Assembly (NCBI RefSeq): GCF_002252525.1
Contig: NZ_NNRM01000036.1
Location: 1 to 64,000, forward strand
DNA from: Brucella pseudogrignonensis
Lineage (GTDB): Bacteria > Pseudomonadota > Alphaproteobacteria > Rhizobiales > Rhizobiaceae
Length of the DNA stretch: 64,000 nt
Reading direction: 5' to 3'
Both the position numbers and the translations under genes were made by a program. The notes below the pieces were generated by a model. The model saw only the letters and a list, made by a program, of their open reading frames with translations. It made no database searches and was not told where the DNA came from. Below, one piece after another: positions 1 to 64,000 of the stretch; the first letter of the stretch is position 1; each line of letters starts with the position of its first letter.

Positions 1-41
1 AACATCCAGTAAAGCCCATTTGCCGTACGGCCAAGAAGCAT
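1..41 (-). CDS. alpha-E domain protein, N-terminal fragment cut by window edge
   Basis: Only the first 13 codons are present, reading MLLGRTANGLYWM from an ATG at 41 towards the left edge. That start (LGR.A.GLYWM) matches what I remember of the conserved opening of alpha-E proteins (DUF403). The gene lies directly downstream of the ATP-grasp gene on the same strand, the order usual for these partner genes, so it is probably the third gene of the operon. Function is unknown for the family. A competing frame from an ATG near 133 is also open to the edge, but its product has no recognisable features. Confidence 0.75.
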   Translation of the reverse strand, partial: MLLGRTANGLYWM

Positions 42-181
42 AGATCATTCCCTTTTCACGCTCTGATCGTCGCAATAGCTTCTGCTGCGCTGGGTCACGG
101 AAGCCAGATGGTCGTGTTTTACGATCCGACATTCGCTTCTCCTGCGGCGGTCGGTCGGTAAGTTTCAGCTTTTTCGGGCCT

Positions 182-1618
182 TCAATCGTCGAGTACCCAA
201 GTATCCTTGGTGCCGCCACCCTGGCTCGAATTCACAACAAGCGAACCTTCTTTCAGCGCCACCCGTGTCAGCCCACCGGGCGTGATCCGGATACGATCTG
301 ACACCAGAACGAAAGGACGCAAATCGACGTGACGTGGTGCAAGACCGCTTTCGGTAAAGATTGGCGTTGTCGAGAGTGCCAATGTTGGCTGTGCGATATA
401 GTTGCGTGGACGTGCTTTCAGTTTTTGAGCAAACGCATCGCGCTCGGCTTTGGTTGCAGCAGGCCCAACCAGCATTCCGTAGCCGCCGGATCCATGCACT
501 TCCTTGACCACCAGATCGGCCAGATTATCGAGCACATAGGCAAGACTATCGGGTTCCGAACAGCGCCATGTCGGCACATTCTCGAGGATTGCCTTGCGGC
601 CGGTGTAGAACTCGACGATTTCCGGCATGTAGGAATAGATGGCCTTGTCATCGGCAATTCCTGTGCCCGGCGCATTGGCAATCGTTATATTGCCAGCACG
701 GTAGACATCCATGATGCCCGCGACGCCGAGCGTTGAGTCTGGACGGAATATCAACGGATCAAGAAAATCATCATCAACGCGTCTGTAAAGCACATCGATG
801 GTGCGATAGCCCTTTGTCGTTCGCATCGCGACACGGCCGTCCAAAATGCGAAGGTCACTTGCTTCAACAAGTGGTACCCCCATCTGTTCGGCGAGAAACG
901 CATGTTCGAAATAGGCTGAATTGTAGATGCCCGGCGTGAGAACTGCGACAGTCGGCACCCCTTGCGTTCCGGGTGGTGCAACACTTGCTAAGGATTGACG
1001 CAGCAATTGCGGATAGTTCTCGACCGGGCGAACCTTCACATTCTGGAACAGCTCCGGAAAAAGCTGCATCATGGTTTCGCGGTTTTCCAACATGTAGGAA
1101 ACGCCGGAAGGCGTGCGCGCATTGTCTTCCAGCACGTAAAACTGGTTTTCAGCCGTCCGCACGATATCAACACCGATAATATGCGTGTAGACATTGCCCG
1201 GCGGACGCAACCCTATCATTTCGGGCAGGAATGCTTCATTGTTGCGGATGAGCTGGTCCGGTAAAATTCCAGCCCGGACTATTTCCTGACGATGATAAAT
1301 ATCCTCAAGGAAAGCATTGAGCGCCATCACGCGCTGTTCGATCCCTTGCGATAGCCTTCGCCATTCCTGGCCGGAAATGATACGCGGAATAATATCGAAC
1401 GGAATAAGCCGTTCTGCAGCGTCCTGATCACCATAGACCGCAAAGGTGATGCCGGTTTTTCGAAAAACGCTTTCCGCATCCTGTGTTTTTTGCAGAAGTT
1501 TGTGCTGATCCTGCTGGTCTAGCCACTGCTTGAGAAATTCATAAGGTTGGCGAACACGCTCACCATGGCTGAGCATCTCATCAAATGGCTGCAACGGTGT
1601 TACTTTCAGATCATGCAA
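182..1618 (-). CDS. circularly permuted ATP-grasp family protein
   Basis: A 478-residue protein of the circularly permuted ATP-grasp type 2 family (DUF404/DUF407). These are predicted carboxylate-amine/thiol ligases, usually encoded with alpha-E and transglutaminase-like partners and possibly making or modifying peptides; no substrate is established. Visible family signatures are VLEDNARTPSGVSY at about 162-175, a glycine-rich loop KEVHGSGGYGMLVG at about 372-385, and a C-terminal NSSQGGGTKDTW. It has no signal peptide, so it should be cytosolic. Its start overlaps the end of the upstream transglutaminase-like gene by 13 bp, indicating translational coupling. The length is normal for the family. 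Confidence 0.9.
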   Translation of the reverse strand: MHDLKVTPLQPFDEMLSHGERVRQPYEFLKQWLDQQDQHKLLQKTQDAESVFRKTGITFAVYGDQDAAERLIPFDIIPRIISGQEWRRLSQGIEQRVMALNAFLEDIYHRQEIVRAGILPDQLIRNNEAFLPEMIGLRPPGNVYTHIIGVDIVRTAENQFYVLEDNARTPSGVSYMLENRETMMQLFPELFQNVKVRPVENYPQLLRQSLASVAPPGTQGVPTVAVLTPGIYNSAYFEHAFLAEQMGVPLVEASDLRILDGRVAMRTTKGYRTIDVLYRRVDDDFLDPLIFRPDSTLGVAGIMDVYRAGNITIANAPGTGIADDKAIYSYMPEIVEFYTGRKAILENVPTWRCSEPDSLAYVLDNLADLVVKEVHGSGGYGMLVGPAATKAERDAFAQKLKARPRNYIAQPTLALSTTPIFTESGLAPRHVDLRPFVLVSDRIRITPGGLTRVALKEGSLVVNSSQGGGTKDTWVLDD

Positions 1619-2520
1619 TTGACATAAGGGCTTACGCCCAGATCATGTGGCGAGCGACCCGCAGGTCCATAGCGCATCGAGGTTCTTCTCGCTGGTCGAA
1701 CGTGTTTGCTGACATTCGCCTGCAGCCCCTTATACTCCTCTGTCCACACCTCGAACCTGTTCAGTCGATGCGGGCCAAATGTCGAGAAAAGCGGAATGTC
1801 GCTGGCATCGCGACCACGCGCGACAAGAATTCGTCCAATCCTTGGCTGATTGTGTCGCGCATCGACCGTGAACCATTGACCGTCAAGATAGACTTCGACC
1901 CAAGCATTATAATCCATCGGCGACGGATCGGCCGGCACGCCAATATCACCCATGAATCCATTCGCGTAGCGGGCCGGAATGTTCAGCGCCCGACACAATG
2001 TGATAACCAGATGCGCAAAATCGCGGCATACACCGACACGTTCGTTATAGGCTTCCAGCGCTGTCCTAGTGGAGCGGGCATAGCCGTAAGAGAAACTCAA
2101 ATGCGCATGGACGAAATCGCAAATCGCCCGCACCCGGTCAGCGCCGCCTTGATAATGTCCGAAACGGCTCCAGGCAATTTGCGACATCCGGTCTGTTTCG
2201 CAGTAGCGACTGCCCAATAGATAGGGAAGGCATTCCGCCGGCAAATGGGCAGGATCGACTTGCGTTGCATTTTCGTCGAAAATATCCGGCAGTCCACTCA
2301 CTTCCACAATGGCATCATGCGTGAGAACCGTCTCTCCCTCAGGCAAGGTCTGGCGCACAAACTCATTGCCATGGATGTCGATATGTCTGGTGCCGGCAGC
2401 CTCCTCCGGGCAGGACCAGACAACATCCTTTTTATGCTGGGGGTGCACATTGAGATATGTGTAGACAGCTGTCGGAGATGTGACTTCCACTGCGATCTCG
2501 TAACCAACCCGAATAAGCAT
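1606..2520 (-). CDS. transglutaminase-like cysteine peptidase family protein
   Basis: A 304-residue protein with an N-terminal bacterial transglutaminase domain (about 1-90) and a transglutaminase-like core (about 125-225). The nucleophile Cys165 lies in RVGVCRDFAHL. Asp220 lies in FTVDARHN. At the position where a triad histidine is expected (HAW) the sequence reads YNAWVEV, with Asn205. From memory this position is variable in close relatives, so loss of activity cannot be concluded. It is the first gene of the operon with the ATP-grasp and alpha-E genes. The short start context and absence of a signal peptide suggest a cytosolic protein. Members are annotated as transglutaminase-like without a known reaction. 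Confidence 0.88.
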   Translation of the reverse strand: MLIRVGYEIAVEVTSPTAVYTYLNVHPQHKKDVVWSCPEEAAGTRHIDIHGNEFVRQTLPEGETVLTHDAIVEVSGLPDIFDENATQVDPAHLPAECLPYLLGSRYCETDRMSQIAWSRFGHYQGGADRVRAICDFVHAHLSFSYGYARSTRTALEAYNERVGVCRDFAHLVITLCRALNIPARYANGFMGDIGVPADPSPMDYNAWVEVYLDGQWFTVDARHNQPRIGRILVARGRDASDIPLFSTFGPHRLNRFEVWTEEYKGLQANVSKHVRPARRTSMRYGPAGRSPHDLGVSPYVNCMI

Positions 2521-2674
2521 CCCGATCTCCTTTGCAATCTGGAGTCCGAAACTGCCAAACCGCTCGGTTGTTCCGCAGGATTCCTAAAAAACAAATTTTT
2601 CTCCATCGCCCATTTTTCAATGGGTCTTTTTCAGGGTTCAGACGTTCAAGCAGAAACCAACCAGGAATGGCGAA

Positions 2675-3757
2675 ATGCGTCTCTTTGAATGCGATATCAG
2701 TGGTCTGCCGATCTATTTTGAAAACACCGTCAGTATTGGTGCCGGCAATGCTCCGGTGGGATTTGTCCCCGACACCCTCACTTTGCACAGTCTGCAACGG
2801 ATCGACGACGTGCTCTGGTCAATTCCTTCCCGCGAAGGAGAAAGCTGGCGGTTCTGTAAAAATAGGTCCATCGACGGGAGCAATTGGCTTATCCGATCCG
2901 ACGATCCTCATGCCCTCGCCATTCCTGCGCGCTATAATCGTGCCATGCCCAGCACTCACCGGGCGGAAGACATCGAACGATTGCACAAGATGGGTTCAGC
3001 CCAAAGGCATCTTTTCTATTCAATCCTGCGTCTCGGATTGCCGTGTCCCGGCCGCGACGTCGATGCGCAGCAAGGACTGGTCTTCGATTTTCTTGAGGAC
3101 AGGTCAGATCCGGATGGGAAGCTCATACCCGCCATGACCGGTCACGAAGACGGCGTGATCAGTTTGCGTGCGGCGGAGGCCGATGACGACGTGCGCGAGG
3201 CGGTCCGCGTCTCAATGGGAGAACCCTACCGGACGCTTCTGGGTCATTTCCGCCATGAGATCGGTCATTTTTACTTCCAACAGCTGGTCGCCAGGTCCGA
3301 CATGCTTGACGAGGCCCGGGCACTGTTTGGCGACGAACGGGATGATTACGCCGCCGCTCTAAAGAGAAATTACGAAAAAGGGCCGCCATCAGACTGGCCG
3401 GAGCACTTCATTTCAACCTATGCCAGCTGCCATCCTTCCGAGGACTTCGCTGAATGCTGGGCCCATTATTTTCATATCGTTGACACGCTGGAATCTGCCC
3501 GCGCCTTTGGGCTTTCGATCGATCCAAAGACCCATCAGGATTTGGAAGCGCAAGTGCGTTTTGATTCATACAGGGCATCCTCTGCTCAACAACTCGTTGA
3601 CGCGTGGGTGCCGATCAGCCTCGCATTGAATACTTTCCAGCGTTCAATGGGGCAAGCCGACATCTATCCTTTCGTTTTGCCGGTCCCGGTCATTGAAAAG
3701 CTTGATTTCATCAATCGCCTGATCGCAAAATCGCGGCGCCACGATGCTTGGTGGTGA
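2675..3757 (+). CDS. putative zinc-binding metallopeptidase, zinc ribbon degenerate
   Basis: A 360-residue member of the bacterial metallopeptidase family that normally combines an N-terminal zinc ribbon (zinc-ribbon_6) with a gluzincin-like domain. The catalytic part is intact: HEIGH at 194-198 and the downstream glutamate motif DFAECWAHYFH around 257-266. In the N-terminal 90 residues the usual Cys-x-x-Cys pairs are mostly gone: FECDIS retains one Cys, the second knuckle reads NTVSIGAG, and CNWL has become SNWL. The peptidase core may therefore work without the ribbon. It is transcribed divergently from the transglutaminase operon. Substrate unknown; cytosolic by lack of a signal. Confidence 0.85.
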   Translation: MRLFECDISGLPIYFENTVSIGAGNAPVGFVPDTLTLHSLQRIDDVLWSIPSREGESWRFCKNRSIDGSNWLIRSDDPHALAIPARYNRAMPSTHRAEDIERLHKMGSAQRHLFYSILRLGLPCPGRDVDAQQGLVFDFLEDRSDPDGKLIPAMTGHEDGVISLRAAEADDDVREAVRVSMGEPYRTLLGHFRHEIGHFYFQQLVARSDMLDEARALFGDERDDYAAALKRNYEKGPPSDWPEHFISTYASCHPSEDFAECWAHYFHIVDTLESARAFGLSIDPKTHQDLEAQVRFDSYRASSAQQLVDAWVPISLALNTFQRSMGQADIYPFVLPVPVIEKLDFINRLIAKSRRHDAWW

Positions 3758-3814
3758 ATAGGTCGACATGGGTTCTTTGCCAGCAGGCGCGCTTCATGTC
3801 GATCACGCCCGGAT

Positions 3815-4036
3815 GTGAGCCGGGCAATAGCGGAGGCTGAGGGCTTTCGCGGCGAAGAACTGGAGCAGTGGCTGGCAGCCTTTGCTGGGAGGATCTTTCA
3901 AAGCGTCGAATCCGAGGAGAAGATCGAGGCAGTTGTTGTGAGATACGCTAAGCCACGAATTGATAGAATGAAGATCGTCCTGAGCGGCGCAAACACCACC
4001 GATGACATTGAAGCGGCCTTTGCTGCAATGCAATAA
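3815..4036 (+). CDS. short hypothetical protein, possibly a gene remnant
   Basis: A 73-residue frame starting at GTG, with an amphipathic, charged composition and ending in EAAFAAMQ. The same frame is open upstream back to the stop of the metallopeptidase gene, and protein-like sequence precedes the GTG, so this could be the tail of a decayed gene rather than an intact one. No ribosome binding site is convincing. I do not recognise the family. Confidence 0.3.
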   Translation: MSRAIAEAEGFRGEELEQWLAAFAGRIFQSVESEEKIEAVVVRYAKPRIDRMKIVLSGANTTDDIEAAFAAMQ

Positions 4037-4061
4037 TCGCAGATCGGAACTTGAAAAAAAT

Positions 4062-4096
4062 AAGCCCCGCTCAGAGGGGGGCTCGGTAGCGGGGCT
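4062..4096 (-). terminator. rho-independent terminator
   Basis: The arms AAGCCCCGCT and AGCGGGGCT enclose a G-rich loop. Read on the minus strand the hairpin is followed by TTATTTTTTT, so it points leftwards. It may serve the minus-strand remnant at 4167-4333 and also stop plus-strand transcripts. Confidence 0.75.
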
Positions 4097-4166
4097 ACTC
4101 ACTTTGCATTCGAGCGGGGGCTGTGATGCTGTGAATAGCAATTTTTTAGAGCGGCAAATTGCTGTG

Positions 4167-4333
4167 TCAAGGCGTTAGGAAGCCAATTATTCTTGCTGAA
4201 ACCTGATCGATCATGTCGCGATTGAGAAGTCGGGCGTTTCCTGCTTTTGGAGATGTCGTTGTTTTTTGCAACTGGGTTAGCTTGACTGGATCCGGAACAA
4301 AGGTGAATTTTGCTTCGAGATACGGGAGTGTTC
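4167..4333 (-). pseudogene. C-terminal remnant of an unidentified gene
   Basis: On the minus strand an open frame of about 54 codons, with no start codon, ends at a TGA at 4167-4169. It reads protein-like, including YLEAKFTFVPDPVKL, ARLLNRDMIDQVSARIIG and a terminal FLTP. The frame is closed by a stop just upstream. A strong leftward terminator lies about 70 bp downstream, which suggests this was the 3' end of a real transcription unit. The family is not recognised. Confidence 0.25.
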
Positions 4334-4447
4334 CCCTAAGCCCGCAACTGACGGGCCGGCTTTAGTCGCTTATCCTCGCAATACTTGGCCTCGAACGCAC
4401 AGACTGCGCTCGATTACGATAGCGTCGCGGCGGTCTTTGCATGAACG

Positions 4448-4801
4448 GTGTCAAATGTCGATACATGCATCGGTTTAGGACAACGAAATCAACTGGGTAA
4501 CGAATGTTCGGCGGGCGTGCAAAATGGCGTGAGAAACTCATCACTGATGTTCTGGTTCAAGCTCTCGCCTGTGTGCCCTGTCGTAAGCACGGATTGTCCA
4601 GGAGGAAAAAGAGAAACTCTTGAGAACGCGAACTACGGTGGTCTCGGTCAGGTTGCTGACCTGCATGTTCTAGCAAATGCGATCATCGCACAAGTTCAGA
4701 AACATCACGATCCTGAATATCTGCAAACAACAGTCTGGGCTTCTCTCAAAGGAGGCCGTGCGAGGTTCGCTGAGGGTTTCGCTCGAAAACCATACATCTA
4801 G
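4448..4801 (+). CDS. hypothetical open reading frame of doubtful status
   Basis: A 117-codon frame whose second half (LHVLANAIIAQVQKHHDPEY and RARFAEGFARK) reads like protein while the first half does not. There is no clear ribosome binding site and no recognised domain. It sits in a decayed stretch of about 950 bp (4037-4987) that otherwise holds only the remnant at 4167-4333 and two terminators. It could be the end of a broken gene. Confidence 0.2.
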   Translation: MSNVDTCIGLGQRNQLGNECSAGVQNGVRNSSLMFWFKLSPVCPVVSTDCPGGKRETLENANYGGLGQVADLHVLANAIIAQVQKHHDPEYLQTTVWASLKGGRARFAEGFARKPYI

Positions 4802-4841
4802 AGCAAGTCCAGGAGCCTCTAATTTTGGCTAACAACAAAAA

Positions 4842-4875
4842 ACCCCAGCTCGTGGGTATTGTTGACGAGCTGAGG
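4842..4875 (-). terminator. rho-independent terminator after the HigA-like ORF
   Basis: CCCAGCTCGT pairs with ACGAGCTGAGG around an 11-base loop. On the minus strand the stem is followed by GGGGTTTTTTGTTG. It lies about 110 bp downstream of the minus-strand HigB/HigA fusion ORF. Confidence 0.7.
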
Positions 4876-4987
4876 CTTTGCATACGACCTGTCTGCGGAA
4901 ACGTCCATATGCATTAGCATTCTCTCATAAATGTGCAGGAACGCAATGAACGTTAGCGTACAAAGAGGAAGCTATGTTGCGTGATTT

Positions 4988-5284
4988 TTACTTTCGAACT
5001 CCAAGTTGCAACCCTAGAGCTTTCATTACACCGAGAAGGGTGGAGAGCTGCGGATCGCCCTTTTCACTGAGAAATAGGTAAAGTGCCTCGCGGGTAATGC
5101 CCGCTTCCCTTGCAATTTTGGTCATGCCTTTGGCTCTCGCAATATTGCCGAGCGCAACAGCAATGACTTTGGTATCGCCACCACATAACAGGACAACTAC
5201 CGTGTTGCCGCGCTTACCGAAATAAGGCCTATAGCCGGGGCCGTAATCGATGCGCACCTCGCCTATTCCGTCGAAATATTTCAC
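4988..5284 (-). pseudogene. HigB-toxin/HigA-antitoxin fusion remnant
   Basis: A 98-residue frame joins two normally separate proteins. Residues 1-39 (VKYFDGIGEVRIDYGPGYR, then GNTVVVLLCGGD) match the C-terminal half of a HigB/RelE-like addiction-module killer protein. From about residue 41 the sequence (ALGNIARAKGMTKIA, then GITREALYLFLS and TLLGVMKALGLQL) matches the helix-turn-helix end of its antidote. Toxin residues GLFGD are encoded in frame just before the Met. Further upstream a different frame reads IEKVACAHIDRLAC, which looks like the preceding toxin segment, implying a frameshift. A deletion probably fused toxin end to antitoxin end. The start codon is uncertain; it may still yield a DNA-binding protein. 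Confidence 0.7.
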
Positions 5285-5595
5285 ATCGCCAAACAGGCCA
5301 AGCGGTCGATGTGAGCGCAGGCCACCTTCTCGATCATTTTTCAGATTCTATCGTATCGCCTGCAAACTCATTCGGCTTTAGGGCTGGCGGCATTGGCCTC
5401 GCCTTATTCCGAACATTTCGGCTGGCCTGTTCAGGCGGCACGTGCTCTCTGAAATCATGATATAACAATTAATCAAAACAATGAAAAAAGCGGACTTTTC
5501 ATCCGCCGTTCAAAGTTGATGGTTGAGAAAACAATATCAAGCCCTGTCGTTGATAGTTAGGGCGCGGCCTTGCGCCCCTGCCGAGTCTTTCTTGA
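5285..5595. other. intergenic stretch with decayed toxin sequence and a terminator
   Basis: The part next to 5284 carries out-of-frame HigB-like sequence (see the fusion remnant). The rest shows no gene I can support except the leftward terminator at 5484-5506. Confidence 0.5.
5484..5506 (-). terminator. terminator of the amidohydrolase/ABC operon
   Basis: GCGGA and TCCGC (5490-5494 and 5502-5506) form a short stem. On the minus strand it is followed by a run of six T. It lies about 90 bp beyond the last permease gene and ends the operon. Confidence 0.7.
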
Positions 5596-6438
5596 TTAAT
5601 AGCGTCGGCGTATGAAGAGCGCGGCGAGCAGTGATATTGTGATTGTCACGGCGAGCAGAATGAAGGCGAGCGCAGCGCCCAACGGCCAGTTTGCTTTGTT
5701 TAGTATTTCGGTCACGATCATTGGAGCCATCATGCGGAACGATGGGCCGCCAAGAAGCACGGGCGTGGCATAGGCGTTCATTGTCAGAATGAAAGACAAG
5801 ACAGAAGCCGCCAGAAGGCCGGGCATGATTTGCGGCATTCGAACGAGCATAAAGCTCTGCAAGGGGGCTGCGCCAAGGCTTGCTGCGGCGTAATCAATAT
5901 TTTCGTCGAGCCCTTCAAAAACACTTTGCAGTGTAAGGACAACATAAGGAAGATTGACCGCTGTTATGCCGATGAAGACAGCCGTCGGCGTCTGCATGAT
6001 TGCCAATGGCGAGGAAATTATGCCAATTTTCATGAGCAGAAAATTGAGCACGCCCGTTTGCCCGAAAGCCACCATCCAACCTGCAGCCCGAACAGCGTTC
6101 GAGATGAACAGGGGCAGGATGATTGCCATAAGAACAATGGTTTTGAGCGCGCCACTCTGCTTCGAAATCCAGTGCGCCAGAGGCAGGCTGAGTATGACGC
6201 AAACTGCGGTAACGGAGCCTGCCATCAGCAAGGTCGTGCTCATACCTTTCAGATAATATGTGTCCGTAAAAAATGTCGCAAAGTTTGCGATAGTAAAGCC
6301 TTGTACCATGAACTCGCCTGGCACGAAGTCATTAAAGCTATAGCGCAACAGATAAAGCAATGGCAGGGCCATGAAGATAAGGACCAGCCCTGTCGCAGGC
6401 ATGAGGAGTGCGGCGGCGGAGATAGATGTTTTTTGCAT
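5596..6438 (-). CDS. ABC transporter permease, PotB-like
   Basis: A 280-residue inner-membrane permease of the spermidine/putrescine-type (PotB) family with about six hydrophobic segments. It carries the EAA-like cytoplasmic loop AAASLGAAPLQSFMLVRMPQ that contacts the ATPase. It is the last gene of the minus-strand operon. I place the start at the ATG at 6438 rather than the TTG at 6498: the extra 20 residues are not permease-like, and a stem-loop (6466-6489) lies between. The ribosome binding site is weak. Substrate is unproven; the operon's amidohydrolase suggests a peptide or amide compound rather than a polyamine. Confidence 0.88.
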   Translation of the reverse strand: MQKTSISAAALLMPATGLVLIFMALPLLYLLRYSFNDFVPGEFMVQGFTIANFATFFTDTYYLKGMSTTLLMAGSVTAVCVILSLPLAHWISKQSGALKTIVLMAIILPLFISNAVRAAGWMVAFGQTGVLNFLLMKIGIISSPLAIMQTPTAVFIGITAVNLPYVVLTLQSVFEGLDENIDYAAASLGAAPLQSFMLVRMPQIMPGLLAASVLSFILTMNAYATPVLLGGPSFRMMAPMIVTEILNKANWPLGAALAFILLAVTITISLLAALFIRRRY

Positions 6439-6465
6439 GGCTGTACCGGGAAAGCTGGAGCGGAA

Positions 6466-6489
6466 CCTGTCTGACTTCAGCCAGACAGG
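6466..6489 (-). promoter_or_regulatory. intercistronic stem-loop after the binding-protein gene
   Basis: Perfect 8-bp arms CCTGTCTG and CAGACAGG enclose an 8-base loop, located between the binding-protein stop (6502) and the permease start (6438). There is no T-run. Such hairpins often protect the 3' end of binding-protein mRNA so that it outnumbers the permease message; that role is inferred here. Confidence 0.6.
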
Positions 6490-6501
6490 TCGTGGCAATC
6501 A

Positions 6502-7536
6502 TCAGGCTTTGAACTCTTTGTTCCACCAGTTTTGCAGATCTGCATCTGCTTTCGCGACGTATTCAAGATCAGGCAGCACGAATTTTTCACGTTGCTCCGC
6601 TGTATAGTCGACGGCTGATGCAAGTTCGGCAGGTAGGACTACATCGGCATTGGTTGGCGCATAGCCCATCTGCTCAGCAAAAGCAGTTTGTGGCGCCTGT
6701 TCGAGCATCGCATTCAGATACTGATAGGCAGCCTGTTTATTCGGTGCATTTTTCGGTACACACATATCCGACAGGTAAAGGCCAATTCCTTCTTTTGGAA
6801 TTGCAATTTCGATGTCGATGCCAGCATTTTTCCACATGTAGCCACGCGCATTCCACATGATGCACATGACGATTTCACCGGATTTCAGTGCCTGTGCGAG
6901 CGCTTCATTGGTAGGGTAGATTTTCACGCCCTGGTTTTTCAGTTCGAGCAGTTTGGCTTTGCCCGGCTCGTAATCCGATGCGCTGCCACCTGCAATCATT
7001 GCAGCCGATTCAATTGTCGTCTGATACTGAAGATCAATTACCCCGACGCGACCTGCATATTTCGGATCCCACAAGTCAGCATAGGACGTTGGCGCCGGGC
7101 TTACCTGCTTTGGATTGTAGAGAATAACACGACCCGTATAGATATGCGGGATGGAGTAGTTCGTACGAATGAACGGTAGAACCTTTTTCAGGTTGGGGAC
7201 CTTCGTTTCATCCAGTTCTTCAATAATTCCGTTCTGAATCATCTCAAAGCTCCCCTGACGGGTGAGACATGCAATGTCCATTGACCCGCGTGGCAAACGG
7301 CGCTCTGCCAGAAGCTTTGCCTTGCGCACCGTATCGGTTGCAGGGTCATATATAACCTGCATCCCGCTGCCCTTGAGGTTGCCATCCGCAATATTGATTT
7401 GCTGCAGGTTCTGATAATCGCCACCCCAGGTGCCAACGACAGCCCGACCAGAGGCTCTTGCGAATGAGGGCACGATCGCCGAAGCGACAAGGCTGCCGGA
7501 AAGAATGCCAAAACTACGTCTGCTGATTTTTGTCAT
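6502..7536 (-). CDS. extracellular solute-binding protein, PotD-like, Tat-exported
   Basis: A 344-residue periplasmic binding protein for the ABC importer. It begins with a twin-arginine signal (SRRSFG at about 5-10, then a hydrophobic stretch ending SFARASG). The mature start VVGTWGGDYQ is typical of PotD/PotF-like proteins. The ribosome binding site AAGGGGA fits the ATG at 7536. It lies between the ATPase gene (68 bp upstream) and a permease gene, with a stem-loop after it. The ligand is not deducible; association with a prolidase-like amidohydrolase suggests a peptide or amide. Confidence 0.9.
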   Translation of the reverse strand: MTKISRRSFGILSGSLVASAIVPSFARASGRAVVGTWGGDYQNLQQINIADGNLKGSGMQVIYDPATDTVRKAKLLAERRLPRGSMDIACLTRQGSFEMIQNGIIEELDETKVPNLKKVLPFIRTNYSIPHIYTGRVILYNPKQVSPAPTSYADLWDPKYAGRVGVIDLQYQTTIESAAMIAGGSASDYEPGKAKLLELKNQGVKIYPTNEALAQALKSGEIVMCIMWNARGYMWKNAGIDIEIAIPKEGIGLYLSDMCVPKNAPNKQAAYQYLNAMLEQAPQTAFAEQMGYAPTNADVVLPAELASAVDYTAEQREKFVLPDLEYVAKADADLQNWWNKEFKA

Positions 7537-7604
7537 GCTAATTCCCCTTTTAATCGTTGATGAATTTATCCCAGAGGTCTTACGCCTCGTTCAGGAGTGA
7601 AAGA

Positions 7605-8660
7605 TTAAAGCAGCACGACGTCCTCTGGCGCGATGCTCATAGTGATTGAACTTTCAGGAGTGAGGTGGATGCCAGCTTCATTGAGTTCGCGTGGTGAAGC
7701 AACCGCGGTCAGGTGCTGTCCATCGGTGAGCATGAGATCAATCTCGACGATGCCACCTAAGAACACATGTTTTCTGATAAGGACGGTCTGATTGTTTTGC
7801 GAAGAAGGGAGAGGTGCTTTGCTCAGTTTTAGGGCTTCTGGCCGGATGAGTGCTTCAGATGCTGTCCTGGAGTTTTGCGCCGCCTGAAACTGCACGCCGC
7901 CTTCAGTCGTAAATCTTCCATCATTTGTTGCCTTGCCTGTCAGGAAATTTGCACGACCGATAAAGTCGGCAACGAAGCGGTTTGCGGGTTGCTTATAGAG
8001 TTGTTCCGCATTGCCAATCTGCTCAATGAGCCCAGAACGCATCAGAACCAGTCGGTCACCGACCGACATTGCTTCTTCCTGATCATGTGTGACCATAATT
8101 GTCGTGATGCCGAGCGATTTTTGCAGACTGCGAAGCTCGTCACGTACCTGCAGGCGCAGTCGCGCATCCAGATTGGACAGAGGCTCATCAAGAAGCAGCA
8201 TGTCGGGCCGGATTGCGATTGCGCGCGCAATCGCGACACGTTGTTGTTGTCCGCCTGATAATTGCTTTGGCAAACGGTCCATCAGATGTGCAAGGTCGAC
8301 CAGTTCAAGAGCATGTTGAACACGGCTTTTCAGCTCGGGTTCAGCCACTTTTCTTCGGCGCAGACCGAATGCAACATTCTCGAGGATGCTCAGATGCGGA
8401 AAAAGTGCATAGTTCTGGAATACCAGACCGATATTGCGTCTATGCGGCGGTTCAAAGGTGATTTCCCTTTTTCCCAATCGCATCGTTCCTGCATCTGGCT
8501 CAATGAAGCCTGCGAGCATGCGCAACGTCGTGGTCTTGCCGCAGCCTGATGGTCCCAGAAAGATAAGGAACTCTCCTTCATGAACATCAAGCGTCATGTC
8601 GGATACGGCTTTGAAAGCCCCGTAGGTTTTGGTCAGTCCCTGAATTTGAACGTCAGCCAT
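7605..8660 (-). CDS. ABC transporter ATP-binding protein, PotA-like
   Basis: A 351-residue ATPase with Walker A GPSGCGKTTT near residue 37, Q-loop FQNYALFPH, signature LSGGQQQR, Walker B LLLDEPLSNLD and switch histidine TMVTHDQEEA. The C-terminal third is the TOBE regulatory domain of the PotA/FbpC group. Its start overlaps the end of the upstream permease gene by one base, so the two are coupled. It energises import by the two permeases. Confidence 0.94.
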   Translation of the reverse strand: MADVQIQGLTKTYGAFKAVSDMTLDVHEGEFLIFLGPSGCGKTTTLRMLAGFIEPDAGTMRLGKREITFEPPHRRNIGLVFQNYALFPHLSILENVAFGLRRRKVAEPELKSRVQHALELVDLAHLMDRLPKQLSGGQQQRVAIARAIAIRPDMLLLDEPLSNLDARLRLQVRDELRSLQKSLGITTIMVTHDQEEAMSVGDRLVLMRSGLIEQIGNAEQLYKQPANRFVADFIGRANFLTGKATNDGRFTTEGGVQFQAAQNSRTASEALIRPEALKLSKAPLPSSQNNQTVLIRKHVFLGGIVEIDLMLTDGQHLTAVASPRELNEAGIHLTPESSITMSIAPEDVVLL

Positions 8661-9484
8661 CAGACCATCCTCGAAATGTTTACAAAGCGATTGGAAATAA
8701 CCAGCATCAGCGCCACAAAAAGCACCTGCAGAACAGAAACCGCAGCGATTGTCGGATCAATCTTCCATTCCAGATACTGCATCATCGCAACCGGTAGCGT
8801 GACTTGTCCGGGACTTGAGAGAAAGATGGAAACCTCGAGATTGCCGAAGCTGACGACGAAGGAAAACACAGCGGCTGCGAAGATTCCCGGCTTAATAAGT
8901 GGTAGTGTCACCAGCCAGACGACGGTTGGTGGCCTGGCGCCAAGTGAAGCTGCTGCTTCTTCAACCGACATGTTGACACCCTCGAGCGAAGCTAGCAGCA
9001 AACGAATGCACCAGGGGATTGTCAGCAGGACGTGGCCTGCCACAAATACACCGGTTGAGCCGACAATCGGTGCGCCCGATGCGATCTCGATTTCAACAAC
9101 CGTCACGTACAGCGCTGCGCCGATCACGATTGCCGGCACCGTGAGAGGCGACATCAAAAGCTGAATCAAAGCACTGCGGCCACGAAAATTACGCCGTACA
9201 ATCACCATTGCTGCAGGGACCGATACCAGCAGGCCAGCCAGCATCGCAAAGCTCGCAACCGCTATTGAAAGCAGAAAACCACTTAGAAACTGAGGTTGAC
9301 GAAACGCTTCCGAAAACCAGTGGAGTGAATAGCCTTCAACCGGCAATGACAAAATCTCATTCGAGATCACGGAGAGCCAGAACACCAGCACAAGGGGCAG
9401 AAGCATCAGCGCAAGGCTGAATGCAATCATTGTCGCTGCTCCCAATCGTCCCAGGCGCTCTGTAAGAGAATTGCCCCGGACCAT
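8660..9484 (-). CDS. ABC transporter permease, PotC-like
   Basis: A 274-residue inner-membrane permease, partner of the PotB-like subunit. It has about six hydrophobic helices and the EAA loop AAASLGARPPTVVWLVTLPL. It begins 5 bp after the amidohydrolase gene and overlaps the ATPase gene by one base, placing it firmly in the operon. Confidence 0.92.
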   Translation of the reverse strand: MVRGNSLTERLGRLGAATMIAFSLALMLLPLVLVFWLSVISNEILSLPVEGYSLHWFSEAFRQPQFLSGFLLSIAVASFAMLAGLLVSVPAAMVIVRRNFRGRSALIQLLMSPLTVPAIVIGAALYVTVVEIEIASGAPIVGSTGVFVAGHVLLTIPWCIRLLLASLEGVNMSVEEAAASLGARPPTVVWLVTLPLIKPGIFAAAVFSFVVSFGNLEVSIFLSSPGQVTLPVAMMQYLEWKIDPTIAAVSVLQVLFVALMLVISNRFVNISRMV

Positions 9485-9489
9485 CCGAC

Positions 9490-10722
9490 TTACTCCGCCA
9501 GAGTGTTCTTATGGAACACGCCGCCCTTCATGATGGCCGTCAGGCACTCATCATGTCGCTCCAGTGTGGTGATATCCTCAAGTGGGTTGCCATCCACGAT
9601 CAGAAGATCCGCATAGGCACCGGGCTTGATAACGCCGATTTCGTCTTCCATGCCGCAAAGCTTCGCCGAAATCCGTGTTGCTGAATGCAGCACTTCGCGG
9701 TTGGTCAAGACACTCGCACGCAGCGAAAACTCCATCGACTGGTATTTGTGAAGCTGCCCGAGCAAATCTGAGCCAAATGCCATTGGCAGGCCGGCATCAC
9801 GCATAATTGCCAGCGATTCCAATCCACCACGGCGGACTGTATCGATCTTGGACTGGGAGTCTGCACTTAAACCGAAGCTTGCCCCTTCCAGCGCCAGCCC
9901 TTCATAAGCAACGAGCGTCGGGCAAGCGATTGCACCGGCCTTAGCAGCCAGACGTGCTGTCTCAGGGGTTATGAGGTTGCAGTGCTCAAGCGATTTGACG
10001 CCACATTCGACCGCACGGCGAATGGAGGCATCTGAATAGGTGTGAGCGGCAACATAAAGTCCATAGTTTTCAGCTTCTTCTACAATCGCGCAGATTTCTT
10101 CGCGTGAATATTGCAGTACGTGAATGGGATCATTGGGTGAGGCGACGCCGCCATTGGCCATGATTTTGATGAATTGCGCACCATTCTTGATTTCTTCGCG
10201 TGCAGCGCGGCGCACTTCATCCACGCCATCGGCGATCCGTCCGAGACTGCCAAGTCTGGCTTCGTGCAGGGGACGATTATCGTAACGTTTACGATAATCA
10301 CCATGACCAACCGTCTGGCTCAGTGCTTTGCCGCAGATAACAAGGCGAGGGGCTTCGACGGTGCCCTCATCGACTGCTAGCTTCAGGCCAAGGTCAGCGC
10401 CCGCCAGATCGCGGAGTGTCGTGAAGCCGCGCATCAGCATATCGCGCATGATTTTCGCGCTACGCAATGCAATGAGGGATGTCGGCAGTGCGGCATTTTC
10501 GGCAAGATCAACCAGTGTCGCTGCGACATGGACATGCGCATCTACAAGTCCTGGCATCAGTGTCCGGCCAGCCAGGTCGATTCTTTGGGCAGCAGGTGCG
10601 GTAACAGGCTGATCACTGATCGCTACGATGCGGTCGTCTTCAACCAGAACCTCAAATCCGGACTTGAGAATGCCGTCGTCGACATCAAGGATAGGGCCGC
10701 CGAAAAACACAAAACTCGTCAT
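9490..10722 (-). CDS. amidohydrolase, prolidase-like (Xaa-Pro dipeptidase family)
   Basis: A 410-residue cytosolic metal-dependent hydrolase of the amidohydrolase superfamily. Metal ligands are visible: HVH in LVDAHVHVA (about 61-67), the carbamylated-lysine candidate in QFIKIMANGG, His in AAHTYS, His in LEHCNL and Asp in AFGSDLLG. The set resembles the Sgx9260-type prolidases that hydrolyse acyl-amino acids or Xaa-Pro dipeptides. It is the first gene of the operon with the four ABC genes, so it probably cleaves the imported compound. A GGGGAA site precedes the ATG. Divergent from the TetR gene; see the Tat-exported paralogue at 25846. Confidence 0.88.
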   Translation of the reverse strand: MTSFVFFGGPILDVDDGILKSGFEVLVEDDRIVAISDQPVTAPAAQRIDLAGRTLMPGLVDAHVHVAATLVDLAENAALPTSLIALRSAKIMRDMLMRGFTTLRDLAGADLGLKLAVDEGTVEAPRLVICGKALSQTVGHGDYRKRYDNRPLHEARLGSLGRIADGVDEVRRAAREEIKNGAQFIKIMANGGVASPNDPIHVLQYSREEICAIVEEAENYGLYVAAHTYSDASIRRAVECGVKSLEHCNLITPETARLAAKAGAIACPTLVAYEGLALEGASFGLSADSQSKIDTVRRGGLESLAIMRDAGLPMAFGSDLLGQLHKYQSMEFSLRASVLTNREVLHSATRISAKLCGMEDEIGVIKPGAYADLLIVDGNPLEDITTLERHDECLTAIMKGGVFHKNTLAE

Positions 10723-10973
10723 TGTTCATTCCCCATTATGCGTCAGCTCGGACGCTTGTATACAACAAGTATATTGACCCTATCCTTGCATGGAGACTTC
10801 GTCTTGTCTACATAAAAACAGTACAGCTTGTTTTTATGTTGAAAAGCTTGTTATGACGCTGTTTTAACTCAATTTTACCGACTGATTTTTCACTGATGGT
10901 GTTGAATTATGATGCAATTCGCTTAATATCGAGGCGATAGATTGCGCTTTGTCATTCGTAGAGATCTTGCCAT
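10723..10973. promoter_or_regulatory. divergent promoter region with palindromic candidate operators
   Basis: The 251-bp AT-rich gap between the amidohydrolase operon and the TetR gene holds a perfect inverted repeat at 10810-10839 (11-bp arms ACATAAAAACA and TGTTTTTATGT, 8-bp spacer). It also holds a 10-bp palindrome TTGTATACAA at 10756-10765. The half-site CTTGTATAC recurs as CTTGTCTAC at 10804. These are likely TetR operators controlling both directions; binding itself is inference. Confidence 0.6.
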
Positions 10974-11618
10974 ATGAAACGCTCTGTAAAACCGATCCGC
11001 GTTCAAAATTCGGCGCAGTCGCGTCGAAAAACGCAGGCCGAGCGTTCATCATCAACGCGGTCAAGAGTTTGCCAGGCGACCCTTGAAGCTCTTGCCGAAG
11101 TTGGGCATGGACTTATTTCGACATCACTGATTGCGCAAAAAGCAAAAGTCTCGCGCGGTGCGCTGACGCACCAGTTTCCTTCGCGCAATGACCTTCTCGT
11201 TGCCGCACTTCGACAGTTGCATGAGGACTGGGAAGTCGCCGATCCATTTGGCGCCGACCCCAACAAAACCCAGTATACGCTACCGGAACTGACTGAAGCA
11301 TTGTGGCTGACGATCTTCTCCGATACGCGCTACATCGCTGCTATTGAGCTGATGCTCGCTGCGCGTTTGGACAATGAGTTAGGTCAGAGGTTGCGCGATG
11401 AAATGAGCCGCTGGGTCAATATCCGCGATTTAAGTATATCAAGGCTCGTGGGTTTTGAGCCCAACAATGAAACCGATACGTTGAAACTTCACCTTATTCT
11501 GTCTGTACTGCGTGGTATAGCGGTGCACCAGAGCTTCGATCCGGAAATGGAAACAGGGCGGAAATTAGTCGATTTGTGGAAGAAAATGTTAAACCAGGTC
11601 ATGGAGACCCGCAACTAA
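10974..11618 (+). CDS. TetR/AcrR family transcriptional regulator
   Basis: A 214-residue protein with an N-terminal TetR helix-turn-helix: TSLIAQKAKVSRGALTHQFPS at about 49-69. The C-terminal ligand-binding half has no distinct signature. The basic N-terminal extension (about 25 residues) is long for the family, and the ATG has no clear ribosome binding site, so translation may begin later. Its divergent position suggests that it represses the amidohydrolase/ABC operon in response to the imported compound. Confidence 0.88.
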   Translation: MKRSVKPIRVQNSAQSRRKTQAERSSSTRSRVCQATLEALAEVGHGLISTSLIAQKAKVSRGALTHQFPSRNDLLVAALRQLHEDWEVADPFGADPNKTQYTLPELTEALWLTIFSDTRYIAAIELMLAARLDNELGQRLRDEMSRWVNIRDLSISRLVGFEPNNETDTLKLHLILSVLRGIAVHQSFDPEMETGRKLVDLWKKMLNQVMETRN

Positions 11619-12010
11619 AGATGGTTATTTCAAGATTTTATGGCGATGAGTATAGTTAGAATAATGCGTGCTTCATGATTTTTTGTGAGTGGTAAAATTG
11701 ATGGATATTTATAATTCAAAAAATTGATGTTGCGTAGCGCTGTTGAAGCAGGCTGACACCTATGACAAATGAGGATTTTCCATATGTGTCATAGTTTTAG
11801 ATATTTAATGACCGTTCATTGGATTCATACTGACCAGGGCCGCAGCGACTGATACTTGCAGCCATCACCTTGCCCATTGACGAGGCTTTAGAAGGCCAAG
11901 CAGCAGTGGCTCGTCGCATTCTCAGACACTGTTAAAGCTCACGAGCGCCCTGGGGGGATCCTGAAGACGACTTGCCCATGAATACAGGCAGGCCACGTTT
12001 CAACTAAGCT
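11619..12010. other. intergenic region, AT-rich, decaying towards a hutU remnant
   Basis: No intact gene. An inverted repeat of 8-bp arms (CTATGACA at 11760-11767 and TGTCATAG at 11787-11794) is present. From about 11910 a broken frame reading VARRILR then, one base shifted, DTVKAHERPGG may be an upstream part of the hutU remnant. Confidence 0.4.
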
Positions 12011-12415
12011 TTGCCAAAGGAAAGTGGTTTATCCGAGCCAACTGCCATTCCAGTTGCCTCGCGACCAGCCGTGTCGAGCAGGGCCTCAACGTCTGTTGGG
12101 AATGCGCGCGCAACAAACTGGCGTATTTTCGGTTCTGGTGCCATTGCCGACTGGCCATTGCTGGATGCGATGATGCTCTGTTCCTCGATGGCGGACCTTG
12201 TCGTTATCCATTCAGGCGGAGGCGGTTACGCCGGCTATATGACAAGTGAAGGTATCACCGTGATTGCCGACGGAACAGCAGAGGGCGCTGAACGTCTTGA
12301 TCATGCGCTCACCAATGATACGGCGCTCGGGGTCATTCGCTATGCCGATGCGCGTTATGAGGAGTCGCGTGAAGAAATATCAGCAAAGAACATCCCCCAT
12401 ATCGCCACCGCATGA
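12011..12415 (+). pseudogene. hutU: urocanate hydratase (hutU) C-terminal remnant
   Basis: About 135 codons whose second half matches the C-terminal region of urocanase: AIADWPLLDAM, then VVIHSGGGGYAGYM, ITVIADGTAEGAERLDHAL and NDTALGVIRYADA. Urocanase converts urocanate to imidazolonepropionate in histidine degradation; an intact enzyme is about 550 residues and this fragment holds only the end. The first 40 residues are not recognisable and the frame starts at a TTG without a ribosome binding site. No other hut gene is nearby. I read it as a decayed copy. Confidence 0.7.
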
Positions 12416-12478
12416 TCATCGCTTGATGCGAGGCTCGACGGTGCGGCGCGTCTGCTCAGCCAGTTGCGCCGCAAGGCA

Positions 12479-13255
12479 CTATCGGCTGTGCCGGAAGCGG
12501 GGAAAAATTTCCATGCTCAGATAATCCTCGTCAAAGCTCGCAATATGCACCAGTGCCGGCCGGTTGACGAACTCAACTATATTATTGCGGAAAATCAGCA
12601 GTTGCTCACTACGCAACTGCCGTAACATGCGATTGACGTGAATGGGCGTCAATCCAAGCGCATCGCCTAGCTCGGATTGCGTCAGTGGGCAGAAAAACTG
12701 GCCCTCATCCCCCGTGCCATCCATTCGGGCACGATGACCAAGTTCCAAGAGCAGATGCGCGAGCCGCACTAAAGCGCTGCGCCGTCCAATGGAAATGACA
12801 TGTTCGACCAGGATGGCGCGCTGCCGCGCCATCAATTCGATGAAGGTCATGGCCAGTCTCGGCGCCGCCGCAAGGCGTTCGGTGAGGTGATCGAGGGAGA
12901 GTTCGAAAACGGAAAGCTCCGTCACCGCGATCAGCGTGTAGTAGTTAAAGCCAATCCCGGTCCGAAAACCCAGGAAATCGCCCCGCATCGGAAAGTCAAG
13001 AATCTGACGGTCACCATCAGCAAGGTCCCGATAGGTGCATCCCCAGCCGCTTCTGATAATATGCAGCGAGTTGGCCCAATCCCCCTGACTGCTGACCACA
13101 CTATGCGGTGCAAAGTTCTTGACGGTTACTGGCAGCGCGTGAAGTGTCTCATTCTCTCCGTCATCCAAGACCGCGCCGATCGGCGGACTCGCCAGAAAAT
13201 GGCGAAGCGTCTTTGCGTCGTCAGCATTCACCGCCATGGACATCTCACCTGACAT
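12479..13255 (-). CDS. Crp/Fnr family transcriptional regulator
   Basis: A 258-residue regulator with an N-terminal cyclic-nucleotide-binding-like beta barrel (SVVSSQGDWANSLHIIRSG, then MRGDFLGF) and a C-terminal Crp-type helix-turn-helix (LTQSELGDALGLTPIHVNRML). There are no FNR iron-sulphur cysteines, and the cAMP-binding arginine cannot be assigned. A likelier start is the ATG at 13237, preceded by AGGTGAG. It is divergent from the exopolysaccharide regulator with a 370-bp gap, so it could control either itself or the island. Confidence 0.88.
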   Translation of the reverse strand: MSGEMSMAVNADDAKTLRHFLASPPIGAVLDDGENETLHALPVTVKNFAPHSVVSSQGDWANSLHIIRSGWGCTYRDLADGDRQILDFPMRGDFLGFRTGIGFNYYTLIAVTELSVFELSLDHLTERLAAAPRLAMTFIELMARQRAILVEHVISIGRRSALVRLAHLLLELGHRARMDGTGDEGQFFCPLTQSELGDALGLTPIHVNRMLRQLRSEQLLIFRNNIVEFVNRPALVHIASFDEDYLSMEIFPRFRHSR

Positions 13256-13624
13256 TTCACCCGATCAAGGTGATGGGATCTGATTCTCGTGCCTTGCGCC
13301 CGTTACTTGATTTTTTATGCTCGCGCGGCCTCCTTTGAGTGTCGGGGAGCCCCTTTATTTTGGCAAGGTAGTAATCTCTACCACTAATTGCGTAGATATC
13401 TGAGCTTTTACTAAACCATATTTCCCTCAACTGCTTAATCTAGGTTAATGACACTGTGACAAAATTCGGGCAATCTTCTGATTAATAAAAGCAATAGTAA
13501 GCATTGATTACGGGGTTAATAATAAAAATCACTGAAAACAGCGAAAAGGCGGCCGTAGCGCTCTAGTCATTGTGAATGTTTCGCAATGCGATAACTGCGC
13601 ATGACACGGTTAGAGGGCGAAAAA
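13256..13624. promoter_or_regulatory. long AT-rich regulatory gap before the EPS regulator
   Basis: About 370 bp without a gene between two divergent regulators. The part from 13370 to 13540 is AT-rich with several TTAAT/ATTAA tracts, consistent with promoters or protein binding. I cannot assign a specific motif. Confidence 0.45.
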
Positions 13625-14401
13625 ATGAACATTTCTCCGCAGTTCAACAGCAGAAGCAGTGAAGCAAAGAATAACAATCATCTTTCTTCGAAAGATACTT
13701 CGTTCAAGTCAGACGAATCCAATAATGCAGTTTTGCCACTACTTGTCATAATTGACAACCGGGCGTTGGATCGTGAATGTCTGGCGCATGGCCTGACCAA
13801 TCACAGTCTCGATATGTCAATCGCCACGTTCAGCTCATTTGAGCAATGGCAGCATCAGCGCCGTGGGCGCAGCGTCAGTGCCGTGCTCTTCAACATTGGC
13901 GGTCAGAAAGTGTCGGATCCAGCGGTCGGTAATTACCTCAACCGCATCGTTAATGACTGCGCTCCGTCGCCTGTCATCATCCTGGCGGATAAGGAAGAAA
14001 TCTCACAAGTCCTCAAAGCGCTTGACTATGGCGTCAAAGGCTACATCCCGACATCGGTCAACGTCAATGTTTGCGTGGAAGCGCTACGGCTAGCCATGGC
14101 AGGGGGCACCTTCGTGCCCGCAAGCAGCGTCCTGGCGCTGCGCCATGCCAGTGATCCCAACTCGCATCGCTTGCAGCCTCTGGGCGGAATGTTCACTCAA
14201 CGTCAGGCCGAAGTCGTCAACGCGCTGCGCCGTGGCAAGGCCAACAAAATCATAGCCTATGAACTCAAGCTGCGTGAAAGCACCGTCAAGGTTCACATTC
14301 GCAACATCATGAAGAAGCTCAAAGCCTCCAACCGCACGGAGGTTGCCTGTATCATCAATGAGCTCTTCCCGTCGGAAACATCGTTCTCCGACATTCACTA
14401 G
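13625..14401 (+). CDS. LuxR-type response regulator with degenerate receiver
   Basis: A 258-residue regulator that precedes the exopolysaccharide export genes. The N-terminal receiver-like domain (about 38-160) has Asn90 in AVLFNIGG where the phospho-acceptor Asp is expected, and keeps only part of the acidic pocket (VIIDNRALD); the conserved Lys may be LADK. The C-terminal LuxR helix-turn-helix is intact: FTQRQAEVVNALRRG, then NKIIAYELKLRESTVKVHIR. I chose the ATG at 13625 because GAGGGCG precedes it; an upstream ATG at 13601 has no such site. It probably acts without phosphorylation and is a candidate regulator of the island. Confidence 0.88.
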   Translation: MNISPQFNSRSSEAKNNNHLSSKDTSFKSDESNNAVLPLLVIIDNRALDRECLAHGLTNHSLDMSIATFSSFEQWQHQRRGRSVSAVLFNIGGQKVSDPAVGNYLNRIVNDCAPSPVIILADKEEISQVLKALDYGVKGYIPTSVNVNVCVEALRLAMAGGTFVPASSVLALRHASDPNSHRLQPLGGMFTQRQAEVVNALRRGKANKIIAYELKLRESTVKVHIRNIMKKLKASNRTEVACIINELFPSETSFSDIH

Positions 14402-14467
14402 CCCGGACATCGGGTCATGAATTAGCGCCTGGTCGCGCTTTGTCTTTTCGCATGAGGGAGACTTTCT

Positions 14468-16666
14468 GTGATTATCTCCGACGTTTCATCAGGAAACGCG
14501 CGGCAGCCGCTGGCTGACCTGCTCGAAACAATCAAACGCAGAAGAACCTTGATCATTGCGCCACTTCTTGCCGGAGTTGCGATCGGGGTTATCGGCTATC
14601 TGATGGCGCCTTTAAGCTATGTGTCGGAATCGGTTCTGGTCCTCGATATGCGCCGCGTGCAGGCGCTGCCAAACGAAAGCGCTATCACACCCCTGCCTCA
14701 GGACAGCCCCGTGCTGCGATCCGAACTCGATATCATCAGCTCGCGCATGATGGCGCGCAAGGTGATCGATATTCTGCAAGCCGACAATGTCAATGTCCCC
14801 ACCGCCTTTCGGTCCGGTACAGTATTGTCGGCACCGCCTGAAAATGCGAAACAAGTGCGGGAGGCGCGCGACGTGGATGCGGCGGCGCGCGAAAGACAAC
14901 GCATTGATCTGTTGCTGTCGCGCTTGCGGGTCAATAATGATGGCCGTTCCTACACGATCTTCATTTCCTACCGGGCACCCGATCCCGTCTATGCAGCGAG
15001 GGTGGCCAATGCCTTTGTCACCGCCTATCTTGATCACCAGATCGATGTGCAGCAATCTGCAGCGCGTCGGGTGAGCGAATGGCTGGGCGAGAAACTGGTC
15101 AGCCTGCGCAGTGATCTGGAGGGCGCGGAACGCGCGGCCGAAGACTTCAGGCAAAAATCGCGGCTTGCCGGAGATCCCGGCCAGATCAGTTTCCAGGCGC
15201 AAAGGGTTGCGGCCCTCAATACAGAAATCGTTGCCGCAACCGGCGCAGTATCGCTTGCAGAGGCGCGGCTGCGCACCGCCGAGTCGCTGAAGACCAATAA
15301 TGAAGCGCCGGCACTGACCGAAGTTCTGGCCTCCCCCGCTATCCAGTCCCTTCGCAATGAACAGGCACGTGTCGAACGCCAACTCGATGAACTGCGATCC
15401 AATGGAGCGTTGAAAAGTGCTGAAATCCCGGTCCTGACCGCCGAGCGCGATGCCCTCAAGCAGCAAGTCACAGCGCAGGTCGATGAAATCATCAAAAGCC
15501 TGAGCAATGAAATCAAGATCGCGCGGCAGCGACGCTCCGGGCTCGAAGATGCCCTGACGGCAGCCGAGGCCGACCTCGCGCAGGCCAACCAGGCACAGGT
15601 CCAGGCGGTTCAGCTTGACCGCGAGGCCAATGCAAGCCGCACTGTCTATGAGAGCTATCTGACCCGCTACAAACAACTGATCGAGCAGGACGGGATCGCC
15701 GTACCTGAAGCGCAGATGATATCCGCGGCGGAACCCGCCACAGCCAAAGCAAGCCCCAATCTCGCAAACTGGTTGTTGCTGGGTCTGGGGCTCGGGGGCC
15801 TCGTGTCGTTGCTGGCAACGGTTTCAAGAGAAGCCTTTGACAAGATAAGGCCCGCGCAGACTGCCTCGTTCATTCTGCCCGGCATTCCGGCGGCCACCTT
15901 GCTGCCGCTCACACCTCAACTCACTGTCCCCATGCTGGTCAATCGTGGCCTCGATCCGGCAAGTGCATTTGGGCGGGCGATCAAATCCGTCCATGACAGG
16001 TTGCGCTTCTTGTCCCGCGGCCGGGATTCGCTTTCCCTTGCCATCATTTCGCTCGGCGACAGTGAGACAAAGGCACTGCTGATCACCGCGCTCGCTCAGC
16101 AATTTGCAGCATCAGGCGTCGCAGTCGCTGTCATCGATGCCACCAATCAACATTCGCGACTGTCGCAAGCCCTCGGCTTGCCCGAGACGGGACAGGGCAC
16201 GGCATCGACCGGGCGCAAACTATCGGGCGCCACCCTCAATCACGATCATGGGTCGGGGATCGATATTATCACACCGGGCCAACAGGTCGAAGGGGAATGG
16301 CTTTCGGAACTGATCGCACAGCTTCGCACCGACCATAAAATCATCCTGGTAGACCTGCCCTCCGTGGCCGATGATAAGCGGTCGGTGCTGCTTTCGCGTG
16401 CCGCCGATACCGCGCTTCTGGTCGCGCAGCCCGATCGCAACGACCAGCCGGCGAACCATGCCCTCATTCAAACCATGGCTGCCCTGGGGCGAAAACCGGC
16501 ACTCGCCGTGGTCAGCCAGTCTACAACCTCCTATCGCAGCTGGCTGGAGAGCATAATCGCTTTTTTGCGTCCCAATGCACGGCAAGCAAGCCAGTTGTTC
16601 CGCGCTGCACTCAAGCGCCGTCATCAGACTGCCTCGCAGTCTGGGCATAATCAGCATGAGGCTTAA
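14468..16666 (+). CDS. polysaccharide co-polymerase, Wzc/GumC-like, kinase domain inactive
   Basis: A 732-residue inner-membrane polysaccharide co-polymerase that would control chain length and link to the outer-membrane exporter. The N-terminal Wzz domain has a membrane helix (about 30-50), a long periplasmic coiled-coil region (about 190-420) and a second helix (about 435-455). The cytoplasmic BY-kinase-like domain follows, but its P-loop reads SLGDSETKALL near residue 530 instead of GEGKST, and the C-terminus has no tyrosine cluster. It should therefore not autophosphorylate. Translation starts at GTG after a GAGGGAG site. The next gene starts 2 bp after its stop. Confidence 0.9.
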   Translation: MIISDVSSGNARQPLADLLETIKRRRTLIIAPLLAGVAIGVIGYLMAPLSYVSESVLVLDMRRVQALPNESAITPLPQDSPVLRSELDIISSRMMARKVIDILQADNVNVPTAFRSGTVLSAPPENAKQVREARDVDAAARERQRIDLLLSRLRVNNDGRSYTIFISYRAPDPVYAARVANAFVTAYLDHQIDVQQSAARRVSEWLGEKLVSLRSDLEGAERAAEDFRQKSRLAGDPGQISFQAQRVAALNTEIVAATGAVSLAEARLRTAESLKTNNEAPALTEVLASPAIQSLRNEQARVERQLDELRSNGALKSAEIPVLTAERDALKQQVTAQVDEIIKSLSNEIKIARQRRSGLEDALTAAEADLAQANQAQVQAVQLDREANASRTVYESYLTRYKQLIEQDGIAVPEAQMISAAEPATAKASPNLANWLLLGLGLGGLVSLLATVSREAFDKIRPAQTASFILPGIPAATLLPLTPQLTVPMLVNRGLDPASAFGRAIKSVHDRLRFLSRGRDSLSLAIISLGDSETKALLITALAQQFAASGVAVAVIDATNQHSRLSQALGLPETGQGTASTGRKLSGATLNHDHGSGIDIITPGQQVEGEWLSELIAQLRTDHKIILVDLPSVADDKRSVLLSRAADTALLVAQPDRNDQPANHALIQTMAALGRKPALAVVSQSTTSYRSWLESIIAFLRPNARQASQLFRAALKRRHQTASQSGHNQHEA

Positions 16667-16667
16667 C

Positions 16668-17972
16668 ATGGTCCTTCAAACACCAACTGCACGCATCCGG
16701 CATCCACTGGCGGTCTTGCTGTTGTCAAGCTCTGTGGCCTTCGGCCCGACAGTCGGCTCGGCACAATCACGGCTTCAAGCTGAAACCCCGGCCCAGGCTC
16801 AACCGGCAGCCTCGCCACAAACGCAGAGCGAACCCTATCAGGTCGGCCCCAATGATATCCTGCAGATAACGGTCTATGGCCAGCCCTCGCTGACCGGGGT
16901 CTTTCCGATCGATGTGGATGGCAATATCGGCTATCCGGTGATTGGAACGATCAGTATGAAGGGGCTGACGACAGCGCAGATCAGCGAGAAAATCGGCAAT
17001 ACGCTATCTCAGCACATACCCGGGCTCACCGTCACAGCGTCGATCAGCCAATATGCACCGGTCTTCGTGATGGGCGACGTCAAGGCGCCAGGCAAATATG
17101 ATTTCCGCCCCGGAATGGTTGCTTTGGAACTGATGGCGCTGGGGGGCGGGGCCGGCAAGGGCGAGGCACCCGCTGTTACGGCCGGAATGCAGATGATCAG
17201 CGCACAACAGGAATATGCCGATCTGCAAATGCAGATCACTACAACAAATATCCGCAGGATCCGCCTGAAGGCGGAACTTGACGGCACAGCCTTCGATTAT
17301 CAATTGCCACAGGCAAACCCGGCCAATGCCCAGGCAGCATCCCTTAGCCAGCACATGCTGGATGGTGAGAAGACATTGTTCAATGTCCGCCGCAGCAATC
17401 TGGCTGCAGAGCGCGATGCGCTGAATGCTCAGTCGGCCAGTTACGGGGATGAAATTCAGACCTTGCAGCAAAGCATCAAACTGCACGATGCAGAAATCCA
17501 GCTGCTGCAGGAAAATGTGGAGTCAAGCAAGTCGCTGGTTGATCGCGGCCTGGCGGCCAAATCCAATCTCCGCGACATGGAACGCGATCTGTCTGCCACG
17601 CGGCGTGACGCGCTTGAACTGGGGTCGTTCCTGGCACGGGCGCGGCAAAACCAGCTCGCCGTGCAGCAGCGGATTGCCAATCTCGAAGAGGCGCGCAGGA
17701 GTGAAGCCGCAACCAGCCTACAGGAACTTGATCTCAATATCGCCCGCATGGAACTGCGCAGCAATGCACAGCTGCAAACCATGGCCGAAATCGCCAAGTC
17801 CTCCGGCAATATTTCCTCGTCTGACATGCGCCAGAAACTCCTGTTCACCATCAGCAGGAACATCAATGGCGCCTTCGAGGAAATCAAGGCCGATGAACGC
17901 ACAAGGATCAGGCCCGGCGACATCCTGCGCATTGAACTTGATCTGAGCAAACTGACCGGCTCTCCTGCGTAA
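16668..17972 (+). CDS. outer-membrane polysaccharide export protein, ExoF-like
   Basis: A 434-residue OPX-family exporter. It has a signal peptide (PLAVLLLSSSVAFGPTVGSA), then the polysaccharide export domain (PYQVGPNDILQITVYGQPS), an SLBB domain (VFVMGDVKAPGKYDFRPGM), a long coiled coil (about 190-390) and a C-terminal beta segment (RIRPGDILRIELD). This layout matches Sinorhizobium ExoF rather than Wza. I chose the ATG at 16668 because GAGG lies 6 bases upstream, although ATG 16656 overlaps the previous stop and is possible. With the co-polymerase it forms the envelope-spanning exporter. Confidence 0.9.
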   Translation: MVLQTPTARIRHPLAVLLLSSSVAFGPTVGSAQSRLQAETPAQAQPAASPQTQSEPYQVGPNDILQITVYGQPSLTGVFPIDVDGNIGYPVIGTISMKGLTTAQISEKIGNTLSQHIPGLTVTASISQYAPVFVMGDVKAPGKYDFRPGMVALELMALGGGAGKGEAPAVTAGMQMISAQQEYADLQMQITTTNIRRIRLKAELDGTAFDYQLPQANPANAQAASLSQHMLDGEKTLFNVRRSNLAAERDALNAQSASYGDEIQTLQQSIKLHDAEIQLLQENVESSKSLVDRGLAAKSNLRDMERDLSATRRDALELGSFLARARQNQLAVQQRIANLEEARRSEAATSLQELDLNIARMELRSNAQLQTMAEIAKSSGNISSSDMRQKLLFTISRNINGAFEEIKADERTRIRPGDILRIELDLSKLTGSPA

Positions 17973-17992
17973 AGCGCGAGGGAGAAGCCTCA

Positions 17993-18029
17993 CAAAAAGG
18001 GTGCCTGCTTCACGCGGGCACCCTTTTAT
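17993..18029 (+). terminator. rho-independent terminator after the export genes
   Basis: The arms AAAAGGGTGCC and GGGCACCCTTTT surround a short loop and end in TTTTATT. It ends the regulator/co-polymerase/exporter transcript and lies before the convergent fcl-gmd operon. Confidence 0.85.
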
Positions 18030-18135
18030 TGGTATCAACGCTCAGTGATTGCAGCCCTGAGAGCATCGGTCTTGCGGTGAGTTCGCGGCTAGTCACCGAC
18101 CCGGTAACCCGCGCCGGAAGCGCTCAGCTGCCGGT

Positions 18136-19107
18136 TCAGGCTGCCGCATAACGGGCCTGTTCCAGCAACCAGTTCCGGTAGACCTCCCTGATCCCATCGC
18201 TAAGATCAATGCGCGGCCTCCATCCCAGAGCACGCATATGTGTGGTGTCGAGGAGCTTGCGTGGGGTCCCATCCGGCTTGCTGAGATCATGTTCCAGTCG
18301 GCCTTCAAACCCAACCACCTTGGCAATGATCCGCGCCAGTTCTCCGATCGAGACTTCGTCTCCGGTGCCAATATTGACCGGTTCAAGTCTGTCGCTAAAT
18401 CGCAGCAGATGGATCAGCGCATCGGCCAGATCATCCACATGGAGAAATTCACGCAACGGCGTGCCACTGCCCCACAATGTGACCTGATCCTTGCCGGCAA
18501 GCTTTGCTTCGTGAATGCGTCGCATCAGTGCAGGCAGAACATGCGACGTCAGCGGATCGAAATTGTCGTTTGGCCCGTAGAGATTGGTTGGCATTGCCGT
18601 CATGAAGTGATGGCCAAATTGTCGTGCGCAGGCCTCAGCATATTTGAGAGCCGCAATCTTGGCAATCGCATAGGCTTCATTGGTCGGCTCCAAAGGCCCC
18701 GTCAACAAAGCCTTCTCTGTCATGGGCTGCGGTGCTTCGCGCGGATAAATGCAGCTTGAACCCAACCACAACAACCGCTCTACTCCACAAAGATGGGCTG
18801 CGCGAATGATGTTGATGCCTATCGCGAGATTGTCATAAAGAAACTCGGCGGGATATTGCGAATTTGCAAGAATGCCACCGACCCTGGCTGCAGCCACGAT
18901 GATGATATCGGGCCTATGCTGCTCGATGAACGCTTCGGTCGGCGCCTGGCGTGTAAGATCCAACGCCGCATGGCCAATCGTTAAAACCGTACAATCCTCT
19001 GACTTCAGACGTCTGAGAATGGCAGATCCCACCATTCCCGTATGCCCGGCAACAAATATCTTCTTGTTAGCGATCGAGTAAAGCGGGGCGGGAAGGGGTT
19101 CAGCCAT
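18136..19107 (-). CDS. fcl: GDP-L-fucose synthase
   Basis: A 323-residue SDR-family enzyme that converts GDP-4-keto-6-deoxymannose to GDP-L-fucose by 3,5-epimerisation and NADPH-dependent reduction. Visible are the nucleotide-binding GHTGMVG at 21-27, GSSCIYP with the catalytic Cys119, and the YxxxK pair Tyr146/Lys150 in NEAYAIAK. The true start is ATG 19107, whose ATGGCTGA overlaps the gmd stop; the frame upstream of it is only a read-through of gmd. gmd-fcl form a coupled operon supplying fucose to the exopolysaccharide. Confidence 0.93.
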
Positions 19108-20170
19108 AAAAGTCATTGCGCCCGACCTCCCGCATGATATTGCGCATATCCCAATCCACCATTTCCGTGACAAGATTCTCAAAGCCTGTCGTGTGTTGCC
19201 AGCCGAGCCGATCCCTTGCCTTGGAGGCATCGCCGAGCAGGAAATCGACCTCGTTTGGCCGGAAATAGCGCGGATCGATCTCAATGAGACATTGACCCGA
19301 CTTGCGGTCCAATCCAATCTCATCAATCCCGTCGCCTTGCCATTCGATTTGCTTGTCGACGGCTCTGAATGCCTGTTCGACAAATTCGCGCACCGTGTGT
19401 GTTTCACCGGTGGCCAGCACATAATCATCCGGGATATCTTGTTGTAGAATGCGCCACATGCCCTCGACATAATCGCGTGCATGTCCCCAGTCACGACGCG
19501 CATTCAGATTGCCCAGACGCAATTTGTCCTGAAGTCCTCTTTCGATCGCAGCGACCGCACGGGTGATCTTGCGTGTCACGAATGTCTCTCCGCGCAGCGG
19601 GCTCTCATGATTGAATAAAATGCCATTGGAGGCATGAAATCCATAGGCCTGACGGTAATTGACCGTCGTCCAGTAAGCGTAAAGTTTCGCGGTCGCATAG
19701 GGACTGCGTGGTGCAAAGGCCGTTTGTTCGCTCTGCGCCTGCGGGGAGCTGTTCCCGAACAGTTCCGAAGTGGATGCCTGATAAAAGCGGCAGCCTTGGC
19801 CAAGGCCGAGAATGCGCATGGATTCCAGAAGTCTCAGTGTCCCCAGTGCATCGGCATTCGCGGTATATTCGGGGGTCTCAAAACTCACCTGAACATGGCT
19901 CTGTGCGCCCAGATTATAGATTTCATCGGGCCGAACCTCCTGGATGACACGACAGAGATTGGTCGCATCCGTCAGGTCGCCGAAATGCAGTTTGAACCGG
20001 ATATCCTCTTCATGCGGGTCCTGATAAAGATGATCGATGCGCGCGGTATTGAACGATGAGGATCGTCGCTTGAGACCGTGCACCCGGTAGCCCTTGGCGA
20101 GCAGAAGCTCACTGAGATAGGCACCGTCCTGCCCTGTCACGCCGATGATCAGTGCTGTCTTTTCCTGCAA
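19100..20170 (-). CDS. gmd: GDP-mannose 4,6-dehydratase
   Basis: A 356-residue SDR enzyme making GDP-4-keto-6-deoxy-D-mannose, the precursor of GDP-fucose. Motifs are [10 protein letters not shown] near residue 10, the catalytic STSELFG segment, and [10 protein letters not shown] (YxxxK). It starts at TTG 20170, seven bases after GGAGG; a farther-upstream ATG would add about 50 residues not found in this family. It is transcribed divergently from the first glycosyltransferase and overlaps fcl by 8 bp. Confidence 0.93.
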
Positions 20171-20430
20171 GGTCTTCCCTCCGACCAGAGTTTGATCAGG
20201 GCATGATAGCGATTTGACGGGGCACAGATACGGCTTCAAAACGGTGAAAACCAGTCCGGCCATGTCTGTTTGGATGAGGCCGTGTGGCTGCGCGTTAGCC
20301 CTTGTTTCAACCAAAGTGGTAGCCATCCCATCCGCAGTTCGCCCCCCCTATGCCAATGGGCTTCTTGCAATCAGCGACAGCCTGCAGCCATCCTTGGCAA
20401 AACCGGCTCAAGCCATAGAAAGCCAAAGAC

Positions 20431-21705
20431 ATGCGCGTGGTGCTTGCAAACCGATACTTCTATCCCGATCAGTCAGCGACAAGCCGGATGGTGACAAGCC
20501 TTGCCCATCAATTGGTGGCGGAGGGAATTGAGACCATTGTGCTTGCAAGCCGCAGCTATCATGAGAAGGGCAAATCAAGACTGCCCGCGCGCGAAACAAT
20601 ATCAGGGATCAATGTGCACCGTCTCTCGACTTCCGGCTTTGGCCGCAACACGCTTTTGGGGCGGGCGATCGACTACGCCACCTTTCATCTGGCCGCAGCC
20701 ACCTGGTTCGCCACCCATGCCAGGAAAGATGATATTTGTGTCGTGTGTACCGATCCGCCGCTTCTCTCTGTTTCGACCATTCTGCCGATCCGCCTGCGGC
20801 GTGCCCATCTTGTGAACTGGGTCATGGATCTGTTTCCGGAAACAGCGATCGAGCTGGGATTGATCAAGGACAAGACCCTGCCGGGACAATTGAGCCTCTT
20901 CTTGCGAAACTGGTCGATGCGACAATCGGCCTTGACGATCTGCCCGATTGACAGAATGGCCCGCTTCTTGTCAGCACAAGGAATATCTGCCGACAATCTG
21001 GCTGTGGTCCATCACTGGGCCGACAAAAACGAGATCCTGCCCGTCGATCCGCAAGACAATCCCCTGCGGCACGCCTGGGGGCTCGGGGACAAGTTCGTTA
21101 TTGGCTATTCCGGAAACTTTGGCCGCGCGCATGATTTCCAAACCGTGCTCGATGCGGCGGAACAGCTTAAAGCCAGTCCCGAAATTGTGTTCCTGATGAT
21201 CGGCGAAGGGCAGCAGCGTCGCTATGTCGAGGAGGAGGCCAGGCGGCGTGGATTAAGCAATATTGTCATGAAGCCGTTTCAACCCGTCGACCAATTGTCC
21301 GAAAGTCTCGGCGCGGCCGATGTCCATCTGGTTTCGCTCAAACCTGAACTCGAACATTGCATCGTTCCCAGTAAATTCTACGGCGTGCTCGCTGCAGCGC
21401 GCCCAACCATTTTCATCGGTGATCCAGATGGCGAGATTGCCACTGTCATACGCGATTTCCATTGCGGTGTTTCGCTGTGCCCAGGCGAAGTTGAGATGTT
21501 GGTCAGTGCGATCCTGCTGCTTCGAAATTCGCAGTTCAATCGCAAGTTGATGGGCAACAATGCGCGCTATCTCATGGAAACCGCCTATTCGCGTGAGTTT
21601 GGAGCCGCAGTCTGGCAGTCGGCCGTGGGCCGATTGCTGCGAAAAGAACCATTGCCCGCCATGCCGATCCTGGATCGCCAATTGCAAGCGGAGAAACTGC
21701 AATGA
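20431..21705 (+). CDS. glycosyltransferase family 4 (WbuB-like)
   Basis: A 424-residue GT-B fold glycosyltransferase, probably at the cytoplasmic face of the membrane. The N-terminus (VVLANRYFYPDQSATSRM) is typical of WbuB-type enzymes that add fucose-related or N-acetylated sugars. The C-terminal donor domain contains IGYSGNFGRAHDF and EHCIVPSKFYGVLAA in place of the usual E-x7-E. Donor and acceptor are not deducible, though its neighbours supply GDP-fucose. It overlaps the next glycosyltransferase gene by 4 bp (ATGA). Confidence 0.88.
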   Translation: MRVVLANRYFYPDQSATSRMVTSLAHQLVAEGIETIVLASRSYHEKGKSRLPARETISGINVHRLSTSGFGRNTLLGRAIDYATFHLAAATWFATHARKDDICVVCTDPPLLSVSTILPIRLRRAHLVNWVMDLFPETAIELGLIKDKTLPGQLSLFLRNWSMRQSALTICPIDRMARFLSAQGISADNLAVVHHWADKNEILPVDPQDNPLRHAWGLGDKFVIGYSGNFGRAHDFQTVLDAAEQLKASPEIVFLMIGEGQQRRYVEEEARRRGLSNIVMKPFQPVDQLSESLGAADVHLVSLKPELEHCIVPSKFYGVLAAARPTIFIGDPDGEIATVIRDFHCGVSLCPGEVEMLVSAILLLRNSQFNRKLMGNNARYLMETAYSREFGAAVWQSAVGRLLRKEPLPAMPILDRQLQAEKLQ

Positions 21706-22937
21706 GTGGCTCTTTCATCGTCAGCCAGCTCGGTGCGCGCATGCACTACGCTGTCCCGCAAATATTCGCGCAACATCAAAAACTGGCGCATTTCTATACC
21801 GATATCTGCGCTGAACAAGGATGGCCTCGGCTGCTTGACCAACTCCCTGCGGCCGTTCTGCCCGGTGCAGTGCGGCGTCTTGTGGGACGCAGGCCGCATG
21901 GTATACCGAAGGAAAAAATGACCACGTTTCCCAGCTTTGGCTTCCACTCCGCCTTGCGCAGACTGGCTCATCAAACAGGGCCGCAATCCACAGCCAATGC
22001 GATCTGGGCGGGAGAAAAGTTCGGTAGACTTGTGGCCTCGCGTGGCTTTCACGGGGCAAGCGGCGTTTATGCGTTCAGTGGCGAAGCCCTTGAACTGCTC
22101 ACTGCGGCAAAGAACCAGGGCCTGTGGACTGCGGTTGAACAGATGATCGCGCCGCGCACGGTCGTCGACCAGCTTGTCTGTGAAGAGGACATTCTCCACC
22201 CGGATTGGCAATCGGTCATGCTGGATGATGAAAATGCGGCGGCATTTGCGGCGCGCGAACAAGCGGAATGGGCACTTGCCGATGCGGTGATCTGTCCATC
22301 GCAATTTGTGGCCCAACATGTCATCGCAGCAGGCTGCAGCCTTGAGAAAGTGGTTGTCGTTCCCTATGGCGTCGATGATCGATTTCACATTGATACACGC
22401 GCCGCCCATGTCGGTCCGTTGCGGGTTCTGACAGTCGGCGCAGTCGGGCTGAGAAAAGGATCGCCCTATGTGGGCGCGGTTGCACGCGCACTAGCCAAGC
22501 AGGTCGAGTTCCGCATGGTTGGTCCGATCGATGTGGAAATGCCCGCGCGCCAACAGCTTGCGAAGGCCGTCGATCTCATCGGAGCAGTTCCGCGCAGTGA
22601 AATGCGCGCGCATTTTGAATGGGCGGATCTCTTCTTCCTTCCCTCACTATGCGAGGGGTCCGCAACAGCCTGTTATGAGGCGCTGGCGGCTGGATTGCCG
22701 GTGATTTGCACCCCCAATACCGGCAGTGTCGTGCGGCATGGAATTGATGGCTATATCGTGCCGATCCGTGACGTGGCCGAAACCGCAGATCTGTTGGAAC
22801 AACTTTCCAGCAATCCGACGCTGCTCGCCCGGATGCGCGAAAATGCTCGCGCCCGCGCCCGCGAATTCACCGTCGCTCGCTATGGCGAACGACTGGTGGA
22901 GGCACTCACGAAGCATCAGACCGGACGAAGGCTATGA
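21702..22937 (+). CDS. glycosyltransferase family 4
   Basis: A 411-residue GT-B glycosyltransferase. The C-terminal donor-binding domain shows VVPYGVDDRF, VGAVGLRKGSPY and the E-x7-E motif CEGSATACYEALAAGLPV. The N-terminal half is less conserved. It is the second of three coupled plus-strand glycosyltransferase genes, with ATGA overlaps at both ends. It likely adds one residue of the repeat unit; linkage unknown. Confidence 0.88.
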   Translation: MSGSFIVSQLGARMHYAVPQIFAQHQKLAHFYTDICAEQGWPRLLDQLPAAVLPGAVRRLVGRRPHGIPKEKMTTFPSFGFHSALRRLAHQTGPQSTANAIWAGEKFGRLVASRGFHGASGVYAFSGEALELLTAAKNQGLWTAVEQMIAPRTVVDQLVCEEDILHPDWQSVMLDDENAAAFAAREQAEWALADAVICPSQFVAQHVIAAGCSLEKVVVVPYGVDDRFHIDTRAAHVGPLRVLTVGAVGLRKGSPYVGAVARALAKQVEFRMVGPIDVEMPARQQLAKAVDLIGAVPRSEMRAHFEWADLFFLPSLCEGSATACYEALAAGLPVICTPNTGSVVRHGIDGYIVPIRDVAETADLLEQLSSNPTLLARMRENARARAREFTVARYGERLVEALTKHQTGRRL

Positions 22938-24145
22938 AAATCATCCATATCATCGGTTCGTTCGATCCGGCAAAAGGCGGGCCGCAGGCCGTGGTGGTGC
23001 GTCTCGCCGCAGCCCAGGCAGCATTGGGCCATGACGTCACCATCCTAAGCTACAGTGATGACGCAATCAGCGCGCGCGCTTTGAAAGCAACCGCTGCGAT
23101 CCCCGGCTTTGAGTGCGTGAAAACCTTCATGCTGCCGATGCCTGACCGATACGAAGTGCTTACCGGCAGTCGCGCTGCAAAAGCCTTGTCCCCGATGATT
23201 GCTTCTGCCGATTTCGTGCATATGCATGGGGTCTGGGAAACAATTCTTCTGAGAGCTTCCCGCCTATGTCGGAAATATCATGTGTCCTACTGCATCTGCT
23301 GCTGTGGCATGCTTGATGTTTGGAGCATGCAACAGAAGCGATGGAAAAAGAGGATCGCTTTCCATCTGGCCTTTCGACGAATGCTGAACGGCGCTGCCTT
23401 TATACAGGCACTGAACCAGGACGAAGTCGATCTGATGCGACCCTTGCGCCTGTCACCACCCGTGGTGATCATCGCCAATGGCATATTTCTTGAGGAAGTC
23501 AAGACGTCGCAAGGCAAGCCCGCGGCTCTTCCGGACCGGTCCTATATTCTGTTTTTGTCACGGTTACATTACAAAAAGGGTCTCGATATCCTGGCCGATG
23601 CCTTCTGTCAGATTGCAGACCGCTATCCGCATATCGACCTGGTGGTGGCCGGTCCGGACGGCGGCGCGCAGACCGCATTCCTCACTGCGATCGGCAAAGC
23701 CGGATTGCAGGCGCGCGTCCACCTCACCGGCGCTCTGTACGGGCCGGCAAAGATAGCGGCCCTGAGAAATGCCCTCTGCTTCTGCCTGCCCAGTCGCCAG
23801 GAAGGATTCAGCGTCGCCATTACCGAAGCATTGGCCTGCAGTGTTCCAGTCGTCATAACCGATGCGTGTCACTTTCCTGAGGTCGCTGTGGCTGGTGCGG
23901 GTATTGTCTGCGCGCTGAGCGCGCAGGCGGTAGCGATCGGCCTGACAACTGTGCTGGACGATTCCGAGCGAGCCGCCCATATGGGGCAGGCTGGCCTTGA
24001 ACTTGTGCGTGACAATTACACCTGGCCACGGATCGCCACCCAGACAATCAATGCCTATCAACGCTTTGAGACGGGAAAAAACGGTTATCCGCGTTCTCAG
24101 CACAGCCAGGGAACCTATATCGCTGCCAAGCAGCCGACGCCGTGA
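22934..24145 (+). CDS. glycosyltransferase family 4
   Basis: A 403-residue GT-B glycosyltransferase with a glycine-rich N-terminal acceptor loop (DPAKGGPQAVVVRLA), an FLSRLHYKKGLD donor motif and the E-x7-E motif QEGFSVAITEALACSVPVV. A cysteine cluster (YCICCCGMLD, about 117-126) is unusual but lies near the spot where other GT4 enzymes have a GMLxPW loop. It ends the three-gene run. Confidence 0.88.
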   Translation: MKIIHIIGSFDPAKGGPQAVVVRLAAAQAALGHDVTILSYSDDAISARALKATAAIPGFECVKTFMLPMPDRYEVLTGSRAAKALSPMIASADFVHMHGVWETILLRASRLCRKYHVSYCICCCGMLDVWSMQQKRWKKRIAFHLAFRRMLNGAAFIQALNQDEVDLMRPLRLSPPVVIIANGIFLEEVKTSQGKPAALPDRSYILFLSRLHYKKGLDILADAFCQIADRYPHIDLVVAGPDGGAQTAFLTAIGKAGLQARVHLTGALYGPAKIAALRNALCFCLPSRQEGFSVAITEALACSVPVVITDACHFPEVAVAGAGIVCALSAQAVAIGLTTVLDDSERAAHMGQAGLELVRDNYTWPRIATQTINAYQRFETGKNGYPRSQHSQGTYIAAKQPTP

Positions 24146-24262
24146 TCGGAAATCTCTGCTTCCTCGACAGGTCATGACCAAGAGCCCGTCATGCCGCCAA
24201 GCTTGCCCGCATTCTGAACACCTGCTCCGACGTCGAGGCAAGGAGAAGCATTCACCATACAA

Positions 24263-24287
24263 AAACCCCGACCAGTGGCCGGGGTTT
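24263..24287. terminator. bidirectional terminator
   Basis: Perfect 8-bp arms AAACCCCG and CGGGGTTT with a 9-base loop. On the minus strand it is followed by five T, on the plus strand by TTTC. It sits between the convergent glycosyltransferase gene and the 30-codon ORF. Confidence 0.75.
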
Positions 24288-24309
24288 CAGACGATTGACA
24301 CCATCAAGA

Positions 24310-24402
24310 TCATCGGTTCCTCATCTCCAGTGAAGTGATGTAGAACACCGCCCCGACAACCAGAAGTGTTGCACATAGCATAGTTGCGTTCATCCAATCC
24401 AT
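24310..24402 (-). CDS. 30-residue single-helix membrane protein
   Basis: A short frame starting MDWMNATM, with one hydrophobic helix (about residues 7-23) and a charged tail EMRNR. AAAGGTGG precedes the ATG at a normal distance and a terminator follows, so it looks translated. The frame stays open upstream to 24558, but that extension is not protein-like. I do not recognise a family; similar small peptides accompany membrane complexes or act as type I toxins. Confidence 0.6.
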   Translation of the reverse strand: MDWMNATMLCATLLVVGAVFYITSLEMRNR

Positions 24403-24572
24403 TTCGATCCACCTTTCTGCCACAGCAAGTAACAAAGTTAACAATTGGTAAATCAACGCATGACTACAGCTTTGGTTCACAATAAAATGCTTTTGTTGCT
24501 CTCCCGCATGCCTCCGCATTGATCTGCCAGCTTCGCTCAAGCAGGCGCGTCTGATCATTGTTTGATCAAAAT

Positions 24573-24656
24573 CTATTTTCGGTCACGCTCTGTCCATGCC
24601 GTGACGGCGATGACGATCAACCAGGATGCGGAAATAGCAGTAATGAACCAGCTCAT
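24573..24656 (-). CDS. 27-residue single-helix membrane protein
   Basis: The frame reads MSWFITAISASWLIVIAV then a charged tail TERDRK and stop. AGAGGAC precedes the ATG. It has the same plan as the 30-residue ORF 170 bp downstream on the same strand: short N-terminus, one membrane helix, charged C-terminus. Function unknown. Confidence 0.6.
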   Translation of the reverse strand: MSWFITAISASWLIVIAVTAWTERDRK

Positions 24657-24719
24657 GTTTTGTCCTCTGACCGCTAAACACGCAGAGGGGCGAAAAGTTC
24701 AAGCTTGATGAAAAGAAAA

Positions 24720-24738
24720 GCCCGGCTGTCTGCCGGGC
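24720..24738 (-). terminator. rho-independent terminator
   Basis: GCCCGGC and GCCGGGC flank a 5-base loop. On the minus strand the stem is followed by TTTTCTTTTC. It ends the transcript of the gene at 24854-25126. Confidence 0.8.
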
Positions 24739-24853
24739 GCGGGCAATGCCCAGAGTAGAACCGTTACTGCTGCACGCTTCGTCTGTCCGTGCAGCTGATC
24801 AGGCAAATGGTGACGCTCTTTCTTGGAGTGGATTTGCGCGCGCAGCAACTAAC

Positions 24854-25126
24854 TCACTGCACCGTATTTCTGTTGGCTGCAATAGCTCCATCGCTACTCG
24901 ACTGCAGGCCGGTCTTCTTCTCGATCATACGGCAGGCCAGTTCGGCTAATTGATTGCGATCACGCAATCCGCTCTTGTGCAGCCTGATGATGGTCTCGGC
25001 CAACCTCGTTTCATCGTAGTCCCGGCCTTTTTCGGCAAGCATGATGGCTGCATGCGAGAAGCAGTGCCGGAGTTCTTCGACTTCTTCTGGAGAGTAGACC
25101 TGACTGGTTATACTGAACAATGGCAT
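24854..25126 (-). CDS. small conserved-looking hypothetical protein
   Basis: A 90-residue, mostly helical, charged protein without signal or membrane segment. It starts MPLFSITSQVYSPEEVEEL and carries a motif LAEKGRDYDETRLAETII. A GGGAGT site precedes the ATG at 25126, and a terminator follows its end by about 115 bp, so it is a real unit. No family recognised. Confidence 0.6.
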   Translation of the reverse strand: MPLFSITSQVYSPEEVEELRHCFSHAAIMLAEKGRDYDETRLAETIIRLHKSGLRDRNQLAELACRMIEKKTGLQSSSDGAIAANRNTVQ

Positions 25127-25845
25127 CTTATACTCCCGACGTCTTACGGAAAGAGTTTTCATAATGGCATTGAGCTGCGAAGTCGTATCTTGCGACAGGC
25201 TTCGACGAAGATCAAGTCTAAACAGACCAGCCCCGCCTGCAGGGAGCGACCCAGCACCTCTACTGACCGGTTTTGCGCGATTTCAGGCTCATATCGCCCA
25301 TCACATGCGGTGGATTGGCGGAGGAAATCGCCCTGGCCCGGGTGTAAACCGGGCATGCGGGACGTGTTGGTTCTGGACCCGGTGCATCAGTCCGTGGTAA
25401 AACCCCTATCAGTGCCTGATCCGGATCATTCAGATGAAATAATCTCGATCCTTCTGCAGTGAAATGAAACAAGCAGCAGTTTTGCAATTTGAATGCGCTG
25501 TCTGCCTAATTCAGGGAAGTGCCGGCCGACCCGTTCTCGCTCCTAAGAGCGTATGGACAGGCGCTGTTTCCTGACCTGTCGGATACAAAGCGCCAAGACT
25601 GCTGATACCACCGTCATGCGGATACCATCGTCGGACCTCCAATTGTTAAACCGGTTGCTTGCGGCGATGCGATCAAAAAAATGCCCAAATAGCAGTCGGT
25701 CAGACTGCAGATCAGGCGATATGACGGGCCTTGAAGACGGCCGCGACACGCCGGGTAGGACGCTTTAAGCCAGCGGAGGACTTTTCCTCTGTGCGTTTCC
25801 GGCAATCAAGTGAAGGTTTGTTACTGTTCTCAAGGAGAAGGCAGT
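25127..25845. other. gene-free stretch
   Basis: About 720 bp without a gene I can support. It contains a small hairpin (GCCCGG at 25336-25341, CCGGGC at 25349-25354) and several open frames that look random. It may be decayed sequence, but no parent gene or element is recognisable. Confidence 0.45.
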
Positions 25846-27282
25846 ATGATCCGATTGGGTAAAAGCTATCAGCACTTCAGCCGCGCGGGCGGATGCGCCT
25901 GCGCAAACCCTATGCTGCAGAAAATCTCCACCCGGCTGGATCGGTTGTCGCGAAGACACTTCCTTGCAGGCGCTGCCGCCACTGCCGCTGCTATTCTCAC
26001 CAAAGATCAAGCTCTGGCACAACCAGAAAGAATTCTCCTCACGCATGTCCGTCTTTTCGACGGGAAGTCTGATAGCCTGCGACCGGGCATCCAGATTCTC
26101 ATCGAAGGAAACCGGATCGCCTCGGTTGATGCGGCCAATAATCCGCCACCCGAGGGCGCACGGGTTATCGACTGCGGCGATCGTGTGCTCATGCCCGGTC
26201 TGATCGACGCTCATTGGCATGCGGTCTATGCCGCCGTGCCGCTGCCGGTTTTGATGGAGGGCGATCCAGGCATGATCTTTGCCGCCTCCACCGCGGAGGC
26301 CGAACGCACGCTTCTGCGCGGCTTTACCACGATCCGTGACCTTGGCGGGCCGACATTCTCCTTCAAACGCGCAATTGACAATGGCCTGATCCCTGGCCCC
26401 CGGATATTTCCCTCCGGCGCGATGATCACCACAACCGGTGGTCATGGTGATTTGCGCCTGCCCACGGAAATTCCACGCGATGGCGGCCGATTGAGCACCT
26501 CGGAATTAATGGGCGCGGCGGCGATCGTCGACGATACCGGAGATCTTAAATTGCGGGTGCGCGAGCAGTTGCTGCAGGGCGCCTCACAAATCAAGATTGT
26601 CGCCGGCGGTGGCGTCTCATCGCCGCGCAGTCCCCTTGACATGTCCACCTTCAGTGAAGACGAAATACGTGCGGCCGTCGAGGTCGCAAAAGACTGGAAC
26701 ACCTATGTCACCGTGCACGCCTATGCTTCCAATACGGTGGAAAGATCTTTGCGAGCAGGCGTTTCCTGCGTGGAACACGGCCACCTCATAGATGAGCGGA
26801 CCGCACGTATGATCGCTGAAAAGGATGTCTGGCTCAGTACCCAGCCTTTCCTCACCACTGCGGATGCTGCACCACAAACCGGGCCCAGTGCAGCGCGGAT
26901 AGAACAGCTTTTCGCTGGCACCCCGACGCTCTATCAGCTCGCCCGTAAATATGCGATCAAGACAGCGTGGGGATCCGACGTCCTGTTTTCACCCGAGATG
27001 ACGCCACGCCAAAACTTCATGCTCACCCATCTAAGCCAGTGGTATTCAAATGCGCAGGTGCTTCAGGCGGCGACATCGGTCAATGCCGATCTGCTCGCAC
27101 TCTCCAATCTGCGCAATCCCTATCCCGGCCGATTAGGGGTCGTCGAACAAGGTGCGTTTGCTGATCTGCTGTTGCTCGGCGAGAATCCGCTCGATGATAT
27201 CCATGTGCTCGAAAGACCGGCGCAAACCCTGCTGCTGGTTATCAAGGACGGGCAAATCTTCAAGAATACGCTGCCAAGCTAA
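25846..27282 (+). CDS. Tat-exported amidohydrolase family protein
   Basis: A 478-residue metal-dependent hydrolase. Residues near 40 carry a twin-arginine signal (SRRHFLAGAAATAAA ending DQALAQ), so the enzyme should be periplasmic. Metal ligands: HWH in LIDAHWHAV, the Lys in QIKIVAGGG, His in TVHAYAS, His in VEHGHL and Asp in AWGSDVLF. It is a paralogue of the cytosolic amidohydrolase at 9490 (compare GFTTIRDLGG with GFTTLRDLAG). The start at 25846 follows AAGGAG; an earlier ATG at 25810 would add 12 residues. Substrate may be an N-acyl or Xaa-Pro compound. Confidence 0.88.
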   Translation: MIRLGKSYQHFSRAGGCACANPMLQKISTRLDRLSRRHFLAGAAATAAAILTKDQALAQPERILLTHVRLFDGKSDSLRPGIQILIEGNRIASVDAANNPPPEGARVIDCGDRVLMPGLIDAHWHAVYAAVPLPVLMEGDPGMIFAASTAEAERTLLRGFTTIRDLGGPTFSFKRAIDNGLIPGPRIFPSGAMITTTGGHGDLRLPTEIPRDGGRLSTSELMGAAAIVDDTGDLKLRVREQLLQGASQIKIVAGGGVSSPRSPLDMSTFSEDEIRAAVEVAKDWNTYVTVHAYASNTVERSLRAGVSCVEHGHLIDERTARMIAEKDVWLSTQPFLTTADAAPQTGPSAARIEQLFAGTPTLYQLARKYAIKTAWGSDVLFSPEMTPRQNFMLTHLSQWYSNAQVLQAATSVNADLLALSNLRNPYPGRLGVVEQGAFADLLLLGENPLDDIHVLERPAQTLLLVIKDGQIFKNTLPS

Positions 27283-27314
27283 CGTGATTCAAACGATCGC
27301 AGCATGGAGGTCAA

Positions 27315-28355
27315 ATGGCCAAGCTGAGCAATGCAGCGCTCAATCTGATCGCGGCCAGCATGCTGATAGCACTGCTCTATTATGGACGAACGGTATTGGC
27401 GCCGGTGGCCTTTGCGTTGTTTATCATCATGCTTGTCTGGCCGGTTCAGCGCGCTCTTGCTTCAGCCCTTAACCCTGCACTGACCCTGCTGATCAGTTTC
27501 GTCCTGGTGCTTGGCGTTCTGCTGGGCTTTGGATGGCTGATGGCATGGACGGTCGGCCAGGTTGGACGCCGTATCGCCAGTGATGCAACCACCTATCAAT
27601 TCCTCTACCAGCAGTTCCAAGCCTGGCTCGAGGCGCATGGTATTGCTGCCTCGCTTTTGTGGTCGGACAATTTCAACATCACCACGACATTGCGAATGCT
27701 GCAAACAGTCTCACTGCAACTGCGCAATATATTCAGCTTCTGGCTGATCGCTTTGGTCTATGTGCTCTTGGGTCTCGCTGAAATTGACGCGTTTGGCAGC
27801 CGGATTAATAGGTTGAACAATCAACAGGCCGTGGTTTCCTTCCTGCGCGCCAGTAAAGCTGCAGCCGCCAAAATTCGCGTCTATATGCTGCTGAGAACGG
27901 CAATGAGCGTTGCAACCGGGGTTTTCGTCTGGCTCTTCACCCGTCTGCTTGGCTTGCCTTTTGCCGAGACCTGGGGGTTTGTTGCCTTCATCCTCAACTT
28001 TATTCCGTTTCTCGGTCCTTTGATCGCCACACTCCTCATCACAGCCTTCGCCTTTACTCAATGGGGCGACTGGCGATGGGGCGGTTTCATCTTCGTTGGC
28101 TTGAACGCCATCCAGTCCATCATCGGCAGTGTGATCGAACCACGTCTGACCGGTCGAACGCTTGCCCTGTCGCCGCTGGCTACTCTGTTCTCGGTATTCG
28201 CCTGGGCCGCAATCTGGGGCGTGTTCGGTGCCTTCATCGGGGTTCCCTTGACCATTGTCATTCTCACCTTCTGCGCTCACCATGCTAGTACAGGCCCAAT
28301 TGCCGAAATCTTTGGCTTCCCGCGCGCAACTGGTGATGAGGAAAAAAGGAACTGA
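27315..28355 (+). CDS. AI-2E family transporter (PerM/YdiK-like)
   Basis: A 346-residue inner-membrane protein of the AI-2E exporter/PerM family with about eight hydrophobic segments. The family signature region FILNFIPFLGPLIATLLI and the conserved VIEPRLTGRTLALSPL are visible. A GGAGG site is placed well before the ATG. It follows the Tat-exported amidohydrolase by 32 bp and may share its transcript. The transported molecule is unknown; autoinducer-2 export is shown for only some members. Confidence 0.88.
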   Translation: MAKLSNAALNLIAASMLIALLYYGRTVLAPVAFALFIIMLVWPVQRALASALNPALTLLISFVLVLGVLLGFGWLMAWTVGQVGRRIASDATTYQFLYQQFQAWLEAHGIAASLLWSDNFNITTTLRMLQTVSLQLRNIFSFWLIALVYVLLGLAEIDAFGSRINRLNNQQAVVSFLRASKAAAAKIRVYMLLRTAMSVATGVFVWLFTRLLGLPFAETWGFVAFILNFIPFLGPLIATLLITAFAFTQWGDWRWGGFIFVGLNAIQSIIGSVIEPRLTGRTLALSPLATLFSVFAWAAIWGVFGAFIGVPLTIVILTFCAHHASTGPIAEIFGFPRATGDEEKRN

Positions 28356-28508
28356 CACTGCACAGTTTTGTTTCGCCCCCCGGTGATTGGCATCGGGGAC
28401 GAAGCTCGACGATCTCTTTCTTCCGCTTGCACGTGCCGGCTCGCTTTCGCGCGGCCTGTGCTTGATTAACCGACTGCCAATGTGAAGGCACAAACTCCGC
28501 TGATGCGA

Positions 28509-29123
28509 TCAGCAATCCGTCTGCGCAGTTTCGCTCGCTTTGCGGCGTGGTCGAACCGGCTTCGCCGGGTTGCCCGCATAAACCATCCAGGGCTCGAGAT
28601 CACGGAAGCTCACCCCCCGGGCACCAAGCACTGCGCCTTCTGCGACATTCACCCCCGGACCGACAAACGCTTCCGCTGCAATCCACGCGCATGGCCCAAG
28701 ACGGATGGGTGCGGCGGTCAGGGGAAAATCGTGATGGTCAATATTGTGACCGGCCGTACAAAGATGAGCGCCTTGGGAAACGATCGCATAGGGGGAAAAT
28801 ATGATCGGAGCGACGTTGTAACAGATCGCAGCTGGACCGAGCGAAGAATGCGCATCCATGATCAGGTTGCCAGGCCACCATATACGGGCGCTTCCACGCA
28901 CAATGGCCGTCTTATGAATGCTGGCACCGAAACAACGCAGGATCAGGCCGCGCCAACGCCACAGAAAGGAGGGTGTCCAGGCGGCGAGAAGCAACCATGT
29001 CATTTGCCAGATGAGGCGAAAGACCCGGTGTTGCAGGGTAAAGGTTGCCTCCCCCTGCAAAGGGCTGGATGAAACCATTCTTCCGGCTATGACAGCCGAG
29101 GGCGAGCGCGTTGCAGGAGACAT
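28509..29123 (-). CDS. WcaF-like acyltransferase (left-handed beta helix)
   Basis: A 204-residue member of the hexapeptide-repeat acetyltransferases resembling WcaF of colanic acid synthesis. It has an N-terminal hydrophobic segment (LIWQMTWLLLAAWTPSFLWRW), then repeats such as IHKTAIVRGSARIW and the active-site region LCTAGHNIDHHDF with its catalytic His. It should O-acetylate the polysaccharide precursor. It starts directly after the stop of the polymerase gene and is the last gene of the block; a later ATG (codon 16) is possible. Confidence 0.85.
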   Translation of the reverse strand: MSPATRSPSAVIAGRMVSSSPLQGEATFTLQHRVFRLIWQMTWLLLAAWTPSFLWRWRGLILRCFGASIHKTAIVRGSARIWWPGNLIMDAHSSLGPAAICYNVAPIIFSPYAIVSQGAHLCTAGHNIDHHDFPLTAAPIRLGPCAWIAAEAFVGPGVNVAEGAVLGARGVSFRDLEPWMVYAGNPAKPVRPRRKASETAQTDC

Positions 29124-30419
29124 TCAGTTCAACCCTTCCAGGATTTGCGTTTGAGGCTGATGGCGATGCAACGGTGTCGGCAGGCGGACCGAATTGTTGC
29201 GGATCCGGCAAAGTGACAGGACTGGGATCAGAAAGATTGCCATATGGATCCAAACCGGAATGACCCAGTCCGTCTGATGCGAGATTGCATGCATCGCCGG
29301 CACGATCGACAGCATATAGACAAGTTGCCCCAGCATCTCGCCGGCCATCGCCGTTTCCCATAGACGACGCATGACCCAGGCGAGAAGCAAGAACTTCAAG
29401 GCACCAAAATACCAAAATGATCCGAAGGCGTCGACCAGACCTGTTTCGGTCGTGCCGGTGAGAGGGTTGTAATCACGGCTTGGCTTGGGGGTGTCGAACT
29501 GCAGGGCATCTTTCAGCTTCGATCCCACCAATTGCGCGGGCACGAAAGTGAAGACGACACGGTTCCAGTGAAACTTGCCGTAATCAAACTCCAATCGACG
29601 ATCAATCTCGTCGATGCGCTGAACGGCATTCCGCATTTCAAGACCGCCACGTTCGAGTGTTTCATTGAAGTTTTCGGCGTAATCGATCTCCATAATATCG
29701 TTGAGAACAAAACCCGAAGCAGCGCGAGTGATCTGGCGATAGTCGCCCATGCTTGTCATCAGAAAAGTGCCTGCGAGGATGCCCAGCGCCATCAAGACGC
29801 GTGGAACAACGAAGCGGCGGTAGAACCACAAGGAGAGCAGGATCATCAGAAGAAGCTGGATCGCCTCCGCCCGTTTGCCAGTCACCAGAATGCGATCAAG
29901 ATAAAACACCAGATCAAAGCCAATAATCGCGAGCGCGATCCACGAAGGCCGACGGGCAAAGCACAACAGCGCTATCGCCAGTCCATAAGGCATCAGCTGA
30001 GCAAAGAACAGGTAGACAACAGGCATGCCCGTCATCTGCATTCCAATGGAAACCTCGCCCGGCAAGCGGCTCAAGAGATAATAGAATGCTGCGCCGAATG
30101 CCGACAAGGCCGCTGCAGCCCACACCAGCCGCCTTTCACTGAAGCTCATGCTCAGAAAGGCAATCGGACGCTTGGTCAGACGCCACCCCAAGGCCAGCAT
30201 GGCAAGGGACAAAATCCCCATGATCATCGTCTTGGCATAGGCGCCCGATGGCAGGAACTGGTCATGGACGAGGGCGGGAACCTGCGGAAGCAGAAAGCCA
30301 AACGTCATGACACCAGCAAGGAAAGGAAACTGATACATCCTTTGCGCGGAAAGCAGCAGGCCCCCGGCCATCAAGCTCATCACCAATCCGACAAAGATCC
30401 ATGTCAAAGCAAGCGTCAT
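29124..30419 (-). CDS. polysaccharide polymerase, Wzy-like
   Basis: A 431-residue integral membrane protein with about ten or more hydrophobic segments. A large soluble loop in the middle carries the signature GTTETGLVDAFGSFWYFG, which resembles the periplasmic loop of oligosaccharide repeat-unit polymerases (Wzy, O-antigen polymerase). I take the ATG at 30419, because GGATGA overlaps the stop of the DUF218 gene; the longer frame to 30518 reads through that gene. It would join repeat units in the periplasm. Confidence 0.78.
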   Translation of the reverse strand: MTLALTWIFVGLVMSLMAGGLLLSAQRMYQFPFLAGVMTFGFLLPQVPALVHDQFLPSGAYAKTMIMGILSLAMLALGWRLTKRPIAFLSMSFSERRLVWAAAALSAFGAAFYYLLSRLPGEVSIGMQMTGMPVVYLFFAQLMPYGLAIALLCFARRPSWIALAIIGFDLVFYLDRILVTGKRAEAIQLLLMILLSLWFYRRFVVPRVLMALGILAGTFLMTSMGDYRQITRAASGFVLNDIMEIDYAENFNETLERGGLEMRNAVQRIDEIDRRLEFDYGKFHWNRVVFTFVPAQLVGSKLKDALQFDTPKPSRDYNPLTGTTETGLVDAFGSFWYFGALKFLLLAWVMRRLWETAMAGEMLGQLVYMLSIVPAMHAISHQTDWVIPVWIHMAIFLIPVLSLCRIRNNSVRLPTPLHRHQPQTQILEGLN

Positions 30420-31036
30420 CCCTTGCTCCCTTGCAATGCGCAGACGCTCGCTATCTCTGCTGCCCGATCCTTTGTGACAAGATTGGAGGGCAGGATACGA
30501 CCTGATGCCAGATACCATCCGAGCTTGGCATATTCTTTTGCAATCAGTTCCAGATCGGCCGATGTCGGCGGGAAGCCCATCGGAGTGCTCTCAACCCCTA
30601 TGGGTGATGAACTGAAATGCATTTGCGGGCAGACGGAACGGAAGCTGGCAATGGCGCGGCGCGAATGATACCAGTTGGTGACAATGACCGCATTTCGCGC
30701 CCGTATCCGCCGCATCACAGCTGCCGAATAATAAGCATTCTGCCATGTGCTGCCGGATTGACACTCGACCAGTATAGCCGATGGATTGACACCATCACGT
30801 ATCATGATCTGCTTGTTAAACAAGCAGTCACCATCCCCGGTAATCAGAATAAGCGGGGAGCGTCCTTGCTTCCAAAGTCGCGCTGCCTGCGCAGCGCGTG
30901 GCGGGCCGTCGCCGCCTGGAACGACGATCACGTCCGCCCTGCTTCCGTCATCCGGCAAAGTGAGCACGGTATCGCTGTAAAACAGCGCCGCAAGGCTGAT
31001 CAGCAAAGCGCAAGGAAGCAGAAGCAAAGCCATCAT
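30416..31036 (-). CDS. DUF218 family protein (YdcF/SanA/ElyC-like)
   Basis: A 206-residue protein with an N-terminal membrane helix (LLLLPCALLISLAALFY) and the DUF218 domain: DVIVVPGGDGPPRAAQAARLW, LILITGDGD and the conserved Tyr-His in TNWYHSRRA. Members affect cell-envelope polysaccharides, with unknown chemistry. It overlaps both neighbours by 4 bp (ATGA), so it is strictly part of the polymerisation block. Confidence 0.86.
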   Translation of the reverse strand: MMALLLLPCALLISLAALFYSDTVLTLPDDGSRADVIVVPGGDGPPRAAQAARLWKQGRSPLILITGDGDCLFNKQIMIRDGVNPSAILVECQSGSTWQNAYYSAAVMRRIRARNAVIVTNWYHSRRAIASFRSVCPQMHFSSSPIGVESTPMGFPPTSADLELIAKEYAKLGWYLASGRILPSNLVTKDRAAEIASVCALQGSKG

Positions 31037-31914
31037 ACCATACGCCGCTCGGCTTGTTGGTTGCTCATGCCGGGACGAACGGCGTCTCCTGAAACCTGCA
31101 GTCTGCTTTGCCGCCGTTCCTCCATCTTGACGATGATCATGAACTCATAGGCGGCAAGCAACCGGCAATAAAGATAGCCTGGCTTCCCATCCAGGAAGCC
31201 ACCACGCAAAAGATACATGTAAACAAAACGCAAGCTAGGTCTGAATGGCATATGATAGGAAAGCGATTTCAGTGCCCGCCTTCTCGGCTCCGGCTTCAGC
31301 GAGAAAAAGCCACGCCAATCGATTGTACGTTCCAATTGGTGATTTGAGGAGAGATCCGCTTCCACTGTCGAATAGCGGTTGTGTTTGTCGTACCAGGCTT
31401 CAAGACCCTTATTGAAGCTGTAATGGATGAAATGCGCCTTCAATTCACCTTCAGCGCCGCCGCTCGCCCGCGAGTGAACAGAGCGCTCAAACCGAACCCG
31501 GTCAGGACGAACAAGACGGGTGATCCAGGTCGGATAAAGACTGGCATGCTTGATCCAGCGACCCATGAACATGTTCTTGTAGCGCGCCTTGAAAAATACT
31601 TCCGGCCGCGTCGGATCCGACGTGATCGCCAGCATCTCTGTTTTCAGATCATCAGGCGTGATTTCATCTGCATCCGGCGTATAGACCCACGCATGCTTGA
31701 ACTCTATCTCGGTGAGACCATACATGCGCTGGCGGTCTTCGCTATCATAAGTGCGCTGATAAACCCGCGCGCCCCGCGCACGGGCGATTTCAACAGTGCG
31801 ATCGTCGCTGAATGAATCCAGCACCACAATATCATCGCACCAGTCAAGGCTGTCCAGGCAAGCGCCCAGATTGACTTCTTCATTGCGTGTCATGATCAGA
31901 ACGGAAAGCGTCAT
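31033..31914 (-). CDS. glycosyltransferase family 2 (WaaE-like)
   Basis: A 293-residue GT-A enzyme. The N-terminus reads MTLSVLIMTRNEEVNLGACL, the nucleotide-binding part VVLDSFSDD and the metal-binding motif YTPDADEI, as in WaaE/KdtX-like transferases. It overlaps the upstream wecA-like gene and the downstream DUF218 gene by 4 bp each. It probably adds the second sugar to the lipid carrier after the initiating enzyme. The longer frame to 32073 is read-through of the upstream gene. Confidence 0.88.
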   Translation of the reverse strand: MTLSVLIMTRNEEVNLGACLDSLDWCDDIVVLDSFSDDRTVEIARARGARVYQRTYDSEDRQRMYGLTEIEFKHAWVYTPDADEITPDDLKTEMLAITSDPTRPEVFFKARYKNMFMGRWIKHASLYPTWITRLVRPDRVRFERSVHSRASGGAEGELKAHFIHYSFNKGLEAWYDKHNRYSTVEADLSSNHQLERTIDWRGFFSLKPEPRRRALKSLSYHMPFRPSLRFVYMYLLRGGFLDGKPGYLYCRLLAAYEFMIIVKMEERRQSRLQVSGDAVRPGMSNQQAERRMV

Positions 31915-33065
31915 GAAGTTGCCCCTGGCATGGTAATGTTGGTTTTGGCTGCCGGAACTGCGTCCGCGGCCATTCCACTTGCTGGCAGCATCGGATGCAG
32001 ACCCTTTCGCGTGCGGAAGACAAGAACACTGTGCGCGCTGAGCGGCAGCACCATCGCCAGCAGCATCGCCCATGCCGACGCCTCCAGCGCGACCGCCGCT
32101 GCGGCGATGGCACCCGAAACGAGGCTCAGGCCCCCGATCGCCAAAGCTGTTTGTCCGGGCGATAGACCCAGGTCGAGCAGCAGATGGTGCAAATGTTGCC
32201 GGTCAGGCGAGAACGGGCTTTTGCGTGCCCAGAGGCGGCGAATGATCAGACTCAACGTATCGATGACGGGCACGATTACCACCCAGAGAAGGATCGGGAA
32301 GGCCGATGCGCCGTGTCGGTTTGCAAGCAGAAGAATAGTGCCCGCAAGGGCTGCGCCAAGCACAGTGCTGCCGCCGTCTCCGAGAAACAGACTGGCTTTG
32401 CGCCGCCAGGGGTGGCGCATGTTGAAAATCAAAAAGCCGACACAGGCCGATGACAGGATCAGTGACTGAATGCCCAGACGGTCCTCGGCAAGTCCGAAGC
32501 TGATCACCGCGAGCCAGAAAAATGCTGCAGCACTGGCAAATCCCGCCAGTCCATCAATACCATCACTCATGTTGACGGCGTTAACCAGACCGATGATGAA
32601 GGTGAGAGCGATGAAGACGAACATTGGACCAGTGAGGACGTCACCAAGCACTTCGCCAGGCGCAGTCACCAGGCTTTCGCTCGCGCTCTGACCAAGACCC
32701 AGATGAATCTGTTTTATGCCTGTGAGACCAATGATCAGAAAGGCCGCCAGCAATTGCAGTGCAAGCCGTGGCGCGACCGGCAGATCAAAGCGATCGTCGA
32801 CCACGCCGGTCATCAGGATCAGAAACAGGCCAGGCAGCAGCGCGATTGCATTGGCGGGGCCTGTCATCATTGGAGCGAGCGGGGCTGCGATCAGGAAGGC
32901 AAGGAAAATAGCAATCCCACCACACAGCGGAACGTTGCCGTCATGCCTCTTGCGCGCATTGGGAATGTCAACGAGATACCATTCCCGTGCCAATCCGCGA
33001 AAGCCGAGGCAAAAGACGACCGTCATGCCAAATGCCAAGAGCGTGGTCCAGAAAAGACTTGTCAT
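31911..33065 (-). CDS. polyprenyl-phosphate sugar-1-phosphate transferase, WecA/MraY family
   Basis: A 384-residue membrane enzyme of the PNPT family with about eleven helices. It would transfer a (GlcNAc-like) sugar-1-phosphate to undecaprenyl phosphate, the first step of repeat-unit assembly. Motifs: VDIPNARKRHDG, the metal-binding GVVDDRFD, NAVNMSDGIDGLAG, SLFLGDGGS and RQHLHHLL. GGGAGAAG precedes the ATG at 33065; an earlier in-frame ATG at 33077 is less likely. It is the first gene of the five-gene block and the only initiating transferase visible in the island. Confidence 0.88.
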   Translation of the reverse strand: MTSLFWTTLLAFGMTVVFCLGFRGLAREWYLVDIPNARKRHDGNVPLCGGIAIFLAFLIAAPLAPMMTGPANAIALLPGLFLILMTGVVDDRFDLPVAPRLALQLLAAFLIIGLTGIKQIHLGLGQSASESLVTAPGEVLGDVLTGPMFVFIALTFIIGLVNAVNMSDGIDGLAGFASAAAFFWLAVISFGLAEDRLGIQSLILSSACVGFLIFNMRHPWRRKASLFLGDGGSTVLGAALAGTILLLANRHGASAFPILLWVVIVPVIDTLSLIIRRLWARKSPFSPDRQHLHHLLLDLGLSPGQTALAIGGLSLVSGAIAAAAVALEASAWAMLLAMVLPLSAHSVLVFRTRKGLHPMLPASGMAADAVPAAKTNITMPGATS

Positions 33066-33077
33066 TTCTTCTCCCAT

Positions 33078-33327
33078 GCGCGTTTAAGCGAAATCTTCCT
33101 TTGTTCTAGCTGGTCGAGCCCGCCTCTACGACTTGGCTTAAGAGCGTGTGCCTTACGCCTTTCAGATAAGGGCTTAACCCAAGGTCCAGATTTTCCCGCA
33201 ATCGCAAGTCTTTATCCTGCTGCGCCAGGATGGGAGCGCATCGAACGCGCCCCGAATGTCCGGGGGGAAAGAAAATCGTGCGCAATCCAACACCAACACT
33301 GTCCGGCACCCATGCAGGAGCAAGATC
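33078..33327. promoter_or_regulatory. divergent promoter region of the polymerisation block and flippase gene
   Basis: About 250 bp between oppositely transcribed wecA-like and wzx-like genes, so it should hold both promoters. No motif I can name; an open frame through it is not protein-like. Confidence 0.4.
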
Positions 33328-34827
33328 ATGAGCGGCGCACGCAGAGGTTTCCTCATGGCGGTGCTTGAGCAATATGCCGGTCTGATTTTCAACTTTGTGA
33401 CCGTCATCGCAGTCTCGCGCTTTCTCGGGCCGGCAGAGACCGGCGCCGGTGTGGTCGGCTTGAGCATTGCTGCGATCGTGTTTTCCCTGCGTGAATTTGC
33501 CAGCCCGGAATTTCTGATCCGTCTCGAGACAATAGAAGACCGCGATATTCGGACCTCGATGACGTTCCTGATGCTGGTGACCCTCCTTTTATCGAGCGGG
33601 TTGTACCTGGCGCGCGATTATTTCGCGCTTACCTATCACGATGCTTCCTTGCTGCTCTTTCTCGACATCACCATCTTAGCGGCAATTGTCGAAAGCCTGT
33701 CTTTGCCGGTCGTCGCCTTGTTGAGGCGTGAAATGGCTTTCGGAATGCTGGCACGTATCCGTACCGCCGGGTCCGGCTTTGGCGCCCTAATCACCATCGC
33801 CATGGCCTGGCTCGGATTTGGGCACATGTGCTTTGCCTTCGGATTGCTGGCCAGCGCGCTGACGACCACAGGTCTGGCATTGACAATCTATCCGCTCCGA
33901 CGCCTGCTCAAACCATCACTGCACAGCATAAATACCGCCATGCGCTTTGGGATCTATCTCGGCGGAAATGCCGGATTGAACAAGATTTGCGAGACGTTTC
34001 CTCAACTGATGCTCGGCCGCTTCATGCCGATCGCATCGGTCGGGATTTACAATCGCGCCAATACAGTGAGCGGTCTGCCGGATCGTATTTTCCTGTCGGC
34101 GGTCTTCACCGTCGCCTTCCCGATGCTCTCCGCACATGCACGCGCCGGTGGCGATATCAGCCGCGCCTATATTCGCGCGCTTTCCTATATTTCCGTGGTC
34201 TACTGGCCGGCGCAGATTCTCCTCGCTCTCTTGGCCTATCCTGCGGTTGAGATCATTCTCGGACCAGGCTGGTCAGAGGCTGCTCTGATCGTGGCTATCA
34301 CAAGTCTGGCAAGCCTCTTCTGGTTTCCAGTCATTCTCACCTATCCGCTTCTGATGGCGCTGGGTGCCAATCGGGAAGCCTTCATCTCCAACCTCATCGC
34401 TCGGTCCGTTGCCACCGCCATTCTTTGCCTGGCTGCATTCCATGGCTTGCTGGCCGTCGCACTCAGTCAGTTCATCAGTCTGCCATTCCAGATGATTATA
34501 GCCATTGTCTATGTGCGAAAGCATGTTGCCTTCTCCTACCGGGTGCTGGTAATCGCGCTCCTGCGCAGCGCATCTGTCACCCTGTTTGCCCTTGCAGGCC
34601 CCTTCGCAATGGTTGCGGCAAATGGGTTCGGTGTTGAGATGGCTTTCACAAAGGCGCTGCTCATCGGACTTCTCGCAGTCGCGGGATGGCTCGTGGCATT
34701 GCTGGTTACCCGCCATCCATTCAGCGATGAACTGCGGGCGGTGTTTCGCCCGGTTGTCATACATCTCAAAGCGCGATTTGGACGCGTGGCACCCGCATGG
34801 TCCAAGCTCTCAGAACCCGCAGAATGA
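33328..34827 (+). CDS. polysaccharide flippase, Wzx-like (MOP superfamily)
   Basis: A 499-residue membrane protein with about twelve to fourteen hydrophobic helices. The N-terminus (GFLMAVLEQYAGLIFNFVT, then SRFLGPAETGAGVVGLS) is typical of the Wzx/RfbX group. It would flip the undecaprenyl-linked repeat unit to the periplasm. The ATG at 33328 follows GCAGGAG; the frame extends to 33256 without likely protein sequence. It is followed by a GT2 gene starting 9 bp downstream. Confidence 0.88.
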   Translation: MSGARRGFLMAVLEQYAGLIFNFVTVIAVSRFLGPAETGAGVVGLSIAAIVFSLREFASPEFLIRLETIEDRDIRTSMTFLMLVTLLLSSGLYLARDYFALTYHDASLLLFLDITILAAIVESLSLPVVALLRREMAFGMLARIRTAGSGFGALITIAMAWLGFGHMCFAFGLLASALTTTGLALTIYPLRRLLKPSLHSINTAMRFGIYLGGNAGLNKICETFPQLMLGRFMPIASVGIYNRANTVSGLPDRIFLSAVFTVAFPMLSAHARAGGDISRAYIRALSYISVVYWPAQILLALLAYPAVEIILGPGWSEAALIVAITSLASLFWFPVILTYPLLMALGANREAFISNLIARSVATAILCLAAFHGLLAVALSQFISLPFQMIIAIVYVRKHVAFSYRVLVIALLRSASVTLFALAGPFAMVAANGFGVEMAFTKALLIGLLAVAGWLVALLVTRHPFSDELRAVFRPVVIHLKARFGRVAPAWSKLSEPAE

Positions 34828-34835
34828 GGCCGGAC

Positions 34836-35804
34836 ATGGCGAGAACATCAGATCACCTGCCAACCGTCGACATTGTGATACCCAACTATAATTATGGACA
34901 CTATCTGCTTGAATGCGCCAATAGCGTCCTGTCACAAACGGGCGTGGTGGTCAGACTGTTGATCATCGACAATGCCTCCACCGACAACAGCGCAGCCCTG
35001 GCCCGCACATTGGCTGCCAATGACCTGCGGGTTGAACTGCTGCTGAGATCCGAAAATCTCGGGCCACATGCCTCGTTCAACCAGGCGATCGATTGGGCCC
35101 GTTCGGAGTTTTTTCTCATTTTATGCGCTGATGACCTTTTGTCGTCGGGCGCCTTGGCGCGCAGTGCCCAATTGCTTCGACACTGTCCGGATGTCCATCT
35201 TGCATTCGGTGTCGCACAATCCATTGCAGCGCATGAGAGGCGACCGCAAATGCCTGCCTTTGTCCATCGAGGTGATTGGGACATCGTTGAAGGAAGACGA
35301 TTCATCGAATGCGCATGCCGATACGCTTTCAATCCGGTGGCCGGGCCCACCGCTCTGGTGCGCACCGACATACAAAAGCGGGTCGGCTATTATCGAGCAG
35401 AGCTTACCCATACCGATGACCTCGAAATGTGGCTGCGGTTCGCTTTATGGGGCAACGTTGCCTCAACGCGCAATGTGCAGGCCTATGCACGTGTCCATAA
35501 CGCCAATCAATCGGCAAAAGTCGCGGGTATCATGAACTGGAACAGCGAATTCGAAGCCGCATTTCGCTCGTTCTTTGAACAGGAAGGGCGCGAGATGGCC
35601 GGGGCATCGCGTCACTTCGAGGCTGCCCGCACCTGCCTCACAAAACGCGCCTATTGGTCCGCCTTCGCCAGTTTCATGCGTGGAGAAAAAGATGCAGCAA
35701 GATTGATGGCCTTTGCTCTGAAGCGACGCCCGTTGCTGGCACTGCTGCCGCCGGTTGACTATCTGCTGGAGCGGCGCCACCGATACCACTCAGACCGTGG
35801 CTAA
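34836..35804 (+). CDS. glycosyltransferase family 2
   Basis: A 322-residue GT-A glycosyltransferase: VDIVIPNYNYGHYLLEC, LLIIDNASTDNS and the DxD-like LCADDLLSSG. The C-terminal third (residues about 225-320) is helical and not conserved. GAGG ahead of the ATG at 34836 decides that start; ATG 34824 would overlap the flippase stop. It probably adds a side sugar of the repeat unit. Confidence 0.88.
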   Translation: MARTSDHLPTVDIVIPNYNYGHYLLECANSVLSQTGVVVRLLIIDNASTDNSAALARTLAANDLRVELLLRSENLGPHASFNQAIDWARSEFFLILCADDLLSSGALARSAQLLRHCPDVHLAFGVAQSIAAHERRPQMPAFVHRGDWDIVEGRRFIECACRYAFNPVAGPTALVRTDIQKRVGYYRAELTHTDDLEMWLRFALWGNVASTRNVQAYARVHNANQSAKVAGIMNWNSEFEAAFRSFFEQEGREMAGASRHFEAARTCLTKRAYWSAFASFMRGEKDAARLMAFALKRRPLLALLPPVDYLLERRHRYHSDRG

Positions 35805-35808
35805 GGTT

Positions 35809-36984
35809 TCATAGCATCAAGCTCCGTAAAACCTCTTCCTGTTCGCGCAGGCGACCACGATAGATGTTCACCCCACGCTCCACGATCGTCGCCAGTTCCG
35901 CCCGACGCGCAAATATCTGATCAATCTGCCCAAGCAGATGTTCGGGATTGAAGGTCTCAATGTGATGACAATAGGCACCCAATCCCGTGTCGTTGAGCAA
36001 AGCATCGTTTTTTCTCGCATAACCGATCGATATTGCGGGCCTTGTCATCGCCAGAGCACAGACGATGTTATGATAACGGCTCGCGACCACAATATCCGTC
36101 AGAGCTATCTGCTGCATGAGTTCCTGGAGCGATGCGGGCGGTTCGAAGGTCACATTGCCTTTATCGCGATGGCGAAGGCGGGATTGCAGATCTTTCACCG
36201 CCGCCAGATCGCCCTGATCACCGATCAGGAGACGCACTTGCCTTCCCTGATCAAGCAAACCATCCACCAGGATACCCATTTTGTTCAGATAGGTCTGATA
36301 GATCGCCGCACCGTCCTGCGCGTTCTTGCGCCAGCCCCGGTAATTCATCACGCCGAGCCCGATCCGTTGATCAGCGCTGTTTGTAAGCACATCATCGGCG
36401 ACGGGCAGCGCGAATGCGATATCTGCACTCACGCCATCGCGGCGCCCGCTGACACCCAGCGAGCGCATGAAATCATAGGACACCTGGTCCCGATAGGAAC
36501 GATGGGCGGCAAGCAGAGCGGCCTTGCGGATGAACACGCGACTGAGCGGATGCGTGACCGGACCTGCCCCAATGGAAACAAACGCAAAGCGCGCGCCTGC
36601 AAGCCGGGCGGCAATCGACCAACGCAAAATCGCAAATGGCCAGCCAAAGGGGTTCTCGTTGAAGTCGTCGAGGATGCCCGTCCCCGGAACGATAATCAGA
36701 TCGAGCCCCTGGGCCAGCGTCAAGGCACCAATGAAGCCAGTCAGCCTGCGGGGGACGTTGAAAAGCAACCTGTTGAGCAAGCGCAGATAGATATGCGCGG
36801 AAGCGGCTTGTCCCACAGGGACCGCCCGGATCTGAAATTTCGGGGTGATGATCTCGGGGTCGGAGCAAATGCAGACCAGTTGCGCATTGGGTGAAATCCG
36901 GTTCAAAACATGCAGCATCGCTTCCAGCGAGCCATCATTGCCGGTATTGCCAGAACCGAACTGACCAAAAAGACCTATTTTCAT
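35809..36984 (-). CDS. polysaccharide pyruvyl transferase family protein
   Basis: A 391-residue CsaB/AmsJ-like protein. Signatures are the N-terminal GLFGQFGSGNTGNDGSLEAM, DLIIVPGTGILDDF, the SIGAGP stretch, and the C-terminal RYHNIVCALAMTRPAISIGY. Family members transfer pyruvate from phosphoenolpyruvate to a sugar hydroxyl, giving an acidic ketal. ATG 36984 is preceded by GGAGA; the frame upstream of it is not part of the domain. It is convergent with the GT2 gene and divergent from the next GT4 gene. Confidence 0.85.
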   Translation of the reverse strand: MKIGLFGQFGSGNTGNDGSLEAMLHVLNRISPNAQLVCICSDPEIITPKFQIRAVPVGQAASAHIYLRLLNRLLFNVPRRLTGFIGALTLAQGLDLIIVPGTGILDDFNENPFGWPFAILRWSIAARLAGARFAFVSIGAGPVTHPLSRVFIRKAALLAAHRSYRDQVSYDFMRSLGVSGRRDGVSADIAFALPVADDVLTNSADQRIGLGVMNYRGWRKNAQDGAAIYQTYLNKMGILVDGLLDQGRQVRLLIGDQGDLAAVKDLQSRLRHRDKGNVTFEPPASLQELMQQIALTDIVVASRYHNIVCALAMTRPAISIGYARKNDALLNDTGLGAYCHHIETFNPEHLLGQIDQIFARRAELATIVERGVNIYRGRLREQEEVLRSLML

Positions 36985-37235
36985 AGACGTGTCTCCAACA
37001 CCGTCTGAGAAACTAAGCTGCGAATGGAAATTGTGAAAACTGGCAGAAGGGTGAAGACCCACCTCTTATGTAGGAGGGGCTATACCCCTGATAGCCAGAA
37101 TGCGTGCTGGCGCAATTTCGCTACACTGCATTGCGGTATATCAAACGCCCCCCGATATACTGGAGTAAGGCTTCGAGGGATCCGTCCCTCGAAGTCCTGG
37201 TTCCATCTCAACCACCGGGGCATCGGGTTGCGCTC
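36985..37235. promoter_or_regulatory. divergent promoter gap with two perfect hairpins
   Basis: A gap of about 250 bp between the pyruvyltransferase gene and a GT4 gene. At 37171-37194 there is a perfect inverted repeat (CTTCGAGGGA, 4-base loop, TCCCTCGAAG). At 37074-37088 a smaller one (AGGGG, CTATA, CCCCT) is present. There is no T-run behind either. They may be operators or 5' leader structures of the GT4 transcript. Confidence 0.5.
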
Positions 37236-38471
37236 ATGAAATGTGCTTACTTTGTCCGTCCGCATATTGGCGGAACCTACTCAGTATTTACGCGATTGTG
37301 TTCGTCTCTCAAGGACAATGGGGTTGAACTGCGCTGGCTGGCTGCGGGTGCTGCGGGGGAAACGATCTCCTTGCCGCCCCAAGGGCAGGGCCTTCATGAC
37401 ACGCTGCGCAAAGGCGATGCCATCGATCAGATGGGTGTGTTGGACGAACAAACCCGTGCCCGGCGAATGATCGGATTCCTGCGCGAGAATGATTTCAAGG
37501 CAGTGTTCGTCAATGTGCTTTCAAGCCGGTTTGAAACCAATCTCGTCCGCTATCTGCCTGAGGATATCCTGCGCATCATGATTGTTCATAACATCACGCC
37601 GGGGACCTATGCTGCGGCACGCGAGATCCGCGATCATGTCCATGCAACTGTCGGTGTTTCCCAGCGCTGTCGCGATGATCTGGTCAAGAGTTACGGCTTT
37701 GATCCTCAGAGAATGCTGGTTATCCCCCATGGTTTGAACTGTGCCGCAAATCCCCGGCCTGCCGTGCGGCAGGTGGCGGAGCAGGCTCCTCTGCGTCTGC
37801 TTTATCTGGGCCGGATCGAAGATAATTCCAAAGGTGTGTTCTGGCTGCCGCAGATCCTGCGCGAGCTTCGCTCTCCCTGCCAACTGACGGTGGCTGGAGA
37901 CGGGCCGGACCTTGCCGAATTGCGCAGCCGCCTCTCGGAATTCGGCGACAGGGTCACCTTTACCAGTTGGATCGCTCCCGCGGATATTCCCTGGCTCGTC
38001 AGTCAGCACGACCTGATGATCATGCCCTCCAGGTTTGAAGGGTTCGGCCTCACATTGATTGAGGCAATGAGCCAGGGTTGTCCGGCGGTTGTTTCGAAGA
38101 TTGCAGGCGTCACCGACCAGATTGTCACCCATGGCGAGGACGGGTTGCTGTTTGCAGTGGGTGACGTCAAGCAGGCGGCGCGCCATATCGACCTGGTTGC
38201 TCAGGATCCCTGTTTGCGGACCAAAATGTCTGAAGCTGCCATTGTCAAGGTGGCAATTGCCTTCGACAATCAACGCGTCGGCAAGTCCTATGCGGCATTG
38301 TTGGAAAACCTTGTCGCAAGCCCGCCCGACATCGCTCCCGCCTTGCCGATGGCGCAATGGACAATGCCAAGGGCGCTTCATTCCAGTCTGCGCAGCCGTT
38401 TGCCAAAACCGGTCAAGAACTGGTTGCGCGAGATGAAAGAACGCTTGAACGCGGCCTTTACACCGGTCTGA
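37236..38471 (+). CDS. glycosyltransferase family 4
   Basis: A 411-residue GT-B glycosyltransferase with an N-terminal glycine loop (RPHIGGTYSVF), LLYLGRIEDNSKGVFWLPQ and the E-x7-E motif FEGFGLTLIEAMSQGCPAV. I take the ATG at 37236; the frame opens at 37104 but the added residues are hairpin-region sequence, not protein-like. The ribosome binding site is weak. It leads the plus-strand run that continues into the aminotransferase. Confidence 0.86.
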   Translation: MKCAYFVRPHIGGTYSVFTRLCSSLKDNGVELRWLAAGAAGETISLPPQGQGLHDTLRKGDAIDQMGVLDEQTRARRMIGFLRENDFKAVFVNVLSSRFETNLVRYLPEDILRIMIVHNITPGTYAAAREIRDHVHATVGVSQRCRDDLVKSYGFDPQRMLVIPHGLNCAANPRPAVRQVAEQAPLRLLYLGRIEDNSKGVFWLPQILRELRSPCQLTVAGDGPDLAELRSRLSEFGDRVTFTSWIAPADIPWLVSQHDLMIMPSRFEGFGLTLIEAMSQGCPAVVSKIAGVTDQIVTHGEDGLLFAVGDVKQAARHIDLVAQDPCLRTKMSEAAIVKVAIAFDNQRVGKSYAALLENLVASPPDIAPALPMAQWTMPRALHSSLRSRLPKPVKNWLREMKERLNAAFTPV

Positions 38472-38497
38472 TGGCATAACCAGCGAAGGACAAGGAC

Positions 38498-39850
38498 ATG
38501 AACCTTTTCACCTCCCGGTTTCACAATTCTCAATTGCTGAGAAGCAAAGCGCATGCGCTCATTCCCGGTGGTTGTCACACCTATGCGAAAGGAGACGATC
38601 AATATCCCGTGCTTTCGCCCGGGTTTATACAACGCGGCTCGGGTTCGCATGTCTTTGATGTCGATGGCAACCAATATATCGAATATGGCATGGGCAATCG
38701 TGCGGTGGGTCTTGGCCACGCTTATCCTCCCGTGCTGCAGGCTGTTCGCGATGCGTTGCAGGATGGCTGCAACTTCACCCGCCCAAGCGCGATCGAGATC
38801 GAATGCGCCGAGAGTTTCCTGGAATTGATCGATGGCGCCGAAATGGTCAAATTCTGCAAGGATGGATCGGACGCGACCTCTGCAGCCGTTCGGTTGGCAC
38901 GCGCCTATACAGGACGTGACATGATCGCCTGTTGCTCCGACCATCCATTCTTCTCGACCGATGACTGGTTCATTGGCACAACCAGGATGAATGCTGGGAT
39001 CCCTGCTGCAGTCTCCGCCTTAACCACGGCATTCCGCTATAATGACCTTGCCTCGGTGGAAGCCCTTTTTGAAAATTATCCGGGAAGAATTGCCGCCCTC
39101 ATTCTCGAACCAGCGCGGATGGATGAGCCGCAGGCAGATTTTCTGCATCAGGCAAGACGGATCGCTCATGAAAACGGTGCCCTGTTTATTCTTGACGAGA
39201 TGATCACCGGGTTTCGCTTTCACATGCGCGGCGCACAGCGGCTTTATGATATCGAGCCAGATCTTTCCTGCTTTGGCAAGGCATTGGGCAATGGCTTTGC
39301 AATTTCCGCCCTGGCTGGCAAGGCAGACTATATGCAATTGGGTGGGCTTACACAGACCGACTATGCCCGCGTCTTCCTGCTTTCCACCACCCATGGGGCG
39401 GAAACCCATGCAATGGCAGCGGCGATCGCAACCATGAAGGTCTACCGCGATGAGCCGGTTATTGAACGCCTCTACCAGCAGGGCCAACAGCTCGCTCAAG
39501 GTGTCGAGAGCACGATTGCCAATCATGGTCTGGGACAGCATGTGCGTTTGATGGGCCGTCCATGCTGCCTTGCCTATGCAACATTGGATGGTGACGGAGA
39601 AGCATCACAGGCGTTCCGCAGCCTTTTCTTGCAGGAAACGATCCGACGCGGTATTCTTATGCCTTCTCTGGTCGTCAGCTATACCCATAGCGATACCGAT
39701 ATCGCCCGGACCGTTGAAGCCATCGACGGTGCGCTTGGCATCTATGCAAGAGCCCTCAATGACGGTGTCGAGACCTATCTCACCGGCCGCCCCTCGCAAC
39801 TGGTCTATCGTCGGTTCAACAGCGCGCCGGCCAATCCGCTCACCCGATGA
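38498..39850 (+). CDS. class III aminotransferase, glutamate-1-semialdehyde aminomutase-like
   Basis: A 450-residue PLP enzyme of fold type I. The PLP-binding lysine is Lys261 in SCFGKALGNGF, and the ILDEMITGFR signature precedes it. It resembles glutamate-1-semialdehyde aminomutase and the aminotransferases found in polysaccharide loci. Being in the island and not with haem genes, it more likely aminates (or moves an amino group on) a sugar or a small decoration. Its stop overlaps the next start (ATGA). The substrate is not deducible. Confidence 0.88.
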   Translation: MNLFTSRFHNSQLLRSKAHALIPGGCHTYAKGDDQYPVLSPGFIQRGSGSHVFDVDGNQYIEYGMGNRAVGLGHAYPPVLQAVRDALQDGCNFTRPSAIEIECAESFLELIDGAEMVKFCKDGSDATSAAVRLARAYTGRDMIACCSDHPFFSTDDWFIGTTRMNAGIPAAVSALTTAFRYNDLASVEALFENYPGRIAALILEPARMDEPQADFLHQARRIAHENGALFILDEMITGFRFHMRGAQRLYDIEPDLSCFGKALGNGFAISALAGKADYMQLGGLTQTDYARVFLLSTTHGAETHAMAAAIATMKVYRDEPVIERLYQQGQQLAQGVESTIANHGLGQHVRLMGRPCCLAYATLDGDGEASQAFRSLFLQETIRRGILMPSLVVSYTHSDTDIARTVEAIDGALGIYARALNDGVETYLTGRPSQLVYRRFNSAPANPLTR

Positions 39851-41163
39851 GGATCGCGCGTTGCGGCCTGATGATTATTTCATTGCTGGTTCTGACTGCA
39901 GCAAAGCTGCCGTCCATCTTTCCCGTTGCTGTAAGCGGTGATCAACGGCTGTTGGAAAATGCTGATGGCCGGCCGTTTCTGCTCTTGGGGGACGCCGCAT
40001 GGTCACTGATTGCGGAACTGGGTCGCCAAGACACAAAAACCTATCTCGATGACCGCGCCAAGCGTGGCTTCAATGCCATCCTGGTCAATCTTGTCGAACA
40101 CCAGTTTTCAAGCCACCCCCCGGCCAATGCCTTTGGCGACCAGCCTTTTCCGCAGCGGCCGTTTGCAGCACTGGGAAAGAACTATTTTGATCATGCGGCA
40201 TGGGTCATTGATCAGGCATCAAGACGAGGCATGCTCGTGTTTCTCGTCCCCGCCTATCTTGGCGTGAATGGCGGTGAACAAGGCTGGTATAGCGAGGCTG
40301 CGGCGGCAGGTCCCGCACAAATGAGAGCCTATGGCGAAGCGGTCGCACGGCGGTTCGCACGATACCCCAATATTGTCTGGGTGCTCGGCGGTGATTTTGA
40401 TGCGCCTGACAAGCCGCTTGTTTCGCAACTGGCCGAAGGGATTGCGGCCGCTTCACCCCGCGCGCTTCAGACCGTCCATGCGAGCCGCGATACGCCCGCT
40501 TTCGATCTGTGGGGCGGGGAGCGCTGGTTCTCGATGGATACGGTCTATACCTATGGCGACGTTCACAAGACGATATTACAGCAAAGCAGCCGCAGCAGGC
40601 TGCCGGTAATATTGCTGGAGGGCGCCTATGAATATGAGCGGGACACAACGGCACGGATGACCCGGCGCAATGCCTATGGCGCCATGTTGGGCGGCGCAGC
40701 CGGTCAGTTTTTTGGTAACAATCCCGTCTGGCATTTTTCCGGGCCGGGCGTGTTCGCGTCCGATCAGGACTGGCAAGAGGCACTCGACAGTCCTGGTGCA
40801 CAATCCATGGCGGTGTTGAAGACCATCTTCGAGAGAATTGACTGGTTTCGATTGCAGCCCGATCGTGACGGGTCGATCACCGATGTCGAGGGGAGCTACG
40901 CCGCCGCCTGGCCCGATCACCGGCTCATCGCGATTTACGGTGATGCGGGTCAGTTTCAGGTCAAGGCGGACGTTGTCAACGGATCAGCCTCCGCCTTATG
41001 GGTGGATCCAGCCTCCGGTCAAGCGATCACTGCGAACACCCCGCAATTGCGGCAAGGCTTGCAAATCTATCAGACCCCACCCGATCGCAACAATGTCCCC
41101 AACAGCGACTGGCTGCTGCTGATTGGTAGCGCGCCAGAGATCGGGCTCCTCCAAAAGCGGTAG
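39847..41163 (+). CDS. DUF4038 (apiosidase-like, GH140-type) exported protein
   Basis: A 438-residue protein with an N-terminal signal (LMIISLLVLTAAKLPSI) and a (beta/alpha)8-type DUF4038 domain: FLLLGDAAWSLIAEL, KRGFNAILVNLVEHQ, NIVWVLGGDFDAP and ILLEGAYEYERD. The C-terminal part (about 360-435) is a beta domain usually paired with DUF4038. The Asp in GGDFD and Glu in LLEGAYE are candidate catalytic acids. Known relatives hydrolyse apiosyl linkages, a branched sugar; here it may trim or degrade the exopolysaccharide. Translationally coupled to the aminotransferase gene. Confidence 0.82.
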   Translation: MRIARCGLMIISLLVLTAAKLPSIFPVAVSGDQRLLENADGRPFLLLGDAAWSLIAELGRQDTKTYLDDRAKRGFNAILVNLVEHQFSSHPPANAFGDQPFPQRPFAALGKNYFDHAAWVIDQASRRGMLVFLVPAYLGVNGGEQGWYSEAAAAGPAQMRAYGEAVARRFARYPNIVWVLGGDFDAPDKPLVSQLAEGIAAASPRALQTVHASRDTPAFDLWGGERWFSMDTVYTYGDVHKTILQQSSRSRLPVILLEGAYEYERDTTARMTRRNAYGAMLGGAAGQFFGNNPVWHFSGPGVFASDQDWQEALDSPGAQSMAVLKTIFERIDWFRLQPDRDGSITDVEGSYAAAWPDHRLIAIYGDAGQFQVKADVVNGSASALWVDPASGQAITANTPQLRQGLQIYQTPPDRNNVPNSDWLLLIGSAPEIGLLQKR

Positions 41164-41283
41164 AGCTTACGACCTTTCGTGTCTTTTTTAACCGCTTGTC
41201 CGAAGCCAGCAATCCTTCGGTCAACTCGTTCTCGCTGCGCATGCGCGCTAGCGTGCTGTCATCATCAAGTTGAGGAGTTTGCC

Positions 41284-42345
41284 ATGAAGGTACTTGTTAC
41301 GGGGCATCAAGGCTACATCGGGTCCGTCATGGTCCCGATGCTGATCAGCGCAGGCCATGAGGTTTCTGGATATGATTCCGGGCTGTATCGACACTGCCTG
41401 TTTGAAGAAGGAGGCTCGGTGATCGATGTGCCGACAATCCGCAAGGATGTGCGCGATGTCACCGCTCATGATCTTCAAGGCTTTGATGCTGTCATTCATC
41501 TTGCCGCTTTGTCGAATGATCCGCTGGGCAATCTCAATGAGGATCTCACCTATGCAATCAATCATCACGCAAGCGTTGCCATGGCGAAGGCGGCCAAATC
41601 TGCTGGCGTCAGACGATTTCTCTTTGCTTCCTCCTGCAGCAATTACGGCATCAGTGATGCGGCGTTAATCGACGAGACGGGAGAGCTTAATCCGGTCACC
41701 GCTTATGGCCGTTCCAAGGTCAGGGCCGAGCGCGATATCAGTGCGCTCGCAGACGAAAGCTTCTGTCCTGTTTACATGAGACCGGCAACCGCCTATGGCG
41801 TGTCGCCCTTTTTGCGCTTCGATATCGTGTTAAACAATCTGGTCGCCTGGGCGGTCACGAAAGGATTGATCTATCTTAAGTCCGATGGCACGCCATGGCG
41901 GCCGATCGTCCATATTCGAGACATTGCACGGGCCTTCATAGCGGCTATGGAAGCCGAGCGGGACACCGTGTTTAACCAGGCATTCAATCTCGGTTCGACC
42001 GACCATAATTATCGTATTCGTGACATTGCAGCCATCGTCGCAGACACTGTTCCGGACTGCCGCATCGATTATGCCGAGGATGCCGGCCCCGATACGCGTT
42101 CGTATCGCGTCAGTTTCGAAAAACTTGCCCGCCTGCTGCCACAGGCACGACCGCAATGGGATGCAGCGGCGGGCGCACAGGAACTGCTTGCCGCCTATTG
42201 TCGTTCATCGCTGACGCTTGAAGAATTTGAAGGCCCGCGTTTCCAGCGTATTGCCCATATCAAAAAGCTGCTTGCGCACGGCGAGCTCGATGGCAATTTG
42301 CGCCGCACGGTTGAAGATGTCGCTCTGTTCAGGGCAAGCGCGTGA
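41284..42345 (+). CDS. NAD-dependent epimerase/dehydratase (extended SDR)
   Basis: A 353-residue extended SDR enzyme. [12 protein letters not shown] is the NAD site, SSCSNYG holds the catalytic Ser, and TAYGRSK gives the YxxxK pair. It acts on a nucleotide sugar (epimerase, dehydratase or reductase; not distinguishable by eye). The ATG at 41284 follows GAGGAG. The longer frame upstream is not domain-like. Its stop shares a base with the next start (TGATG). Confidence 0.9.
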
Positions 42346-43670
42346 TGGACAGTGGATATGGTCGAAGGGTTGGGTCCGACCGGCCGCAAGACAGCGCAAT
42401 CGGTCATGAGATTCATGCGCTCGCCGCACGGCTCTTTCCGATCTGCCGCAGTCTGAGCGGAGAGGGCGTGCGGCAGACACTGGCGATAATCGGCGAGCAA
42501 TTGCCGCTCGATATTCACAGAATGAAGAGTGGAGACCAGCTTTTTGATTGGCAGGTACCCAGGGAATGGTTGATCCGTGACGCGTTCATCGCCGATGATA
42601 CGGGCCGGCGGATTGTCGATTTCAACCACAACAATCTCCATGTCGTTAACTTCAGTGTACCGATACGGACCCGAATGAGTCTGACGGAGTTGCGCGACCA
42701 TATCCATACATTGCCGGAGCAACCCGACTGCATCCCTTACCGAACCTGCTATCACAATGCTGACTGGGGCTTCTGTATGGCCCATAACGCATTGCTTCAA
42801 ATGCAGGATGACCACTATCAGGTGGTGATCGACGCCGAACATCGCGAGGGCTGGCTCGATTATGGAGAGTTCATCCACAAAGGCTCCAGCAAGGATGTGT
42901 TCGTGATTTCGACTCATCTCTGCCATCCGTCGCTCGCCAATGACAATTGCTCGGGCATGGCGTTGCTCAGCTTCTTGGGCGCGGCATTAAAGCGGCGTCA
43001 AACCCGCTTGACCTATCGTCTGTTGTTTGGTCCTGCAACCTTCGGAGCGCTTGCCTGGCTCAGACAGAACGAAGCGCAGCTGCCGCTGGTTAAACATGGG
43101 CTCGTGCTATCCTGTGTGGGGGATGGTGGCGGACCAAACTATAAGCGAAGTCGGCGTGGCAATGCCGAAATTGATCAGATCATGGCCTATCTGTTGCCGC
43201 GCGCGGATCTTCCCGACGCCAAGCTCCATGACTTCTGGCCCTACGGTTACGACGAACGGCAATTTTGCTCACCCGGCTTCAATCTGCCAGTCGGGTCATT
43301 CCAGCGCAGCCTCTACGGCAGTTTTCCCGAGTATCACACGTCCAGCGACAATCTCGATTTCATAAAAGCGGACTATCTGCAACAATCCTATCATCTCGTC
43401 ATGCAGGCCATTGATCTGGCTGAACGCAACTGGACACCCGTCAATACCGCGCCCAAAGGTGAACCGCAACTCGGACGCAGAGGGCTATTTGATCATAGGG
43501 ATGACATGCAAGCGCCAGTGAACTATGCGATGGCTCTTCTGTGGGTGCTAAACCTGTCAGACGGCACCCAAACAGTTCTCGATATGGCCGCGCGCTCTCA
43601 AATCGATTTTGATACACTCCATTATGCCGCACAAAGACTTTGCGCGGTCGGCCTCCTCGATCCCGCCTGA
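42345..43670 (+). CDS. DUF4910 aminopeptidase-like protein
   Basis: A 441-residue protein with the DUF4910/DUF2172 fold, related to M28-type zinc aminopeptidases. The putative zinc site is visible: STHLCHPSLANDNCSGM (His and Asp ligands, about residues 190-205), with the second part in EYHTSSDNLDF (about 329-339). The N-terminal region SLSGEGVRQTL is typical for the family. There is no signal peptide. These proteins recur in polysaccharide and nucleotide-sugar loci, where their substrate is unknown. GTG 42342 is an alternative start. Coupled to the epimerase gene. Confidence 0.82.
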   Translation: MDSGYGRRVGSDRPQDSAIGHEIHALAARLFPICRSLSGEGVRQTLAIIGEQLPLDIHRMKSGDQLFDWQVPREWLIRDAFIADDTGRRIVDFNHNNLHVVNFSVPIRTRMSLTELRDHIHTLPEQPDCIPYRTCYHNADWGFCMAHNALLQMQDDHYQVVIDAEHREGWLDYGEFIHKGSSKDVFVISTHLCHPSLANDNCSGMALLSFLGAALKRRQTRLTYRLLFGPATFGALAWLRQNEAQLPLVKHGLVLSCVGDGGGPNYKRSRRGNAEIDQIMAYLLPRADLPDAKLHDFWPYGYDERQFCSPGFNLPVGSFQRSLYGSFPEYHTSSDNLDFIKADYLQQSYHLVMQAIDLAERNWTPVNTAPKGEPQLGRRGLFDHRDDMQAPVNYAMALLWVLNLSDGTQTVLDMAARSQIDFDTLHYAAQRLCAVGLLDPA

Positions 43671-43671
43671 C

Positions 43672-44196
43672 TCAAAGATGCGGCCAGCTCCTGTCCTTCT
43701 CTGACATGATGCTCGGCTTGTCCGGCCAGGGAATCCCCAAAGCAGGATCATCGTAGCGAATACCCGTTGCAAAATCGGGTGCATAGGGCCGGGATATCAT
43801 ATAGCGCAGCAACACATCATCGGTGAGCGTTTGAAAGCCGTGCGCACAGCCCTCGGGAATGTAGAGCTCCACACCGTTGCCCGCTGACAACTCAAGCCCC
43901 GTCCAATGGCGGTAGGTGGGTGATTCAGGTCTCAAATCAACCAGCACGTCCCAGATGATACCCTGCAGACAGGTGACAAGCTTGGTTTCTGAATGCGGTT
44001 CATTCTGATAGTGCAATCCACGCAATGTGCCTTTTTCTCGCGAGAACGAGAGACTATGCTGCGGGAAACTGGTTTGCATGCCGCGTTCCTTGAATTCCGC
44101 TTCGCAATAGACACGTGCAAACCAGCCGCGTTCATCCTCGATCCGTTCCGGTTCGATGGACCAGGCGCCCTGAATGTTCAGCGGTAGAAAACGCAT
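43672..44196 (-). CDS. rfbC: dTDP-4-dehydrorhamnose 3,5-epimerase-like protein
   Basis: A 174-residue cupin of the RmlC/RfbC family. His62 in LRGLHYQ and Tyr132 in LLRYMIS occupy the positions of the RmlC catalytic His and Tyr, and YIPEGCAHGFQ is the conserved core. It epimerises a 4-keto-6-deoxy sugar at C3, C5 or both. The partners rmlA, rmlB and rmlD are not in the window, so its substrate may instead be the sugar built by the neighbouring cytidylyltransferase and methyltransferase. The start at 44196 follows GAGGC; the longer frame to 44271 is extra. Confidence 0.87.
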   Translation of the reverse strand: MRFLPLNIQGAWSIEPERIEDERGWFARVYCEAEFKERGMQTSFPQHSLSFSREKGTLRGLHYQNEPHSETKLVTCLQGIIWDVLVDLRPESPTYRHWTGLELSAGNGVELYIPEGCAHGFQTLTDDVLLRYMISRPYAPDFATGIRYDDPALGIPWPDKPSIMSEKDRSWPHL

Positions 44197-44521
44197 CTTT
44201 TTTGCCTCACAAGCCTCACGCGGCCATTCTGACAGCTTTCCCACAGCGCGATAGGGTTGTTTTGGGCTCACAGGCCTGCACCATAGCCGATCATCCCCCT
44301 ATCCAGAAGAGGTAGCGCAACCTGCGCCTTTTGATCGATGCGAAGGTTCAAGGGAGCGTCTCCCATAGCCCGACAGCGGATAGGACCGGCCGATGGGATA
44401 GAGGATGCGCTCCTCTTTGCAGTCTCGGAAATATTGGGCCCAATCAGTAGCTTTGCTTATCCGAACAAGATCGGCACTAGGACCCAGAATTCAACGGGAC
44501 CGGGCAGGGCGAGGTATATTT
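44197..44521. promoter_or_regulatory. divergent promoter gap of the sugar-modification module
   Basis: About 325 bp separate the rfbC-like gene (minus) from the C-methyltransferase gene (plus), so both promoters should lie here. An open frame spans part of it without protein-like sequence. No specific motif can be named. Confidence 0.4.
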
Positions 44522-45823
44522 ATGACCATCCAGACGCCGGGCATATCGCGGAGTACAAGCATGGCCCAACAACAAGTCGGTTGCCGCTTGTGCGGAACGC
44601 TTCTCAGGCACAGTTTTGTTGACCTGGGAATGTCCCCCCCATGCGAGAGCTTCATCACGGCCGAACAATGTGATCAAATGGAGCCCTATTATCCGCTCTA
44701 TGCACTGGTCTGTGACCATTGTTATCTGGTGCAGCTGAAGGAATATTTCAGCCCTGCCGATATTTTTACCGAATATGCCTATTTTTCATCCTTTGCCACA
44801 AGCTGGGTCACTCATGCCAGAACCTATTGTGAGGAAATCACCGAAAAGCTCGATCTCAATGGGGATAGTTTCGTCGTCGAGATTGCCAGCAATGATGGCT
44901 ATCTTCTGCAACACTTCATCCCGAAGGCCATCCCGATCCTCGGCATTGAACCTGCGGCAAATGTCGCGGAAGCGGCACGGGCAAAAGGAGTTCCCACATT
45001 GGTCGAATTCTTTGGCACGCGCCTTGCCGCGCAGATGAGTGCCGATGGAAAAAAAGCTGACCTGATCATCGGCAACAATGTTCTCGCCCAGGTTCCCGAC
45101 CTCAATGACTTTGTGCGCGGGATGCAATTGCTGCTCAAGCCGGAAGGGGTCATCACCCTTGAGTTTCCGCATCTCGCCAATCTGATTGAACACAATCAGT
45201 TCGATACGATCTATCACGAACACTTCTCCTATTTCTCCTTGCTGACCATCCGCTATATGGCACACCGACACCACCTCAAGGTGATCGATGTGGAGGAGCT
45301 GCCTACCCATGGTGGTTCCCTTCGGGTCTATCTCGCCCACAATTCCAGCAAGCGAAAGGCCGGCCCCCGCGTTGCGGCTTTGCTCAAAAAAGAACAGGCC
45401 TTTGGTCTCAACGACATTGCGACCTATGAACAATTTTCGGAGAAAACTCGTCGGACCAAACGCGACCTGCTGTCATTTCTGATCGCAGCAAAAAATGCGG
45501 GCAAGCGCATCTGCGGCTATGGAGCGCCGGGCAAGGGTAATACCCTGCTCAATTATTGCGGTATCGGGACCGACTTTCTCGATTTCACGGTCGATCGCAA
45601 TCCTTACAAGCACGGACGCTTTACGCCCGGAATGCATATTCCGATCTTTGACCCCTCGGTCATCGACAGTTTCAAACCCGATTATATTCTGATCCTGCCT
45701 TGGAACTTCAAGGAGGAAATCATCCGGCAGATGCAGCATGTAGTGGAATGGGGTGGCAAGTTCATCATACCGATTCCGCACGTGACCTTGATTGATCCTG
45801 CCTTGCTCACAGAGGAGCGCTAA
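44522..45823 (+). CDS. sugar C-methyltransferase, TylC3-like
   Basis: A 433-residue SAM-dependent methyltransferase with three parts. The N-terminal zinc-binding domain has CRLC (21-24) and CDHC (about 66-69). The central SAM domain has VVEIASNDGYLLQHF and YHEHFSYFSL. The C-terminal domain has ICGYGAPGKGNTLLNYCGI. This is the layout of the NDP-sugar C-3 methyltransferases such as TylC3, which methylate a 4-keto-deoxy sugar to make a branched-chain sugar. Start ATG 44522 follows GAGG; ATG 44561 is an alternative. It is followed 3 bp later by the cytidylyltransferase gene. Confidence 0.87.
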   Translation: MTIQTPGISRSTSMAQQQVGCRLCGTLLRHSFVDLGMSPPCESFITAEQCDQMEPYYPLYALVCDHCYLVQLKEYFSPADIFTEYAYFSSFATSWVTHARTYCEEITEKLDLNGDSFVVEIASNDGYLLQHFIPKAIPILGIEPAANVAEAARAKGVPTLVEFFGTRLAAQMSADGKKADLIIGNNVLAQVPDLNDFVRGMQLLLKPEGVITLEFPHLANLIEHNQFDTIYHEHFSYFSLLTIRYMAHRHHLKVIDVEELPTHGGSLRVYLAHNSSKRKAGPRVAALLKKEQAFGLNDIATYEQFSEKTRRTKRDLLSFLIAAKNAGKRICGYGAPGKGNTLLNYCGIGTDFLDFTVDRNPYKHGRFTPGMHIPIFDPSVIDSFKPDYILILPWNFKEEIIRQMQHVVEWGGKFIIPIPHVTLIDPALLTEER

Positions 45824-45826
45824 GTC

Positions 45827-46636
45827 ATGAAAGTGGTTCTTTTCTGCGGTGGTCTTGGTACCAGAATACGCGAATATTCCGAAAATGTGCCCAAGCCGAT
45901 GATCCCACTGGGACATCAACCCATCCTCCATCACGTCATGGAATATTATTCTGACTATGGACATAATGATTTCGTCCTCTGTCTGGGCTACAAGGCCAAT
46001 GTTGTCAAAGATTTCTTTCTCAACATCCGCCCCCAGACCTTCGCCGATTGCGTCGTCTCCGACGGCGGTCGCAATGTGCGCTTGCTCGAAGATGTCGACC
46101 GCGACTGGAGCGTCACGCTGCTCGATACGGGGATATGGCGCAATATTGGTGAACGATTGTGGAGTGCACGTGCCCATGTCCAGGGCGAGGATATGTTTCT
46201 TGCCAATTATAGTGATGGCTTGAGCGATGTCGATCTCGACGACATGAAACAGCGGTTCGAAAAAAGTGGGAAGCTTGCTTGCTTCCTGGCGGTTCGCCCG
46301 CCGCTCACCTATCACCTTGCCGATATTGCTGAAGATGGCGCGGTCCATGCGTTCCGGACCTCCAATACCTCGGATATCTGGATCAATGGCGGCTATTTCC
46401 TGTTTCGCAAGGAAATATTCGACTATATGCGCGAGGGCGAGGAACTGGTACTCGAACCGTTCACACGCCTGATCGCCGACAATCAGCTGATGGCCTACAA
46501 GTATGAGGGCTTCTGGCGGTCGATGGACACATTGCGTGACTGGCAGACACTGGAGGACATGGTCGAAAAGGGCGATATGCCCTGGAAAAAGCATCGGACA
46601 CAGATGCAGGCCGCAAATATCGCGATTGCGTTATGA
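45827..46636 (+). CDS. sugar-1-phosphate cytidylyltransferase-like, RfbF family
   Basis: A 269-residue nucleotidyltransferase. VVLFCGGLGTRIREYSENVPKPMIPLG is split here into the nucleotide-binding GGLGTRI near residue 8 and the sugar-phosphate site KPMIPLG near residue 23; ANYSDGLSDVD holds the metal-binding Asp. The pattern best matches glucose-1-phosphate cytidylyltransferase. It would make an NDP-sugar (CDP expected) for the module. No CDP-glucose 4,6-dehydratase is recognised nearby; the SDR at 41284 may fill that role. Overlaps the PIG-L gene by 4 bp. Confidence 0.85.
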   Translation: MKVVLFCGGLGTRIREYSENVPKPMIPLGHQPILHHVMEYYSDYGHNDFVLCLGYKANVVKDFFLNIRPQTFADCVVSDGGRNVRLLEDVDRDWSVTLLDTGIWRNIGERLWSARAHVQGEDMFLANYSDGLSDVDLDDMKQRFEKSGKLACFLAVRPPLTYHLADIAEDGAVHAFRTSNTSDIWINGGYFLFRKEIFDYMREGEELVLEPFTRLIADNQLMAYKYEGFWRSMDTLRDWQTLEDMVEKGDMPWKKHRTQMQAANIAIAL

Positions 46637-47289
46637 TCGATCTCTTGCGTCTTTCGGAGCGAAAAATACCGCTGAAGCTTCTCTGTTTGGGCGCACATTC
46701 AGACGATATTGAAATCGGCTGTGGCGGCACTGTCCTGAGCCTGATTGCAACCGGAGTGCCGCTGGATATTGAATGGTGTGTTTTGTCGGGTAATGAAGTT
46801 AGACAGGCAGAAGCACTGGCTGCTGCGCGTGGCTTTACCAGTGGAGCACATCGCTGTTTTATTCAGCAGGCTCATTTTGAGGACAGCTATTTCCCAGCTC
46901 ACGCCCGGCAGATCAAAGCCTGGCTGATGGCCCTGCGCGACCGCTTCACACCGGACCTCATCTTCACGCATGGCGGCGGGGATGCCCATCAGGATCATCG
47001 GACCGTTCAGGAACTGACCTGGAACGTGTTTCGCGATCAGCTTGTGCTGGAATATGAAATTCCCAAGTGGGATGGAGACCTCGGACAACCCAACAGCTAT
47101 GTCGCGCTGAGCGCAGATATCCTCGATAAGAAAATCAAACTGCTCATGCAGCATTTCAGCTCTCAGCGTTCCAAGGACTGGTTTGACCCTGAGACATTTC
47201 GCGCGATTGCCCGTCTTCGCGGCATGGAATGCCGCGCCCCCGATCGCTTCGCGGAGGGCTTTCATACGCGCAAACTGCGACTTCTCTAA
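46633..47289 (+). CDS. PIG-L family deacetylase
   Basis: A 218-residue zinc-dependent deacetylase of the PIG-L/LmbE family. CLGAHSDDIEIGCGGTV carries the AHxDDE-like zinc motif (AHSDD), and the second His comes from GGDAHQDHRTV. Members remove acetyl groups from N-acetylated sugars. In this module it would act after N-acetylation of an amino sugar, consistent with the aminotransferase at 38498. It ends the module and is convergent with the oxidase gene. Confidence 0.9.
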   Translation: MIDLLRLSERKIPLKLLCLGAHSDDIEIGCGGTVLSLIATGVPLDIEWCVLSGNEVRQAEALAAARGFTSGAHRCFIQQAHFEDSYFPAHARQIKAWLMALRDRFTPDLIFTHGGGDAHQDHRTVQELTWNVFRDQLVLEYEIPKWDGDLGQPNSYVALSADILDKKIKLLMQHFSSQRSKDWFDPETFRAIARLRGMECRAPDRFAEGFHTRKLRLL

Positions 47290-47336
47290 CGCATCATGGC
47301 TGCAATTCTCAGCTTCCGATATTCGCAGCGGTACAA

Positions 47337-48548
47337 TCAGTGATGTATCGGGTCGGACTTTGTGCGCCTGAAGATCAGTTCACCAATCGGGATGGCGGAG
47401 GTGGCTGCGGGTGAGGGGGCATTGCAGACATGCAAGCTTCGCGGCGTTTGCAAAAGCTTGAAATCATGGATGAGGCTACCGGTGCTGGAAACAGCCTGCG
47501 CCCGGATGCCGGCTCGATAGGGAAGCAGATCATCCAGCTCGAGCGATGGACAGTATTTTCTGCATTTTTCAAGATAGCTTGATTTGAACAGACTGTCCCT
47601 GATTTCCTCTGCACCAGAAGCAAGATGCTGCCGCATCACCTTCCAGAAGCCCGAAAATCCAATATAGGTGGCAATATCCCGCATGCTGGTGGAAAATTTG
47701 CCATAGCCTTCACGGGAAAGTCCCAAGACCGCATTCGGTCCCACCGTCAAACTGCCATCAATCATCGGCGTCAGATGGATTCCGAGAAATGGCATTGCGG
47801 GATCAGGCACCGGATAGATCATGCGCTCGACAAGCCTGTTCAGTTGCGGACGCAACGCATAATATTCGCCGCGAAACGGTATGATCTGAAAATCCACACT
47901 CAAGCCCGACTGCCGTGCCAGCCGGTCGGCCTGCAGTCCGGCGCAGGCGATCGCATAGCGGCTTTCCAGAATGCCCTGATCGGTATGAATGCGAACACAA
48001 TCAGCGCGCTCCTCAAGCGATGTGACACGCATGCCCAGCTTGATCGTGCCACCGCCTTGCTCGATCAAAGCGCCCATCGTTGTCGAGATCGCCTGATAAT
48101 CGACAATACCACTTTGCTCAACAAACAGTGCCTTGAGGCCGCTGATCGAGGGTTCCATTTCCTTCAGCTGATCCCGCTCAACCATTCGACATTGAATGGC
48201 ATTCGCTGCCGCGTTTTCCTGTAGCGCTTGCAGGCGTTGCAATTCAAGCGGACTGGTCGCCACCACCAGTTTGCCGGGCGTGCGGTAAACAATTCCGTAC
48301 TGATCACAAAACGCCTTGGTGGCTCGCTCCCCGGCGCGGCAGAGTTCCGCCTTCAGGCTTCCAGGCTGGTAATAAATGCCCGCGTGAATGACGCCGCTAT
48401 TATGACCGGTCTGATGTCCGGCAAGACGCTCTTCCTTCTCGAGCAGCAGAACACGGGCGTCCGGCTCACCGCGGGATATCGCCCAGGCTGTTACCAGCCC
48501 GACGATCCCGCCTCCCACAATGCAGTAGTCGAACATGATCGCGCTCAA
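47337..48548 (-). CDS. lhgO: L-2-hydroxyglutarate oxidase-like FAD enzyme
   Basis: A 403-residue FAD-dependent oxidoreductase of the DAO family. The N-terminus has the dinucleotide fold (VGGGIVGLVTAWA) followed by LLLEKEERLAGHQTGHNSGVIHAGIYY, a signature of LhgO/L2HGDH. It would oxidise L-2-hydroxyglutarate to 2-oxoglutarate at the membrane. The stop is close to the convergent PIG-L gene. It marks the right border of the polysaccharide island. Confidence 0.9.
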   Translation of the reverse strand: MSAIMFDYCIVGGGIVGLVTAWAISRGEPDARVLLLEKEERLAGHQTGHNSGVIHAGIYYQPGSLKAELCRAGERATKAFCDQYGIVYRTPGKLVVATSPLELQRLQALQENAAANAIQCRMVERDQLKEMEPSISGLKALFVEQSGIVDYQAISTTMGALIEQGGGTIKLGMRVTSLEERADCVRIHTDQGILESRYAIACAGLQADRLARQSGLSVDFQIIPFRGEYYALRPQLNRLVERMIYPVPDPAMPFLGIHLTPMIDGSLTVGPNAVLGLSREGYGKFSTSMRDIATYIGFSGFWKVMRQHLASGAEEIRDSLFKSSYLEKCRKYCPSLELDDLLPYRAGIRAQAVSSTGSLIHDFKLLQTPRSLHVCNAPSPAATSAIPIGELIFRRTKSDPIHH

Positions 48549-48964
48549 TGAGTTATTATTCTAGCTAATAGTAGTTGCATGGGCGATTTTCGGGGTCAAT
48601 CAGCCTTTGGGAGACAGCGATGCGCCTTTGGTTGATAAGGATCGCCTGGCACAAAACAACAGTGCCACTCCGGTGATCGACGCTGTTTGAATTCGGTCAC
48701 TTCGAAATGCTGTGCGAGATGGGTCTGTCGGTATCATGAACCGTTCCGCTGCAGAAATTAAGTTGCCGCTCAATACATTCAAATCCGAATGCCGAAGCTG
48801 ATTTCACAAGGCTGAGGATGTCTTGATCGCCGGGAATGCAATGCGGTGCCGTCCGCCACACAAATTGCGGCTTGCTTTCGTCGTCGGGACCGGTGCAGGA
48901 AAGAGATGGCCATTGGCCACACCCGACCATCATCAATATCTGTATCGATCAGGAGGGGCGCGCC
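48549..48964. promoter_or_regulatory. gap between the oxidase and LysR genes
   Basis: About 415 bp containing the divergent promoters of lhgO and the LysR gene. Several frames cross it without a ribosome binding site or a recognised domain. A minus-strand frame near 48697-48936 reads slightly protein-like but lacks support. Confidence 0.4.
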
Positions 48965-49873
48965 TTGGTCGCCAACAAGAACCAGCTTTCGGATCTCGCT
49001 GTCTTCCTGATGATCGTTCGCCACCGCAGCTTTCGCAAGGCGGCAGATCAGCTTGATGTCTCGGTCTCCGCGCTCAGTCACCGCATGAAGGCGCTGGAAA
49101 GCCATCTTGGAATACGTCTCCTCAACCGCACCAGCCGCAGTGTGGCACCCACCGCGGCTGGTGCGGTGCTGGCTGAAAAAGTCGCTGCAGGACTCGATAT
49201 CATCAATAGCGGCCTCGAAGAGTTACAGGGGCAGTTCAGCGGCATCGCCGCAAGTGTGCGCATCAATGTGCTCAAGGATGCCGTGCCGCTGTTGCTGCAG
49301 TCGGTCCTTCCGGTATTCTGCGAGCGCTACCCTAATATTGAATTGGAAATCGCCGCAGAGGATAACTTTCTGGACGTCACGGCCGAGGGCTTTGATGCCG
49401 GGCTGAGATATGCCGGATCCATCCCGGAAGACATGATCGCAGTGCCTGTCAGCACGACGCTCAACTGGGTGGCTGTGGCATCGCCCGGCTATCTTGCCCG
49501 CGCCGGCCATCCCGAACACCCGGGTGATCTCATGAATCACGCCTGCATCCGCATCAGAACCGGGCGCGGGCAGATTTACCATTGGGAGTTTGATCGTGGC
49601 GACGCCCATCTCAAGATCGATGTACCTGGCTCACTGATATCCGGATCCACCGATATTTCCATCGCAGCAGCGCTGTCAGGTGCCGGCATTGCCTATTGCC
49701 TTGAAAAACTCGCCGAACCCTATGTGGCGGCAGGGCGCTTGAAGATCCTGATGCCGGAATGGGCCTCTCCCGGACCACCGCTGAGCTTCTATTATTCAAG
49801 TCGTCGCCAATTGCCCTATGGATTGCAGATGCTGATCAAGACCATACGGGAACTGCAACCGCTTCATCGTTGA
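48965..49873 (+). CDS. LysR family transcriptional regulator
   Basis: A 302-residue LysR-type regulator with the N-terminal helix-turn-helix (SFRKAADQLDVSVSALSHRMKALESHLG) and a substrate-binding domain. It likely starts at TTG 48965, six bases after AGGAGGGG; the frame is open further upstream but gives 43 unlikely residues. It precedes the aldo/keto reductase gene by 109 bp on the same strand and may control it. Confidence 0.88.
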   Translation: MVANKNQLSDLAVFLMIVRHRSFRKAADQLDVSVSALSHRMKALESHLGIRLLNRTSRSVAPTAAGAVLAEKVAAGLDIINSGLEELQGQFSGIAASVRINVLKDAVPLLLQSVLPVFCERYPNIELEIAAEDNFLDVTAEGFDAGLRYAGSIPEDMIAVPVSTTLNWVAVASPGYLARAGHPEHPGDLMNHACIRIRTGRGQIYHWEFDRGDAHLKIDVPGSLISGSTDISIAAALSGAGIAYCLEKLAEPYVAAGRLKILMPEWASPGPPLSFYYSSRRQLPYGLQMLIKTIRELQPLHR

Positions 49874-49982
49874 GGAGAACTAAACGATCCATTGAATTTG
49901 CGGTGATTGATTCAACCATTCGAGGCGGGTATTGCTTGAAGGTGACAGGGCAGCCAGCCCGCAGGAATGAAACGGAGAGCAC

Positions 49983-51008
49983 ATGTATATCCCTGATGCG
50001 CAGCGCTATGAAGCTGTCGACTATCGCGCAACCGGACGCTGGGGTTTGAAACTGCCACCGATCTCGCTGGGTCTCTGGCAGAATTTCGGTGGCGCAGATG
50101 TGTTTGAAACCGGCCGCGCGATTATCCGGCGGGCATTTGATCGCGGCGTCACTCATTTCGATCTCGCCAATAATTACGGTCCCCCCTTTGGCTCGGCCGA
50201 AGAGAATTTCGGCACCGTGCTCAAGAAAGATTTTCGCGACCATCGTGATGAGCTGGTGATTTCGACAAAGGCCGGCTGGGATATGTGGTCCGGTCCCTAT
50301 GGTCGCGGCGGCTCGCGCAAGCACGTGCTGGCATCGCTTGATCAGAGCCTTGCGCGCATGGGGTTGGATTACGTCGATATTTTCTACTCGCACCGTCCGA
50401 CCAATGATGTCCCGCTCGAGGAAACCGTGAGTGCTCTGGTGCAGATGGTTCGCCAGGGCAAGGCACTTTATATCGGTGTTTCCTCCTATAATCCTCAGCG
50501 CACACGCGAAATCGAAGCATTGTTACGCGCAGAAGGCGTGCCGCTGCTGATCCATCAGCCGTCCTACTCGATGCTCAACCGCTGGGTGGAAGGTGAACTC
50601 CTCGCAACACTCGATGATCTGGGAACCGGTTGCATTGCGTTCTCGCCCTTGGCACAGGGTCTCCTGACATCAAAATATCTTGGCGGTGTCCCCACCGATG
50701 CACGCGTATCAAAGGGCGGGTCGTTTAACGAACGACTGCTGAGCGAAGACAATCTTGCGCGGGTGCGAGAACTCAACAAGATCGCGCAAAGCAGAGGCCA
50801 ATCTCTGGCACAGATGGCGATTGCCTGGGTGCTACGGGACCCGCGTGTAACCTCCGCTCTCATCGGAGCGCGCACGGTCGCGCAGCTTGATGACTCGCTC
50901 GATGCGCTCAACCACCTGGCATTCTCTGACGAAGAACTCAAGGAGATCGACCGTCATGCCGGTGAAGGAAGCATCGACCTGTGGCGTGATGTGATGCAGC
51001 AGAACTAA
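49983..51008 (+). CDS. aldo/keto reductase (YghZ/MgrA-like)
   Basis: A 341-residue NADPH-dependent reductase. The catalytic tetrad is visible: Asp and Tyr in FDLANNYG, Lys in STKAGWDMW and His in YSHRPTND. The length and the FGSAEENFG stretch resemble the L-glyceraldehyde-3-phosphate reductase (YghZ) subgroup, which clears methylglyoxal-type aldehydes. Substrate not certain. A bidirectional terminator follows. Confidence 0.9.
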   Translation: MYIPDAQRYEAVDYRATGRWGLKLPPISLGLWQNFGGADVFETGRAIIRRAFDRGVTHFDLANNYGPPFGSAEENFGTVLKKDFRDHRDELVISTKAGWDMWSGPYGRGGSRKHVLASLDQSLARMGLDYVDIFYSHRPTNDVPLEETVSALVQMVRQGKALYIGVSSYNPQRTREIEALLRAEGVPLLIHQPSYSMLNRWVEGELLATLDDLGTGCIAFSPLAQGLLTSKYLGGVPTDARVSKGGSFNERLLSEDNLARVRELNKIAQSRGQSLAQMAIAWVLRDPRVTSALIGARTVAQLDDSLDALNHLAFSDEELKEIDRHAGEGSIDLWRDVMQQN

Positions 51009-51013
51009 GAAAA

Positions 51014-51046
51014 AAGCCCTCTTGTTGTTGGCATTCAAGAGGGCTT
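51014..51046. terminator. bidirectional terminator
   Basis: Perfect 11-bp arms AAGCCCTCTTG and CAAGAGGGCTT. A run of A precedes it and TTGTTT follows, so it works in both directions between the convergent reductase and cfa genes. Confidence 0.85.
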
Positions 51047-51053
51047 GTTTCAC

Positions 51054-52355
51054 TCAGGATCCGGAGCGCAGTTTCTCGCCGCTGCGAAAATCGTGGTAGA
51101 TATCCTCGCGTGTTTGCGGGACGGCTGAGATGCCGCGTTTCCGCTTGGAAGCCACAGTCTGATTAATCTGAACGGTACCCCGTTCAAAAGCCAGGGCGCA
51201 ACCCGCCAGATACAACACCCATAGGCGCGCCTTCGCATAGCCGACTTCAGCGACCGCCTGTTCGAAATTGGCGCTGAGCCGCTCACACCATAGTCGACAG
51301 GTGCGGCCATAATGTTCACGCAGATTTTCAGCATCGTGAACTTCGAAGCCGTGCCCTTCCAAATTCTCGATCGTCATGCCCAGATGATCCAGTTCCCCAC
51401 CGGGGAAAATATATTTCACCAATGCGAGATGCTCGGCACTCTTGCGATTGAAGGCTTTCTTATTCCGCTTCATGCGACGGGTGATGGCGTGGTGCATATA
51501 AAGACCACCCGGCCGCAATAACCTGTTCACGGCCGTAAAATAGGTGTCGTAGTTTTCAATGCCAACATGCTCGAACATGCCCACCGACGAAATCTTGTCG
51601 AACTGATCATTAAGTTCAGCATAGGACTTGACGTGGATGGTGATCCTGTCTTCAAGACCTGCGGCCCGAATGCGCTCGCGCGCCAATGCCGTCTGCGCTT
51701 CCGACAGAGAGACACCCGTTCCCACAACGCCATAGTTTTGCGCAGCATAGATAAGCAAAGCGCCCCAGCCGCAACCAATATCGAGCAGACGATCGCCGGG
51801 CTGAAGTCGCAGCTTGCGGCAGATGAGCTCGAGCTTGTCCTGTTGTGCCTGGTCAATGTCATTGGCCCAGTCGGTGAAGTAGCCACATGTGTAGACCATG
51901 CGCTCGTCAAGGAACAATTGGTAGAAGGCATTAGAGACGTCATAGTGATGGGTGATCGCCTCCTTGTTGGAGCCGCTGACAAAAGGTGCTTTACCAACCA
52001 CTGCCGACCGCGCGGCTGATTTTCCAGCAAAAACAAGCGCCGGCAGGTCCTTCAACAACTGCCATTTTGGCAATTCCTTGATGCGCTGCTTGAGTTTTCC
52101 GTCAATCTTCGCATTGGCCAGATCAAAAATAGTGCCACTCCTGACATCGACACGGCCCGAAACCCAGATGTCGATCAGGGAATCGTAATTTGGCTTGAGG
52201 AGAAGTTGTCGAACGATCGTCGGATCATTGATAACCAAGGCAGCCCCATCGAAATTGCCGATGCGCGTCCCGTCCCACAATTCAATATTGAACTGTGGAC
52301 GGATGGTCTCGATCACGGTTTTGATGATCCGCACCGACCTGGATTGAGCAACCAT
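51054..52355 (-). CDS. cfa: cyclopropane-fatty-acyl-phospholipid synthase
   Basis: A 433-residue SAM-dependent enzyme that methylenates unsaturated acyl chains of membrane phospholipids. The N-terminal domain (about 1-130) precedes ITHHYDVSNAFYQLFLDERM, VYTCGYF and the SAM-binding LLDIGCGWGALLIY; VGMFEHVGIENYDTYF is a further family stretch. Length is normal. Transcribed convergently to the reductase. Confidence 0.93.
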   Translation of the reverse strand: MVAQSRSVRIIKTVIETIRPQFNIELWDGTRIGNFDGAALVINDPTIVRQLLLKPNYDSLIDIWVSGRVDVRSGTIFDLANAKIDGKLKQRIKELPKWQLLKDLPALVFAGKSAARSAVVGKAPFVSGSNKEAITHHYDVSNAFYQLFLDERMVYTCGYFTDWANDIDQAQQDKLELICRKLRLQPGDRLLDIGCGWGALLIYAAQNYGVVGTGVSLSEAQTALARERIRAAGLEDRITIHVKSYAELNDQFDKISSVGMFEHVGIENYDTYFTAVNRLLRPGGLYMHHAITRRMKRNKKAFNRKSAEHLALVKYIFPGGELDHLGMTIENLEGHGFEVHDAENLREHYGRTCRLWCERLSANFEQAVAEVGYAKARLWVLYLAGCALAFERGTVQINQTVASKRKRGISAVPQTREDIYHDFRSGEKLRSGS

Positions 52356-52571
52356 TCATCGCCTCTTTCATCTTTTAAGCCAAAGGCTGTAAAATTAAAT
52401 CGATGCACAATGCTTAGAAGATTTTTTCACAACTTCAACGCGTTGATGGATTCTAACGATAAATAAGCGCCGCCGCGCCGTCATTCCCGGCTCAATTTTT
52501 CGCGAGGCTGCACGCCCGTAGCGTTCTCACACGGCTGATCTGCAATCATGCTGCTGTAAAATCGATCGTGC

Positions 52572-53468
52572 TTAAAGAAGTGCGCGCCCGGCTTCCGCGA
52601 CAATCGTTTTGGTCAACAGCGACAGTCGGTCTGCCGCGAGCCGGTTGATCTGCCAGTACAAAGGCGTATCCAGCGTTTGAGCGGGAAGAAGCTCCACGAG
52701 CCGTCCCGTCGCCAGATGATCCTTGACCAGATGAACAGGATTCATGCCCCAGCCCATTCCCATCAGGCATGCATCGACAAATCCGTGGCTGGAGGGGAGC
52801 CAGTGGAGAGGCCCCTGCACGTCTTCGCCCAAGGTTTGTTTGATCCAGCTCGATTGCAGACGGTCCTTCTGATTGAATGTCAACGAAGGGGCTGCGGCGA
52901 GCGCTTTGGCCGTCACGCCCGCAGGAAAATTACGCGCCACAAATTCTGGGCTGGCTGTTGCATGGTATCGCAGTTTACCAAGGGAAAGGCGCTTGCAGCC
53001 GGCTATCGGCTTTTCTGCGCTTGTAACGGCGCCAATAACCTGGCCGCGTGCGAGCCAATCTGCGGTAAACTCCTGATCATCTGTTGAAATCTTTAAAAGA
53101 TAATCCGATGTCTTTGTGAATGCGGCAGCGGCTGTGAGAAACCAGGTCGCCAGACTATCGGCATTGGCGGCGATGTGGAGCGTGACCTGCTGGCAGGCGT
53201 CGGTTTCACGGGCAAGGGAAGGCAGGTTTTTGAAAAGCTCGGTTTCAAGAATGCCGACATTTTCCATGTGTCTGCAAAGCCATTCGCCCTTTTCTGTTGC
53301 AACACAGGGGGTCGCCCGGATCACAAGCGTCGTTCCGACACGTTCTTCAAGCTGCCTGATGCGCTGGGAGACCGCCGACGGTGTGACATTCAACAGCTGA
53401 GCGGCGCGTTCGAAGCTGCCGCAGTGAACGATGGTTTGCAAAACCCGCAGCGCGGCATAGTCGATCAT
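52572..53468 (-). CDS. argP: LysR family regulator, ArgP-like
   Basis: A 298-residue LysR-type regulator resembling ArgP/LysG. The helix-turn-helix region reads SFERAAQLLNVTPSAVSQRIRQLEERVG. It is divergent from the lysE-like exporter with a 98-bp gap, the standard argP/argO-type layout. It likely activates the exporter when lysine or arginine is high. Confidence 0.9.
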   Translation of the reverse strand: MIDYAALRVLQTIVHCGSFERAAQLLNVTPSAVSQRIRQLEERVGTTLVIRATPCVATEKGEWLCRHMENVGILETELFKNLPSLARETDACQQVTLHIAANADSLATWFLTAAAAFTKTSDYLLKISTDDQEFTADWLARGQVIGAVTSAEKPIAGCKRLSLGKLRYHATASPEFVARNFPAGVTAKALAAAPSLTFNQKDRLQSSWIKQTLGEDVQGPLHWLPSSHGFVDACLMGMGWGMNPVHLVKDHLATGRLVELLPAQTLDTPLYWQINRLAADRLSLLTKTIVAEAGRALL

Positions 53469-53566
53469 GGGTTAGTTGCCCTTAACTTGCATTAGGATAT
53501 TTAATTAGGCTAAAGCAATTCCGGCGTCTATGGCATTCTCGATTTGTTTTCGAAAGAGATGCACCG

Positions 53567-54175
53567 ATGGATCCAGCAATCTACATCACGGGCCTGTCCG
53601 TTGGGCTCAGTCTGATTATCGCCATTGGAGCACAAAATGCCTTTGTGCTGCGCCAAGGCATTCGCCGGCAACATGTCTTCGCTGTCAGTCTTACCTGCGC
53701 GCTTTCCGATGCCGTGCTGATTGTCATCGGTGTCACCAGCTTCCAGAAAATCGTCACGCTTCTGCCCTTTGTGGATCCCGTCATGCGCTATGGCGGTGCG
53801 GCCTTTCTGATCTGGTATGGGCTCAAGAGTTTTTACGCGGCACTTCGTTCATCAGGCGCATTGGACGTTGAACAGGCGACGGCAACCAGTTTCACCAGAA
53901 CCATTGCCATGTGTCTGGCGCTGACCTGGCTCAATCCGCATGTCTATCTGGATACTGTTGTCTTGCTCGGAACAATTTCGACACGGTTCCCGGGGCAGCA
54001 GTTCGAATTTGCGGCCGGTGCTGTCACCGGCTCATTTCTGTTCTTTTTCACGCTCGGCTATGGAGCCGTCTGGCTGCGACCGATCTTTGCCCGCCCGCAT
54101 GCCTGGCGCATTCTTGAAGCAATCATCGGCTTCGTGATGTGGTTCATCGCCTTCAAACTGCTGCGCGGTCTTTGA
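53567..54175 (+). CDS. lysE: LysE/ArgO family amino-acid exporter
   Basis: A 202-residue inner-membrane exporter with about six helices. The signature LIIAIGAQNAFVLRQGIRR and LNPHVYLDTVVLLGT match the LysE/ArgO group that exports lysine or arginine. The divergent ArgP-like gene supports this. Confidence 0.92.
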   Translation: MDPAIYITGLSVGLSLIIAIGAQNAFVLRQGIRRQHVFAVSLTCALSDAVLIVIGVTSFQKIVTLLPFVDPVMRYGGAAFLIWYGLKSFYAALRSSGALDVEQATATSFTRTIAMCLALTWLNPHVYLDTVVLLGTISTRFPGQQFEFAAGAVTGSFLFFFTLGYGAVWLRPIFARPHAWRILEAIIGFVMWFIAFKLLRGL

Positions 54176-54470
54176 TAAGACAATGACAAATTCGCCATAC
54201 TGCTTGGCGATAAGGCCGATGGGTTGCTGGTTTGCCCCTCATATCGGCGGGGTCGGTGGTTGGCACATCTGCAAATCGCGCAGGCATGAAACGGCTGTGC
54301 TGATGTCTTACCCGAAGACGCATGCGGCCGCACACTGCACCGGTCTTGTTACGACCGGTTGCAGATCGGCCTTTCCATGTCTAGGTCAACAGCGTTTTCG
54401 TTCCAAATAGCAGCATGGATGCGGGCTCACGCATGCTGTAAGCCACCTTCAAGGCCAGGATGAGAGAGGA
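54176..54470. other. gap after lysE with a hairpin
   Basis: About 295 bp without a gene. A perfect stem at 54339-54359 (ACCGGTC, 7-base loop, GACCGGT) may stop the lysE transcript; it has no T-run. Confidence 0.4.
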
Positions 54471-57038
54471 TCATAGGCCGTTTTTTGGCTTTTTAAGAGC
54501 AGCAGAGAGCTTTGCAGAGAGCGCGACGTCATTGATGGGTTTGCGCACCACATCAATCTGTCTGAGGCTTTCGGGAATAGAGGAATGATCACTATAACCG
54601 GTCATGAAAATGAAGGGTATCCCCAATGCCGTGAGCTGTTCTGCAACTGTCTCCGAGGTGATCGAACCAAGGTTGAAATCAAGAATTGCCACTTGCGGCC
54701 GGAATGTCAGCAACATTTGCAGTGCTTCCTCTGGATCACCGGCAAGCCGGACATCCTCAGCACCCATCGACCGCAACGTGTCCTCCACATCCATCGCAAT
54801 CAGACTTTGGTCTTCGACAACCAGAATGGATGCATGATCAAGCGGCAAGAGCGCGGGTGCCTGCATCGCTTTAACATCGGGCTGCTCAATATCTGCAGCT
54901 GCGACTGAGCTCGCCGGAATCACAAAAGTGGCAAACAACCCTGTCGATCGGTGCTCAATGTGTACCTTGCCGCGCAGATCGTATTCGAAAGAACTTCTGA
55001 TGAGCTTTGTGCCAAATCCGGTGCGTGTCGGTTGCACGACAACCGGCCCACCGGTTTCAAGCCAGCTGATTTCGCATTCTCCCGTGGGCAAGAGTTTCCA
55101 GTGAATGCGCAATTGACCCAGCGGCGTGGAAAGCGCGCCATATTTGGCAGCATTGGTCATCATCTCGTGTATCACAAGCGAAAGGACACCATAGGCCCGT
55201 TGATCGAGACCAAGAGGCGGGCCTTCTATGATCACTTTGTCCGGAGCTGCATTATCGCGATAAAGATCAGCTTCGGTTTCAACCAAAGTGCCAATCAGGC
55301 CGCTCTTTGAGCCATCGAGTGATTGATCATGCGCCGAGGCGAGCGCGCGAAGCCGCCCTTCCAGAGTTTGCCCGTAGTCTTCAACACTCTGAGCACCCAT
55401 CCCGGTCTGTCGGGCGATGGATTTGACAAGCGACAGGATATTTTTAACCCGGTGATTGAGTTCTGCATTTAAGATACGGCGGCGCTGATCGGTGCGAATG
55501 CGTTCCTTTTCCGAAATCTCGCTCTGCCGAAGGATGACATCGCGCAAATAGGTGGCAATGGCGCGGGCTACCGACAGATCGACCTCAGTCCACGGCGTGG
55601 ATTGCCCGCGCACATCTTCGCGCCAGGTCTCAAAACTGCCGCGCGGTGTCAGCCGCTCCCCAAACGGTGTTAACACAACGGTCTTGGCCGGCTCACCAGC
55701 CCACTCGACCTGATGTGCCTCCTCGTTGCGGAACAGAACAAGATATTCCCCAAAGGTGACGGACAGCGGAATGGCGATCATTCCGGCAACATTTGCGATA
55801 GGGTGGTCAAGATGGCTTCCCAGATGCGCAGTCGACCAGACATCACCGGGGGCTTGCTTCTTGGCAATCTCTAACAGCGCGCGGGTGGTCTGCTCATCCA
55901 GTGCATCCCCCGTCTGAAACCAGTGATCATTCATCCACAGCGCTGCGCCATGGCTGGAGACAAGCTTGGCAAATTCCGGCAATTGCGCGATCAGATCGTC
56001 ACGCATCGAGTTGTTTGTGCTCAACCGAGACACAAGTTCATCAAGTTTGGTCCGCACCTCGGCTGCGGCCCGGAGTGTCGCTCTGCGCTCGCAGGCGGCT
56101 ATGTGCAAGGAGAAATACTGCCCAAACAGTTCAGCGCCAATGCGCAAAGGCAATGGGGTCACTTTGGGCGTGTCATGATGACAGGCAATCAGGCCCCAGA
56201 GCGCCCCATCAACAATAATCGATATCGAAAGTGAAGCCGCTACACCCATATTGTTGAGATACTGGCAATGAATTGGCGAAACGCTGCGCAATTGCGCAAA
56301 AGACATGTCGACCGGATCCGCACCCACTTCGAGCGCTGGTATGAGCTCCACAGGACGCGAGGCCGTATCCGAGATCATTCTTATCGTATTGCTGATATAG
56401 AGTTTCCGCGCTTGCACCGGTATGTCGCTTGCAGGAAAATGTTGTCCGAGAAAGCTGCCAAGTGCGGATGATTTCGCTTCGGCTATGACGCGACCCGCGC
56501 CATTGTGCAAAAAGCGATAAACCATCACCCGGTCATATCCGAGCATGGCCCGGACAAGTTTTGCCGCAACCGAAGCAGCCCGTTCGACGCTGTCTTCCCG
56601 GCCAAGGCGATGGATGACGGATCGGGTCAGATCGAGCGCCTGCCTTGCGGTCTGGCCACGATCCGGGCAGCGTTCAAACTCGACAAATGTCTTGCCCTGA
56701 TGCGTGTGAACCATTGCATCAAAAAGACCCGCAACGCCCGGCAACCGGAATCCGATGATGATCGAAGACAGGCCTGGCTCGCGCGCCTTGGCGGCCGCAT
56801 TGCGAAAATCATGGGCATTTTTTTCGCCAACAATCAAAGAAATGTCCATGCCAGGGATCAAATCACCCTGATAACCCGTTAGGGAAGGGACGTTGGATGA
56901 GGCATACATCAAACGCTGACGGAACGGATCAATCACCAGCATTGCACCATGTGACTGAATTGAGCCCGGAATGTGGATAGGTTCTCGATCGCAATTGGTT
57001 AGATTGACAGGCTCGGATATGGACATTTCAGACGGCAC
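54471..57038 (-). CDS. bphP: bacteriophytochrome histidine kinase with C-terminal receiver
   Basis: An 855-residue red/far-red light sensor. Order: PAS (about 10-120) with the biliverdin-attaching Cys16 in NCDREPIHIPGSI, GAF (about 140-310) with PASDIP at 202-207, PHY (about 320-500) with the tongue motif PRGSF near 465-469, an HWE-type kinase (NHRVKN at 528-533, N-box HEMMTNAAKYG), and a REC domain (about 735-850) with phospho-acceptor Asp787 and Lys833. It should bind biliverdin and pass phosphate to its own receiver. The start is a GTG at 57038; ATG 57026 is possible. No haem oxygenase gene is in the window. Confidence 0.93.
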   Translation of the reverse strand: MPSEMSISEPVNLTNCDREPIHIPGSIQSHGAMLVIDPFRQRLMYASSNVPSLTGYQGDLIPGMDISLIVGEKNAHDFRNAAAKAREPGLSSIIIGFRLPGVAGLFDAMVHTHQGKTFVEFERCPDRGQTARQALDLTRSVIHRLGREDSVERAASVAAKLVRAMLGYDRVMVYRFLHNGAGRVIAEAKSSALGSFLGQHFPASDIPVQARKLYISNTIRMISDTASRPVELIPALEVGADPVDMSFAQLRSVSPIHCQYLNNMGVAASLSISIIVDGALWGLIACHHDTPKVTPLPLRIGAELFGQYFSLHIAACERRATLRAAAEVRTKLDELVSRLSTNNSMRDDLIAQLPEFAKLVSSHGAALWMNDHWFQTGDALDEQTTRALLEIAKKQAPGDVWSTAHLGSHLDHPIANVAGMIAIPLSVTFGEYLVLFRNEEAHQVEWAGEPAKTVVLTPFGERLTPRGSFETWREDVRGQSTPWTEVDLSVARAIATYLRDVILRQSEISEKERIRTDQRRRILNAELNHRVKNILSLVKSIARQTGMGAQSVEDYGQTLEGRLRALASAHDQSLDGSKSGLIGTLVETEADLYRDNAAPDKVIIEGPPLGLDQRAYGVLSLVIHEMMTNAAKYGALSTPLGQLRIHWKLLPTGECEISWLETGGPVVVQPTRTGFGTKLIRSSFEYDLRGKVHIEHRSTGLFATFVIPASSVAAADIEQPDVKAMQAPALLPLDHASILVVEDQSLIAMDVEDTLRSMGAEDVRLAGDPEEALQMLLTFRPQVAILDFNLGSITSETVAEQLTALGIPFIFMTGYSDHSSIPESLRQIDVVRKPINDVALSAKLSAALKKPKNGL

Positions 57039-57276
57039 ACTTTCTCACAAAGACAATGAGGAACAATGTTTATTGGCGGGGAAGAAGGTGGGAGTGACGG
57101 GTTTCAATCGCGGCAACTGTGTCGTCCAGTCTGCTTCTACTCGTCTTGAAATATTCCAGGGATCAGCAATTTCAGATTTTCCAATCAGTTATCGATGTTA
57201 TGTCTAAAAGTAACATAGGCGGAGGTTATCGTCTGTCCACTAATGGACGCTCTGCATGAAATAGGGATGGATTTCA

Positions 57277-58002
57277 ATGAATGTTCAGGCGCTGCAAGAT
57301 TTCTCCGACAATCTTCTTTTGATGATGTTGAGCGAGAGTGACCGTCAAAAGCTAGCCCCTCACACCATGATATTCGAGCTTGATGCCTTAACCATCCTGC
57401 ATAAAGCAGGTGATGATGTCGTCCATACCTGGTTTCCCTGCGGTCCGGCGATGGCCAGTTTTCAGCGCTGGGTCGATGATGACAATCCAGCCGTAGAAAT
57501 CGCGCTGATTGGCCGGGAAGGTGCGATCGGTGGCATCGTTTCCAATGGCAGTCTGCCAGCCTATGCCACCGCTTTGGTGCGCAATCCGGGTCGCTTCTAT
57601 CGTATCAAAACCGCAGCGCTTGAACAGGTGAAGACGGAATCCATTGCTTTGCGGCACTGGTTTGCCCGCTATTCCGACTGTCTGATGGCTCAGGTGTTTC
57701 AGACCGCCGCCTGCAATGCCACCCATACAATCACCCAACGCACCGCCAAATGGTTGCTGGCAGCGGCCGCACGAACCAGTTCCGATCATTTTGAACTGAC
57801 CCATGATCAACTCTCGGAAATGCTCGGTGTCGGCAGGACATTCGTCACACGCACCATCGGCCAGTTGCGCGCTGAAGGCGTTATCTCCACCGGCAGGGGC
57901 GTGGTCACAATCCAAGACGAGACGGCATTGCGAAAGAAATCCTGCAATTGTACCGCCGCAATTGAAGAGCATTACGACGCGGTCATGCACGGAATATATT
58001 GA
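57277..58002 (+). CDS. Crp/Fnr family transcriptional regulator
   Basis: A 241-residue regulator with a cyclic-nucleotide-binding-like N-terminus and a Crp-type helix-turn-helix (LTHDQLSEMLGVGRTFVTRTIGQL). There is no FNR iron-sulphur cluster pattern; a CNC motif near the end is probably unrelated. It is divergent from the phytochrome gene by 238 bp and is followed 41 bp later by mscS, so it could control either. Confidence 0.87.
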   Translation: MNVQALQDFSDNLLLMMLSESDRQKLAPHTMIFELDALTILHKAGDDVVHTWFPCGPAMASFQRWVDDDNPAVEIALIGREGAIGGIVSNGSLPAYATALVRNPGRFYRIKTAALEQVKTESIALRHWFARYSDCLMAQVFQTAACNATHTITQRTAKWLLAAAARTSSDHFELTHDQLSEMLGVGRTFVTRTIGQLRAEGVISTGRGVVTIQDETALRKKSCNCTAAIEEHYDAVMHGIY

Positions 58003-58043
58003 AGGATTCAAACGGTTTCAGATTTCAAGGAGTAGATTTTCGA

Positions 58044-58853
58044 ATGGATCAACAGATGACGAATGCGTTTACCGCTGTGCCTAGCGGACTTGGACAATTA
58101 TGGGCTCTGGCAATTCAATATGGTCTCTCTTTACTGGGTGCCATTATCCTGCTGGTCGGTGGCTGGCTGATCGCCCGTTTTCTCAGTGGCTGGGCCTATC
58201 GGGGTCTGTCGAATGTACGTGGCATCGACGAGACGCTGGCGCGCTTTTTCTCACGCGTTCTACATTATGCCCTGCTGTTGCTGGTGCTGGTGATGGTTCT
58301 CGGCCAGTTCGGCGTTCAGACAGCCTCTATCATCGCGGCGCTGGGTGCTGCAGGTCTGGCGATAGGACTGGCATTGCAAGGAACACTGCAGAATATCGCT
58401 GCCGGCATCATGTTGCTGGTGCTACGGCCATTCCGGGTCGGCGAATATATCGAGACTGCCTCGGTAAAAGGTACGATTTCCGAAGTCGGTCTGTTTGCGA
58501 CCGAACTTAAAACTGAAGACGGACTTTATCTGATGGCGCCCAATTCCACTTTGTGGAACACGCCGATCACCAATTTCAGCCGCGAAGCACAGCGTCGCCA
58601 GTTGTTATCCATTGCTGTTGCTGCAGATAGCGATATCCAATCCGTAAAACAGACCGTCGCGCAGATCATAAAATCCGATCAGCGGGTTAGTAGCAACCCC
58701 GCTCCGCGCGTCATGTCAGACGATCTCACCGCCGACAAAATTACCTTGCGCATCGAATATTGGGCAAGCTCGCGCGATTTTTATCAGACCAGGAATGATA
58801 TCATTGATACCCTGAAGGCCGGCCTGAGCGACAACGCTATCACCCTGCGCTGA
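58044..58853 (+). CDS. small-conductance mechanosensitive channel, MscS family
   Basis: A 269-residue MscS channel with about three membrane helices. The pore helix is visible in GAAGLAIGLALQGTLQNIAAG, followed by PFRVGEYIE in the beta domain. It opens under membrane tension and releases osmolytes. ATG 58044 follows AAGGAG at a long spacing; ATG 58056 is possible. The regulator upstream may share its transcript. Confidence 0.9.
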   Translation: MDQQMTNAFTAVPSGLGQLWALAIQYGLSLLGAIILLVGGWLIARFLSGWAYRGLSNVRGIDETLARFFSRVLHYALLLLVLVMVLGQFGVQTASIIAALGAAGLAIGLALQGTLQNIAAGIMLLVLRPFRVGEYIETASVKGTISEVGLFATELKTEDGLYLMAPNSTLWNTPITNFSREAQRRQLLSIAVAADSDIQSVKQTVAQIIKSDQRVSSNPAPRVMSDDLTADKITLRIEYWASSRDFYQTRNDIIDTLKAGLSDNAITLR

Positions 58854-58898
58854 CCCTGAGCTGAAAGCAGGGCAGGCGTTCTCGCTTGATGCAAATTG

Positions 58899-58922
58899 GT
58901 CCTGGCATGATTGTGCCAGGAC
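58899..58922. terminator. hairpin between convergent genes
   Basis: Perfect 9-bp arms GTCCTGGCA and TGCCAGGAC with a 6-base loop, between the convergent mscS and LysR genes. No T-run follows, so termination is a guess. Confidence 0.4.
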
Positions 58923-58957
58923 TGCCTGGCTTGGCAGCGAGCAAATGGGCCGCTCGT

Positions 58958-59890
58958 CTATCGTCTCTGTTCCCCTCCTCCTGTCGCCAGATAATGACGC
59001 AATCTGGGAACCATGAAATCGAGAAAGATCCGGACCCGATGTGGCAAGCGTTCGCCGCCCATGAACACGGCGTGTAAATCCTCCGTATCGCCGCTCGTCT
59101 CCTCTGTCAGGATTTCAACCAGGGCACCGGATTTCAGCTCATGACGGATATGATATTCGCCCAATTGTGCAATGCCCATTCCCAATACCGCCATTCGCCT
59201 CACCGTCTCGCCATTATTGGCAAGCAGGCGCTGGTCGGTCACGCTATCCAGCGTCCGACGACTATTGCGCAATGCAGAAACTTGGGTTGAGCGTCGGAAA
59301 TTGAAACCGAGACATTGATGAGCGCCCAATTCCCGGAGGGTCGCGGGCGTGCCATGTCTTTCCAGATAATGGGGGGAGGCGACGATCCTGCGCCGCGCGG
59401 TTCCCAGCTTGGTGGCAGTCAGAGAAGAGTCGCCCAGAACGCCGATGCGAAAGGCGACATCGGTCCGGTCGAGATAGAGATCGATCACTTCGTCCGATAA
59501 TGACAGATCCACGACGATATTGGGGTGCAGCCGCCAGAATTCAGGCAGCAATGGCTCGACTGCGACGGTCGCAAAACCGACCGATGATGTAATGCGAACA
59601 AGACCGCCTGTGCCCCGTCCACCGCGCGAGACGTCGCGCTCGATATCGTCGAGGTCTGCAAGCAATCCCTGGCCGCGCTCGTAATATCGGCGCCCCTCAG
59701 CCGTCAGGGAAAGACTGCGGGTGGATCGTTCCAGAAGCCGAACGCCCAATCGCGCCTCAAGACGGCTAATCAACTTTGACACAGACGAGGGCGCCATATG
59801 CAGCTGCCGCGCCGCCTCGGAGAAATTTCCGGTGTCGACAACACGTAAGAACACATCCATCTCTCCAGCACGATTATCCATCTGCATCAC
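58958..59890 (-). CDS. LysR family transcriptional regulator
   Basis: A 310-residue LysR-type regulator with the helix-turn-helix NFSEAARQLHMAPSSVSKLISRLEARLG. It is divergent from the MFS transporter gene, its probable target. The ligand is not deducible. Confidence 0.9.
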   Translation of the reverse strand: MMQMDNRAGEMDVFLRVVDTGNFSEAARQLHMAPSSVSKLISRLEARLGVRLLERSTRSLSLTAEGRRYYERGQGLLADLDDIERDVSRGGRGTGGLVRITSSVGFATVAVEPLLPEFWRLHPNIVVDLSLSDEVIDLYLDRTDVAFRIGVLGDSSLTATKLGTARRRIVASPHYLERHGTPATLRELGAHQCLGFNFRRSTQVSALRNSRRTLDSVTDQRLLANNGETVRRMAVLGMGIAQLGEYHIRHELKSGALVEILTEETSGDTEDLHAVFMGGERLPHRVRIFLDFMVPRLRHYLATGGGEQRR

Positions 59891-60019
59891 CTATGAAATC
59901 AATTCATAAAACATATGCTTTGTAGTTGCATTGTCAATTCTGCCCTGCCGATCTATCTCGGAGCAGGGTTCACTTTCTCGCGCCGTCGGGCGCCCAAAAA
60001 TCAATCATCGAGGTTTAAA

Positions 60020-61186
60020 ATGGTAGGAAGCCGGTTTAACTGGCCGTTGCTGGCACTGGCGACGGGCGCTTTCGCGATTGGCGTCACTGAATTCGCACCG
60101 ATGGGCATGCTGCCGGTCATCGCCGTAGGCGTGGACGTGTCGATTCCCTCTGCAGGTCTGCTGGTCAGCGCCTATGCGGTCGGTGTCATGATTGGTGCAC
60201 CCGTTATGACGCTTGTGTTTTCGCGTTTTGGCAAGCGTTCAGCACTGATTGCCCTGATGGTGATCTTCACTTTGGGCAATATCATATCTGCCTTGGCGCC
60301 GGGCTATTGGACGCTGCTGTTTGCACGTGTGATCACCAGCTTGAACCACGGTGCCTATTTCGGTCTTGGTGCCGTGGTCGCCGCCGGCCTCGTCGCCCCG
60401 GAAAAGCGGGCAAGAGCGGTCGCTGCCATGTTCATGGGACTGACCATCGCCAATGTCGGCGGGGTGCCAGTTGCCACCTGGATCGGTCAGCACATCGGCT
60501 GGCGTGAAGCATTCGGCGGGACAGCGCTGCTGGGTCTCCTGACCATTGCCGGACTGGCTGCGGCCTTGCCAAAGGGCCAGGCTAGCCAGAGGCCAGACAT
60601 CCGCCGCGAGTTGCAGGTAATGCGCCGTCCGGATGTCGTGCTGCCGATGCTGACAACGGTGCTGGGTGCCAGTGCAATGTTCGTCCTCTACACCTATGTC
60701 ACACCGATCCTCAAGGCCGAGACCGGCGCCTCCGATAATTTCGTGACGCTGTCGCTTGTTCTGATCGGGTTGGGTTTTACAATTGGCAACTATATCGGCG
60801 GCCGCGCTGCTGACTGGTCGCTGAATGGCGCAGCAATTCTCTTTCTCGCGCTTTTATCCGCCGTGATGCTTCTGTCACCGCTCCTATTGGTGAATTCACT
60901 TTCCGCAAGCATCACGCTCGTCATCTGGGGTGTCGCCGCATTTGCAATCGTTCCTCCTCTGCAAATGCGGGTCATGCAGGCGGCTTCCGAGGCGCCCGGA
61001 CTTGCCTCATCCATCAATATCGGAGCGTTCAATCTTGGCAACGCCATCGGTGCAACCATTGGTGGTGCGGTGATCAAGGCAGGTGTGAGTTACGCCTTTG
61101 TGCCTGTTGCAGGCGGTGTGACTGCTTTGCTCGCTCTGGGTCTGGTCGTTCTTGGGCGCCGCCAGATGCAGCCGCAACCCTGCTAG
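60020..61186 (+). CDS. MFS transporter (AraJ/sugar-efflux-like)
   Basis: A 388-residue major facilitator protein with twelve predicted helices. The start ATG 60020 follows GAGG; FAIGVTEFAPMGMLPVIA is typical of the drug/arabinose efflux (AraJ, YdhP) group, as is SLNHGAYFGLGAVVAA. It probably exports a small compound under control of the divergent LysR. The upstream frame to 59915 is not protein-like. Confidence 0.88.
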   Translation: MVGSRFNWPLLALATGAFAIGVTEFAPMGMLPVIAVGVDVSIPSAGLLVSAYAVGVMIGAPVMTLVFSRFGKRSALIALMVIFTLGNIISALAPGYWTLLFARVITSLNHGAYFGLGAVVAAGLVAPEKRARAVAAMFMGLTIANVGGVPVATWIGQHIGWREAFGGTALLGLLTIAGLAAALPKGQASQRPDIRRELQVMRRPDVVLPMLTTVLGASAMFVLYTYVTPILKAETGASDNFVTLSLVLIGLGFTIGNYIGGRAADWSLNGAAILFLALLSAVMLLSPLLLVNSLSASITLVIWGVAAFAIVPPLQMRVMQAASEAPGLASSINIGAFNLGNAIGATIGGAVIKAGVSYAFVPVAGGVTALLALGLVVLGRRQMQPQPC

Positions 61187-61382
61187 AGGAAGGCTGAGGC
61201 GTGGCGCGTGGAACCCGCGCGCTTGCCACCCTTCCTTCAGATATCAGAGCTCTGCAAGAGTTCTGATCGCGTCAGACGTGCTCACAAAACCGTTTCGCAA
61301 TTCCATTGGAGACGGCAGATCTTCGATGGTCAAGCGGCGTGGCAGCAAACGGAACTTGGAAGGTCTGAAGGCTGCTCGACAC

Positions 61383-62156
61383 TCATTTGGTGGTGTAGCC
61401 ACCATTGACGAGGATGGTCTGACCCGTCATCCACCAGCCATCCGAGACCATGAAACGGATATAGGGCACGATATCCGCAATGTCGGTCAGGCCGGTCTTG
61501 GAGAAGTTCGAGAGCGCCGCCGCAGTTTTGTGGTAAGCCACCGCATCAGCGCCTTCTGCAGGATAGAAAAATGGCGTATCCATCGGACCCGGTCCGATCG
61601 CTGTGACTGAGATCCCGCGATCGCCAAATTCCTTGGCAGCTGCCCGGGTAAAGTGTTCGACCGGTGCCTTGGTGCCGGCATAGCCAGCATAAAAGGGCGT
61701 GAAGGCGCCAAGCAGGGATGTGACGATCGTGACAAGTTTTCCATTATCCTGAAGATGACGCCCCGCCTCCTTGATGAAGAAAAAGGCCGCCTTGGCATTG
61801 ATTGCGCTCAGGGCATCATAGTCGGCTTCCGTGATCTCAAGGATCGGCTTTTTCAATACCTTGCCCACCGTATTGATGGCGATATCGGGCCTGCCAATCG
61901 CTGAAATAGTCTCCGCAAAAAGCGTCTCAACGGCTGCAGCTGTGCGCAGATCGCCCTGAAGAGCCACTGCGTTGGCACCGCATGCTTTGATTGCCGCCAC
62001 AGTTTGCTGCGCCTCAGACATTGCGGAAGCATCATGATAGTGAATGGCGATAGCCTTGGCGCCCTGGCTTGCGAGATCGCGTGCGATCAGCCCGCCAAGA
62101 TTCTTTGCGCCGCCGGCGATGAGAACTGTTTTTCCCTCAATGCTGTGATCAATCAT
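61383..62156 (-). CDS. short-chain dehydrogenase/reductase
   Basis: A 257-residue classical SDR. The nucleotide motif is a GGAKNLGG variant near residue 15; the catalytic Tyr and Lys are in YAGTK. VTSLLGAFTP carries the active-site Ser. The C-terminal WMTGQTILVNGGYTTK is usual. Substrate unknown. It is divergent from a LysR regulator that probably controls it. Confidence 0.9.
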   Translation of the reverse strand: MIDHSIEGKTVLIAGGAKNLGGLIARDLASQGAKAIAIHYHDASAMSEAQQTVAAIKACGANAVALQGDLRTAAAVETLFAETISAIGRPDIAINTVGKVLKKPILEITEADYDALSAINAKAAFFFIKEAGRHLQDNGKLVTIVTSLLGAFTPFYAGYAGTKAPVEHFTRAAAKEFGDRGISVTAIGPGPMDTPFFYPAEGADAVAYHKTAAALSNFSKTGLTDIADIVPYIRFMVSDGWWMTGQTILVNGGYTTK

Positions 62157-62285
62157 CGTTCATTTCTCCAGATAAAAGGCGGTAACCTGCATGCGTCGCA
62201 GTTGCCCGAACAAGGTATCGTCTGGAAATGGAAGATAAAGCACCGTAATCTGACAAGACTTGTCAGAGAATCTGCACAATAGGGA

Positions 62286-63197
62286 ATGGGAGCCGCTTTG
62301 GATCGGATTGATCTGTTTCGCATTTTTATCCGCGTGGTCGATTGCGCCAGTTTCACACGCGCTGCAGCGACATTGGGTGTGCCGCGCTCATCCGTATCGG
62401 CTGCGGTGCGCGAGCTGGAAATCCGGATCGGCACAAGGCTCCTGCACCGGACAACCAGACATGTTTCCACAACCCATGATGGTCTGGCCTTTTATGAGCG
62501 CTGCCAACGCGTCATTGCTGATGTCGAGGAGACCGAAAATCTCTTTCGTCAAGTCCGCTCGCAGCCGTCAGGCAAGATCCGTATCGATGTTCCCGGTCGA
62601 ATAGGCCGTCTCATCATTGCGCCTGCTCTTGCGGATTTTCTTGATCGTTACAGGGATATCGATGTCGAGCTCGGGGTAAGCGACCGTGCAATCAATCTGG
62701 TCGAAGACAATGTCGACTGCGTGCTGCGCGTGGGCCCGCTCGCCGACTCCGGGCTGATTGCTCGTCCGCTCGGCCACCTTCCTTTGATCAATGTCGCAGC
62801 ACCCGACTATCTTTCGCGCTATGGAATGCCTTGCGTGCCAGATGACCTTCAGCATCATTGGGCTGTAAACTACGCATCGCCCAGCAACGGGCGCGTCGAA
62901 GATTGGGAATGGGTTGATGAAACCGGGCTGCACCATATTCCGATGAGGGGGCGCGTGACTGTGAACAGCGCTGAAGCTTACATCGCCTGTTGTCTGGCCG
63001 GGCTCGGACTGATCCAAATCCCGGCCTATGATGTGAAGAACCACTTGGCTTCAAAGGAACTTTTGGAAGTCATGCCGGCATTTCAGGCAGCACCCATGCC
63101 CATGACCTTGCTCTATCCGCATCGGCAGCATCTTTCGCGGCGACTTCATGTGTTTATTGAATGGCTGGAAACCGTTCTGCAAAAAGAGCTTGCCTGA
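62286..63197 (+). CDS. LysR family transcriptional regulator
   Basis: A 303-residue LysR-type regulator of the group with the helix-turn-helix SFTRAAATLGVPRSSVSAAVRELEIRIG. It starts 129 bp from the divergent SDR gene, its likely target. It ends beside the convergent EF-hand gene. Confidence 0.9.
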   Translation: MGAALDRIDLFRIFIRVVDCASFTRAAATLGVPRSSVSAAVRELEIRIGTRLLHRTTRHVSTTHDGLAFYERCQRVIADVEETENLFRQVRSQPSGKIRIDVPGRIGRLIIAPALADFLDRYRDIDVELGVSDRAINLVEDNVDCVLRVGPLADSGLIARPLGHLPLINVAAPDYLSRYGMPCVPDDLQHHWAVNYASPSNGRVEDWEWVDETGLHHIPMRGRVTVNSAEAYIACCLAGLGLIQIPAYDVKNHLASKELLEVMPAFQAAPMPMTLLYPHRQHLSRRLHVFIEWLETVLQKELA

Positions 63198-63215
63198 TCA
63201 GTTTTTAAAAAAAGA

Positions 63216-63521
63216 TCAATCCGGTAGTCCAAGGTAAGGGTTGGAGAGCAGCGTGTAGACGCCTGAAAGTTCGTCCTGGTCCAAGGCGCCGTCCTGGTTG
63301 ATGTCAAGTCTTGCAAAAAGTTCGCGGTGGCTAAGATTTGGCCGATTGGGCCAGTGATACGGGAAAAAGCCGCTGACGCGCTTGAATTCACGTTCAGAAA
63401 TCTGCCCATTTCCATTGCGATCGTACTGAGCAAAAAAATGCTGCCAGTCGATGCTGGCGGGTTCACAGGCTAGACAAGAACCGATGCCTGCCCAAAAAAT
63501 CAAAAAAGCCAGCGTGCGCAT
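63216..63521 (-). CDS. small exported EF-hand calcium-binding protein
   Basis: A 101-residue protein with an N-terminal signal (LAFLIFWAGIGSC), so exported or lipid-anchored; the IGSC may be a lipobox. Two canonical 12-residue EF-hand loops follow: DRNGNGQISERE and DINQDGALDQDE. The start at 63521 gives the shortest sensible signal; the longer frame to 63602 is less likely. It lies on the minus strand downstream of the histidine kinase gene, with 138 bp between, and may be co-transcribed with it. Confidence 0.8.
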   Translation of the reverse strand: MRTLAFLIFWAGIGSCLACEPASIDWQHFFAQYDRNGNGQISEREFKRVSGFFPYHWPNRPNLSHRELFARLDINQDGALDQDELSGVYTLLSNPYLGLPD

Positions 63522-63659
63522 CTCAACCAATCCTTTCGCATGGTCGCCCGCAGAACGCGCGGCAAGGTGATTTCCAGACGGGCCGGTAGGAACTGTCACC
63601 ACGAAAAATTGCGACAGCGCAACAATCCATTCGAAGACCTTGAAACAGCACTTTGAACA

Positions 63660-64000
63660 TCAGTCGTGTCGGGTTGTGAGCGGGAGTGTCACTCGAAACG
63701 ACGCGCCGCCGCTTGCGCTCTCGCCAACCGTTACCGAGCCATGATGGCGAGCGACGATCTGCTTGACCAGATTAAGTCCCAGACCGGCGCCACGATCGGT
63801 TAATTGCACGCGATGGAACGGCTCGAAAATGCGTTCACGTTCCCCGTCTGGAACCCCGTTGCCCTCATCCGATACTTCGATGGCGCCTGGATCACTGGCT
63901 TTCACCCAGATTGTTCCTTGTCTGCCGGCATGCTGGATCGCGTTCTGAACGAGGTTTGTTAAAACCCGTTGCAGAGCACCTTCGTCTCCCATGACGCTCG
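63660..64000 (-). CDS. sensor histidine kinase, C-terminal ATPase domain (partial)
   Basis: The last 113 or so residues of a histidine kinase that continues past the right edge. The N-box LTNLVQNAIQHAG, G1 box VSDEGNGVPDGERERIF, the F-box FEPFHR and G2 GAGLGLNLVKQIV are all present. The frame is open to the edge and reads SVMGDEGALQRVL, showing the apparent start at 63992 is internal. The input domain is not visible. Confidence 0.9.
   Translation of the reverse strand, partial: SVMGDEGALQRVLTNLVQNAIQHAGRQGTIWVKASDPGAIEVSDEGNGVPDGERERIFEPFHRVQLTDRGAGLGLNLVKQIVARHHGSVTVGESASGGASFRVTLPLTTRHD

What the first reader, a model, noticed from the sequence alone, without database searches (positions are those of the whole stretch)
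38498..47289. Compact module with DUF4910, C-methyltransferase, cytidylyltransferase, RmlC, SDR, PIG-L and class III aminotransferase: a candidate new branched-sugar pathway
The gene set implies NDP activation (RfbF-like), C4/C6 changes (SDR), epimerisation (RmlC-like), C-methylation (TylC3-like), amination (class III) and deacetylation (PIG-L). The usual CDP-glucose 4,6-dehydratase is absent. DUF4910 is aminopeptidase-like, cytosolic and of unknown function. It may remove an aminoacyl or N-acyl group from the sugar or its nucleotide. The set suggests a branched amino sugar not described for this group.
Basis: partly seen in the sequence, partly recalled or inferred. Interest (0 to 1): 0.75.

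Follow-up and report, generated by a model that had tools for sequence, protein, structure and literature searches.

The report
Branched-sugar cassette without 4,6-dehydratase
A set of six to seven neighbouring genes, found in bacteria of several phyla, looks like a recipe for a surface-polymer sugar carrying an extra methyl branch, and it seems to start the chemistry with a different enzyme from the textbook one; the product has not been identified.

Summary
The genes are real and form a conserved cassette. In the best 80 of 91 loci found with the nucleotidyltransferase alone, PIG-L is present in 80, RmlC 74, C-methyltransferase (CMT) 69, DUF4910 68, SDR 67, aminotransferase 57; Streptomyces has the same set. 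The 'missing 4,6-dehydratase' is not a gap: the SDR's best solved relative is 6vo6 (recalled as Cj1427, a sugar-nucleotide C4-dehydrogenase; 32% identical), and in 95 CMT loci SDR and CDP-glucose 4,6-dehydratase (RfbG) never occur together (80 SDR only, 7 RfbG only, 8 neither). The RfbF is a distinct subfamily without the Glu-Lys pair of 1tzf: all 93 such loci have PIG-L, none of 10 loci with the pair does. DUF4910 splits into two clades; the CMT-linked one has its own metal-site motif. Best reading: a CDP-activated 3-C-methyl hexose or hexosamine keeping its C6 oxygen, for an exported polysaccharide. Substrate, product and the roles of PIG-L, DUF4910 and aminotransferase are inferred. DUF4910's link to sugar genes was published in 2014. 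The neighbouring L-2-hydroxyglutarate oxidase proved incidental.

The parts
38498..39850 (+). AT3: class III PLP aminotransferase of the GSAM-like family NF004856/PRK06209
   Evidence: nearest solved 3k28 GSAM, 188 bits; present in 57 of 80 loci
39847..41163 (+). Apiosidase-like (DUF4038) glycoside hydrolase; accessory, in 48 of 80 loci; possible polymer-trimming enzyme (inference)
   Evidence: PF13204 242 bits; 8t9w apiosidase 106 bits
41284..42345 (+). SDR, best solved relative 6vo6/6vo8 (recalled as Cj1427); proposed NDP-hexose 4-dehydrogenase (ORF opens at 41179; start 41284 by relatives)
   Evidence: 6vo6 113 bits, next PDB chain 66 bits; 94 of 294 aligned residues identical; invariant S116-S119, Y141, K145 in 27 rows; AF2 model pLDDT 91; not found with RfbG
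42342..43670 (+). DUF4910 + DUF2172 insert + HTH_47; clade I, CMT-linked type with H192, H195, S197, D201-N202, P231, H332
43672..44196 (-). RmlC-like 3,5-epimerase (ORF opens at 44271; start 44196 by relatives)
   Evidence: TIGR01221 above cut-off; PDB 1ep0 153 bits; start read
44522..45823 (+). CMT: TylC3/TcaB9-type sugar C-methyltransferase (ORF opens at 44405)
   Evidence: 4rv9 D-mycarose 3-C-methyltransferase 294 bits; H232-E233-H234 conserved in at least 97% of 75 rows
45827..46636 (+). RfbF': cytidylyltransferase-like enzyme without the EK pair and with S for G130
   Evidence: 1tzf 162 bits
46633..47289 (+). PIG-L family deacetylase, overlapping RfbF' by four bases
   Evidence: PF02585; H22, D24, D25, H119, H122 conserved in at least 97% of 83 rows
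35809..37062 (-). Polysaccharide pyruvyl transferase; travels with the cassette in 45 of 80 loci
   Evidence: PF04230 116 bits
37104..38471 (+). Glycosyltransferase family 4
   Evidence: Glycos_transf_1 102 bits
29124..35804 (.). Assembly side of the same polysaccharide locus: WecA-like transferase 31911-33077 (-), Wzx flippase 33256-34827 (+), GT2 genes 31033-31914 (-) and 34797-35804 (+), and a protein without Pfam match, 29124-30518 (-), that may be the polymerase
   Evidence: polymerase role is inference

Best explanation
The cassette makes a nucleotide-activated, C-methyl-branched sugar for an exported, probably pyruvylated polysaccharide. RfbF' loads a sugar-1-phosphate that is not plain glucose-1-P onto a nucleotide (CTP by family; an N-acetylhexosamine is the simplest guess because PIG-L always comes with it). 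PIG-L removes the acetyl group at or near this step. The SDR oxidises C4 without removing the C6 oxygen, as the C4-dehydrogenase Cj1427 does, and so replaces RfbG. RmlC epimerises C3 and/or C5 of the 4-keto sugar; CMT methylates C3. DUF4910, a zinc protein of a CMT-linked subclass, acts on or right after the methylated 4-keto intermediate; AT3, where present, may aminate it. Shown by computation: gene set, conservation, SDR/RfbG exclusivity in the loci examined, RfbF'/PIG-L and CMT/DUF4910 pairing. Inferred: every substrate, the order of steps, the product.
For: Cassette: all six core genes in 60 of 80 loci, 50 of these with AT3; after collapsing RfbF at 85% identity to 35 groups, PIG-L 35, RmlC 29, DUF4910 26, CMT 25, SDR 24, AT3 17, all six 18. 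Other phyla: L123, L124, L126, L128; Streptomyces L130 has all seven. SDR: best solved relative 6vo6 by 47 bits, 32% identical over 294 residues. 6vo6 is titled only 'putative sugar-nucleotide epimerase/dehydratase'; that it is Cj1427 is recalled. Cj1427's C4 oxidation with alpha-ketoglutarate as electron sink is stated in PMC10680097 (passages). Among 95 CMT loci (CMT over 200 bits, SDR over 150, RfbG over 120): SDR only 80, RfbG only 7, both 0, neither 8; on 47 loci after partial collapsing 35/7/0/5, Fisher p=1.3e-5. In 33 RfbF'-bearing genomes RfbG occurs in 3, RmlB in 24; 7 have neither, 5 of these with CMT in the cassette. Pairing: RfbF loci without the EK pair have PIG-L in 93 of 93 (92, plus L163), EK loci in 0 of 10. 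DUF4910 clade I: CMT in the stretch in 37 of 39, clade II 0 of 19. In 398 phylum genomes the 6 with the H192-NDN type all carry CMT within 5 kb.
Against: No enzyme here has been assayed and no polymer analysed. EK-type RfbF also occurs with SDR, CMT and DUF4910 (L137, L138, L140), so the front end varies. DUF4910 is missing beside CMT in Tsukamurella (L163, otherwise complete) and Leisingera (L164, SDR and three methyltransferases), within 8 kb, and CMT is missing beside clade I DUF4910 in L110 and L126, so neither always needs the other. L105 has RfbF', PIG-L and DUF4910 but RfbG (418 bits) and no SDR in the stretch. AT3 is absent from 15 of 39 clade I loci. Most RfbF' genomes, the own one included, do have RmlB. 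The L-2-hydroxyglutarate oxidase beside the cassette, which would fit a Cj1427-type enzyme, is not enriched: 9 of 33 RfbF' genomes against 4 of 14 same-family genomes without DUF4910. Sampling was not random: of the five RfbG loci fetched late through CMT, two (H53, H57) were chosen knowing or expecting rfbG; and one of the seven RfbG loci, L035, has only a half-length RfbG match (125 bits).
Confidence: 0.55

Rival explanations
1. The C-methyltransferase is fed by dTDP-4-keto-6-deoxyglucose from RmlB elsewhere in the genome; the SDR is then a 4-ketoreductase or 4-epimerase acting last, and the product is an ordinary 6-deoxy-3-C-methyl sugar.
For: RmlB is in the own genome and in 24 of 33 RfbF' genomes; the nearest solved relatives of RmlC and CMT belong to dTDP-sugar pathways (pathway knowledge recalled).
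Against: 7 of 33 RfbF' genomes have neither RmlB nor RfbG at the cut-offs used, 5 of them with CMT in the cassette, and G287 has only a stop-bearing RmlB match. It leaves RfbF' without a job. SDR and RfbG exclude each other in 95 CMT loci, as two ways to make a 4-keto sugar would. Three of the five are draft MAGs and GDP- or UDP-sugar 4,6-dehydratases were not sought.
Confidence: 0.17
2. DUF4910 is an amidase or transacylase on the sugar (first reader; also one suggestion in Das 2014) and the product is an N-acylated branched amino sugar.
For: Metallopeptidase-like fold with one Zn (PMC4000134); PIG-L and AT3 in the same cassette.
Against: The two M28 catalytic acids are Ser and Pro (S197, P231) in the window as in 3k9t. 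Within clade I, DUF4910 follows CMT (37 of 39) more closely than PIG-L (34) or AT3 (24); it follows RfbF of either type (38) as closely as CMT.
Confidence: 0.17
3. The cassette makes the 3-C-methyl-D-rhamnose reported in the O-antigen of Phyllobacterium trifolii.
For: A P. trifolii strain carries the cassette (L092) and this sugar is in the title of Zamlynska 2015 (seen only as a reference entry in PMC5644692).
Against: G437 (the P. trifolii genome) has a second, distant CMT (30% identical to the window's) whose locus holds mannose-1-phosphate guanylyltransferase (TIGR01479, 568 bits) and a GDP-mannose 4,6-dehydratase gene (Pfam 386 bits), a GDP route towards D-rhamnose; five other Phyllobacterium genomes have only the cassette CMT at E<=1e-20. 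That the sequenced CECT 7015 is PETP02 is recalled.
Confidence: 0.05
4. The neighbours travel together only as a general polysaccharide island, without forming one pathway.
For: All parts are families that occur in polysaccharide loci; AT3, glycoside hydrolase and pyruvyl transferase vary.
Against: CMT, RfbF' and PIG-L lie within a few bases of each other, RfbF'/PIG-L pair in 93 of 93 loci, and the same set occurs in Actinomycetota and other phyla in different gene orders.
Confidence: 0.06

Closest known systems
S. meliloti ddhA-ddhB-SMb21418 (RfbF-RfbG-3-C-methyltransferase), table entry in PMC4053727 (one passage)
   Same: CDP route to a C-methylated 4-keto sugar by annotation; CMT 49% identical in strain ml28 pSymB; a RmlC gene nearby
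   Different: EK-type RfbF, RfbG present, no SDR, PIG-L or DUF4910 hit within 8 kb of CMT
Campylobacter jejuni Cj1427-Cj1430-Cj1428 GDP-heptose pathway (PMC10680097, passages)
   Same: 4-keto sugar made by a C4-dehydrogenase without dehydration, then a C3/C5 epimerase
   Different: GDP-heptose substrate, dedicated C4-reductase, no C-methylation in the passages seen; SDR only 32% identical
CA_C2195 / 3k9t (Das 2014)
   Same: Same three-domain protein and Zn ligands, 428 bits; sugar gene neighbourhood
   Different: Y instead of H192; its Table 2 neighbours include a NeuB-type synthase and no CMT of this kind
TylC3 / TcaB9 sugar 3-C-methyltransferases (4rv9, 3ndi)
   Same: Family and HEH motif
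   Different: Known members work on dTDP-4-keto deoxysugars of antibiotics (recalled)
RfbF glucose-1-phosphate cytidylyltransferase (1tzf)
   Same: Full-length similarity, 162 bits
   Different: E178-K179 and G130 replaced in all RfbF' rows; below the TIGR02623 cut-off

Membership tests
Cj1427-type sugar-nucleotide C4-dehydrogenase | Sequence closer to 6vo6/6vo8 than to any other solved SDR | tested here: met
   113 bits against 66 for the next, 32% identity; that 6vo6 is Cj1427 is recalled
Cj1427-type sugar-nucleotide C4-dehydrogenase | SDR catalytic Ser/Thr-Tyr-Lys without the Asp-Glu pair of 4,6-dehydratases | tested here: met
   SSCSNYG and Y141/K145, invariant in 27 rows but for N120; role of the Asp-Glu pair is recalled
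Cj1427-type sugar-nucleotide C4-dehydrogenase | alpha-ketoglutarate-dependent ping-pong oxidation at C4 | not testable with these tools
   needs an assay
Glucose-1-phosphate cytidylyltransferase (TIGR02623) | Score above curated cut-off 300 | tested here: not met
   208 bits
Glucose-1-phosphate cytidylyltransferase (TIGR02623) | Glu178-Lys179 pair and G130 | tested here: not met
DUF4910 (PF16254) | Score above gathering cut-off with DUF2172 and HTH_47 | tested here: met
   338.7, 130.2 and 81.5 bits
M28 metallopeptidase | Catalytic Asp and Glu | tested here: not met
   S197 and P231 in their places
TylC3-type sugar C-methyltransferase | Three-domain Methyltransf_13/23/14 layout and HEH motif | tested here: met
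TylC3-type sugar C-methyltransferase | Methylation at C3 of an NDP-4-keto sugar | not testable with these tools
   needs an assay
CDP-glucose 4,6-dehydratase pathway | RfbG in the genome | tested here: not met
   no match at E<=1e-30 in the own genome
PIG-L deacetylase | AHxDD and distal His metal ligands | tested here: met
   H22, D24, D25, H119, H122; that these are the ligands is recalled
dTDP-4-dehydrorhamnose 3,5-epimerase | TIGR01221 above cut-off | tested here: met
   171 against 156 bits; substrate untested

The most novel reading that the evidence does not exclude
A second general route to C-methyl-branched sugars exists in which a C4-dehydrogenase replaces the 4,6-dehydratase, so that the branched hexose keeps its C6 hydroxyl. 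The CMT-linked DUF4910 is a new kind of mononuclear zinc enzyme that works on the 3-C-methyl-3-hydroxy-4-keto sugar, for instance by an alpha-ketol (methyl or ring-carbon) rearrangement, and gives a branched skeleton not yet described in bacterial polysaccharides.
Probability: 0.15. Interest if true: 0.82.

Novelty: new variant of a known kind. Interest (0 to 1): 0.58.

Why it matters
If right, known branched-sugar logic (4,6-dehydratase, then C-methylation) has a sister route with an alpha-ketoglutarate-recycled 4-dehydrogenase, present in legume symbionts (NGR234 among them), Streptomyces and other phyla. It would give DUF4910, an orphan family with a crystal structure described in 2014, a testable place in a pathway, and would show that 'glucose-1-phosphate cytidylyltransferase' and 'glutamate-1-semialdehyde aminomutase' are misleading database names for two of these proteins.

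Tried and rejected
1. LhgO (47337-48548, minus strand; 294 bits to 8w75; that 8w75 is the fly L-2-hydroxyglutarate dehydrogenase is recalled) as part of the pathway, disposing of L-2-hydroxyglutarate. It is the only strong match in the own genome and lies next to the cassette in a few Brucella-group loci, but only 5 of 80 loci have it at over 100 bits (6 with any hit) and genome-level presence is 9 of 33 against 4 of 14. Rejected as incidental.

2. O-antigen as destination. The O-polysaccharide of O. quorumnocens T1Kr02 is D-Fuc only (PMC10888714, passages), while strain A44 of that species carries the whole cassette. Different strains, and the T1Kr02 genome is stated there to be undeciphered, so this only makes the O-antigen less likely.

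3. 3-C-methyl-D-rhamnose as the product: see rivals.

4. ORF calling by longest frame gave spurious genes in high-GC loci and was replaced by a codon-usage score; counts rest on tblastn and on ORF clusters, which differ by one or two loci per gene for that reason.

5. Literature searches without a paper on this gene set: (DUF4910, DUF2172: of the papers listed only the 2014 one has the family in its abstract; the others I looked at only in listing or one passage). That the pathway is not in print is claimed only for these searches of an open-licence library.

6. Structure comparison of the SDR model could not be run, nor a DUF4910 model.

Rows dropped or not searched: RfbF rows of 220 aa or less, one DUF4910 row of 300 aa or less, L077 not held, L131 and L147 not searched, where only replicons were searched (0 of 10 with RfbG at E<=1e-60). 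PIG-L absence for L137 and L138 first rested on stretches that end 1.2 and 0.1 kb after RfbF; about 11 kb more were then read in each, without a PIG-L hit.
Full report
WHAT IS THERE. The cassette proper is AT3, SDR, DUF4910, RmlC (minus strand), CMT, RfbF' and PIG-L. DUF4910 overlaps the end of the SDR by four bases and PIG-L overlaps RfbF' by four; three bases separate CMT and RfbF'. To the left lie a family-4 glycosyltransferase, a polysaccharide pyruvyl transferase, a Wzx flippase and a WecA-like transferase; a polysaccharide export protein (16575-17972, 70 bits) and a chain-length/Wzc-like protein (14468-16666, Pfam matches just below their cut-offs) follow further left. So the sugar is most likely made for an exported polysaccharide. 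The nearest relatives by RfbF' (95%) are Brucella species, several formerly called Ochrobactrum.

HOW CONSERVED. One scan of 84,980 species genomes with RfbF' alone confirmed 91 relatives, of which the best 80 were kept as loci. Counting tblastn hits above 100 bits: PIG-L 80, RmlC 74, CMT 69, DUF4910 68, SDR 67, AT3 57, apiosidase-like 48, pyruvyl transferase 45; all six core genes in 60, and AT3 too in 50 of those. After collapsing the RfbF' loci (two included) to 35 groups at 85% identity: PIG-L 35, RmlC 29, DUF4910 26, CMT 25, SDR 24, AT3 17, all six 18. Hits include Planctomycetia, Ignavibacteriae and Aliifodinibius MAGs, and Streptomyces, Nonomuraea and NGR234 replicons. The gene order differs between phyla, so the set is kept by function, not by recent copying alone.

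THE MISSING DEHYDRATASE. The own genome has no RfbG match at E<=1e-30 but has RmlB. The SDR's best solved relative is 6vo6/6vo8 at 113 bits; the next chain has 66; identity is 94 of 294 residues. I recall this entry as Cj1427. PMC10680097 (passages) describes Cj1427 as a C4-dehydrogenase with tightly bound NADH that is re-oxidised by alpha-ketoglutarate, followed by a C3/C5 epimerase: the same two first steps proposed here. A test follows: if the SDR does RfbG's job, the two should not be needed together. In 95 CMT loci (CMT over 200 bits, SDR over 150, RfbG over 120), 80 have SDR only, 7 RfbG only, none both, 8 neither. Three of the 8 (L106, L108, L121) have a DUF4910 in the genome 3-4 kb beyond the stretch by coordinates; only for L106 was that stretch read, and the SDR is there too (L158). 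On 47 loci, with the scan loci collapsed and the plasmid loci not, the numbers are 35, 7, 0 and 5 (p=1.3e-5). L105 is instructive: no SDR in the stretch, and a full RfbG (418 bits) next to PIG-L. The sampling was not random: SDR loci came mostly through RfbF', five RfbG loci through CMT, two of these chosen knowing or expecting rfbG; L035 counts as RfbG by a half-length match. At genome level, 7 of 33 RfbF' genomes have neither RmlB (E<=1e-90) nor RfbG (E<=1e-60); five of them have CMT in the cassette (L071, L075, L080, L109, L125) and a sixth (G420) has one at another locus. Three of the five are draft MAGs, and other kinds of 4,6-dehydratase were not sought.

AN UNUSUAL RfbF. 93 of 98 aligned rows, the window included, lack the Glu178-Lys179 pair of 1tzf and have S or A for its Gly130; the other five (1tzf, L035, L137, L138, L140) keep all three. 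Glu/Lys at this place contact the sugar phosphate in this fold (recalled). The loss goes with PIG-L: 92 of 92 loci without the pair have PIG-L, 0 of 4 with the pair; seven later loci add 1 of 1 (L163) and 0 of 6 (one of the six, L166, keeps the pair but has S at 130). For L137 and L138 about 11 kb beyond RfbF were read additionally, without PIG-L. So PIG-L belongs to the front of the pathway, and the sugar-1-phosphate is probably not glucose-1-P. An N-acetylhexosamine-1-P is my guess.

DUF4910. Das et al. 2014 (PMC4000134, parts 1-4 of 5 read) solved CA_C2195, found one Zn and replaced catalytic acids, and proposed a role in modified-carbohydrate synthesis from gene neighbourhoods. New here: a tree of 60 proteins splits into two halves (support 100/97, midpoint root). 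Clade I (41 rows) holds all 35 cassette rows, five rows with CMT but no RfbF' (L032, L035, L137, L138, L140) and CA_C2195. In an alignment of 39 clade I rows (window included, CA_C2195 apart) H192, D201 and N202 are invariant; CA_C2195 has Y, D, N; in all 19 clade II rows 201-202 read N-E and 192 is Y, N or D. H195, P231 and H332 are invariant in all. The Asp of NDN is a Zn ligand in CA_C2195, so the two halves differ at the metal site itself. CMT is in the stretch in 37 of 39 clade I loci (not L110, L126) and 0 of 19 clade II loci. In the 398-genome phylum sample 30 genomes have DUF4910 and 85 have a CMT domain at E<=1e-40. The 6 genomes with the H192-NDN type all have CMT within 5 kb; three more NDN genomes with Tyr at that place (G145, G169, G125) have none nearby, and G297, with a divergent NDG motif, has one 17 kb away. 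The H192 criterion was seen in the data first, so the Fisher p=1.7e-6 is descriptive. Of 86 CMT loci, 83 have DUF4910 in the stretch, and the other three (Neoroseomonas) have it just outside, as said. Of eight searched genomes whose RfbF' locus shows no CMT, six (G414, G418, G425, G434, G435, G436) lack DUF4910 altogether; G412 has it in the locus (L110) and G420 at another locus, beside a CMT. Some of these loci are short contigs. Against a strict rule: Tsukamurella L163 and Leisingera L164 have CMT and SDR without DUF4910 within 8 kb, and RfbG-type loci (L160-L162, L165, L166) do without it. So DUF4910 is tied to this version of C-methyl-sugar synthesis, not to C-methylation as such.

WHAT IS NOT KNOWN. 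Substrate, nucleotide, methyl position, whether the sugar carries nitrogen, and what DUF4910 does. CMT-less variants carry a homoserine-dehydrogenase-like protein instead (L112, L117, L119; L119's weak match to NF004976), so a common 4-keto intermediate may feed more than one product.

CONTEXT IN PRINT. S. meliloti carries RfbF-RfbG-3-C-methyltransferase (table in PMC4053727, one passage; region of strain ml28), the classical counterpart. P. trifolii makes 3-C-methyl-D-rhamnose in its O-antigen (a title in a reference list), but its genome has a second CMT in a GDP-mannose-type locus. I recall CDP-vinelose of Azotobacter as a CDP-activated 3-C-methyl sugar; the library had no paper with that word.

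VERDICT. A real, widely conserved cassette, a new variant of a known kind (NDP-branched-sugar synthesis).

Noticed in passing
window 47337-48548 (-): L-2-hydroxyglutarate oxidase (LhgO)-like gene, the only strong match in the genome, ends 47 bases from the PIG-L gene; no general link to the cassette found.
   Followed up: yes
window 39847-41163 (+): Apiosidase-like (DUF4038) glycoside hydrolase inside the interval; travels with AT3 and the pyruvyl transferase in many alphaproteobacterial loci (48 of 80); its substrate could be the branched polymer.
   Followed up: partly
L112:8446-9789, L119:13200-14567, L117:7701-9056, L137:651-1934: A homoserine-dehydrogenase-like protein of about 430-455 aa near RfbF and RmlC, mostly where CMT/DUF4910 are absent: perhaps a sister pathway from the same front end.
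   Followed up: partly
L112:11469-12710, L115:13839-14939, L118:8716-9816, L131:13263-14216: A recurrent gene of unknown family (about 320-410 aa, alike by eye in its first residues) near cassettes in Ancylobacter, Bradyrhizobium and Nonomuraea.
   Followed up: no
L133, L135, L143 (clade II DUF4910 loci): Clade II DUF4910 (NNE metal motif) sits near nonulosonic-acid genes (NeuB-type, pse genes) instead of CMT; may be a different reaction.
   Followed up: partly
L051 and L079 (one Brucella pituitosa contig): Two cassette-like copies on one contig, the second with several genes matching only in part.
   Followed up: no
L035:7591-8322: Open frame whose first part matches RfbG and whose second part matches glycosyltransferases, beside an EK-type RfbF, CMT and DUF4910.
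   Followed up: no
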